A stretch of 35,575 bases of DNA, from the NCBI GenBank assembly GCA_021849615.1, contig JAJZSQ010000020.1, forward strand, positions 1 through 35,575, written 5' to 3'. Made by a program: the position numbers and the translations under genes. Shown here piece by piece: positions 1 through 35,575 of this stretch; within the stretch, counting starts at the first letter, position 1; each line of letters begins with the position of its first letter. This stretch comes from Pseudomonadota bacterium. Lineage in GTDB: Bacteria; Pseudomonadota; Gammaproteobacteria; Steroidobacterales; Steroidobacteraceae. The notes below the pieces were generated by a model, which saw only the letters and a list, made by a program, of their open reading frames with translations, did not search any database and was not told the origin of the DNA.

Positions 1-1497
1 GTTCGCCACGCCCAGCGCCCAGCAGCCGTCGATCACTTCCTGGGCGCGCCGCTGGATCTCGGCATTGCCACGCTGCACGGAGGCGAAATCGAGTTCCGCG
101 TCCGAGGCGCCGCTGCCGACCGAGGAGGCGGCCCCGCCGCCGAGGCCGATCAGCATCGCCGGGCCGCCGAGCACGATCAGCTGCGCGCCCGGCGGGATGT
201 CGCATTTTTCCACGTGCGCTCGGCGCACGTTGCCGAGTCCGCCGGCGAGCATGATCGGCTTGTGGTAGCCGCGCACGCGCCCCGGCGCATCGCCCGCGCA
301 GTGCAGCTCGAACGTACGGAAATAGCCGCAGAGGGCCGGCCGGCCAAATTCGTTGTTGAACGAGGCCGCACCGATCGGCGCCTCGAGCATGATCTCGAGC
401 GCCGAGGCGATGCGCCCCGGCCGGCCGAACGGCTGCTCCCAGGGACGTTCATAACCGGGCAGGCTGAGGTTCGAGACCGAAAAGCCGGTCAGTCCCGCCT
501 TCGGCTTCGCGCCGCGCCCCGTGGCGCCCTCGTCGCGGATCTCGCCCCCGGAGCCGGTCGCAGCGCCCGGAAACGGCGAGATCGCCGTCGGGTGGTTGTG
601 CGTCTCGACCTTCATCAGGATGTCGATCGGCTCGCGGCGCGCGCGGTACGCGCCGCTCAGAGGATCGGGAAAATAGCGCAGGCCCTCGCCCCCCTCGATC
701 ACCGCGGCGTTGTCGCGGTAGGCCGAGAGCACGCCCTCGGGGTGGCGCTCATGCGTGTAGCGGATCATGGCGAACAGCGACTCGGTCTGTTCACGCCCGT
801 TGATCACCCAGCGCGCGTTGAAGATCTTGTGGCGGCAGTGCTCGGAGTTCGCCTGGGCGAACATCATCAGTTCGGCATCGCTCGGATCGCGCCCGAGCTG
901 CGCGAAGCTCTCGAGGAGATAGTCGATCTCGTCGGTCGAGAGGGCGAGCCCCATCTCGCGGTTGGCCTGCTCGAGCGCAGCGCGCCCGCCGCCGAGGGCC
1001 ACCCGGCGCAGCGGTCGCGGCGCAGCGTGACGGAACAGCCGCCCGGCCTCGGCGGCATCGAGCAGCGCCATTTCCGTCATGCGATCCAGGAGCGCGGCCG
1101 AAAGCCGTGTGAGTGCCTCTGGCGCGAGCGGCCGCGACGCCGTCAGACGGTACTCGATCCCGCGCTCGATGCGCTGCACAGCGGTGAGGCCGCAATTGCG
1201 GGCAATGTCGCTCGCCTTGCTCGACCAGGGCGAAATCGTCCCCTCGCGCGGCACGACGAGCAGCGCCTGTCCGCCGCTCTCCCCGGGCGCCAGGGTCGGG
1301 CCGTAGGTGAGCAGCCGCTCCAGGCGCTCGCGCTCGGTTGGACTCAGGGCGCGCTCGAGCGCCGCGAAATGCACGAACCGGGCGGTGAGGCCCGTCACCG
1401 CCGGCTCCAGCGCCCGGACCCGCTCGAGGAGTTTTTCGATCCGGAACCCGGACAACGCCGGTGCGCCCGGCAACCTCAGCACCCGAGGATCATTCAT
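1..1497 (-). CDS. purL: Phosphoribosylformylglycinamidine synthase PurL, N-terminal part (runs off window)
   Basis: PurL converts FGAR, glutamine and ATP to FGAM in cytosolic de novo purine synthesis. The open frame covers 499 codons with no stop at the window edge; full-length gammaproteobacterial PurL is about 1,300 residues, so the synthetase remainder and the glutamine amidotransferase domain lie outside. The start ([20 protein letters not shown]) aligns with the E. coli N-terminus, which also has an ALSAFRI segment. The family signatures TISPWSSKA and IARNCGL follow near residues 85-100. The last visible residues ([17 protein letters not shown]) match the E. coli PurL segment ending QEVIDRCW. 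The start codon lies 7 nt after the stop of the DUF1820 gene, so the two are probably cotranscribed. No clear Shine-Dalgarno sequence is visible before the ATG. Confidence 0.96.
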
Positions 1498-1504
1498 GGC
1501 AGAG

Positions 1505-1843
1505 CTATTTCTTCTCGCCCGACGGCGGGGAATACAGCGGCATCGGGAACTGAGCCACGTTGGCCCCGCCCTCGAGGGTGGTGATCTTGCTCACACCCTG
1601 CTTCTTGACCTCATCGATGCGCAGCACCGAATGCAGCGGCAGGAAGGTGCGCTTCACCCCGGAGAACTCACCCTTGATGCGCTCCTCGGACGGGTCGAGC
1701 ACCACCGAGGAACGTTCCCCAAAGACCAGGTCCTCCACCTCGATGAAGCCGAACAGCTCACCATGGTTCACCTTGCGGGCATAGACTTCGTAGACCTTGC
1801 CCTGATTGATGAACAGGATGCGGAAAATGTGACTGGCTGCCAT
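1505..1843 (-). CDS. DUF1820 family protein
   Basis: This is a small soluble protein of about 112 residues. The sequence [20 protein letters not shown] and the following [15 protein letters not shown] segment are characteristic of the DUF1820 family, which is common in Gammaproteobacteria and has no established function. I chose the ATG because family members begin just before the FRILF strand; an in-frame GTG four codons upstream (1855) is the alternative. There is no signal peptide or membrane segment. It sits immediately upstream of purL in the same orientation, so it probably shares purL's transcript. A TATAAT-like box lies about 40 nt upstream of the ATG. Confidence 0.85.
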
Positions 1844-1881
1844 GGATTGGCGCACGCGCGCTGCTAGTGTGGGGGGCGCAC

Positions 1882-1887
1882 ATTATA
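1882..1887 (-). promoter_or_regulatory. Candidate -10 box for the DUF1820-purL unit
   Basis: Read on the minus strand this hexamer is TATAAT, a perfect sigma70 -10 element, about 40 nt before the ATG of the DUF1820 gene. No convincing -35 hexamer is present 16-18 bp upstream, where the sequence is almost pure G+C. The call rests on one box plus position. Confidence 0.4.
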
Positions 1888-1974
1888 GGGTATCGCCGCC
1901 CGGCGCCGCGGAATCCTCCGCCGCCCGGCGATACGGGCACACGTGACAGTACCGGCATCTCGGATCTCAAGACC

Positions 1975-3222
1975 ATGACGCTTCGGCTACGCGTCATCAG
2001 CGCACAGCGCCGCCAGCTGGCCGGGCGCGACAGTGTGGAAATCGGCCTCGGCGGCGGCACCATCGGTCGCTCGGCCGACAACGACTGGGTACTGCCGGAC
2101 GCCCGGCGCTACGTCTCGGCGCATCACGCCCGGATCTCCTGGCGCGAAGGGCGCTTCTACCTCGAGGACCTCAGCACCAACGGGGTTTACGTGAACGATG
2201 CCGCCGAGCCGCTCGGCCGGCAGGGTCCGGACGCCTATCGGTTGCGCGACGGCGATGTGCTGCGCATCGGGGAGTACCAGATCGGCGTCTCCCTCGAGGA
2301 TTCGCCGACCAGCGACTCGGCCGCCTTGCTGCCCTCGCGCATCCTCGCGGTCCGGCCGCTCGCCGGCGCCCAGACGGACATCGGTGCGGCGCTCCATCTG
2401 GAAGACTTGTTGGCCGTCGATGCCGGGGGCACGGGCGAGATGCAGCCGGGGGATGCCTTCGGCCAGGGCCGAGCAGCAGCCCCGAACCCGTACCCTTCAC
2501 CCGCCGTACCGCCCACCTCGCGGGCCCCCAGAGTCCCGGAACCCGGGGACGACACGGTCGCCCGACGACTCTCCCGCTTGGCCCGCGCAGCGGCCCGGGA
2601 AGACTCCGCCGTCCCGACGGACGGCTCGGAGTGGCAGGTCTTCTGCCGCGGGGCCGGACTGAAGCCACAGCAGCTGCCGGCCCAAGCCCCGGCACTGATG
2701 CATCTGGCCGGTCGGCTGCTGCGCGAGACGCTGGTCGGGCTGAAGGACCTGGAGCGTTCGCGCGGGCAGATCCGTGACCGCTTCCGCATCCGGCCGGCGC
2801 CGCCGCCGGAGGGTCCCACGCTGGGGCAGCTGACCGTCGAGGAACTGCTGCTCGAGCTCTTCGGTCAGCACGAGGCACACACGCTCGATGCGGTGCGCTG
2901 GCTGCGTGAGCGCCACGATGAGATCAAGGCGCACGAACAGGCACTCGCCCAGGCCCTGCGGGCCGCGTTCATCGAATTCCTGGGGCGCCTCGATCCGGCC
3001 GAGCTGGAGACCCGGTTCGCGCGTGGCGGCCGCGGCAAGCCCGATGCGGCGCAGTACTGGGGCCAGTTCACCGCGTTTTACCGCAGCCTGCTCGACCGCC
3101 CGGACGACCATCTGCCGCCGACCTTCGTCGAGGCCTTTGCCGCGGCATACCAAGAGTCTTTGCGCCCGCAGACCCTCGACATGCCACGCGCCATTCAGCC
3201 GAAGCCGGCCCGGCGCGGCTGA
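1975..3222 (+). CDS. tagH: T6SS-associated FHA domain protein TagH (ImpI/VasC type)
   Basis: The protein has 415 residues. The FHA phosphothreonine-binding domain occupies about residues 20-105. The expected GRS (31-33), SxxH (48-51) and TNG (68-70) motifs are all visible. A proline/arginine-rich linker follows. The C-terminal part (about 210-405) has the architecture of the TagH/ImpI/VasC family, including RDRFRIR and a final segment with YWGQFTAFYRSLLDR and FVEAFAAAYQESL. In type VI secretion systems such proteins are targets of the PpkA/PppA phosphorylation switch. I chose the start MTLRLRVIS because the 36 upstream codons are proline-rich and unlike the family. No other T6SS gene is in the window, so its system must lie elsewhere or be lost. 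Confidence 0.8.
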   Translation: MTLRLRVISAQRRQLAGRDSVEIGLGGGTIGRSADNDWVLPDARRYVSAHHARISWREGRFYLEDLSTNGVYVNDAAEPLGRQGPDAYRLRDGDVLRIGEYQIGVSLEDSPTSDSAALLPSRILAVRPLAGAQTDIGAALHLEDLLAVDAGGTGEMQPGDAFGQGRAAAPNPYPSPAVPPTSRAPRVPEPGDDTVARRLSRLARAAAREDSAVPTDGSEWQVFCRGAGLKPQQLPAQAPALMHLAGRLLRETLVGLKDLERSRGQIRDRFRIRPAPPPEGPTLGQLTVEELLLELFGQHEAHTLDAVRWLRERHDEIKAHEQALAQALRAAFIEFLGRLDPAELETRFARGGRGKPDAAQYWGQFTAFYRSLLDRPDDHLPPTFVEAFAAAYQESLRPQTLDMPRAIQPKPARRG

Positions 3223-3238
3223 GGGCGCTGCCGAGGGC

Positions 3239-4798
3239 TCAGGGTCGGGCCCGGCGCCGGGCCGGCCAAATGCCGCGCAGCCGCCACAGGTCCATGCGCT
3301 CGATGCGCGATCCGCTCGAGCGCACCCGGACCGTATAGGCCCCACCGCGCGGAAACATCCGTTCCGCCACGGTGAGCTCGCCGCGATCCACGAACGCCTC
3401 GACGGACGAGCGATCGATGATCAGGTCCAGCTCGATGACGCGCGGGTGACCCGGCAAGCGCGTGCTGTTGCGCGAGTCGAAGGACGGGGAGAATCGGTAA
3501 TGGCCCGAGCGCACGACCGTGAACCGACCCGTCGCCGCCGCGTACCCTATGCGCACGTCTCGTCCGTCCGGCGAGCCGATCGTGAACGCGAAGCGGCCGT
3601 GCCGTCCGACGAGCACCCGCGCGCGGATCTCGTGCGCCGCGCCTAGCGGCGGCACCGTGAGCAGCGTCCGGCCGGCCGGGGCCACGAAACTGCCGAACTG
3701 CCGCCGCGCCACACGCAGCTTGGCCAGCGCCGCAATCGGACGCTGAATGAGCCAGTCGCGGCCGTTTTGATCCCGCAGCGCGAGGCGGCGCGGAAACGCC
3801 ATCGCGCCGCGCCAGGGCGCAGTCGGCGCATCCTGAGCGTAGAGCCAGTTGTCCATCCAGCCGAGCGTGATCACGGTGCCAGGGGCGCCCGGCAGGTTCG
3901 ACCAGGAGGCGCTCGCGTAGTAGTCCTCACCGAGATCGAGAGCCTGCGGGGGCTGGGCCGCCGCGCGGAACGTCGTCCCGTCGAAGTGCCCGATGAACAC
4001 CTGCCCGCCCCCGCCGGTGCCCGGGTGGTGCTGCTGGACGTCGACCTTCAGCACCCAGCGGAATTGCCCGGGGCGGTTCACGACCGGGAGGCGGAACAGA
4101 TCCGGACATTCCCACACGCCGCGGGTGTCCCCGGCGGGACCGAAGTTGCCCGTGTGCCGCCAGGTCTTCAGATTCTTCGAGGCATAGAAGGAGATCTCCC
4201 GGGCGGCGGCCCGCGAGACCACCATGATCCACTCGCGCCGCGGGGCGTACCAGAGTACTTTCGGATCTCGGAAGTTATTCAGCCCGATGTTGAGCACCGG
4301 ATTGCCGGCGTACTTGTGCCAGGTGTGCCCGCCATCGGTACTGTAGGCGAGGTTCTCGGTCTGCGGCCCCGGTCCATGGCGCGGATTGGCGGTGTAGATC
4401 GCCACCAGGGGTGCACGAGTGCCGACGCCAAAGCCACTGGTGTCGTGCCCATCGACGACCGCGCTGCCGGAGAAGATCATCGAGCGGCGGCCCTGCGGGA
4501 TGGCCACCGGTAACTGCCGCCAGTGCAGCAGGTCGCGGCTGACGGCGTGTCCCCAGCTCATGTTGCCCCAGCGCATGCCGTAGGGGTTGTACTGGAAGAA
4601 CAGGTGATACCAGCCGTGGAAATACACCAGGCCGTTCGGATCGTTCATCCAGTGCCGTGCTGGAGTGAAATGCACCTGCGGACGATAAATCTGGTCATAC
4701 CCAGAGGTGCCCGCGATCGCCCGCGCCCCTGCGGCGCCAAAGACCAGCAGCAGCGCGCCCAGCGCCACCAGCGCCGCCCGCCGCTCACGCCCGTTCAA
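3239..4798 (-). CDS. GH32 family beta-fructosidase (invertase/levanase/inulinase type)
   Basis: This enzyme hydrolyses terminal beta-fructofuranosyl bonds in sucrose, raffinose or fructans. Residues 1-30 form a hydrophobic leader suggesting export to the periplasm. The N-terminal five-bladed propeller carries all three GH32 signatures: WMNDPNG at 50-56 with nucleophile Asp53, RDP at 177-179 (transition-state stabiliser), and the EC motif at Glu230-Cys231 (acid/base). The C-terminal third matches the beta-sandwich module, including SSVEAFVDRGELTVAERMFP. The length of 519 aa is typical. Its start overlaps the end of the upstream MFS gene by 14 bp, indicating translational coupling. It is the last gene of the leftward operon and converges on tagH with a 16-bp gap. 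Exact specificity (sucrose, levan or inulin) cannot be read from the sequence. Confidence 0.93.
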   Translation of the reverse strand: MNGRERRAALVALGALLLVFGAAGARAIAGTSGYDQIYRPQVHFTPARHWMNDPNGLVYFHGWYHLFFQYNPYGMRWGNMSWGHAVSRDLLHWRQLPVAIPQGRRSMIFSGSAVVDGHDTSGFGVGTRAPLVAIYTANPRHGPGPQTENLAYSTDGGHTWHKYAGNPVLNIGLNNFRDPKVLWYAPRREWIMVVSRAAAREISFYASKNLKTWRHTGNFGPAGDTRGVWECPDLFRLPVVNRPGQFRWVLKVDVQQHHPGTGGGGQVFIGHFDGTTFRAAAQPPQALDLGEDYYASASWSNLPGAPGTVITLGWMDNWLYAQDAPTAPWRGAMAFPRRLALRDQNGRDWLIQRPIAALAKLRVARRQFGSFVAPAGRTLLTVPPLGAAHEIRARVLVGRHGRFAFTIGSPDGRDVRIGYAAATGRFTVVRSGHYRFSPSFDSRNSTRLPGHPRVIELDLIIDRSSVEAFVDRGELTVAERMFPRGGAYTVRVRSSGSRIERMDLWRLRGIWPARRRARP

Positions 4799-6104
4799 GG
4801 GCCTTCTCCATGTCTTCCAGGCGCACCCGGCGCGTTTCGGGGAAATACCGCGTGACCACCACCAGCTGCACCACCATCATGACGGCGAAAAAGACAAACG
4901 GCAGACCCTTCGAATAGGCCGCCGCGATGGGAAAGAAGGTGGCAATGAGTGCATCCATGCACCAGTGCGTGGACGCACCGAGACCCTGACCGCGCGAGCG
5001 CACCTCGGTGGGAAAGATCTCGGCGATGTACACCCAGATGACCGCGCCCTGGGAAAACGCGAACGAGGCGATGAACAACACGAGCATCCACAGCAGCCAG
5101 TGCTGGTGTGCGCCGGAGAGCTCGATGTAGGCGGTGGCCGCGAGCGAGACGATCAGGCCGAGCGAACCGACCTTGAGCAGCGTGCGCCGCCCGAACCGAT
5201 CGATCACCGCGAGCGCGAGCAGGGTGAAGGCGAAGTTGGTGGCCCCGATGAGCACCGCCTGAGCGGCGGCCGACACCCGACCGAAACCGGCGGCGGCGAA
5301 GATGTCGTTGAGGTAGTAGAGAATGGCATTGATGCCCGAGAGCTGATTGAAGGCGGCGATGCCCATCGCGAGCAGCATCGGGCGCGCGTGCCGCCGCCAC
5401 GAGAGCCGCGCCAGGGCACCGGATGCCGAACGATCGGCGCGCGCGTAACGCTCGAGCTCGGCAGCGACATCCGGGACGCCGATGCGGCCCAGCACATCCG
5501 CCGCCTCGACGGCGCGTCCACGGACCGCGAGCCAGCGCGGACTGTTGGGAATGGAGAACAGCTGCACGCCGAGCAAGGCCGCCGGGAACACCGCCACGAG
5601 GAATTTCCAGCGCCAGGCGTCGGGCCCGGCGAGGTGCACTCCGATCAGATAGTTGCTGAGGTAGGCGACCAGGATGCCAAAGACGATGTTGAGCTGGAAC
5701 ACGCCCACCAGCGCCCCGCGCCGCTCGGCGGGCGCGATCTCGGCCAGGTACGTCGGGGCGAGCACAGTCGAGGCGCCGATCGCCAGTCCGCCGAGCACCC
5801 GCGCGGCAATGAACAGCGGCAGAGTCGGTGCGGCGAAGCTGCCGAGCGCCGAGAGCAGGTACATCGCGGCAATGACGCGCAGGCAGTTGCGCGCTCCGAA
5901 TCGGTCGCCGGGGTACCCGGCGAGCAGCGCCCCGACGAGCGTCCCCCACAAAGCACTCGAGACGGTCCAACCCAGACCCGCAGGGTTCAACGCGAACGTC
6001 ACCGCGAGCCCGTGGGTCGCACCGGCGATGACCGCCGTATCGAATCCGAACAACAGACCGGTGAGTCCGCCGACGAAGATGCCCTTGGCGAGAACCGCGT
6101 TCAT
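4785..6104 (-). CDS. Sugar-porter-family MFS transporter (inner membrane)
   Basis: The predicted product is a 439-residue, twelve-helix sugar:H+ symporter of the major facilitator Sugar Porter family (XylE/GalP/GlcP relatives). Family marks include GLLFGFDTAVIAGA in helix 1, PTYLAEIAPAERRGALV after helix 4, SGINAILYYLNDIF near helix 7, DRFGRRTLLKVG in the second-half loop, and IFPTEVRSRGQGLG. I chose the ATG preceded by a purine-rich AGGGGG; a GTG nine codons upstream is less likely because it lies inside the end of the GH27 gene. Lying between two periplasmic glycosidases, it probably imports a monosaccharide they release (glucose, fructose or galactose); the substrate is inferred from context only. 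Confidence 0.92.
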   Translation of the reverse strand: MNAVLAKGIFVGGLTGLLFGFDTAVIAGATHGLAVTFALNPAGLGWTVSSALWGTLVGALLAGYPGDRFGARNCLRVIAAMYLLSALGSFAAPTLPLFIAARVLGGLAIGASTVLAPTYLAEIAPAERRGALVGVFQLNIVFGILVAYLSNYLIGVHLAGPDAWRWKFLVAVFPAALLGVQLFSIPNSPRWLAVRGRAVEAADVLGRIGVPDVAAELERYARADRSASGALARLSWRRHARPMLLAMGIAAFNQLSGINAILYYLNDIFAAAGFGRVSAAAQAVLIGATNFAFTLLALAVIDRFGRRTLLKVGSLGLIVSLAATAYIELSGAHQHWLLWMLVLFIASFAFSQGAVIWVYIAEIFPTEVRSRGQGLGASTHWCMDALIATFFPIAAAYSKGLPFVFFAVMMVVQLVVVTRYFPETRRVRLEDMEKALERA

Positions 6105-6127
6105 CGAGCCCCCTGTCTTGTTGAATC

Positions 6128-7354
6128 TCACTCGGAGCGGCCGGGCCGCACCGGCGTCTCGGTCAGCATGATCACCGAGGTCGGCGCCACGTCAAAGCGG
6201 ACCGCACGCGTCGCCACGGGTAGATCCCGATGGCGCCACAGGTCGCGCAGCCGCAGCGGCAGGTACTCCGGCAGGCCGAGTTCGGCCCAGGTGAGGCGGA
6301 TGCTGAGCGGCTCAGCGCCGCGGTTCAGCAGCACCACCGCTTCGCGACCGCCGGTAAGCGGACGGACCCAGATCTCGGCAGCTCCGTGGCGGTACACCGG
6401 CCGGCCCTCGATGCCGAGCCGGTCCTGGTCGACGGCGATCACTTCGCGGTTGGTGAGGATCGCTCGAGTCTGCGCATCCATGTGCGCCAGATCATTGCCG
6501 GCGATGAGCGGCGCGGCGAGCAGGGCCCAGAGGCTGAACTGGGCCTGGTATTGGGCCTCGCTCATGCCGCCGTTGCCGATCTCGAGCATGTCCGGATCGT
6601 TCCAGTGCCCGGGTCCCGCATAGGGCGCGAGCCCGACCTGCCGGTCGAGGATATTGAGCATCCCGAGGGCGAAGCCGTGGTGGCCCCGCCAGGCATCCCA
6701 GATGTCCGGCGTCGTGCGCCAGAGATTACCGCCGGCCGCAGCTCCCCAGCGCCAGGGCTTGCGCACCCCCCAGTCGCACAGGCTGAACACGACCGGCCGG
6801 CCGGCGGCGTGCAGCGCATCGGCCATGGTCGCGTAGGCGGTGCGAGGACGCTCGCCACCGGTGTTGCACCAGTCGTACTTGAGATAATCAACGCCCCAGC
6901 GCGCATAGGTGAGCGCATCCTGATACTCATGGCCGCGGCCCCCGGGTCGGCCCTGGCACGTCTCGGCACCCGCGTCCGAATAGATCCCGAACTTCAGTCC
7001 CAGCGAGTGGACGTAATCGGCGAGTGCCTTCATGCCCTTCGGGAAGCGCTTCGGGTCGGGATGAATGTTGCCATGGGGACCCCGTGTCCCCTGCCAGCAG
7101 TCATCAATGATGACGTAGCGGTAACCGGCGGCCTTCATGCCGGAGCTCACCATGGCGCGCGCCTCGCGCTCGATGAGCGTCGCGTTCACATGGCAGCCGA
7201 AGTGGTTCCAGCTGTTCCAGCCCATCGGCGGGGTGAGTGCGAGCCCGTTCGCCGGCCGCGCGTAGAAGTGCATCGGCTCACTCGCCTGCCCCATCGGCAT
7301 CCCGAGCACCCCAACGGCCAGCACCATAGCGGCCAGCGACAATAACTTATGCAT
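6128..7354 (-). CDS. GH27 alpha-galactosidase
   Basis: This enzyme removes alpha-1,6-linked galactose, for example from raffinose, stachyose or melibiose. The 408-residue product has a signal peptide (about 1-25), then the GH27 barrel beginning LTPPMGWNSWNHFGC. The nucleophile is Asp161 in YLKYDWC, and the acid/base is expected at Asp217 in WRTTPDIWD. IIDDCW and GIYSDAG are further GH27/GH36 clan marks. A C-terminal beta domain follows from about residue 315. The chosen ATG has GAGGGGGG just upstream; an ATG four codons earlier has a poorer ribosome site. It lies 18 nt after the halogenase-like gene and 23 nt before the MFS start. Some GH27 members are beta-L-arabinopyranosidases, but the sucrose-handling neighbours favour alpha-galactosidase. 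Confidence 0.93.
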   Translation of the reverse strand: MHKLLSLAAMVLAVGVLGMPMGQASEPMHFYARPANGLALTPPMGWNSWNHFGCHVNATLIEREARAMVSSGMKAAGYRYVIIDDCWQGTRGPHGNIHPDPKRFPKGMKALADYVHSLGLKFGIYSDAGAETCQGRPGGRGHEYQDALTYARWGVDYLKYDWCNTGGERPRTAYATMADALHAAGRPVVFSLCDWGVRKPWRWGAAAGGNLWRTTPDIWDAWRGHHGFALGMLNILDRQVGLAPYAGPGHWNDPDMLEIGNGGMSEAQYQAQFSLWALLAAPLIAGNDLAHMDAQTRAILTNREVIAVDQDRLGIEGRPVYRHGAAEIWVRPLTGGREAVVLLNRGAEPLSIRLTWAELGLPEYLPLRLRDLWRHRDLPVATRAVRFDVAPTSVIMLTETPVRPGRSE

Positions 7355-7372
7355 CGCCCCCCTCATGACCCG

Positions 7373-8875
7373 TCAGGAATTGCGGCAATGCCGCGCAATG
7401 TAGTCTTGATGGGTCGGCATGCCGAGCGCGGCCGCATTCAAGGTGCGGCGCAACTGCTCGAGGTACGGCACGGCATCGAAGGTGCGGTACTCGAGCAGAG
7501 GGTCTTGGCGCTCGGGCCAGTTCATCTGACCGATGTGCACCGCGAGCCAGCTGGTCGGCCCGAAGATGTCCATCTCGCTCGGCAAGATCCGTCCGAACCG
7601 GCGGAAATGCTCAATCTTGTACTGCAGGCTCTCCGGCACCGTCATCTGCGCGCAATAGCGCCACAGTTCCCCGTCGGTGCGGCTGTTCAGATGGTAGTGC
7701 AGGATGATGAAATCCCGGATGCGCTCGAGCTCCGCGTTCGCCACGCGGTTGTACTCGCGGATCACGAGCGGATCGAAGTCCCGGTCGGGGAAGTAGGCGA
7801 TGAGTTTGGAGATTCCCGCCTGAATCAGATGCAACGCGGTGGACTCCAGCGGCTCGAGGAAGCCGCTCGAGAGGCCGATGGCGATGACGTTCTTGTTCCA
7901 GTGCACCCGGCGTCGCCCAGGGGTGAAGCGGATCAGCCTCGGCTCTGCGAGCGGCGCACCGTCGAGATGGCTGAGCAGAACCTCGGCTGCCTGCGCATCG
8001 CTCATCCACTGCGAGGCGAACACATGGCCGTTGCCGGTGCGATGCTGCAGCGGAATGCGCCATTGCCAGCCGGCGGTGTGGGCCTGCGAGCGTGTGTAGG
8101 GCGGCAGGTCGGTCCGCGCGCTCGGCACCGCGAGCGCACGATCGCACGGCAGCCAGTGCGACCAGTCCTCGAAGCCGGTTGCGAGCGCCCCCTCGATCAG
8201 CAGCGCACGCATCCCGGAGCAGTCGATGAACAGCTCGCCACGCAGCTCGCTGCCGTTCTCCAGGCGGATCGCCTGCACGAATCCGCTCTCGGGGTGCTGC
8301 TCGACCGCCACCACCTTGCCCTCGATGCGCCGCACGCCGCGGGCCTCGGCGTACTCGCGTAGGAATTTCGCGTACAGGTGCGCATCAAAATGGTACGCGT
8401 AGAGATAGGTCGAGCGCACATTGCGCGGATCGGTCGCCGGATGCTCGAAGCGCCCGGCCCGCGCGGCCGCCCAGGCCATGCAATACTCCTCGAGCCCCCC
8501 GGCCTGGCCGGCCGCCCGGGCCCGCAGCCAGTGATGCTGCAGCTGCACCAGATCGAACGGCCGCCCGTAGCTGCCGAAGGGATGAAAGTAGCGCTGCCCG
8601 AGCCGCGCCCAGTCGATGAACTCGATGCCGAGCTTGAACGTCCCCTGGGTGCGCCGCAGGAACTCCTCCTCCGGCACGCCGAGCATTTCGTTGAACAGCC
8701 GGATCGGCGGGATCGTCGCCTCGCCGACCCCGACGATGCCGATCTCCTCGGATTCGACGAGCGTGATGCGGCAATCGCGCTCGATCGTGCGGGCGAGCGC
8801 CGCGGCGCTCATCCAGCCCGCCGAGCCGCCCCCGACGATCACGATCTGCTCAATCCTGCGGCTCGAGCCTGACAT
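7373..8875 (-). CDS. Flavin-dependent halogenase family protein (tryptophan-halogenase-like)
   Basis: This 500-residue FAD protein resembles PrnA/RebH-type halogenases, which make hypohalous acid from FADH2, O2 and halide. Visible motifs are the dinucleotide fold VGGGSAGWMSAAAL at about 13-26, the candidate catalytic Lys81 in GTFKLGIEF, the WxWxIP motif at 270-275 that blocks monooxygenase activity, and EPLEST at 341-346, which contains the conserved Glu. No signal peptide is present, so it should be cytosolic. It needs a flavin reductase, which is not encoded nearby. Homologues recur beside TonB receptors in sugar-utilisation loci of Xanthomonas/Caulobacter-type bacteria, with an unclear physiological role. 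The substrate is unknown. A GAGGGCGAAC ribosome site supports the start. Confidence 0.92.
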   Translation of the reverse strand: MSGSSRRIEQIVIVGGGSAGWMSAAALARTIERDCRITLVESEEIGIVGVGEATIPPIRLFNEMLGVPEEEFLRRTQGTFKLGIEFIDWARLGQRYFHPFGSYGRPFDLVQLQHHWLRARAAGQAGGLEEYCMAWAAARAGRFEHPATDPRNVRSTYLYAYHFDAHLYAKFLREYAEARGVRRIEGKVVAVEQHPESGFVQAIRLENGSELRGELFIDCSGMRALLIEGALATGFEDWSHWLPCDRALAVPSARTDLPPYTRSQAHTAGWQWRIPLQHRTGNGHVFASQWMSDAQAAEVLLSHLDGAPLAEPRLIRFTPGRRRVHWNKNVIAIGLSSGFLEPLESTALHLIQAGISKLIAYFPDRDFDPLVIREYNRVANAELERIRDFIILHYHLNSRTDGELWRYCAQMTVPESLQYKIEHFRRFGRILPSEMDIFGPTSWLAVHIGQMNWPERQDPLLEYRTFDAVPYLEQLRRTLNAAALGMPTHQDYIARHCRNS

Positions 8876-8903
8876 GTTCGCCCTCGCGCAAAGAGCCCCC
8901 CGG

Positions 8904-8941
8904 GATTCCCGGCGCGGTCGCGTGCGCCCGCGCCGGGAATC
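8904..8941 (-). promoter_or_regulatory. Strong intercistronic hairpin between TonB receptor and halogenase genes
   Basis: The arms 8904-8917 and 8928-8941 are perfect 14-nt inverted repeats rich in G+C, separated by a 10-nt loop. The hairpin lies seven nucleotides past the receptor stop and about 28 nt before the halogenase start. On the transcribed strand it is followed by a G run and no U tract, so it does not look like an intrinsic terminator. The likely role is mRNA 3'-end stabilisation or processing that keeps receptor mRNA more abundant than the downstream enzymes; that role is inference. Confidence 0.7.
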
Positions 8942-8947
8942 GGGAGC

Positions 8948-11572
8948 TTAGAACTTCATCGTCACGCTGGCGAGTACGGTGCGTCCGGGCTCCGCGCTCA
9001 CGCCGACAACCCCTGGGCCGGTAGTCACCGCGCCACCACCGCCGACCCCGAGACTGTTGAACGCATTATTCACATGCAGTGCCGCGGACAAATGCCGCGT
9101 GAACGCGTAGGAAACAAAGCCATCGAGGAAATCCTGCTCCGGGGAGTAGAACGGCACTGGACCACCGATGTTCTGCTGACTCTGGCCCTGCCAGACCAGC
9201 CCACCGGTTAGGGCATGCCACCGGTAGGTCGGCGCCAGCACCCACATGAGCTTCGACATCCCGGGCGGCAGGAATCCGGAGCCGAGGCTGGTCAGCTGGC
9301 TCGGGCTCGGTCCGACTTCATTGGAGTCGACCTTCGGGTTCTGATAGGTCGCCTGCGCATACAGTGAGAAGCCCCCGACCGCCCAGGTCGCCTCGAATTC
9401 CCCACCGCTCGCCGAGTACTTCTCGTTGAAGTAGCGGGTCGCCACCGGCTGGGTCAGATCGAAGCTCGACTCGCTGAAGCTGGTGTGGAAGTACGAGAGC
9501 GTCACGCCGTAGCTGCCCCCGAGAAACTCACCCTCGTGCTTGATGCCAGCCTCCTGCTGCAACACGATGTCGAGCGCCTTGCCGGCGCCCGAGGCATTGA
9601 GCGACCCGTTCGGGTTGGTGTATCCGGAGAGGATGTTGCGATCGGTGTTCGGCTTACCGCCGCGGCTGGCGCGGATGTATACGCTGGTGCTGTCGTTGAG
9701 CATGTACAGCGCGCCGATCGACCAGGAGCGGTAGCTGATGCCGTAGTCGAGCGGCTCGTAGGTGCTCGGATCGATCGTCGAGTAAGACACCAGCGGGGTC
9801 CCGAGGCCGCCCGCGGCGCTCAGCATCCCGCCGCTGAGATAGCCCACGTGAGTGGTTGCGGCACTGGCGCTCTCGGCCCAGCCGCTTACCCGGTAGTCGT
9901 CCTGACGGACGCTGCCCTGCAGCTGCAGCCGATCGATGCTCCAGGTCAGGTCGAGGTACGGAGCCGTATCGGTGACGTTCATGTTGTACAGCCGATCCAC
10001 GCTCGCACCCCAGTTGGTATTGTATCCGGTCACTCCATTATTGCTGAGCAATTGACCGGCGGTGCTGATCAGATCCAAGTTCTGCGGATTGCTGCCGCTC
10101 ACGGCTTGCAGCTGCGCGTTCGGATGCCAGCTCTGATCGATGGTCTGCGACATATAGAACAGGCCGCCGCCTGCATGCAGCTTGCCGTATGGAGTTCGCC
10201 AGTGGTCCTGCACCGACATATCATTCACCACGTTGCCCATATTGTGCATGTTGGTGTAGATCTGGGCGTTGTTATTCACCAGCCCGGAGTACGCCTGACC
10301 CGCATTCGGCCCGGCGGCGTAGACGACCTGGCCGACCGTCTGTCCGTTGACCGTACTGCCGATGATCGAGGCGGTATTGCCGAGACCGAAGAACTGCGCG
10401 GCGAACGTACCATTGATCCAGCTGACGCGAAACTTGTCATCGACCGAGAGGTTTCCTCCCGGCAGGAAATACAGCTCAGCACCGAGTGAGTCGACACGCG
10501 GGTGAATACCGTCGTTGGGCGTCTGCGCGAACTGCCCGGAGAGGTTGCTGAGATAGGTGATCGACTGGTTGTAAATCCCCACGGTGGTGCCAGTGCGCAC
10601 GTCAAAGCCCGGGTAGACGGAGATGCTCGAGAGCGTGTTGCCGCTGCCAACGGCGCTCACCGGTCCGCCTGCGTTGTATTCCTCTCGATCGTTGAGCAGC
10701 TTCGCATACAGGCGGATGAAACCCTTGTGCGCAGCGAGGTCGTGCGTGATGTTGCCCTTGAGCTGGTAGCCGTTGACGCCGATGAACCCCTGATCGCGCA
10801 GCCCGGTGCCATGCACGTAGAAGCCATCGAGGTGGTAGCGCCAGGTCTTGTTGATCGGGCCGCCGACCGCGAACGTCGCCTTGGTCTGTCCGAACCCCAG
10901 ACCCTGCGACAAAGTGAACTCGCCGCTCTTGTGCCGGCCGGTCGCACTGATGAAGTTGATGACCGCCCCCGGAGCCCCGGCGGCGAGCGTCGCGGCGCTG
11001 CCGCCCACGGTCGCCTGCATCTGCTCCGAGACGTCGAAGCGCGTCCAGTAATCGTTATTGCCGAAGTTCATGTCGCCGAAGAGCACCTGCGGCAGCCCAT
11101 CTTCCTGGATCTGCACGAACGGCGCACCACCGGTGGTCACCGGCAGGCCGCGCACGGTGAAATTCGCATTGCCGCCACTACCAGCCTGATCCTGGACGGA
11201 CACCCCGGGAATCAGGCGCAGCATCTCGGCGATCGACTGCGGCGCCATGGCCACAATCAGCTTGCTCGGAATCGTAGTGACCTGCTCGGAGGTCTCCAGG
11301 TTGCTGCGCGACTGAACCGAAGCGGTGACGACCACCTGCTGCAGCATATTGCTCGGCGCGGCGATCATCGTGGCTGGGCCGCCCGAGGCGCCGTTTGCCG
11401 CCTGCGCGGACGCGGCATCTGCCGCGGGTCGCGCGGGCGCCGCCGCGGCAAGTTGTGCCGCGCCAAGTGCCATTGAGACGGCGGCTGCAACGCTCATGAA
11501 CGTCACGGTGCGCGCGGCGACGGCCGGCACCCGGATGCAATGGGATTGCTGTTGCGACTTCAGATATTTCAC
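8948..11572 (-). CDS. TonB-dependent outer-membrane receptor of the sugar locus
   Basis: This is an 874-residue outer-membrane transporter energised by TonB-ExbB-ExbD. The long leader (about residues 1-45) ends in an Ala-rich stretch. A TonB-box-like QVVVTAS is followed by a plug domain with IPSKLIVAMAPQSIAEMLRL, VRGLPVTTGG and VQIQEDGLPQV, and then a barrel ending in VTMKF with the terminal Phe expected for BAM-assembled barrels. I chose a GTG start because AGGGGGAGGT lies 3 nt upstream; extending the frame by 43 codons would run through the promoter and operator. It is the first gene after a LacI-type palindrome and leads the halogenase-GH27-MFS-GH32 series. The ligand is inferred to be an oligosaccharide such as sucrose, raffinose or a fructo-oligosaccharide. 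Confidence 0.92.
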   Translation of the reverse strand: MKYLKSQQQSHCIRVPAVAARTVTFMSVAAAVSMALGAAQLAAAAPARPAADAASAQAANGASGGPATMIAAPSNMLQQVVVTASVQSRSNLETSEQVTTIPSKLIVAMAPQSIAEMLRLIPGVSVQDQAGSGGNANFTVRGLPVTTGGAPFVQIQEDGLPQVLFGDMNFGNNDYWTRFDVSEQMQATVGGSAATLAAGAPGAVINFISATGRHKSGEFTLSQGLGFGQTKATFAVGGPINKTWRYHLDGFYVHGTGLRDQGFIGVNGYQLKGNITHDLAAHKGFIRLYAKLLNDREEYNAGGPVSAVGSGNTLSSISVYPGFDVRTGTTVGIYNQSITYLSNLSGQFAQTPNDGIHPRVDSLGAELYFLPGGNLSVDDKFRVSWINGTFAAQFFGLGNTASIIGSTVNGQTVGQVVYAAGPNAGQAYSGLVNNNAQIYTNMHNMGNVVNDMSVQDHWRTPYGKLHAGGGLFYMSQTIDQSWHPNAQLQAVSGSNPQNLDLISTAGQLLSNNGVTGYNTNWGASVDRLYNMNVTDTAPYLDLTWSIDRLQLQGSVRQDDYRVSGWAESASAATTHVGYLSGGMLSAAGGLGTPLVSYSTIDPSTYEPLDYGISYRSWSIGALYMLNDSTSVYIRASRGGKPNTDRNILSGYTNPNGSLNASGAGKALDIVLQQEAGIKHEGEFLGGSYGVTLSYFHTSFSESSFDLTQPVATRYFNEKYSASGGEFEATWAVGGFSLYAQATYQNPKVDSNEVGPSPSQLTSLGSGFLPPGMSKLMWVLAPTYRWHALTGGLVWQGQSQQNIGGPVPFYSPEQDFLDGFVSYAFTRHLSAALHVNNAFNSLGVGGGGAVTTGPGVVGVSAEPGRTVLASVTMKF

Positions 11573-11651
11573 GTGACCTCCCCCTATTGACACTTTGACG
11601 CCTACTGCACCGCGTCGTGATACGCGGGCGCGGCAAAAGTAGACCACAAGA

Positions 11652-11665
11652 TACAAACGTTTGCA
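11652..11665. promoter_or_regulatory. LacI-type operator upstream of the TonB receptor
   Basis: The 14-mer TACAAACGTTTGCA contains a perfect 10-bp palindrome (CAAACGTTTG, 11654-11663) with the central CG typical of LacI-family operators. On the minus strand it overlaps a possible -35 element (TTGCAA); TCTACT lies 17 bp downstream as a possible -10. Its reverse complement, TGCAAACGTTTGTA, differs from the palindrome at 14242-14255 at only two symmetric positions. That argues both are bound by the LacI-family regulator encoded in this locus. Confidence 0.75.
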
Positions 11666-11708
11666 ATCCGGGCGCAGACGATTGCAGTTGCGCCCTGGCA
11701 ACGCGGAT

Positions 11709-12605
11709 TCAACCCATGGCGAGCAACAGCGCGCCGGTGATTCCGGCCTGGCCGGCGAGCGCCGGAGCCACGATCAGGCGCTCGAATCCGCCCGCCCGCG
11801 CCTCGATCGGCAGATAGCCGCCGAGCTGCTCGGTGGCGACCGCGCGGATGCGCGGCAGCAGATCGGCTCCGCTCATGACGCCACCGCCGAACACGATGCG
11901 CTCGCTCGCGTACATGAGCGCGATCGTGGCGGCGAGCTGCCCGAGATATCCACCGATGATGTCAGGTCCGGCGTGTCCGATCGGCAGCGCACTCATCGGC
12001 GCCCCCCAGCGCGCCACGATCGCCGGACCGCTCGCCAGGCCCTCGAGACAGTCGCCGTGAAACGGACAGACGCCGCGGAATTGCCCATCACGCGGATCAC
12101 GGCGTACACGGATGTGCCCCATCTCCGGATGCAGCAGGCCGCGAATCGAGCGGCCCTGCTCGATCACACCGCCGCCGATCCCGGTCCCGACCGTGACGTA
12201 AGTGAGCGAGTTTGCATCCCGTCCGGCGCCAAGTCGCGCCTCGGCGAGCGCCGCGGCGTTGACGTCGGTGTCGAGCGCGACCGGGCACCCGAAGCGCTCG
12301 AGCGGCGCCACCAGGGAAGTCCCGGCCCAGCCCGGCTTGGGCGTGCTCAGTATCGACCCCCAGGTGTCCGAGCGAGGCTCGATGTCCACCGGCCCGAAGG
12401 CACCGACGCCAAATGCGCTGAATGCGCCGGCGTTCGCGCGCACCTGCTCGAAGAATGCAACTACCGCCGCGAGGGTTTCGGCGGGCGTCGTCGTCGCAAT
12501 AACGGTGCGCATCTGCGGCGCAATGTCCGTCGGCCCGTAGCCCGCCGCGCAGACGAACTTCGTCCCGCCCGCCTCGATGGCTCCGTACAGTGCTCGCCTG
12601 TTCAC
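11709..12605 (-). CDS. ROK family fructokinase
   Basis: This cytosolic kinase phosphorylates fructose to fructose-6-phosphate with ATP. The 298-residue product begins with the phosphate-binding segment ALYGAIEAGGTKFVCAAG, in the form typical of ROK fructokinases (Bacillus YdhR type). The catalytic region includes DTDVNAAALAEARLGAG and VGTGIGGG. The zinc site is intact: HPEMGH followed by CPFHGDCLEGLASGPA. FGGGVMSG lies near the C-terminus. I chose a GTG start because a G-rich ribosome site lies about 8 nt upstream and the family begins just before the IEAGGTK strand. It follows sucrose phosphorylase by 73 bp on the same strand and consumes the fructose that enzyme releases, so an scrK-like role is well supported. 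Confidence 0.93.
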   Translation of the reverse strand: MNRRALYGAIEAGGTKFVCAAGYGPTDIAPQMRTVIATTTPAETLAAVVAFFEQVRANAGAFSAFGVGAFGPVDIEPRSDTWGSILSTPKPGWAGTSLVAPLERFGCPVALDTDVNAAALAEARLGAGRDANSLTYVTVGTGIGGGVIEQGRSIRGLLHPEMGHIRVRRDPRDGQFRGVCPFHGDCLEGLASGPAIVARWGAPMSALPIGHAGPDIIGGYLGQLAATIALMYASERIVFGGGVMSGADLLPRIRAVATEQLGGYLPIEARAGGFERLIVAPALAGQAGITGALLLAMG

Positions 12606-12678
12606 GTCATCCCCCCCGATTGACCGCGTTGCGCCCCGAGGAACGCCCTGCACAGCATAACGCGGCCGTGCGCGGGCT

Positions 12679-14196
12679 TCAGCCCTGCCACACGGTGTCC
12701 CGCGGTGCGTCCGACCAGAGCGCCGGGCAGCACGCGAACTCGAGGGACTCCGAGGCTGCGCCTTCCCCGTGACGGACCGTCCAGCGGCGCGCGGCGAAGT
12801 CCGCGATCAGTTCGGCGTGGGCGCAGCCCGCCTCCCAGCGCAGCGCCAGAACGTTGGGCGCCGTGCGCCCGATCCGTAGCGCACCACCGAACGCCGGGTG
12901 TGTGTTACGCAGCCGGATCAGGCGCAGCAGATCTGTGCAAACGGGCCGTGCGAGCTCCCGGAGTACCTCGTGCAGGCCGTAGCGACCGCGGTTGATGTCG
13001 CGCCCCACGCCGGAACGCTCGAGCAGCGGCATGTCGTTTCCGCCGCCGAGCAGGCCGACGTAATAGACCTGGGGAATCCCGGGCAGAAAGAATTGCACGG
13101 CGCGCGCCAGCAGGTAATCCCGATCGACGCGGCCGAGCGCGTCGTAGAAGGTGCAATTCACCTGATACAGATCGAGGTTGGATGCGGCCGCGCCGGTCGC
13201 GCGGCGACTCTCTCCGCCGCTGCGCTCATGGATGGTTTCGACCAGCCGATCGATCTCGGCCGCGGGCAGCAATCCGTCCCGGCCGGTGCCGGCCTCGGGC
13301 CCCACATCGATCACGCCGATCCCATCGTGAGTGTCGAGCACCGTCAAGGCGTTGCGCGGACGGATCTCGATCCAGTGCTTCAGGTAGCCCGCCGTTCCAT
13401 TGAACAGCGCGTGCAGGACGAGCGGCGGCAGCGCGAAGTCGTACACCCAATCCACCCGCGCCGCGATGTCGATCTGGCGCAGGTAATGAGAGTGCACCTC
13501 GACGAGGACCTCCATGTCGAGCGAGCGCGCAAGCGTGGTCAGTTCGCCGATGAACTCGAACGTCTCCGGCAGCATGAAGCAGCTCGTCCCGGCGCGCTTG
13601 ATCGCGTACCCGACGGCATCGAGCCGAATGGCGCGGATGCCGTGCTCGCTGAAGGTCTTCAGGATGCTCTCGAGGTAAGCTCGTCCCTGACGGTGACGCA
13701 CGTTGATATCGAGCTGCTGCGGGGTGAAGGTCGTCCAGAGGATGCGCTTCTCCCCATTCTCGAGCGTCACCGCCGTCAGCGGCAACCCGGGCCGTGGCCG
13801 GTAGATTGCCGTCAGTTCATGCTCGTGCGCCCCATCGGGGAACACCGATTCGAGCGTCAGAAACAGCCCGTCGTAGGCTGACGCGTGTCCGCGCTGCGAA
13901 AAGTCCTTGAACTGCGGCGAGTCGCACGACATGTGATTGACGATCACGTCGGCCATGAGATCGACATGTCGCCCGAGACGGGCCACATCCTCCCACGTGC
14001 CGAGGCGCGTATCGACGCGGGTATGATCGATCGGGTCGAAGCCGGCATCAGCACCGTCGATCGGGTCAAAAAAAGGCAGCAGGTGCACCGTGCCGAACAC
14101 CCCATCGAGCGGCCCGGTGAGCAGCGCTTCGAGCTCGCGCAGCGTACCGCCGCCAAAACGATCCACGTAGGTGATGAGCTGAACTTGATTCTTCAT
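12679..14196 (-). CDS. Sucrose phosphorylase (GH13 subfamily 18)
   Basis: This enzyme cleaves sucrose with inorganic phosphate to alpha-glucose-1-phosphate and fructose in the cytoplasm. The 505-residue protein closely follows the Bifidobacterium adolescentis enzyme: an N-terminus of the form MKNxVQLITYxDR, the RPRPG substrate loop at 133-137, nucleophile Asp193 in IRLDAVGYA, acid/base Glu233 in LVEVHSHY, and transition-state Asp291 in VLDTHDGIG. ATGAAASNLDLYQVN and FFLPGIPQVYYVGLL also match. There is no signal peptide. The start is fixed by homology, yet the bases just before it are C-rich and show no Shine-Dalgarno sequence. It heads the leftward gene series and diverges from an MFS gene across a shared operator. 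A phosphorylase acting on sucrose-6'-phosphate or glucosylglycerate is the alternative within the subfamily. Confidence 0.95.
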   Translation of the reverse strand: MKNQVQLITYVDRFGGGTLRELEALLTGPLDGVFGTVHLLPFFDPIDGADAGFDPIDHTRVDTRLGTWEDVARLGRHVDLMADVIVNHMSCDSPQFKDFSQRGHASAYDGLFLTLESVFPDGAHEHELTAIYRPRPGLPLTAVTLENGEKRILWTTFTPQQLDINVRHRQGRAYLESILKTFSEHGIRAIRLDAVGYAIKRAGTSCFMLPETFEFIGELTTLARSLDMEVLVEVHSHYLRQIDIAARVDWVYDFALPPLVLHALFNGTAGYLKHWIEIRPRNALTVLDTHDGIGVIDVGPEAGTGRDGLLPAAEIDRLVETIHERSGGESRRATGAAASNLDLYQVNCTFYDALGRVDRDYLLARAVQFFLPGIPQVYYVGLLGGGNDMPLLERSGVGRDINRGRYGLHEVLRELARPVCTDLLRLIRLRNTHPAFGGALRIGRTAPNVLALRWEAGCAHAELIADFAARRWTVRHGEGAASESLEFACCPALWSDAPRDTVWQG

Positions 14197-14213
14197 GGGG
14201 GAGGCGCGGTCGG

Positions 14214-14242
14214 TTTACGGCGAGGCCGGTCACGGCTATAAT
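14214..14242 (+). promoter_or_regulatory. Sigma70-type promoter for the MFS gene
   Basis: TTTACG (14214-14219) and TATAAT (14237-14242) are separated by exactly 17 bp and point toward the MFS gene, whose ATG lies 35 nt further on. The -10 box abuts the LacI-type palindrome, a standard repressor geometry. On the opposite strand TTTACA (14262-14267) with CATTAT 18 bp downstream is a weaker candidate promoter for sucrose phosphorylase. Confidence 0.72.
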
Positions 14243-14255
14243 GCAATCGATTGTA
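14242..14255. promoter_or_regulatory. LacI-type operator in the divergent sucP-like/MFS promoter
   Basis: TGCAATCGATTGTA contains the perfect palindrome CAATCGATTG (14244-14253) with a central CG. It sits immediately after the MFS -10 box and inside the candidate promoter spacer for the divergent sucrose phosphorylase gene. It shares the form TGCAA-N-CG-N-TTGTA with the site upstream of the TonB receptor, with the two variable positions changing symmetrically. Confidence 0.78.
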
Positions 14256-14276
14256 TGATAATGTAAAGGGGGGCAC

Positions 14277-15545
14277 ATGACCGGGCAGTCGCCGACTACC
14301 ACGCGCAATTTCGTCATCATCCGCGCGCTCACCTGTCTGATGTTTCTGATGTTCGCCATGACCTCCGATGCCGTCGGCAGCGTCATCCCGAAGATCATCG
14401 CCGAGTTTCACCTGAGCATGAAGGCCGCCTCGGCCTTCCAATATGCGCCCATGGCCGCAATGGCCGCCGGCGCGGTGCTGCTCGGGTTTCTCGCCGACCG
14501 CCTGGGGCGCAAGCCGACCATCATCATCGGGCTGGCCCTGTACGGGGTGGCCTCGGCGCTGTTCGCCCTCGGCAGCAGCTTCGGGCAGTTCGTCGCTCTG
14601 CTGGCGCTCGAGGGACTCGGCGTCAGCATCTTCAAGACCGGCGCGCTGGCACTCGTCGGAGACGTTTCGCGCTCGACGGCGCAGCACACCGGCCTGATGA
14701 ACCTGCTCGAGGGCTTCTTCGGCATCGGCTCGATCATCGGTCCGGCCGTCGTCGCGCTGCTGCTCACCAAGCGGCTGTCGTGGAAGTGGCTTTACGTGAT
14801 CGCCGCCGGCGTATGCGCCCTGCTCATCGTGCTCGCCCTGATTGCCGAATATCCCGCGGAGCGGCGCACCGGGCGCCCGCCGGCAGGCCTGCTGCCCACC
14901 CTAGCTCTGCTGCGTGACCCGTACGCACTCAGTTTCTCCTGCCTCATCTCGCTCTACGTTGCGGTCGAGGTCGCCATCTACGTGTGGATGCCCACATATC
15001 TCGGCTTCTACCACGGCGCGCTCATCGCGTTCGTCCCCTACGCACTGACGGCATTCTTCGTGCTGCGTGCCACCGGCCGGCTGCTCGGAGCGTGGCTGCT
15101 CGCGCGCTGTTCCTGGACCACGGCACTCGCCGTCCTCAGCATCGCCATCTTCGGCTGTTTCGCCGGGAGTCTCGCCGGCGGCTCGCGTCTCGGGCTGATC
15201 CTGCTGCCGCTCTCGGGCCTGTTCATGTCGGTGATCTACCCGACCATCAACTCCAAGGGCATCAGCGGGTTCCCAAAGGCCGAGCACGGCCGGGTGTCGG
15301 GGCTGCTGCTGGCATTTACGGCGCTCGCCGCGGCGCTCGCGCCTTTCGCCATGGGTGCGGTCAGCGACGCCTACCGCAGTCCGCGCTATGGATTCGTGCT
15401 CGCCACGGGATTCGCACTGCTGCTCGCGCTCGGTCTGGCAGTCAATGCGCTGAGCGGCGCCTCGCGGCGACGGTTGCGTGCCATGGAGCAGCTTGAATAC
15501 GCGCCGGAAGCGCCAGCCACGCTCACCGCGGCGCCGACTCCCTGA
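14277..15545 (+). CDS. MFS transporter, probable sucrose or sugar importer
   Basis: The 422-residue inner-membrane protein has about twelve hydrophobic helices. The MFS signature GFLADRLGRKPTIIIGLALY lies after helix 2. The second half begins near residue 210 with ALLRDPYALSF. A G-rich ribosome site sits 3-4 nt before the ATG. It differs from the sugar-porter MFS in the same locus and lacks that family's second-half signature. It shares its promoter and operator with the divergent cytosolic sucrose phosphorylase, which needs intact sucrose inside the cell, so sucrose import is a reasonable but unproven assignment. Its 3' end overlaps the convergent LacI gene by 23 bp. Confidence 0.85.
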   Translation: MTGQSPTTTRNFVIIRALTCLMFLMFAMTSDAVGSVIPKIIAEFHLSMKAASAFQYAPMAAMAAGAVLLGFLADRLGRKPTIIIGLALYGVASALFALGSSFGQFVALLALEGLGVSIFKTGALALVGDVSRSTAQHTGLMNLLEGFFGIGSIIGPAVVALLLTKRLSWKWLYVIAAGVCALLIVLALIAEYPAERRTGRPPAGLLPTLALLRDPYALSFSCLISLYVAVEVAIYVWMPTYLGFYHGALIAFVPYALTAFFVLRATGRLLGAWLLARCSWTTALAVLSIAIFGCFAGSLAGGSRLGLILLPLSGLFMSVIYPTINSKGISGFPKAEHGRVSGLLLAFTALAAALAPFAMGAVSDAYRSPRYGFVLATGFALLLALGLAVNALSGASRRRLRAMEQLEYAPEAPATLTAAPTP

Positions 15546-16560
15546 TCATCAGCTCGACCGGCAAGGTCACCGATTCGGTCTCTTCTCCCTCAATGCGACG
15601 GAACAGCAAATCGATGAGTGTGCGCGCGCCGAATTCGACGTCCTGACGCACCGTGGTCAGACTGGGTGTCGTGTGCGCAGCGATCGCAATGTCATCGAAG
15701 CCGACGACCGCGACATCCTGAGGCACTGAACGGCCCTCGTTCGCCAGCGCGCGCATGGCACTGATCGCAATCACGTCGGTGGCTGCAAACAACGCATCGA
15801 AGGATTCCCCGGCCTGCAGGCAATCGCGCACCGCCTGATACGCCGCATCCGGCGTCAGATGTGCCGGCACCAGGCGCGCCGGCGCAGTACCGCGCGGCGC
15901 GCCCTCGAGGGCGCGCTCATAGCCCTCGTAGCGCTGGCGCAGCTCCGGTCCGGTCGGATCACCGAGGAAGACGATCCGCCGCCGGCCGGACTGCAGCAGA
16001 TGGCGCACCGCAGCGCGGGCACCGCCGGGATTATCCGAGCCCACCGAGCAGTATTTCTGGCCCGGCAGCTGCGCTCCCCAGACCACCAGCGGCAGATAGG
16101 TGTCTGCGGCGCGCTGCAGCGTCTCGTGCTCGGTGCTCTGACCGATCACCACAATGCCGTCACTGCGGCCCGAAGCGATCGCATCGCCCAGCCATTCATG
16201 CGTCGGGCGCACCGCCTTTTGCAGATGCAGTCCGTAGCCGCGCTGCGTGACCGCCTCGGCCAGATGACCGAGCATGGCGACGAAGAACGGATCGGTCAGC
16301 GGCTGGCCCGCCTCGTGCTGCAGCGGAATCATCACCGAAACCATCTGCGTACGCTTCAGCCGCAGACTGCGGGCCACCGGATTGACGACGTAGCCGTGCT
16401 CCAGGGCGAGCTGCTCGATGCGCTTGCGTTTGCCGGCCTCGACCAGCGGGCTGCCCGCGAGCGCCCGCGAAACCGTCGACACGTGCACTCCCGCGAGGCG
16501 GGCGATGTCGGTCATCTTCGCCGCTTTGCCGCGGCTGCTCTCCCGCGCACGCTGCTTCAT
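15523..16560 (-). CDS. LacI-family transcriptional regulator of the sugar locus
   Basis: The 345-residue repressor has an N-terminal helix-turn-helix (about 16-40: MTDIARLAGVHVSTVSRALA), a hinge helix around NPVARSLRLKRT, and a periplasmic-binding-like effector domain with DGIVVIGQS, IVFLGDPTGPE and VAVVGFDDIAIA. It should bind the CG-centred palindromes found at 11652 and 14242 and be released by a sugar or sugar phosphate. A start 15 codons later (16515), just before MTDIARLAG, is possible; neither start has a clear ribosome site. No matching palindrome is visible in its own short upstream region, so autoregulation is not evident. It is convergent with the MFS gene it probably controls. Confidence 0.93.
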   Translation of the reverse strand: MKQRARESSRGKAAKMTDIARLAGVHVSTVSRALAGSPLVEAGKRKRIEQLALEHGYVVNPVARSLRLKRTQMVSVMIPLQHEAGQPLTDPFFVAMLGHLAEAVTQRGYGLHLQKAVRPTHEWLGDAIASGRSDGIVVIGQSTEHETLQRAADTYLPLVVWGAQLPGQKYCSVGSDNPGGARAAVRHLLQSGRRRIVFLGDPTGPELRQRYEGYERALEGAPRGTAPARLVPAHLTPDAAYQAVRDCLQAGESFDALFAATDVIAISAMRALANEGRSVPQDVAVVGFDDIAIAAHTTPSLTTVRQDVEFGARTLIDLLFRRIEGEETESVTLPVELMIRESAPR

Positions 16561-16609
16561 AGGTGCGGAGCATACCCGATCGGACCGGCGAATCGTGCGC
16601 TCGGCGGCT

Positions 16610-18871
16610 CTAAACCTCGAGCAACAGGCGCTGCGAGTCCTCCTCCTTCAGTCTCTCGAGCACCTCTTCGAGCGGCTCGGGCCGACCGAAGGCGTAGCCC
16701 TGCGCGTAATCGACGCCGAGTTCCCCGACCCGCTCGGCAATCGCGCGGTTCTCGACGAACTCCGCCACCGTGTCGATGGAGAATCCCCGCGCCAGTTCGA
16801 CGATGCCGCGCACCGTCGCCTGGGATCGCGGATTAGTCAGGATTTCGCGCACGAACGAGCCGTCGATCTTCACCCGGGCGATCGGCAGGGCGTTGAGATA
16901 GGTGAGTGAGTTCGCGCCGGTGCCGAAATCATCGAGGGCGAACCGGCAGTTCCACTGCGAGAGCCTGCGGATGATTTCCTCGGCCCGCGCCAGGCTGCTC
17001 ACCGCGGCCTGCTCGGTGATCTCGAAGGTAATGATGCCGGGCGGCAATTGCGCAGCGCGCAGCTCCTCACCGAGCTGACGCGCGAACGCCTCATCGCCGA
17101 TCGACTGTCCGGAGAGATTGATCGAAATGCCGACACCACTCTCCTCGAGCGCCGCACGGTGCGCCGCGAGCGTCTGCAGCGTCTTGCGGACCACCCAGCG
17201 GTCGATCGCCGGCAGCATCTGGTAGCGCTCCGCGACGGCAACGAGACTCCCGGGCAGCACGACGCCCTCGGTCGGATCGTTGAGGCGCACCAGGACCTCG
17301 TACCCGCCCGGCAAGCTCCGGTTACGCAGCGGTTCGATACGCTGCGCATAGAGCATCAGCTGATCGGATTTCAGCGCCGCCCGCAGTTGTCCGACCGTTA
17401 CTGCATCGACGTGCCGACGCAGCATGGTTCCGTCATCGCAGCTATCGACCTTGAGGCGATTGCGGCCTCGCTTCTTGGCCGTCTTGCAGGCCAGTTCCGC
17501 GGCCGCTAGGGCCCGTGCCAAACCCTGCGGCAGCATCAACAGCGCCGCCACGCCACCACTGACGGACACGTCGATGGGGTTGTCCACCGGTCCAATGGCG
17601 AGGCGACAGATCCGCTCCTGCAACTGCTGCGCGAGCACGGCCGCCACGGGAGTATCGGTATCGGGCAGCAGTACCGCGAAGCGGTCGGCGGCAATGCGCG
17701 CGGCGAGCGCATTGTCCGGTAGTTGCGGGGGCGCGAGCAGATCTGCGACACGCACCAGCAGTTCGTTGCCGATTTCGAAGCCGTACAGCTCGTTGACCAC
17801 GTGCATCTGATCGACGTCCAGGTACAGCACGCTGTGGCAGCCGTCGTTGGCCGCACCGAGGACGCGCGAGTAAACCTGCTCCAGACCCTCGCGGGTGTAC
17901 AGTCCCGTGACGCTGTCGAATTGCGAGTCGACGATCCCTGCCGCCAGACGACCGAGGTGTCCGGCCAGCAGCAGATGACGCTGGCGAAAGTCCGTCGCAC
18001 CGGACGGACGGAAAAAGGCCAGCACGCCGAGCACCGGACCGCAATCCGCAGCGATCGGCGCGAGCAGAATCTTGCAGCGCGGCGCAGCGCTGCCGCCGCG
18101 ACCGTTCAGTACCAGCGGCCGGCGCTTCTGGCGCACCCAGGCGCTCATCTGCACGCGGGAGCGCTGCCACACCTCGGCACACTCCTCGTCCGGGATCGCC
18201 GCGCCGGACTGCAGCAGGCAAAGATGGTTATCAGGCAGGTACAGAACGCCGAGGGCGCTGCGCATGCGGGTGGTGGCCGCGCTGAGCAGTGCGTGCAGGC
18301 TCGAGCGGCCGCCGGACGTCTGTTGCGCCGGGCCGGGCAATTCGAGCAGCCACTGCAGATCCGCAGTGCGCTCGGTGAGCAGCTGTAGCGCCGTCTTGCG
18401 TGCCTTATCCTCCTCGAGTTGCCGACGCAGGCAACCCATGAGCGGCTGCAGCGCCGCGACGGGATCGGGCGCCTGCTCAGGGTGCGCGCCGGCGCACGAC
18501 AGCACCACCGCGCCCAGCAGCACCCCGTCGGCCGAGGCCAGCGGCAGCAGCACCTGCTGCAAACCCGCGCGGACCTCGCGAACGGGCTCGAGCGGACCGC
18601 CCGTCAGCCACCCCAGATCGCGCATCCGTGCGGCGCACGGCGCTGCCTGCAGCTCACCCCAGGACTCCAGGACGCCGAGCACGCCATCGAGCACGCAGAT
18701 CCCCTGCAGCTGCCCGAGAAGGCTGCGTGCCCAGCCGACATAGGCATAGAAGGCCCCCGCCGAGGGGTCACATTCGGGTACGGACGTCGGCATCTCCTGC
18801 AACATGGACGGCAGCGTAACGGAGGTTTCTCCCCGAGAGGTATCGACCAGATCGCGGTCAGACCGCAGCAC
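16610..18871 (-). CDS. Degenerate-GGDEF/EAL protein, probable c-di-GMP phosphodiesterase
   Basis: This protein of up to 753 residues has an N-terminal region of no clear family, a GAF-like segment around 170-310, a GGDEF-fold domain about 315-480 and an EAL domain about 505-745. The GGDEF signature reads AADRF (394-398), so cyclase activity is not expected. The EAL motif reads EVL (525-527) and keeps the catalytic Glu. Other metal and catalytic positions look intact: NLSGQS, FEITEQ, DDFGTG, KIDGSFV, EFVEN and YAQGYAFGRP. It is therefore likely to hydrolyse c-di-GMP, possibly under control of the dead GGDEF or GAF part. No membrane segment is seen. The start is uncertain: GTG at 18871 or ATG at 18805. 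It lies 48 bp after the next c-di-GMP gene, probably in one operon. Confidence 0.88.
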   Translation of the reverse strand: MLRSDRDLVDTSRGETSVTLPSMLQEMPTSVPECDPSAGAFYAYVGWARSLLGQLQGICVLDGVLGVLESWGELQAAPCAARMRDLGWLTGGPLEPVREVRAGLQQVLLPLASADGVLLGAVVLSCAGAHPEQAPDPVAALQPLMGCLRRQLEEDKARKTALQLLTERTADLQWLLELPGPAQQTSGGRSSLHALLSAATTRMRSALGVLYLPDNHLCLLQSGAAIPDEECAEVWQRSRVQMSAWVRQKRRPLVLNGRGGSAAPRCKILLAPIAADCGPVLGVLAFFRPSGATDFRQRHLLLAGHLGRLAAGIVDSQFDSVTGLYTREGLEQVYSRVLGAANDGCHSVLYLDVDQMHVVNELYGFEIGNELLVRVADLLAPPQLPDNALAARIAADRFAVLLPDTDTPVAAVLAQQLQERICRLAIGPVDNPIDVSVSGGVAALLMLPQGLARALAAAELACKTAKKRGRNRLKVDSCDDGTMLRRHVDAVTVGQLRAALKSDQLMLYAQRIEPLRNRSLPGGYEVLVRLNDPTEGVVLPGSLVAVAERYQMLPAIDRWVVRKTLQTLAAHRAALEESGVGISINLSGQSIGDEAFARQLGEELRAAQLPPGIITFEITEQAAVSSLARAEEIIRRLSQWNCRFALDDFGTGANSLTYLNALPIARVKIDGSFVREILTNPRSQATVRGIVELARGFSIDTVAEFVENRAIAERVGELGVDYAQGYAFGRPEPLEEVLERLKEEDSQRLLLEV

Positions 18872-18919
18872 GGGGCGCCACCGGGCTGCCGCGCCGTGAC
18901 GAGCGTCACACCTCGCCGC

Positions 18920-21595
18920 TCAGGCGGCGGTGATCGCGATGAGGTCCCGGTCGAACGCCTCGATGGGCACCGGCCGCCCGAACAGGTAGCCCTGGTACTG
19001 ATCGCAGCCTTGGCGGATGAGGGTGTCCCACTGCCACTGTGTCTCGACGCCCTCGGCGATCACCTCCAGAGCGAGGCTGCGCGCCATCTGCACGATCGTA
19101 TGGACGAGCGTCTCCCCGCCCGGATGGGACATGCCGGTGACGAAGCTGCGATCGATTTTCAGGATTCTGATCGGCAGCTGACGCAGGTAGGAGAGTGACG
19201 AATAGCCGATGCCAAAATCGTCGATCGCAAAGCTGACGCCGAGCCGGCGCAGGGCATGCATCTTGGGGATCACGTCATCCATGTCATGGATCGGCAATCC
19301 TTCGGTGATTTCCAGCTCGAGCAGGCCCGGATCGATGCCGGTCCGGGCAATGATGTCACTGACCTCGGCAACGAAGTGCTCGGCAGCGAGCTGCTTGGGG
19401 CTGATGTTCACCGCCACTTTGAGCCCGCGCGCCGCATTGCCCGGACGCGACCACTCGCACAGCTGCCGGCAGGCGCGCCCGAGCGCCCAGCGGCCGATCT
19501 CGTGAATCAGGCCGATCTCCTCGGCGAGCGGGATCAGTTCGAGCGGCGAGACCACGCCACGCTGCGGATCGTTCCAGCGCAACAGCGCCTCCGCGCCGAG
19601 GGTCGTGCCGTGCAGATCGACGCGCCGCTGGAAATACAGTTCGAGCTGATCGGTGCTGAACTCATGGCGCAGGCGTGACTCCAGCCGCGACCGCCGTTCG
19701 AGCGCGAGCTGCATCCCCGGGGAGAACAGCCGCACCGCGTTGCGCCCGGCATCTTTGGCGGCATGCAGCGCCACGTCGGCGCGCTTGAGCAGCTCGTTGA
19801 ACCCCGCTCCGGCCTGTCCGCCCCACGGCGCGATGCCGATGCTCGCCGAGCACGAAACCATCTGCCCGCCGATCAGATGCGGCTGCAAGATCGTGGCGAG
19901 CAGATCCTCGGCGGTGCGAGCCGCGGCCGCATCGGCGCGCGTGGCATCGGCGCTGAGGTCCTCGAGCACCAGCAGGAACTCGTCCCCGCCGACGCGCCCG
20001 ACCAGATCCTCCCCGGGAACCGCCGCGCGCAGCCGCTCGGCGGTCTGCTGCAACAAGATGTCGCCGGCCTGATGCCCGAGCATGTCATTGACGGCCTGAA
20101 ACTTGTCCAGTCCGATCAGCAGCGCCGCGCCGTGACCGCCCGCGTGCTCGGCCCACTGCACGGCCGAACGCAGCCGATCGAGCATGAAGCGCCGGTTCGG
20201 CAGCCCGGTGAGTGCATCGAAATTCAGCAGACGCGAGATGTGCTGCTCGGAGTCTCTCTGGTCGGACAGATCGGTCAGCGCGGCGATGTAGTGCGTCCAA
20301 CGTCCGTCCTCGCCGCGCACTCCAGTGAGCGAGAGCCACACCGGATACTCCTCACCGTTCTTGCGCCGCGCCCAGACCTCTGCCTGCCAACGGGCGGACA
20401 CGCGCACCTGGGCGAGCAGTTCCCCGAGCGGCGGCAGCGAGGCGGCGCACAATACCGGCAGTTCCTGGCCGAGCAGTTCGTCCGGACCGTAACCGCTCAT
20501 CATGCGCAGTGCTTCATTGACCCGAATCATCCGTCCAGCCGCATCCGTCACGAGCATCGCACCGCTCGACTCGAAGGCGAGCGCCGCGACGTGCAGTTCC
20601 TGCGCCGCGCGTTCCCGTTCGGCGCGCAGCTCGATCCGATCGAGCGCGAATTCGATGTCGACGACCATGCGCTCGAGCAGATCGCGGATCTTGTCGGTGA
20701 ATGCCTCCGGCTGTGTGTCGTACAGCACGAGCAGCGCGTACACCGCTGCGCCGCGGCGCAGCGGCAGCGCCGCGCACGAGCCCCACAATACCGGCGCGCC
20801 CTCGGTGCGCCATGGCGCCATGCGCGGGTCTCGGCGGAAGTCCTGCACGAACACGGCATGCCCTTCGCGCCACGCGACTCCAACCGGTCCGCGTCCCTCG
20901 GGGCGGCTCGCGCTGACGTACACGGACAAATCGTTCAGATACCGCTCGAACTGACGCGAGCCGCTGCAGCGCGCCAGCGGCTTGATCCGCCCTGAGGCCG
21001 GATCGGCCTGGCCGACCCAGGCCAAGCGCAGCTCTCCGAAGCGCACCGCGATCTGGCAGACCCGATCGAACAGCTCTGCCTCGCTCTCGCAGCGCGCGAT
21101 CAACTGGTTGGTCTCGGCCAGCGTCGAGTAGATGCGATTGAGGAAGAGGTTCTGCTCGAGTTGCGCGCGCACCTCGGTGTGATCGCGAACCGCTGCAACC
21201 AGCGCCCCGCAGGACAGCCTGCTCAAGCTGATCTCGAGCGGAAACTCGTGGCCGTCACGGCGGGTTCCGAGCATCACTCGGCCCCATTCGGAGGCTGCGA
21301 CCCGGCCTCGACCTTCGCGGCGCGCAGTCTCGCACTCCTCATGAAAGCCAGGCACCAGCCGCTCGACGGATTCTCCGACCAGCGCTCCGTCAGTCCACCC
21401 GAACAGCTGCGCGGCAAGTGGATTGGCCTGCACGATTCGCCCGCGCTGGTCAACGACCAGCAGTGCATCCGGCGTGGACGCGAACAGCTCTTGGCCGCTG
21501 AGCGCAACGGCGCCAACCGGGCGCCCGTGCCGAATGAAGGTGAAGGCCGCAAATGCCAGCGCAACCACGCCACCCCCAACGGCCGCGAACATCAT
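18920..21595 (-). CDS. PAS-GAF-PAS-GGDEF-EAL c-di-GMP signalling protein
   Basis: The 891-residue protein starts with a hydrophobic segment (about 3-22) that could anchor it in the inner membrane. PAS (about 33-140), GAF (about 165-320), PAS (about 335-450), GGDEF (about 460-625) and EAL (about 640-885) follow. GGDEF at 536-540 is intact, but the inhibitory RxxD site is absent (PGED at that place). EAL at 669-671 is intact, with NISPKQL, ELEITEG, DDFGIGYSSL, KIDRSFV and AEGVET. Both synthesis and breakdown of c-di-GMP are therefore possible. The start has GGAGGG five nucleotides upstream. It is the first gene of a pair with the downstream degenerate-GGDEF/EAL gene. The signal sensed cannot be deduced. 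Confidence 0.92.
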   Translation of the reverse strand: MMFAAVGGGVVALAFAAFTFIRHGRPVGAVALSGQELFASTPDALLVVDQRGRIVQANPLAAQLFGWTDGALVGESVERLVPGFHEECETARREGRGRVAASEWGRVMLGTRRDGHEFPLEISLSRLSCGALVAAVRDHTEVRAQLEQNLFLNRIYSTLAETNQLIARCESEAELFDRVCQIAVRFGELRLAWVGQADPASGRIKPLARCSGSRQFERYLNDLSVYVSASRPEGRGPVGVAWREGHAVFVQDFRRDPRMAPWRTEGAPVLWGSCAALPLRRGAAVYALLVLYDTQPEAFTDKIRDLLERMVVDIEFALDRIELRAERERAAQELHVAALAFESSGAMLVTDAAGRMIRVNEALRMMSGYGPDELLGQELPVLCAASLPPLGELLAQVRVSARWQAEVWARRKNGEEYPVWLSLTGVRGEDGRWTHYIAALTDLSDQRDSEQHISRLLNFDALTGLPNRRFMLDRLRSAVQWAEHAGGHGAALLIGLDKFQAVNDMLGHQAGDILLQQTAERLRAAVPGEDLVGRVGGDEFLLVLEDLSADATRADAAAARTAEDLLATILQPHLIGGQMVSCSASIGIAPWGGQAGAGFNELLKRADVALHAAKDAGRNAVRLFSPGMQLALERRSRLESRLRHEFSTDQLELYFQRRVDLHGTTLGAEALLRWNDPQRGVVSPLELIPLAEEIGLIHEIGRWALGRACRQLCEWSRPGNAARGLKVAVNISPKQLAAEHFVAEVSDIIARTGIDPGLLELEITEGLPIHDMDDVIPKMHALRRLGVSFAIDDFGIGYSSLSYLRQLPIRILKIDRSFVTGMSHPGGETLVHTIVQMARSLALEVIAEGVETQWQWDTLIRQGCDQYQGYLFGRPVPIEAFDRDLIAITAA

Positions 21596-22050
21596 CGAAT
21601 CCCTCCGCAGCGTCCCCGGCGGCAGGCAAGGTCGAGCGCAGCCGCGGATCGGCCGTGCCCGTCGCGCCGCGCTGCTAGATTCGGTGCTGAGTCGTCACGC
21701 ATCTTTAGCTACCTAGCGTCCTAGATATCCGACGCAGTCGAGAGAGGCGGCGACGAAGATCACAGCCCGGCAATCTGGCGCACTACCAGCGACTCCGCTT
21801 TGACATATGCAGATCGGTGCACCTTCGCGCCCGGACGGCATCCGCGGGCTGGTGGATCGCGAACGGCATCGCTCGGCACCGGAATTCACCGTTGAACGGG
21901 CGAGGTCCTCGGAAGGAATGATCTGCAGCGAGGCGGCCGACACACTGAGGCACGGCACAACGCCCGCTCAGGCGGCGCGCGTCCCTGCGCGCCTCAATCA
22001 CCATCGCCTCCCGCATTTCACGGGACTGGCGTGACTCGACTCAGGGAATA
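21596..22050. other. Intergenic region, 455 bp, no gene supported
   Basis: This stretch lies between the 3' end of the second TonB receptor gene and the start of the c-di-GMP gene pair. It must hold the promoter of the latter, and the ribosome site GGAGGG is visible at its left end. A weak inverted repeat (TCCCG...CGGGA on the minus strand near 22010-22026) follows the receptor stop but has no U tract. Short open frames here have no recognisable family or ribosome site. Confidence 0.5.
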
Positions 22051-24609
22051 TCAGAACTTCAGCGTAACCGATCCGTACACCAGCCGCGGCGCACCCGGAT
22101 TAGCAATGATGTAGCCGCCATAGGCCGTCTGGAAATACCCACCGGAACTGACGTACTCCGTGGAGTTGTATTCCTTGTTCGCAACGTTGAGCACCTGAAC
22201 CGAGAAGTTCGTGCTCTTTACCCCAGGCATCGACCCGACGAACAGATGGGTCTTCGCAGTCAGCGAGAGATTGACCAGATCGTACGCCGGCATCGACAGA
22301 GTGGTCGGCGTTCCGGCGTTTTTGTCGAACAGATAGCGCTTGCCGACGTACTGATCCCACAGCGTCGCGTTCATCCGGCCCACCGGCAAACGGAACCGGT
22401 AGGTCACGCCAGCCGTCAGCGTATCCTCAGGCGAATTCGAGATCGGCAATCCGTAGGCCGTGGTGCCGCTGCTCGGAGCCTGAAACTCGAGCCACTTGTC
22501 CTTCAGATACCCGAAGTTCGCAAACCCGCTCCAATGACGATTGAACGTCGTGTGCAGCGAGAAATCGACGCCCTTGTACTCCGCCGAACCGTAGCCGAAG
22601 TAGACAATCGGACTCGCGCCCTTGTTGTACGTGATCGTCTCGTTGCTCAAGAGAATATGGAAGAAATCGAGCGACGCATAGACATTACGCATTCCCCCGA
22701 AGCGCAGCGCAGCGAACCGCGCTCCGAAGTCGTACGTCTCCGCTTTCGCCGGTTTGAGCGATTGCAGATTCAGCGGATATTGATCCAGATTCCCGGAGTT
22801 TGGATTGTGCCGGGTAATCGAGAAATTCCCGAACAGGTTGAGGTCGTTGAGCACCTCGTAGTTCACTCCGATCGAGGGTTCATATCTTACGTTATCGGTG
22901 TTCGAATCCGGCGTGGTATCGAATCCACTGAAATTGATCGTCTGCCCGCCATTCGTCATGATGGCTCCGCCTGCACCGAAATCAGTGTTCATGGTACCGT
23001 TCTGGCAGGAAGTCACGACCTGAGGGCTGTTCTGGTATTCCGTGCAGAATTGCTGCGGACTGAGGTTCGAGAAATCGGTAACGAATCCGACGACGCGGAA
23101 TCCCGGAACGATCTTCAGACGGGGAATGGGCCTGAAGTCATCCTGCACGAACGCCGCCCAGTAGATGTTGTTCGTGGTGTTGTAGAACGTCTGCTCCGGC
23201 TGTGCGAGCGAACTGCCATCGAAGTCCGAATACCCCTGGAAGTCGCTCTTGGCACGGGAGAAAATCATGTAGCCGCCGTACTTCAGCGTATCCATGCTGT
23301 TGAAGTCCTGCGTGAACGCGAGACGATCACCGAACGTCTTGGAATGCTCGATGTAATGCTCGACGTTGGTCGCACCGGAGTAATTCAGGAGCGGATTACT
23401 CGGCAAGCTCGATTGCACTGAGCCGCCATACTGCGCGAACAACGGGTTGCTCGGCAGGATGAAATTGTTCGAGCGGTAGTGCACCACCTTGCCGAAGCGC
23501 AGCCAGACGATGTTCGACAGATGCAGGCTGCTGGAGAGATTCAGATGCAGATGCGACCAGAGCATGTGATTCTGAATCTCGATGGTCTTGTGCCATACCG
23601 AGCGCGGCAGCGTCGCATAGAATCCCGAGGTCTGCTGGCTGTACGGCTGACCGATTCCGAGCCCACCGGTATTGAGCAACGGCTGCGGCGTGAGCGGAAT
23701 CATGTTCGGGCGCCACTCATGGTTGCGCTGGAAGTAGTAGCCGAAGCTCACCGATCCGCTGGCCAGCTGCTTGCGGGTTTTGACGTACCCTTCCTCGGTA
23801 TCAGCCGGCAGACTGTCCTGGGTATCCCGAATCGCATCGCTGCGCCCGGAGGCCAGACCGAAGACAGTTGACCAGCCGTGGATTTCACCGGTGTTGTATA
23901 CCGCGGAGGTATCGTAGGTCGAGGAGCTGCCGCCGGCCAACGTGACCTTTCCGCCGGAGAGCGCACTCGGCTGCACCGGAATGAAGTCGATGGTCCCGCC
24001 CATGCTGCTGTACCAGCGCTCGCTCGGATTGCCGGGACCGATGATAACGTTCTCGCCCTGCATCAGCGCGCCGATCGGCACCTCGACAGAGTGCCACGCC
24101 GTGCCCTGGCTCAGGCTGTTCAGCGGGACGCCGTCGAATTCGGCCTGGATCGCGTTCGTTTCCACGTCACCCGGGATGCTGTTGTACCCGACCTTGATGC
24201 CGCGGATTGAAATCGTCTGACGGCCGGTCGCGCTGTAGTTGTTCGTGCCCGAGACGTAGACGTTCGGCAGCACGCTGAGCGCCTGCGTACCGCCCGCATC
24301 GGGACCAAACAGGTCGATCATGGTCTTCGTGACCGCCTCGGCCGGCTGCGAGGAATTGCGCAGCTGCTTGGCGCTGAGCACCTGGCTGGTGAAGTCGTGG
24401 TAGCCTTCGATCGTCACGAGCTTCAGCGCGCCGGCGCCCGCTGCGGTGGCCGCGGCCGCCATCGCTGCGTTTGCTGCCGCACTCGAGCTCGCGTTCGCGG
24501 CTGCCGATGCTCCGGCAGCACCGCTCTGCCCCGCCTGGGCCGGGAGCGCAGCGCTCACGAGCACCGCCCCCAGGATCATCTGCACCGCACACTGCACTCG
24601 TGGATTCAT
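22051..24609 (-). CDS. TonB-dependent outer-membrane receptor (second, substrate unknown)
   Basis: The 852-residue receptor has a signal peptide ending around ALPAQAGQ (about residue 28), then an unusual Ala/Ser/Gly-rich stretch to about residue 60. A plug domain follows, with RQTISIRGIKVGYNSIPGD and EFDGVPLNSLSQG, and then a barrel ending GSVTLKF with the expected terminal Phe. A purine-rich AAAGGCGG precedes the ATG. No iron, siderophore, cobalamin or sugar gene is adjacent, so the ligand cannot be assigned. It is preceded by a 205-bp gap with no LacI-type palindrome like the two in the sugar locus, so it is probably not part of that regulon. Confidence 0.92.
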   Translation of the reverse strand: MNPRVQCAVQMILGAVLVSAALPAQAGQSGAAGASAAANASSSAAANAAMAAAATAAGAGALKLVTIEGYHDFTSQVLSAKQLRNSSQPAEAVTKTMIDLFGPDAGGTQALSVLPNVYVSGTNNYSATGRQTISIRGIKVGYNSIPGDVETNAIQAEFDGVPLNSLSQGTAWHSVEVPIGALMQGENVIIGPGNPSERWYSSMGGTIDFIPVQPSALSGGKVTLAGGSSSTYDTSAVYNTGEIHGWSTVFGLASGRSDAIRDTQDSLPADTEEGYVKTRKQLASGSVSFGYYFQRNHEWRPNMIPLTPQPLLNTGGLGIGQPYSQQTSGFYATLPRSVWHKTIEIQNHMLWSHLHLNLSSSLHLSNIVWLRFGKVVHYRSNNFILPSNPLFAQYGGSVQSSLPSNPLLNYSGATNVEHYIEHSKTFGDRLAFTQDFNSMDTLKYGGYMIFSRAKSDFQGYSDFDGSSLAQPEQTFYNTTNNIYWAAFVQDDFRPIPRLKIVPGFRVVGFVTDFSNLSPQQFCTEYQNSPQVVTSCQNGTMNTDFGAGGAIMTNGGQTINFSGFDTTPDSNTDNVRYEPSIGVNYEVLNDLNLFGNFSITRHNPNSGNLDQYPLNLQSLKPAKAETYDFGARFAALRFGGMRNVYASLDFFHILLSNETITYNKGASPIVYFGYGSAEYKGVDFSLHTTFNRHWSGFANFGYLKDKWLEFQAPSSGTTAYGLPISNSPEDTLTAGVTYRFRLPVGRMNATLWDQYVGKRYLFDKNAGTPTTLSMPAYDLVNLSLTAKTHLFVGSMPGVKSTNFSVQVLNVANKEYNSTEYVSSGGYFQTAYGGYIIANPGAPRLVYGSVTLKF

Positions 24610-24814
24610 GACGCCGCCTTTCTTCGATGTGGACGAAAGAATGGGCGGGCAAGGTAGTGACCCTACGTGACGTCAGTGTTGCGAAAGCGTTGCGTGTTCG
24701 TGACAGTTGTGCGGTCGATATTTGAGCTATCGGGGACAAGACGTTGATCGCAGAGGAAATTGCGACCCACACCCGAAGACTGGCGCCGGCGCGCAACAGT
24801 CGTAGAATGCCCGC

Positions 24815-25042
24815 ATGAGTCCTCTGACGATCTTCGGTCTATTCGCGGTGACGGCGATGCTGGTGTGTTATGCGCTCGAGGAGCGTCGAGCCGTGTACAG
24901 CCTGGCGTTCGGCGGCGCCTGCATCCTGGGGTCAATCTACGGATTTCTGCAGGGTGCCTGGCCGTTCGGACTGGTCGAGGCCGTCTGGGCACTCGTCGCC
25001 GTCCGGCGCTGGTGGAGCCGTCGACGCGCACTGCGCGACTGA
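24815..25042 (+). CDS. Small conserved integral membrane protein
   Basis: The 75-residue protein has three hydrophobic helices and begins MSPLTIFGLFAVTAMLVCYA. A conserved-looking GSIYGFLQGAWPFGLVEAVW segment follows, then a basic tail (RRWWSRRRALRD). The pattern resembles small CBU_0592-like membrane proteins seen in many proteobacteria; the function is unknown. The last 106 bp overlap, antiparallel, the 3' end of the DedA-PAP2-LssY gene. Its hydrophobic, family-like sequence suggests this strand carries the selected code in the overlap. Confidence 0.72.
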   Translation: MSPLTIFGLFAVTAMLVCYALEERRAVYSLAFGGACILGSIYGFLQGAWPFGLVEAVWALVAVRRWWSRRRALRD

Positions 25043-27090
25043 ACAGTGGGGCGCAACCCGAAGTGCGGGGCCGGGGCCGGCCGACCGAGCAGTACGCAGC
25101 CGTCCCAAGCCGGCTCGGACTTCTCTCCGGGCCGAGCCAGCACACGCTGGCGCGCAAGGGCCTGAGCCAGCACGTTGCGCGGCGTGTCATAGTTGCGCAA
25201 TGTGTGTGTCACGGCCATGACCGGCGCGACGCGCTCCAAACGCTCCGTGATGACCGTGCCCAAGTACAACGGCTCGGTGACCGTCGCCGCGGTCAGGTCT
25301 GTGCCCGAGCGCCACAACCGCAGAACGTACCGTTCGTGCGCAGCGCCGCCGCGGTGCACCAGCACGAGCACCTCGCGATGACCGCTCTGCAGATGCGGCA
25401 GTACCGGCAGGTCCGCAAGCCCGATGTGTGGCTCGAACCAGCGGGCCGCGGTACGCAGCGTCCATTGCGGCGGACGCTGCCAACCGTGCGCGGCGAGCTC
25501 GCGCTGCAGTCCGGCGCGATGCCCGGCCCATTGGAAGGTCAATGGTTGCTCGGCTCCGCCGATCAGATCGACGCGACGAGCCGGCAGGCGGCTCCATCCG
25601 TGCTGCCACCAGGTCTCGAGCGGCATCAACTGTATCTGCTGACGCACCGCGTAGCGGCGCATGTCGAATGCGTGACGCTGCACGATGTGCAGGCCGCCGA
25701 AAAGCGCCAGCGCCACACCGGTGCTCACGCAAAGCCCGGTCGCGCCGACCCGAGGGGGATCGTGGCGCAGGTAGGCGATCGCGAGCAGCGCAGCGGCGGC
25801 GATGCCAAAGGCGGTCCCGGCCAGCACGTCGGACAGCCAATGCGCGCCCAGATAAACCCGTGAAAACGCGATCGCACCGATCAAGACGGCGATCGCGCCA
25901 GTGATCGGCAGGCGCCAGCGACCCTTGACTTCCCATGCCGTGATGATCGCAAGGAATCCGTACAAGGCAGCATTGGCCGCGGAATGTCCGCTGGGGAACG
26001 CGAACGCATCCCAGCCAGTATCGATCGGTTCGGGTCGATGGATGCGCAGCGCGATTTTCAGCACGGCGGTAGCGATCCCCGCGACCGCCACGACGCTGAC
26101 CAGGTGGACGGCCGCGCGCCAGTTGCGCCGCCACGCGAGCCACACCAGCGCCGCGGCGGCAACCGCGGCTACGACCCCGGCGTCACCGAGCTCGGTGACG
26201 GCCACCATCGCCTGGTCGACCCACTCGGTGCGCAGACCCTGCAGAAAGTGAAACACCGCCTGGTTGGCACGCACCAGCGGATCGCCGGCGACGACGTCCT
26301 GCAGCACGCCGAAGAACAGCCACAGACTCGACAGCACGATGGCCATGAGCACTGCGAGCCCTGGCATCTCGCGCCGCGTCGGATCGAGCACCGCAAGCAC
26401 CTGGCGCGCGAACCAGCCGCTGCGCCCCGCCGCCCAGACACGCACCCGCTCCTGGGCGGCGAGCGCGTGCGGGGCGACGCGACGCAGCAGGTAGCGTATC
26501 AGCACGTAGAGCAATCCGAGCAGCACCAGCAAGATGGCCGCGATGAGCGCGAGCCGCCCAGCCACTGCGCCGAGCAACACGAACGAGGCCCCGATGGCAG
26601 CACCGGCGAAAATGTGGGCCGGCGCCCACAACAGCGCCGAGAGCAGATTCATCAGGTAGAAGCGGGCCGCATCCATGGAGAGCACACCGCTCAACACGGG
26701 CACGATCGCCCGCACTCCGGGGGTGAAGCGGGCCGTGAACACACTTTTGCCGCCGTGGCGCTCAAGGAACGCCGCGCCGCGCGCCACGAGCCGCGATCGA
26801 CGGCGAAACGGCCAGCGGCCGAGGATGGCCGCGTGGTAGCGCCGGCCGAGCCAGAAGGCAAAGCCGTCGCCGAGCACGGCTCCGACGAATGCGGCGAGAA
26901 CCAGCGGCCACAACCGCAGCGCTCCGGTCGGCACCAGTGCGCTGACGGCGAAGATGATCGCATCTCCGGGCACGAACGCGCCCACCACTGGCAGCGATTC
27001 GGACAGGGATATCAGCAGGACCAGTCCGTACGCGACGTTCTGATGCGCGCCCGCGAGGGCCAAGACAGAACGGGTGAGTCCGCCGAGCAT
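24937..27090 (-). CDS. DedA-PAP2-LssY fusion membrane protein
   Basis: The 717-residue product joins three modules. DedA/SNARE-associated domain: about 1-205, with FTARFTPGVRAIVPVLSG and MDAARFYLMN. PAP2 lipid phosphatase: about 270-440, with all three motifs: KIALRIHRP, PSGHSAANA and SRVYLGAHWLSD. LssY-like C-terminal domain: about 450-680. Such proteins are linked to handling of lipid carriers or phospholipids at the inner membrane; the exact substrate is not known. I chose ATG at 27090 because the DedA fold starts there; the frame extends 128 codons further upstream but that part is antisense to the stress-protein gene. The last 35 residues are basic low-complexity sequence created by the antiparallel overlap with the small membrane gene. 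Confidence 0.88.
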   Translation of the reverse strand: MLGGLTRSVLALAGAHQNVAYGLVLLISLSESLPVVGAFVPGDAIIFAVSALVPTGALRLWPLVLAAFVGAVLGDGFAFWLGRRYHAAILGRWPFRRRSRLVARGAAFLERHGGKSVFTARFTPGVRAIVPVLSGVLSMDAARFYLMNLLSALLWAPAHIFAGAAIGASFVLLGAVAGRLALIAAILLVLLGLLYVLIRYLLRRVAPHALAAQERVRVWAAGRSGWFARQVLAVLDPTRREMPGLAVLMAIVLSSLWLFFGVLQDVVAGDPLVRANQAVFHFLQGLRTEWVDQAMVAVTELGDAGVVAAVAAAALVWLAWRRNWRAAVHLVSVVAVAGIATAVLKIALRIHRPEPIDTGWDAFAFPSGHSAANAALYGFLAIITAWEVKGRWRLPITGAIAVLIGAIAFSRVYLGAHWLSDVLAGTAFGIAAAALLAIAYLRHDPPRVGATGLCVSTGVALALFGGLHIVQRHAFDMRRYAVRQQIQLMPLETWWQHGWSRLPARRVDLIGGAEQPLTFQWAGHRAGLQRELAAHGWQRPPQWTLRTAARWFEPHIGLADLPVLPHLQSGHREVLVLVHRGGAAHERYVLRLWRSGTDLTAATVTEPLYLGTVITERLERVAPVMAVTHTLRNYDTPRNVLAQALARQRVLARPGEKSEPAWDGCVLLGRPAPAPHFGLRPTVQSRSARRRLHQRRTATSAQTASTSPNGQAPCRNP

Positions 27091-27232
27091 GGGGATTCGA
27101 CTCAGGAACGGGCGGCGCGTTGCATGAGGCGGGATTATTTCATGCGTCGCGCCCGGATGCGCATCCTCCCTGATGCCGCCCGGCCCGTTCGCGCGTACGC
27201 TATGCGCATCGAAATGACCTCGGAGGCACAGC

Positions 27233-27694
27233 ATGTACCAACGGATCCTCGTCCCCGTCGATGGCAGTTCCGCGGCGGCCCAGGGCCTGAACGAGGCCGT
27301 CAAGCTGGCGCGCAACCAGGGCGCGCAGATTCTGCTGCTGCACGTCGTCGATGAATGGCGGGTCGCCGCCGGCGACATCGCGGCGGTCAATCTCGATGCG
27401 GGCTCGAAAGCGCTGCGCGAAGCGGGGGCGCAACTGCTGAAGCAGACCGAGGCGCAGGTCCACGAAGCAGGCATCCCGGTTCAAACCGTGCTCCTCGAGG
27501 AATTGGGCGTCCCCGTCGGGGAGTGCATCGTGCAGCGCGCCCAGCAGTGGCAGGCCGATCTGATCGTCTGCGGCACCCACGGCCGTCACGGCGTGAACCG
27601 CCTGCTGCTTGGCAGCAGCGCGGAGTACATCGTGCGCCACACGTCGATACCGGTACTGCTGGTGCGGCAGGCCGAAGCGGGCGAGTCGAGCTGA
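27233..27694 (+). CDS. Universal stress protein, UspA family
   Basis: The 153-residue cytosolic protein has the single Usp fold: ILVPVDGSSAAAQGLNEAV at the start and the ATP-binding signature GTHGRHGVNRLLLGSSAEYI near residues 114-133, then PVLLVR. The G-x2-G-x9-GS spacing is intact, so nucleotide binding is expected. GGAGGC lies 6 nt before the ATG and decides the start. It is divergent from the DedA-PAP2-LssY gene with a short shared upstream region. Its specific role is not predictable. Confidence 0.95.
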   Translation: MYQRILVPVDGSSAAAQGLNEAVKLARNQGAQILLLHVVDEWRVAAGDIAAVNLDAGSKALREAGAQLLKQTEAQVHEAGIPVQTVLLEELGVPVGECIVQRAQQWQADLIVCGTHGRHGVNRLLLGSSAEYIVRHTSIPVLLVRQAEAGESS

Positions 27695-27720
27695 CGAACG
27701 TCGTGCCCCCGCCTCCGATC

Positions 27721-27736
27721 ACTCGGGGGCCCGAGT
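27721..27736 (+). terminator. Weak terminator-like inverted repeat after the stress-protein gene
   Basis: ACTCGGGGGCCCGAGT is a short G+C inverted repeat 27 nt past the stop codon. It is followed by only a few T residues, so terminator function is uncertain. Confidence 0.3.
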
Positions 27737-27758
27737 TCGTTCGCGGCGACGAGCGGAT

Positions 27759-28046
27759 TTACTGTTCGATTTTCTTCAGCACACTGAGATTTATCTCGCA
27801 GACCTGCAACGTGCTCGCCGAGTTCCTGTGGTACAGCCCGTGGAGCAGCGCCCGGCCCCATCCGGTCAGACCCGACGGCGGATGCTGCACCCCCTGAAAG
27901 AAGTGCAAGATCCTCGGCACGGCACCCACTTTTGCATCCGGATTAATCTGCGCCAGACCCACCAGCGCGATGTAGGCAGCCAGCTGTCCATAGGACATAC
28001 CGTGCACACCACGCTTGTTGATCACGACGATGACGGACGAGAATTT
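27759..28046 (-). pseudogene. 3' remnant of a protein-coding gene of unknown function, 5' end lost at an IS3 fragment
   Basis: The frame encodes a protein-like C-terminal segment containing VHGMSYGQLAAYIALVGLAQ, then PRILHFFQG and LHGLYHRNSAS. It resembles the C-terminal end of longer uncharacterised proteobacterial proteins with a SxGQLAxYxAMVGLAQ pattern (from memory of the family; not checked). Reading upstream, the frame meets a TAG at 28047-28049, exactly where similarity to an IS3 transposase begins on the other strand. This looks like a gene whose 5' part was removed by insertion of a mobile element. No ribosome site is seen for any internal start. Confidence 0.45.
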
Positions 28047-28243
28047 TCGCTACACTAAAGAGCGAGGAGGCGACAGAGCCGTACGCGACCAAGCAGGACG
28101 CTCACCGATCGATCGCACAGTACATCCACGGCTTTTACAATCCAATCCGCCTGCCCTCATCACTCGGATACTTGTCGCCGAACGAGTACGCGCGCAGAGT
28201 ACAACACGTCGATCAAGACCCATCTAAGAGGTCCGTCGCGTAG
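28034..28243 (+). pseudogene. IS3-family transposase OrfB, C-terminal fragment
   Basis: Translation from 28034 gives FATLKSEEATEPYATKQD, then HRSIAQYIHGFYNPIRL and SSLGYLSPNEYARRVQ, ending at TAG 28241. This is the end of an IS3-type DDE integrase (OrfB), including the LKxE stretch with the last catalytic Glu and the closing LGYLSPxEY motif. The preceding codons DEN-F lie in another frame (atg at 28030), so a small indel in the TTTT run near 28044-28048 broke the frame. Everything upstream of the DDE tail is missing, so the element is dead. Confidence 0.8.
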
Positions 28244-28288
28244 AGACCATTTCACAAGGGCTCTTTCCTGGGGCTGAACAGCGCCGAT

Positions 28289-28732
28289 TTGCTGCTGTAT
28301 AACGAGCGCCCGGGTCCGCGCGGGAAAGTCATGCTCAACGAGATCGAGGTGCGGCGCGTTCAGCGGGCCGATGAGCCATGCTACCAAGCCTTGATGCAAG
28401 CGCACCATTATCTGGGAGCGCTGCCGAAGATCGGGGAGGCGCGCACCCTTCTGTGCGAGCCCCATCTGCCGCCCCTGGATGTGCGTGGAGAACCGAAACT
28501 GGTGCTCACCGCTGCATATCACATGTTCAAGAATGACGTCGAGTACCGTAACCAGACTAACGCGTACGGGCTTCTGTTTCGCGGTTCTGGGTGCGGCCAG
28601 CCGTTCCGGCCGCAGACCATCATGGTCGCAAGCGTAACAGTGGACCAGCAGGATCGTCAGCTGAGCCGGTCCATTTCGGATCGACGGCGGCTGCGCTGCA
28701 GCCTCTCCCGATCGGGGTCGTGCATGGAGTAA
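28289..28732 (+). pseudogene. Chimeric remnant: DUF4338-like N-terminal piece joined to possible IS110-type C-terminal piece
   Basis: The open frame reads MLNEIEVRRVQRADEPCYQA and then LMQAHHYLGALPKIGEA, which matches the N-terminal part of DUF4338 proteins found in insertion sequences and in DruA. After that point the similarity stops. The next segment, KLVLTAAYHMFKNDVEYRN, looks like the C-terminal end of IS110-type transposases (AYHMLKxxxxYxDLG). Neither domain is complete. Its place between an IS3 tail and unrecognised debris supports a composite of element scraps rather than a working gene. The IS110 assignment is the less certain of the two. Confidence 0.42.
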
Positions 28733-29233
28733 TCCGTCCGTCGCGGCACAATCGCCGGCTCTGCGCCGGCCCCGGGATCTGTCTTGGACATTCGGGCCGT
28801 GCAGCCTGCGCGGCTCCGACCACGCAGTGTGCTCCTGCGGATACGTAGAACCACCTACGGCACTGCGGATAACCAACACGATGGTTGATGGTTTTGCCGC
28901 GCACAGCTTTAACAGGCCGCTGAAATTCCATTTTCCCAAGGACGATTTGATCAACACTTGAGCAATCACGGACCAAGAATCAGATGGTTACGACGTACTT
29001 GCGAAGAAATCGCAGCTCGCAAAATAGCTTTCACCAGCCTGTTAATCCAGCAATTTCGCATCGCGACGCAGTGCGATCACTCTCAAATTTTGCATGAAAA
29101 TGTCATAGATGATGGTTCAAGTCGTTATAAGGTCGGCCGATATCAGATATGGCGCGCCGCACCGCTGCGGCGCAAGGCGGCTGACATTTGTCAGCGGACG
29201 TGACTCGCAAATATCTGCGCAGCAGGAAACCGT
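28733..29233. other. Region of about 500 bp without a recognisable gene; holds the chemoreceptor gene's upstream region
   Basis: The left half is probably more mobile-element debris: no frame gives a family I recognise, though base composition stays coding-like. From about 28960 the sequence turns much more A+T-rich than the rest of the window. It contains several AT-rich stretches and should include the promoter of the downstream chemotaxis gene. AGGAAA lies 6 nt before that gene's ATG. Confidence 0.45.
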
Positions 29234-30979
29234 ATGTTCAAATTTAACCGCTTCTCTAACCGCGCCAGCGAAGGCCCCTCGCAATCGGTCAGTGCGCTTG
29301 AGCTGGCGGATCTGCGGGGCCAGGTCGCGGCGTTCGGTAAATCGCAGGCGGTGATCGAGTTCGGAATGGATGGCACGATCCTCGCAGCCAACGACAACTT
29401 TCTGCAGGCCGTCGGCTACACGCTCGATGAGATCAAGGGCAAGCATCATCGTATTCTGGTCGATCCAGCCTACGCCGCGAGCCCCGATTACGTGCAATTC
29501 TGGGCGAAACTCGCGCGCGGGGAATTTGACGCCGGACAGTACCGGCGGTTTGGCAAGGCGGGGCGAGAGGTCTGGCTGCAGGCCACCTACAATCCGATCC
29601 TCGATCCCAGCGGCAAACCCTTCAAGGTGGTCAAGGTCTGCGCGGATGTCACCCGCCAAAAACTCGAGACGGCCGACTCCGAAGGTAAGCTGCGGGCAAT
29701 CGACAAAGTGCAGGCCATCATCGAGTTCGATCTCGATGGCACCGTCCGCACGGCCAATCAGAACTTCCTGCGTGTCGTCGGTTATTCGTTGGACGAAATT
29801 CGCGGCAAACATCACCGGATATTCGTCGACTCTCAGTATGCGGCGAGCCCGGAGTACGACGCCTTCTGGGCAAAGCTGCGTCGCGGCGAATTCGATGCAG
29901 CCGAATACCGACGTATAGCCAAGGGGGGGCGTGAGGTCTGGCTGCAGGCCTCGTACAACCCGGTCGTCGATGCAAGCGGCCGGCCGATCAAGGTCGTGAA
30001 GTTCGCCACCGACATCACCGAGCAGAAGCGCACGACGCAGCAGCTCTCAGAATTGGTTGCGCAAATTCGCGTCGCGGTCTCCGAGGTCACCTCGAGCGCT
30101 AAAGACATTGCCGATGGCAACACCAGTCTCAGCCAGCGCGTCGAGGAGCAGGCGGCGAGTCTGGAGGAGACGGCGAGCTCGATGGAGGAGATGACAGCGA
30201 CGGTGAAGCAGAACTCCGACAACGCAGCGGCCGCGAAACAATTGGCGAGTGCGGCGCGCGAGAGCGCGGAAAAGGGCGGGGCGGTCGTAACCCAGGCCGT
30301 CGATGCGATGCAGGCCATAGATTCCGCCAGCCGCAAGATCTCCGACATCATCGGCGTGATCGATGAGATTGCCTTCCAGACCAATCTGCTGGCTTTGAAT
30401 GCCGCCGTCGAGGCGGCGCGCGCCGGGGAGCAGGGGCGCGGCTTTGCAGTCGTCGCCTCCGAGGTGCGCAATCTGGCCGGTCGCTCAGCGTCGGCGGCCA
30501 AGGAAATCAAGGCGCTGATTCAGGACAGCAGTGCGAAAGTCGCCGACGGCTCGCGCCTGGTCTCCCAGTCGGGCGATGGCCTGCAGGAGATCATCGGATC
30601 GGTGAAGAAGGTCACCGACATCGTTGCGGAGATCGCCGCCGCATCGGTCGAGCAGAGCAGCGGAATCGATCAGATCGCGCGCGCTGTGGCGCAGATGAAC
30701 GAGGTGACGCAGCAGAATGCGGCACTCGTGGAGGAGGCATCGGCCGCGAGCGAGTCGATCCTGCAGCAGGCGAAGGATCTGGCCGCGGCGGTCGGCGGGG
30801 ACAGCAGTGAGCCGCAGACCGAGCAGACGAGCCGCAAGGCGCCCAAAGCGCCCTTGCAGTCCGCCCGCAAAGCGCCGCCGCTGCAGGTCGTGCGCAAGCC
30901 CGGCGCGAGAAGCGCCACCGCTGCAGGCGGTGCGAAGGTTGCCGCCGGGGGTGGCGATTCGGAGTGGTCAGAGTTCTAG
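29234..30979 (+). CDS. Soluble methyl-accepting chemotaxis protein with tandem PAS domains (BdlA-like layout)
   Basis: The 581-residue protein has no membrane segment. Two closely similar PAS domains (about 30-140 and 150-262) share GKHHRI, WAKLxRGEFDA and [12 protein letters not shown], showing an internal duplication. The signalling domain (about 265-525) includes the CheA/CheW contact tip [20 protein letters not shown] and [15 protein letters not shown]. The Ala/Lys-rich tail ends DSEWSEF, an xWxxF pattern like the CheR-tethering pentapeptide of high-abundance receptors. It probably senses redox, oxygen or a cytosolic ligand and reports to a CheA array; a BdlA-like link to biofilm dispersal is possible given the c-di-GMP genes nearby. 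No che genes are in the window. Confidence 0.93.
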
Positions 30980-31040
30980 GCGCGTCAAGGGGGCTGGAGC
31001 GAACGGAAACTCTGGCCTTGAGTGTCGTGATTCATGCTGA

Positions 31041-32499
31041 CCTGTAGAGAAAATCAGGTAGATTGCCGCGCCGAGGCTGCCTCAGGCGCCCTGCAGGGCG
31101 AACATTCGCCTGAGGTTCCAGCTCATCGTCACCAGGCTCCACTCGCCTCGGGCGCTCTCGAGTCCGCGCAGCCGGAACTGTCGAAATCCCATGACCGATT
31201 TGATGATCCCGAAGACCGGCTCGGGTGTCTGCTTACGCAAGGCGTAGAGCTTCCGTCCCGCGGGCGTCTTCAGGCGGTATCTCATCTTCTCCATCGCCGT
31301 TGCCGATTCCGGTGGCGCTTGGGCGCTGCCGCAAAGCGTTGCCGCCAAGTCTTATGATGGCGTTCGCGCTTGAGCGCGATCAGCGGCTCGATGCCCGCCG
31401 TCGCACAGCCCTCAACGTTCTTCTCACTCGCGTAGCCGCTGTCGGCGAGGATGCGCCGCGTGCGCCCCAGCTCCTTCGGCAGCGCCTTGAGCTTCTGGAT
31501 CATCGGGGCGAGCTGCTCCTTGTCGTTCGCCGCCTGCGTGACCTCGAGGGCCACCACCAACATGCTGCCTGCGGCCACCACCGCCTGGGCGTTGTAGCAC
31601 TGATCAAATCCGCCGCCGGCCACCGGCATGATGCGCGACTCCTCGTCCGTGAGGTTGCTCTGCTCCTTCGCGTCCACTCCACCGCTCGGGGGTGCCGGTG
31701 GGCGGCCACCGGGCTTCTTGCCCGTGCGGCGCTCCTGCTCCTCGCGCGCGGCGATCTTCGCCCGATACTCGGCCTGCTCCCGCTCAGCAACCCGAGCTCG
31801 GATCTTCTCCTTCGCCTCGGCGATCGCCGCCAATCGCGCCTCGCGCCGCTCGAGCTCCTCCGGGATCGACATCCCGTCGGGAACCTCCCGCGCATCGGCT
31901 CGCTCGGAGAGGGCAAGCAGTTGCTGCACTTCCTTCTTCAGCCGCTTCTCGAGCTTCTCGGCGTGTCCGTAGGACAGAGCGCTGTGCCGGCTGGCGTTCG
32001 CGTGCACCTTGGTGCCATCGAGCGCCACCGTACCCATCTTCAGCATCCCCATCGTGCGCGCCACCTTCAGCACCTCAACGAACAGAGGCTCGATGTGCTT
32101 CAGGAAGCGCTTGCGGAAATGCGCGATGGTGTCGTGATCAGGATGCTCGTTACCGGCAATGAAGCGAAAGGCCACCGAGTCGTACGTCGCCCGCTCCACA
32201 GCTCGGCTCGAGAACACCCCTGTCGCATAGCCATACACCAGCAACCCGAGCAGCATCGCCGGGTGGTACGAGGCCGAACTCGAGCCTCGGTACGTCTTCT
32301 CCAGCTCCGCGAGGTCCAGCCCCTCGACCACCTCGACGACAAAGCGCCAGGTGCCGCTGCGGCAGCCACTCCTCTACTGAGGGCGGCAGCAGAAAGCCAG
32401 TGTCACGGTTGATCGGGCGGAAATTGCTCATGCTCACCCTGTTCTGCCGAGGAGGCCCGCTGTGATTATCCCCTATCTACCCTCGTCAAGTCCGACAGG
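31041..32499 (-). mobile_element. IS1182-type insertion sequence, inactivated
   Basis: The boundaries are tentative. They rest on CCTGT at 31041-31045 facing its inverse ACAGG at 32495-32499, with GGTAGAT-like sequence 11-13 nt further inside on both sides (imperfect terminal repeats). The element holds one transposase reading frame broken in two places. It begins about 60 bp after the chemoreceptor stop. No convincing target-site duplication could be read. Confidence 0.5.
31082..32431 (-). pseudogene. IS1182-family transposase with two frameshifts
   Basis: Three successive frames reconstruct one transposase of about 450 residues. Piece one starts MSNFRPINRDTGFLLPPSVE and runs to QRHLA. A two-base loss near 32345 shifts the frame to VVEGLDLAELEKTYRG, which continues through ALDGTKVHANAS (first Asp) and ILADSGYASEKN (second Asp). 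A second frameshift near 31310-31325 leads to ESATAMEKMRYRLKTPAGR and KQTPEPVFGIIKSVMG (catalytic Glu region) up to the stop. All DDE positions survive, so the damage is recent, but no full-length protein can be made without two recoding events. Confidence 0.88.
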
Positions 32500-32665
32500 C
32501 TGCTAGGACCAGTCCATCGTCGGATGGTCGGCGCGCGGCAGCGACCGTTATTCTGCAATCGCCGTTGCCTTTGGCCCGGCTCGCAGTGGCCGAAGTGTTC
32601 AATGGACCGATGGGACCCAACTATGGCACGCTACGCTTTAGAGTCCCCCATCGGGGATCGGTAAA

Positions 32666-32687
32666 CCCCTCGCCTTTAGGCGACGGG
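32666..32687. repeat. Left-end hairpin of the IS200-like element
   Basis: The sequence contains TCGCC-TTTA-GGCGA with flanking CCC/GGG, forming an imperfect hairpin 28 nt before the tnpA start. The core CCCTCGCCTTTAGGC is repeated at 33199-33213 after the gene, as expected for paired subterminal structures recognised by IS200/IS605 TnpA. Confidence 0.65.
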
Positions 32688-32715
32688 ACAGTCGGGCGGA
32701 TATAGCATCCGGGGT

Positions 32716-33144
32716 ATGAAAGACTACAAGAGCAGCAGCCACGCGGTATGGGACTGCAAATACCACCTGGTGTGGATTTCGAAGTACCGGTACTCGGCCT
32801 TGGTAGGAGACGTCGGGCTGCGGGCCAGAGAGCTCTTGCGGGAGATTGCTCGGAGTCTGGAGATGACGATCTACGCCGGGACCCTCAATCGGGACCCCGT
32901 GCATGTGCTCGTCTCGCTACCGCCGCAGGTGTCGGTGTCCCGAGCCGTACAATTTCTGAAGGGGAAGAGCTCGCATAGACTGCTGAGTGAATTTGCGGCG
33001 CTGAGAAAGCGGTACTGGGGCCAGCATCTGTGGGCACGGGGTTACTGGGTGGCGTCGAGCGGAAACGTGACCGACGAGGTGTGGCAGAAATACATCGAGA
33101 ATCAAGTGCCTGAGGAGCCTGATGACAACTTCAAAATCGTGTGA
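32716..33144 (+). CDS. tnpA: IS200-like TnpA transposase with altered HUH motif (PVH)
   Basis: The 142-residue product is a single-domain Y1 transposase of the IS200/IS605 type: CKYHLVWISKYRYSALVGD, then SRAVQFLKGKSSHRLLSEF, then WARGYWVASSGNVTDEVWQK. The nucleophile Tyr126 in KYIENQ is present. The metal-binding HUH motif, normally DHVH, reads Asp60-Pro61-Val62-His63: the first histidine is lost through a CAC-to-CCC type change. Metal binding and DNA cleavage should be severely reduced. No tnpB partner is present, as in classic IS200. Length and reading frame are otherwise normal. Confidence 0.88.
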   Translation: MKDYKSSSHAVWDCKYHLVWISKYRYSALVGDVGLRARELLREIARSLEMTIYAGTLNRDPVHVLVSLPPQVSVSRAVQFLKGKSSHRLLSEFAALRKRYWGQHLWARGYWVASSGNVTDEVWQKYIENQVPEEPDDNFKIV

Positions 33145-33151
33145 CTCTGCG

Positions 33152-33168
33152 GTCGGCCGCAGGCCGAC
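33152..33168 (+). terminator. Perfect 7-bp stem-loop just after tnpA
   Basis: GTCGGCC-GCA-GGCCGAC begins 8 nt after the tnpA stop. There is no T run after it. It may be a terminator or part of the right-end structure of the element. Confidence 0.45.
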
Positions 33169-33197
33169 GAATACCCGGCTTGAGCCGTCTCCCGGAA

Positions 33198-33218
33198 GCC
33201 CTCGCCTTTAGGCACGCG
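33198..33218. repeat. Right-end repeat of the IS200-like element
   Basis: The sequence GCCCTCGCCTTTAGGCACGCG shares the 15-base core of the left-end hairpin but has lost pairing beyond GCC-TTTA-GGC. It marks the probable right boundary of the element and, like the PVH change, suggests decay. Confidence 0.6.
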
Positions 33219-33313
33219 TATGTTCACGCTAGGGTACGTTCACATATCATTAGGCCCAATATCAACGACATGGTAGGACGCAGCTTTGCCTCGCTGAAGA
33301 GGTAACGAGACTG

Positions 33314-35575
33314 ATGCCTCAACTAGCGCAACCGCTGGCCTGGACGGACTCCATGGCGACGCACATTGCCATGGTCGATGAGCAGCATCAGGAGCTGCTC
33401 GATATTTTCAACCGGATCGCCCTGGCGCAGGCCCAGGACGCCCCCCGCGAGACGATCATCACCCTCCTCGATGAGCTGGTGGCGTACACCCGCTATCACT
33501 TCCGCGAGGAGGAGAAGCTGATGCTGAAGTGGGCGGTGGATGCCACCCACCGCATGATGCACCTGCGGGCCCATGAGAGTTTTCGGGGATTTCTGCAACA
33601 GGCACACCGGGTGCTGCTCGAGAGCAGCGCGGAGCTCACCGAGGACGTGAGCGTCGATTTGCAGGCGTTTCTCGCCCAGTGGTTGCTGCACCACATCATG
33701 GATGTCGACCGGCAGCTGGCGGGCCAGATCCGCGCCCGCCAGGGCGGCCAAACGCCCGGGGAATCCGAGCCGCAGACGGCGACGGCAACGATCGCAGACG
33801 CCAGGAACGAGCTGATCGCCACCGTCACCCAGCTCACGGACCAGCTCGGCCGGCGCACTTTCGATCTGCTCACCCAGCGCCAGCAGCTGCTCGATGCGCA
33901 GGCGCTGTACCGCTCGCTGCTGCACTGTGGCGATGTGCTGATTCAGAGCCGGGACGAGCAGGGCATGCTCGAGAGCCTGTGCGCGAAGCTGGTGCAGGAC
34001 ACGCCGTTTAACACCGCGTGGATTGGCCGGCCCGACTCCTCGCAACGGTTTACCGTGCTGGCCTTCTCGGGCGAAGGCGCCGAGCAAGCCGGCCAGAGCC
34101 GAGTCACTCTGGTCGACTCCGAAAGCGTGCCGGTGGTGCACCGGGCATGGCTCACCGCGCAACCGGTCGTCTGCAACGATACCCTCGCGGATCCGGCCAT
34201 ACAGCCTTATCAGGATTCCTTCCGGACTCACCGCTGGCACAGCGTGGTTGCGATTCCCGTCATGCGCAGCAACGCGATGTGGGCCATTCTCGCACTGACC
34301 GCGCCGCGCACCGGCGCCTTCGATGCACCAACGCTCGAGGTCTGTGCGCGTCTTGCAGCACTGTTGGGGCACGGTCTCGACGAGTTCGACCTGAAGCACC
34401 GCATCCGCAACAGGCAGGTGCAGGATGCGCGCATCGCCCGCACGGATCTGCTGACCGATCTGCCGAACCGATTGGCGCTCGAGGAATACCTGCCACAGGC
34501 CATCGCGCGCGCTCGCCGGCACGGCACCACGTTGGCCGTCGGTGTGATCGATCTCGATGACTTCAAGCCCGTCAACGACCAATTAGGTCATGAAGCCGGA
34601 GATCAACTGCTGCGCACCATTGCGCGCGGTCTGCTGCACTGGCTGCGCGAGTCGGATTTCATCGCCCGCATGGGAGGCGATGAGTTCGTGGTCGTACTGG
34701 AGGATCTCGAGGCCCATCAAGCACTCGCGCAGCTCAGTGCGGCACTTGAGCGACTGCACAGGGCAGTCGAGACTCCCTTCCAGTTAGGTGCTCGCGAACG
34801 CGCCTCGATCGACATGACCATGGGAGTGGCGCTGTATCCGATGGATGGAGAAGATGCGGACCTGCTATTGCGACAGGCCGATGCGGCGATGTATCAGGCC
34901 AAGCAGGGCAAGCGCAACCGCACCCGCTGGTGGCGCATCGGGGTTACGACCAGTCCGGAGAAGATCGCCGAGGTGTCGTTTGACGCATTCGGCCAGGAGG
35001 CGCGGGAGTTCATGCAGGCGCTGGCGCCGCATCTGGCGGGTGTGGCCGAGCATTTTTCCGAGTCGTTCTACCGCGAGCTGCATTCGCATCCGGAAACCGC
35101 CGCCATTCTCAAATGCCTTTCGCCGGAGGAGTTAAAGTCGCTCGCACGCAAACAGGCTGACCACGTTCGCGAACTGCTCAATGCCGAGGCGACCAGGCAG
35201 CACGTGCACGCCCGGGCTGAGCAGCTCGGTGTCGTGCATGCCCTGATCGGGGTGTCGGCTGCCTGGATGACCCGCGTCATGGGTCTTTACCGGGATCTGC
35301 TGCGCACTCACCTGGATGCGGCGCTGCTCACCGCCCGGACGCGCTACCGGACGCTGCGCGCCGCGGAGGCCCGACTGCAGCTGGATGTCGAGAGCCAGCT
35401 GCAGGCAATTCAGTCCGTGCTCGATCAATACCAGACTCTGCTGTCGCGGCCGATGGACGGTCGGGCGCTCGCGGCAGATTGGATGCAGAGCGAGCTGAAC
35501 GCGGTGGCGGATTTACCCGGCGTACGCGCAGCGGTGGTGTTCCGGCCCGATGCCCAGAACCGGCTGGTCATCGAG
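33314..35575 (+). CDS. Bacteriohemerythrin-GAF-GGDEF-globin-sensor protein, diguanylate cyclase (3' end outside window)
   Basis: 754 codons are visible with no stop. Residues 1-140 are a bacteriohemerythrin with the complete di-iron ligand set at the right spacing: His25, His62, Glu66, His83, His87, His127 and Asp132. A GAF-like domain (about 205-365) follows. The GGDEF domain (about 370-540) has intact GGDEF at 454-458 and an RxxD inhibitory site (RESD) at the canonical distance. Residues about 550-680 resemble a globin-coupled-sensor/protoglobin fold, including SHPETAAIL, a candidate proximal His617 in RKQADHVREL, and VVHALIGVSAAWM. Another sensory or output domain seems to begin at the edge. 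The predicted role is oxygen- or NO-regulated c-di-GMP synthesis in the cytosol. The globin assignment is less certain than the hemerythrin and GGDEF. Confidence 0.87.
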   Translation, partial: MPQLAQPLAWTDSMATHIAMVDEQHQELLDIFNRIALAQAQDAPRETIITLLDELVAYTRYHFREEEKLMLKWAVDATHRMMHLRAHESFRGFLQQAHRVLLESSAELTEDVSVDLQAFLAQWLLHHIMDVDRQLAGQIRARQGGQTPGESEPQTATATIADARNELIATVTQLTDQLGRRTFDLLTQRQQLLDAQALYRSLLHCGDVLIQSRDEQGMLESLCAKLVQDTPFNTAWIGRPDSSQRFTVLAFSGEGAEQAGQSRVTLVDSESVPVVHRAWLTAQPVVCNDTLADPAIQPYQDSFRTHRWHSVVAIPVMRSNAMWAILALTAPRTGAFDAPTLEVCARLAALLGHGLDEFDLKHRIRNRQVQDARIARTDLLTDLPNRLALEEYLPQAIARARRHGTTLAVGVIDLDDFKPVNDQLGHEAGDQLLRTIARGLLHWLRESDFIARMGGDEFVVVLEDLEAHQALAQLSAALERLHRAVETPFQLGARERASIDMTMGVALYPMDGEDADLLLRQADAAMYQAKQGKRNRTRWWRIGVTTSPEKIAEVSFDAFGQEAREFMQALAPHLAGVAEHFSESFYRELHSHPETAAILKCLSPEELKSLARKQADHVRELLNAEATRQHVHARAEQLGVVHALIGVSAAWMTRVMGLYRDLLRTHLDAALLTARTRYRTLRAAEARLQLDVESQLQAIQSVLDQYQTLLSRPMDGRALAADWMQSELNAVADLPGVRAAVVFRPDAQNRLVIE

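Follow-up and report, generated by a model that had tools for sequence, protein, structure and literature searches.

Among the flavin-dependent halogenases (FDHs), which attach bromine or chlorine to aromatic rings, PrnA, RebH and PyrH act on free tryptophan and belong to biosynthetic clusters. QhpG, a relative in the Pfam family Trp_halogenase (PF04820), acts on tryptophan within peptides or proteins. MibH, of the same family, has this type of substrate as well (PMC8269204). The closest relatives of the enzyme analysed here are BrvH from Brevundimonas BAL3 (PDB 6frl), Xcc4156 from Xanthomonas (PDB 6y1w) and Pseudoalteromonas L11 (9luq). BrvH lacks the Trp-binding residues and halogenates free indole at C3, with a preference for bromide; it is an active halogenase, and the K83A variant has lost halogenation. 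It turns indole over slowly, however, and the authors of that work are doubtful of indole as the natural substrate (PMC5945002). Group-C FDHs, the non-tryptophan FDHs, are without the Trp4 motif (PMC8269204). Structures of BrvH-type halogenases have been solved. The sucrose locus to be compared is the sux CUT locus of Xanthomonas campestris, which consists of four genes, suxA, suxB, suxC and suxR, and includes no halogenase (PMC1790865).

The window, that is, the whole stretch of 35,575 nucleotides from a member of the Steroidobacteraceae, carries an FDH of the BrvH/Xcc4156 type (7373-8875, minus strand) within a set of sugar genes. On the same strand, and in the order of the receptor operon, are a sucrose-class TonB-dependent receptor (TBDR; 8948-11572), the FDH, a GH27 (Melibiase_2) alpha-galactosidase (6128-7366), a sugar MFS transporter (4785-6131) and a GH32 beta-fructosidase (3239-4798); 6 bp separate the FDH stop from the GH27 gene, and the next two gene junctions overlap. 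Farther along are a ROK-family kinase whose nearest family is fructokinase ScrK, under the cut-off of that family (11709-12653, minus), a sucrose phosphorylase that scores above the TIGR03852 cut-off (12679-14196, minus), a second MFS transporter (14277-15545, plus) and a LacI-family regulator (15523-16560, minus). These assignments, made by domain searches, confirm the sugar-operon setting claimed in the first-pass annotation. In the same searches, no biosynthetic or aromatic catabolic genes were found in the locus. From the GH32, GH27 and sucrose phosphorylase genes, the ligands of the locus would be sugars of the sucrose/raffinose type. As in the sux locus, a TBDR, an inner-membrane sugar transporter, a sucrose-splitting enzyme and a LacI-type regulator are present in one locus; here, however, sucrose phosphorylase, the fructokinase-like ROK protein, GH32 and GH27 stand in place of amylosucrase, and the FDH is added.

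Two LacI-type operators were identified, both of them perfect 14-bp palindromes. One, TACAAACGTTTGCA (11652-11665), is upstream of TBDR-FDH-GH27-MFS-GH32; the other, TGCAATCGATTGTA (14242-14255), is in the promoter region from which the sucrose phosphorylase and MFS genes diverge. Both are conserved in five genomes; matching sites are found in four related genomes, and shuffles of the window gave an expectation of 0. The receptor frame is open from TTG 11701, but translation probably begins at GTG 11572, after GGGGGAGG and downstream of the operator at 11652. Judged from its sequence, the locus is LacI-controlled, and the FDH is under joint selection with the sucrose/raffinose uptake operon that the conserved operator precedes. 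Between the TBDR stop and the FDH start is a strong hairpin (8904-8941, minus strand; fold z of -3.6 for 8873-8960), and inverted repeats of different sequence were seen by eye at the same junction in genomes G006 and G014; this hairpin possibly lowers FDH output relative to that of the TBDR. The locus is syntenic in G023 and G006; in G014 and G020 the synteny is fragmentary, the pieces lying where contigs end. Elsewhere in the window, an FHA protein with a T6SS_FHA_C domain (1867-3222) lies just downstream of the GH32 gene, two adjacent GGDEF-EAL proteins (16610-21595) lie upstream of the LacI gene, and a second beta-barrel TonB receptor (22051-24609) has no FDH neighbour.

The FDH gene is an intact minus-strand reading frame of 500 codons with an ATG start, whereas the plus strand of 7373-8875 is interrupted. 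The protein matches PF04820 over almost the whole domain (E 2.1e-186, profile positions 1-454 of 458), with 620.7 bits against a cut-off of 21. Lys81, WxWxIP and EPLEST, reported at first reading, are all present: the protein has the GxGxxG motif (GGGSAG), the catalytic Lys (K81), WQWRIP (270-275, with W270 and W272) and the Glu/Ser halide site EPLEST (341-346, with E341 and E344). An alignment of 19 diverged homologues shows no variation at K81, E344 or either Trp, and almost all of the 78 relatives aligned retain the four motifs. No signal peptide is evident to the eye. The AF2 model (pLDDT 95) has as its best solved-structure matches Xcc4156 (Z 52.5), L11 (51.7) and BrvH (51.3), with 485-488 residues aligned at 1.5-1.6 A; the free-tryptophan halogenases PyrH and PrnA rank lower (Z 46-48). 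Full-length identity is 46-50% to BrvH, Xcc4156 and L11, which share its fold and motifs, and 31-36% to PrnA, RebH and PyrH, which share fold and catalytic residues but whose kind of biosynthetic cluster is not found at this locus. The nearest named relative, from a Steroidobacteraceae MAG (L067), is 74% identical.

Read against the published motif list (PMC8269204), the protein is without either form of the Trp4 motif (YYHG.. or FRNFW..). Its NCBIfam QhpG match, of 36.7 bits, is below the equivalog cut-off of 240. By sequence and model it belongs to the BrvH/Xcc4156 group, i.e., group C, and its intact fold and catalytic residues predict a genuine halogenase; the competence claimed in the first-pass annotation is upheld by motif and fold. 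Four positions, R105, W135, H447 and N452, mark the sucrose-class FDHs. R105 follows the substrate-site motif HPFG, and H447 and N452 are in the C-terminal region that, in tryptophan halogenases, holds the substrate-binding motif. Against three orthologues, dN/dS is 0.11-0.22, similar to that of the operon partners; the FDH is under purifying selection equal to theirs. A search for flavin reductase (PF01613) found none in the locus, as the earlier reading had said, nor in the genome, but since this genome is only 87% complete the genome-wide absence is not meaningful. PF01613 is present in 10 of 10 high-quality relatives and, because these enzymes are unlinked in the relatives, the lack of a local one says little.

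The earlier suggestion that such genes recur beside TonB receptors was borne out by the survey of neighbourhood conservation that it had called for. In 75 of the 79 public FDH loci scored, a TBDR is within 5 kb of the FDH (72 from local profiles, to which Pfam added three), and in 50 it is within 300 bp; the background in genome G000 is about 29 TBDR plugs in 3.2 Mb. Sugar genes, drawn from a limited seed set, are within five genes of the FDH in 52 of 79 loci. Alpha-, beta- and gammaproteobacteria are represented in this partnership, as are loci for sucrose, maltodextrin and chitin, and it includes two unrelated receptor families, namely TIGR01782 and the sucrose class, which is not TIGR01782. 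The genome of the window itself has about ten PF04820 places, several of them in other sugar loci: a maltodextrin locus has two FDHs, a TBDR, GH31, GH13 and LacI; a chitin-type locus has GntR, GH18 and an Stf0 sulfotransferase beside the FDH; and there are also TBDR-FDH-SapC and FDH-SapC-Cupin_8 sets. In the literature covered, which took in few subscription journals, no description was found of a halogenase partnered with TonB, SapC or sugar loci, or of a receptor-matched FDH arrangement behind a LacI-type operator.

FDH clades tend to follow TBDR classes. FDH and TBDR distances are correlated (Mantel correlation 0.47, p 0.002). For the 26 of these loci with a LacI gene as well, removing the LacI signal, the sole control for organism relatedness, leaves a correlation of 0.35, while that between FDH and LacI, given TBDR, falls to 0.11. 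The sucrose-class FDHs form one clade (support 1.0, 25 sequences from the alpha and gamma classes, i.e., from Steroidobacteraceae, Rheinheimera, Aliiglaciecola, Caulobacterales and sphingomonads), which is matched to one TBDR clade; the exception is L070, where a sucrose-clade FDH adjoins a different receptor class. BrvH and Xcc4156 have been studied as isolated enzymes, whereas here the operon, the operator sites and the matched receptor clade are defined.

Other enzymes recur in these neighbourhoods. A TPR-2OG oxygenase (PF13759) is found close to receptor and FDH in 14 of 21 paired sucrose loci and occurs in 0 of 59 unpaired ones, a contrast to be read with caution since the paired receptors form a single clade; the locus of the window lacks it. 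The best full-length match of its model, at Foldseek rank 1, is AspH, by domain order and with a TM of only 0.33, and its catalytic domain resembles P. putida P4H/PHD2 (Z about 16); as modelled, then, the oxygenase resembles protein hydroxylases. Beside other FDHs are found a TPR-sulfotransferase, Stf0, Cupin_8, SapC and DUF6445.

Sucrose-class receptors with and without an FDH, drawn from Sphingomonadaceae and other genomes, differ in the plug motif FGNNDYW (11045-11065, minus strand; residues 213-219 counted from the TTG), which we consider a candidate target. Trp219 is present in all 20 scorable FDH-paired receptors and in none of 59 FDH-less homologues, which have Phe (55) or Tyr (4) at this position. 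Four NNDYW receptors had no FDH called; three are at contig edges (L177, L185 and L232), and the fourth, L234, has an intact FDH missed by gene calling. The paired receptors are a single clade, and the Trp219 pattern therefore counts as one evolutionary event. Moreover, 14 of 127 conserved receptor columns separate the two groups, and by our own arithmetic one or more of the four columns with a conserved Trp would fall among these 14 with a probability of about 0.4. In the maltodextrin class (TIGR01782), the FDH has been lost without the loss of any conserved aromatic residue. For these three reasons, Trp219 as the target is a lead and not a result; the residue could simply bind sugar. Two other candidates were rejected. 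A Trp target common to all FDH-paired receptors fails because no Trp is conserved in the plug loops of TIGR01782 receptors. In the maltodextrin-class receptor, W449 does not covary, being kept in four FDH-less homologues; this position is Tyr in L158, a class-2 receptor with no FDH on its contig, and Trp in L153, another such receptor with a weaker match.

FDHs travel with receptors, which suggests that what they chemically modify is connected with the receptor and may even be the receptor. One sugar-linked aromatic ligand cannot explain the sucrose, maltodextrin and chitin loci together; their shared feature is the receptor. Receptor-directed or receptor-linked protein modification would fit both the matched clades and the companion that resembles a protein hydroxylase. 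We propose, tentatively and at rather less than an even chance, that the FDH is a modifying enzyme dedicated to the receptor, its target being a protein for which the TBDR is the leading candidate. The FDH would be at work in the cytosol, with FADH2 supplied by an unlinked flavin reductase, and would brominate or chlorinate an aromatic side chain of its cognate protein. The first candidate target would be the newly made receptor before export, and the first candidate residue Trp219; in relatives, the TPR-2OG oxygenase would share this target. Such a modification may tune ligand binding, TonB coupling or receptor susceptibility. MibH, which shares the fold but is only 26% identical, is a precedent for a peptide or protein substrate, as is QhpG, though the FDH falls below its cut-off. 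The narrower version, namely that the FDH halogenates Trp219, or the neighbouring Tyr218, in the plug of the partner TBDR before export, together in relatives with the protein hydroxylase, as part of a widespread proteobacterial receptor-modification system, we regard as unlikely. Should this hold, the bacterial cell surface would be subject to a new class of post-translational modification. The locus offers a concrete, falsifiable target, namely a receptor whose Trp is clade-specific; it also points to the sugars that are probably the inducers and, through homologous loci that lack the halogenase, provides natural controls.

Of the roles suggested at first reading, action on the aglycone of a plant phenolic glycoside or on the ligand that is imported is not favoured. 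Sugars of the sucrose/raffinose type have no aglycone, which makes a plant aglycone unlikely, and the same FDH family accompanies maltodextrin and chitin receptors. Sucrose loci without any FDH exist that are otherwise complete and, as the Xanthomonas sux locus also indicates (PMC1790865), the catalytic steps of sucrose use need no FDH. These same loci are what could be said for a passenger or general detoxification enzyme, whose stay near receptors is due to operon drift and which has no receptor-specific role; we hold this to be highly improbable, given TBDR synteny over three proteobacterial classes, the matched FDH and TBDR clades, and purifying selection equal to that on the operon partners.

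A small aromatic substrate tied to sugar use (indole, a phenol or a signal), with the receptor link reflecting shared regulation or uptake, is retained because BrvH halogenates indole in vitro (PMC5945002), and it would suit a Trp4-less group-C enzyme (PMC8269204) that is apparently cytosolic and whose operon is preceded by a LacI-type operator. We nevertheless find it doubtful: BrvH turns indole over slowly and its authors question that substrate (PMC5945002), the locus holds no biosynthetic or aromatic catabolic genes, and a general metabolite explains neither the receptor-class-matched clades nor the unrelated sugars. Since halide may be scarce, the FDH fold might alternatively serve in vivo as a QhpG-like monooxygenase, so that the target is hydroxylated or oxidised rather than halogenated. 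The sub-threshold QhpG match and the recurrence of TPR-2OG and Cupin_8 oxygenases in the FDH-receptor niche are in its favour, but the protein retains Lys81 and WxWxIP as well as the Ser/Glu site, and BrvH is active as a halogenase whose activity K83A abolishes (PMC5945002); we deem this distinctly unlikely.

Several further genes were noted. Three full-length PF04820-like pseudo-halogenases (L101:8454-9986, L121:11470-13020 and L126:11505-13004) adjoin or sit between intact FDHs in TBDR loci, but most of their catalytic motifs are gone (GEAT, WxWxIP, EPLEST and, in two of the three, the Lys); from their sequences, they are possibly inactive partners. Several other loci have similar low-scoring FDH-like genes at the corresponding place, and a divergent PF04820 protein (G000:C62:449-1489) has a 690-aa open frame in which the family is matched only in two pieces. 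A DUF6445 protein, which represents another accessory family, directly follows the FDH in a GH127 locus (L124:11494-12171), and a TPR/SEC-C sulfotransferase (L071:11553-13316) and an Stf0 sulfotransferase (L010:2116-2907) are each beside an FDH in a sugar locus.

Follow-up and report, generated by a model that had tools for sequence, protein, structure and literature searches.

A standing question for hybrid GGDEF-EAL proteins is how one chain chooses between making and breaking c-di-GMP. The two hemerythrin-containing c-di-GMP enzymes that have been studied are presented in PMC9388753 as redox switches that are active when diferrous. On the figures given there, VcBhr-DGC works at 0.77 per min when diferrous and at 0.073 per min when diferric, a 10-fold difference, and the Ferrovum Bhr-HD-GYP, at 6.2 per min in the reduced form, shows no activity otherwise. 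According to the same 2022 review a hemerythrin-EAL phosphodiesterase had yet to be discovered, and a 2008 census reports one hemerythrin protein with both GGDEF and EAL (PMC2556348). In DcpG, a globin GGDEF-EAL protein, the Fe(II)-O2 form favors the EAL domain and hydrolysis and the Fe(II)-NO form favors GGDEF and synthesis, as reported in PMC10882959. Globin sensors differ in sign, O2 activating most and inhibiting PccGCS in Table 3 of PMC8846402, and entries of that table place hemerythrin and globin sensors in separate proteins. Protoglobin with GGDEF-EAL, in some cases with CZB, is known in Acidithiobacillus according to PMC6416229. Among open-licence PMC papers we found no description of a hemerythrin and a globin in one protein. 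We have analyzed a stretch of DNA of 35,575 nucleotides (the window) at the end of which lies a gene combining the two.

The gene and the complete protein

The open reading frame occupies positions 33314-35575 of the window (+ strand). It comprises 754 codons, and is still open at the end of contig C51, which is the window itself. The preliminary description had proposed extending the contig, and contig C163 of the same genome provides the extension. Its first 502 bases overlap the window end with 495 identities, after which it continues in frame to a stop codon, giving a joined protein of ~1220 aa. The complete protein has the order hemerythrin - GAF - GGDEF - protoglobin - GAF - EAL - short C-terminal domain. 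The second GAF begins at about aa 728, its first part lying in the window (35495-35575, + strand) and the remainder on C163. By Pfam the globin is completed on C163, where it is followed by a GAF matched weakly (0.00078) and by an EAL domain (PF00563, 1.2e-53) at about aa 887-1118 with eight of eight catalytic residues, followed by the C-terminal domain. The second GAF, EAL and C-terminal domains were absent from the preliminary description as the contig ends.

The two parts of the gene lie on different contigs and their 502-base overlap contains seven mismatches, as might be expected if an assembly error had produced a chimera, either by fusing the hemerythrin and globin parts or by attaching the wrong EAL continuation. 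Yet many independent assemblies show the same order within one contig. The closest relative (L032, 83% identity over the window part) has the entire 1220-residue protein on a single contig, with Pfam matches in the order Hemerythrin, GAF, GGDEF, Protoglobin, EAL and two GAF stretches. A paralogue on contig C101 of the same genome has an identical domain order. Since intact relatives and the paralogue share this order we have rejected an assembly artefact, which is extremely improbable, and the domain anatomy is nearly certain. No membrane or signal feature is present among the domains found, so the protein is probably cytosolic.

The first GAF (aa 213-355; 33950-34378, + strand; Pfam GAF_2, 1.5e-16) is followed by the GGDEF diguanylate cyclase domain (aa 376-536; 34439-34921, + strand; PF00990, 1.8e-45). 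The GGDEF motif itself is located at aa 454-458 (34673-34687, + strand). Five residues ahead of it is an inhibitory I-site with the sequence RESD (aa 445-448, R445xxD448; 34646-34657, + strand), so that the motif and its inhibitory site are both intact, as first described. The Pfam matches to Hemerythrin, GAF_2, GGDEF and Protoglobin each exceed the curated cut-off. By its domains and catalytic residues the protein is a hybrid GGDEF-EAL enzyme, for which both activities are predicted.

The C-terminal domain is helical, with a length of ~84 aa and a conserved, almost invariant Cys and HxxxH pair (L032:9409-9660; the end of the C163 frame, L112 to 1900), and a third metal site in this Cys/His domain is possible. 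The L032 tail was modeled by AlphaFold2 with a pLDDT of 94.9. The tail matched no PDB chain at E ≤ 0.001, and a second look gave a best Z of 7.2 with unrelated helical bundles, so that it may yet share a known fold. In the tail alignment (A2, 43 of 66 tails) the CZB profile PF13682 matches five tails at E ≤ 1, the closest relative L032 not being among them, and the C163 frame, in which the tail of the window gene was scanned as part of the whole, has no CZB match at E ≤ 0.01. A longer, CZB-like tail takes the place of the C-terminal domain in L096, L100, L101 and L110.

The genome has three Hemerythrin matches, two of them within dual-sensor genes, and three protoglobin matches, all in dual-sensor genes (two genes, one split between C51 and C163). 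There are 27 GGDEF matches and two PilZ matches. The third Hemerythrin match is the C-terminal domain of a P-type ATPase-like frame (L002:1-1911, labeled from its sequence), which resembles the P1B-5 ATPases named in PMC9388753. Two further GGDEF-containing frames, of 769 and 924 aa, are present on the same contig (window 17456-17923 and 19739-20224, − strand). Immediately upstream of the dual-sensor gene are two transposase genes (window 31282-33144; DDE_Tnp_1 on the − strand and IS200-like Y1_Tnp on the + strand), and beyond these is a PAS-PAS-MCP chemoreceptor (29234-30979). Downstream on C163 (L112:1993-4793) a gene for the polyphosphate kinase PPK2 appears to be broken (partial match, 2.7e-23) and stands beside a DUF4158 frame; an intact PPK2 (5.1e-73) neighbors the gene in L032. 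We compared the flanking open reading frames of 18 loci for an operon partner, and found neighbors common to small subsets only.

The hemerythrin and globin domains

The hemerythrin domain occupies aa 17-136 (33362-33721, + strand; Pfam 2.7e-12; NCBIfam bact_hemeryth 5.7e-24). It scores 47.7 bits with PF01814 (cut-off 25.3), 84.7 with NF033749 (cut-off 84) and 84.2 with TIGR02481 (cut-off 51.75). Seven di-iron ligands are present, i.e. H25, H62, E66, H83, H87, H127 and D132, comprising five His, one Glu and one Asp. The segment aligns with solved bacteriohemerythrins in the PDB with a best E of 6.6e-9 and the ligands in register, confirming the canonical spacing reported in the preliminary description. 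The ligand set is therefore complete, and iron binding with O2 or redox chemistry is predicted.

The protoglobin domain covers aa 558-694 (34985-35395, + strand). It matches the Protoglobin profile PF11563 at 2.5e-13 with a score of 50.8 bits (cut-off 25), and the profile matches 70 of 72 family segments at E ≤ 0.01. These segments form the globin alignment (A1), which holds 72 of 80 listed segments, the L005 copy being replaced by the window, and from which L028, L060, L068, L078, L086, L090, L092 and L109 were dropped. The family profile built on the 72 segments finds three globin sensors in the PDB at E ≤ 0.001 (8h17, 2w31 and HemAT 1or4). Alignment with these places H642 on the conserved histidine and Y586 on the tyrosine of the conserved FY pair, which is F585-Y586 here. 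His642 (35237-35239, + strand) is thus the candidate proximal heme ligand and Tyr586 (35069-35071, + strand) the candidate distal tyrosine. In DosC the proximal histidine is H98, and Y43 is the residue that stabilizes O2 (PMC5549716). The proximal histidine is kept in 72 of 73 rows, the one row without it being L092, so that its apparent invariance in the 72-segment alignment is biased by the omission of L092.

A globin model calculated by AlphaFold2 from the 72 sequences has a pLDDT of 88.9. Its best matches in the PDB by Foldseek are the globin domains of AfGcHK, DosC, Thermosynechococcus, BpeGReg and GsGCS. Using VIA-align we obtained Z = 17.1 with AfGcHK (rmsd 2.3 over 144) and Z = 17.1 with DosC (rmsd 2.2 over 139). 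In general the globins of globin-coupled sensors give Z = 16-17, compared to 12-13 for protoglobins proper and other globins. The structural matches also include the N-terminal domain of RsbR (2bnl, Z = 12.1), which is not known to bind heme. The window globin might similarly be a structural domain or bind some other ligand, leaving the hemerythrin as the sole sensor, and the tyrosine is indeed lost in two of the 26 rows that have both sensors and in nine of the 47 others. We nevertheless consider a heme-free globin most unlikely. The proximal histidine is present in all 26 dual-sensor rows and in 46 of the others, and the top structural matches are heme globins of globin-coupled sensors that lie well above RsbR.

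By profile and modeled fold the segment is a real protoglobin, and heme binding is predicted. The globin-like segment with a candidate proximal histidine that the preliminary description placed after the GGDEF (residues 550-680) thus has both the profile match and the fold of a globin, and its claim that one protein has both sensors holds, with the metal ligands of each complete. The globin is internal and follows the GGDEF, unlike the N-terminal placement that is usual for globin-coupled sensors. We have therefore classed it as a protoglobin domain in a hybrid enzyme, and not as a classical N-terminal globin-coupled sensor.

Two sensor modules and two enzyme domains

The protein consists of two tandem sensor-GAF-enzyme modules, hemerythrin-GAF-GGDEF and protoglobin-GAF-EAL, and both modules are also found alone. 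Free globin-GAF-EAL proteins without GGDEF occur in the same genus (L024, L026, L029 and L031 by Pfam). Free-standing genes of this kind are present in five genomes of the genus (L143:1381-3564 on the − strand, where the frame begins shortly ahead of the globin, L021, L024, L026 and L029), four of which were scanned with Pfam and L021 judged from its sequence. In a globin-EAL tree that omitted four long-branched rows (L115, L117, L122 and L123) these proteins form a clade of their own, separated from their closest neighbors by ~2.15 changes per column, so they did not arise by recent breakage of the fused gene. L057:3650-5260 encodes a 537-residue hemerythrin-GAF-GGDEF protein, directly upstream and on the same strand as a GAF-PAS-GAF-GGDEF-globin-GAF-EAL gene (L057:5224-9909). 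This gene pair is a split version of the parts of the fused protein.

The globin lies between GGDEF and EAL, and ahead of the second GAF, so the natural pairing is of hemerythrin with GGDEF and of globin with EAL. Reasoning from VcBhr-DGC, Bhr-HD-GYP and DcpG, and assigning each sensor to an enzyme by the order of domains, we propose a push-pull mechanism in this tandem-module hybrid enzyme, to which we give about an even chance of being correct. The di-iron site would sense redox state or low O2 and mainly gate the cyclase, the reduced form being active. The heme globin would sense O2 or NO and mainly gate the phosphodiesterase, with the O2 form active. In air, synthesis would be turned off and hydrolysis on together, lowering c-di-GMP; under reducing conditions or low O2 the level of c-di-GMP would rise, and NO may raise it too. 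The result would be a sharpened sessile/motile switch within one polypeptide.

The preliminary description had both sensors tuning a single cyclase, which could give two oxygen thresholds for synthesis. The two sensors do flank the GGDEF in the primary sequence, but the protein continues into GAF-EAL with all the catalytic residues of a phosphodiesterase, and the free globin-GAF-EAL proteins indicate that the globin works without any GGDEF. Finding the EAL half on C163 led us to reject a single cyclase under two sensors. The presence of the EAL makes two oxygen thresholds less probable than control of synthesis and hydrolysis in opposite directions, and we regard them as very unlikely.

Residue-by-residue comparison covered 73 of 80 non-redundant rows, the other seven, from the search of 369 genomes described below, not being in that alignment. 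The window entered as the joined protein. Hemerythrin and globin occur together in 26 rows, and 47 lack hemerythrin. The hemerythrin ligands are complete in 21 of the 26 dual-sensor rows, and the other five are cut before H25 and complete from H62 onward. All 26 have the proximal histidine and 24 the tyrosine. The EAL residues are complete in 25, the remaining one being cut before the last two. The GGDEF is intact in 21 rows and the I-site RxxD in 24. In the five altered rows the motif is DGDEF (2), GGDEL (2) or GDDEF (1), and in these relatives (L012, L013, L016, L044 and L045) the EAL and metal ligands are intact. Among the 47 rows without hemerythrin the proximal histidine is kept in 46, the tyrosine in 38 and the EAL in 47. 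Truncated dual-sensor genes without EAL (L048, L060 and L078) are in neither the 73-row nor the 80-row count. These counts point to constraint on the EAL and on each of the metal sites, and to a less strict one on the GGDEF.

A GGDEF that is degenerate in five of 26 rows where the EAL stays intact may serve the EAL allosterically. This leads to the main rival to the push-pull mechanism, in which the protein would be mainly a phosphodiesterase with both sensors acting on the EAL, and the GGDEF would either bind GTP in a regulatory role or be weakly active as a cyclase. Hemerythrin can couple to EAL too, since hemerythrin-GAF-GGDEF-EAL proteins without globin exist in L056 (copy L114) and L116. 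Against a single output, the GGDEF and I-site are retained in most dual-sensor rows, the window protein included, and the free hemerythrin-GAF-GGDEF protein of L057 has no EAL. We consider a single output possible but rather unlikely. A fuller form of the push-pull proposal is more tentative than its core. Here the di-iron and heme sites would read different facets (redox or low O2, and O2 or NO) and drive opposite catalytic domains as a self-contained switch, in which a third metal site may also take part. Such a switch would have a window or hysteresis unlike that of any single-sensor enzyme.

The dual-sensor gene is present in 14 of 37 genomes of the genus, its own included, many of these genomes being incomplete. 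Among the matches listed from 369 genomes spread over the class, none outside its own genome spans the whole query, in keeping with the uncommon architecture first suggested. A plasmid search with the whole protein gave partial matches only, none covering 80%. Both sensors occur, for instance, in bins of Rhodanobacter, Lysobacteraceae and Thiomonas, and in an Oleiagrimonas gene that is truncated. We constructed a tree of the GGDEF-globin-EAL core from 80 rows (12 of 92 were dropped as >97% identical, L118 and L028 having been left out beforehand). The hemerythrin label requires at least five changes, four of them forced by well-supported branches, and in one 20-row clade that includes the window all have hemerythrin. 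Our trees were built by a quick method, have only SH-aLRT values as support, and contain several long branches. The pairing of hemerythrin and globin has thus a history of several gains or losses, which are indistinguishable here, and one clade in which it is stable.

Comparison with known systems

With a separate, spectroscopically distinguishable sensor ahead of each half, the choice between synthesis and hydrolysis becomes directly testable, as the di-iron and heme sites can each be set, and read, without the other. To judge by the 2022 review (PMC9388753), this would be the first hemerythrin-linked EAL phosphodiesterase to be studied.

Vibrio cholerae Bhr-DGC similarly has an N-terminal bacteriohemerythrin upstream of a GGDEF, but GAF, globin and EAL do not figure in its description in PMC9388753, whereas a second sensor and a phosphodiesterase follow in the window protein. 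DcpG of Paenibacillus dendritiformis shares the globin sensor, GGDEF and EAL, and switches gas-selectively between two activities; the account of it in PMC10882959 makes no mention of a hemerythrin. The Protoglobin-GGDEF-EAL-CZB proteins of Acidithiobacillus (e.g. AFE_1712), which are from acidophiles, likewise combine Protoglobin with GGDEF-EAL, and have a C-terminal metal-binding domain to which that of the window protein may correspond. The survey in PMC6416229 makes no mention of hemerythrin, and writes the globin first.

The window globin has the globin fold, proximal histidine and FY pair in common with E. coli DosC, BpeGReg and AfGcHK, but the globin of those proteins is N-terminal and that of the window protein internal, between GGDEF and EAL. 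The Bhr-HD-GYP of Ferrovum sp. PN-J185, an acid-mine-drainage iron oxidizer, is also a hemerythrin-controlled c-di-GMP phosphodiesterase, but with HD-GYP in place of EAL and without a globin. Relatives such as Ferrovum and Thiomonas inhabit acidic waters rich in iron, and attachment there may depend on O2 and iron redox. Hybrid GGDEF-EAL sensor enzymes are known, and what appears to be new here, judging from the open-licence papers searched, is the pairing of a hemerythrin and a globin sensor in one of them.
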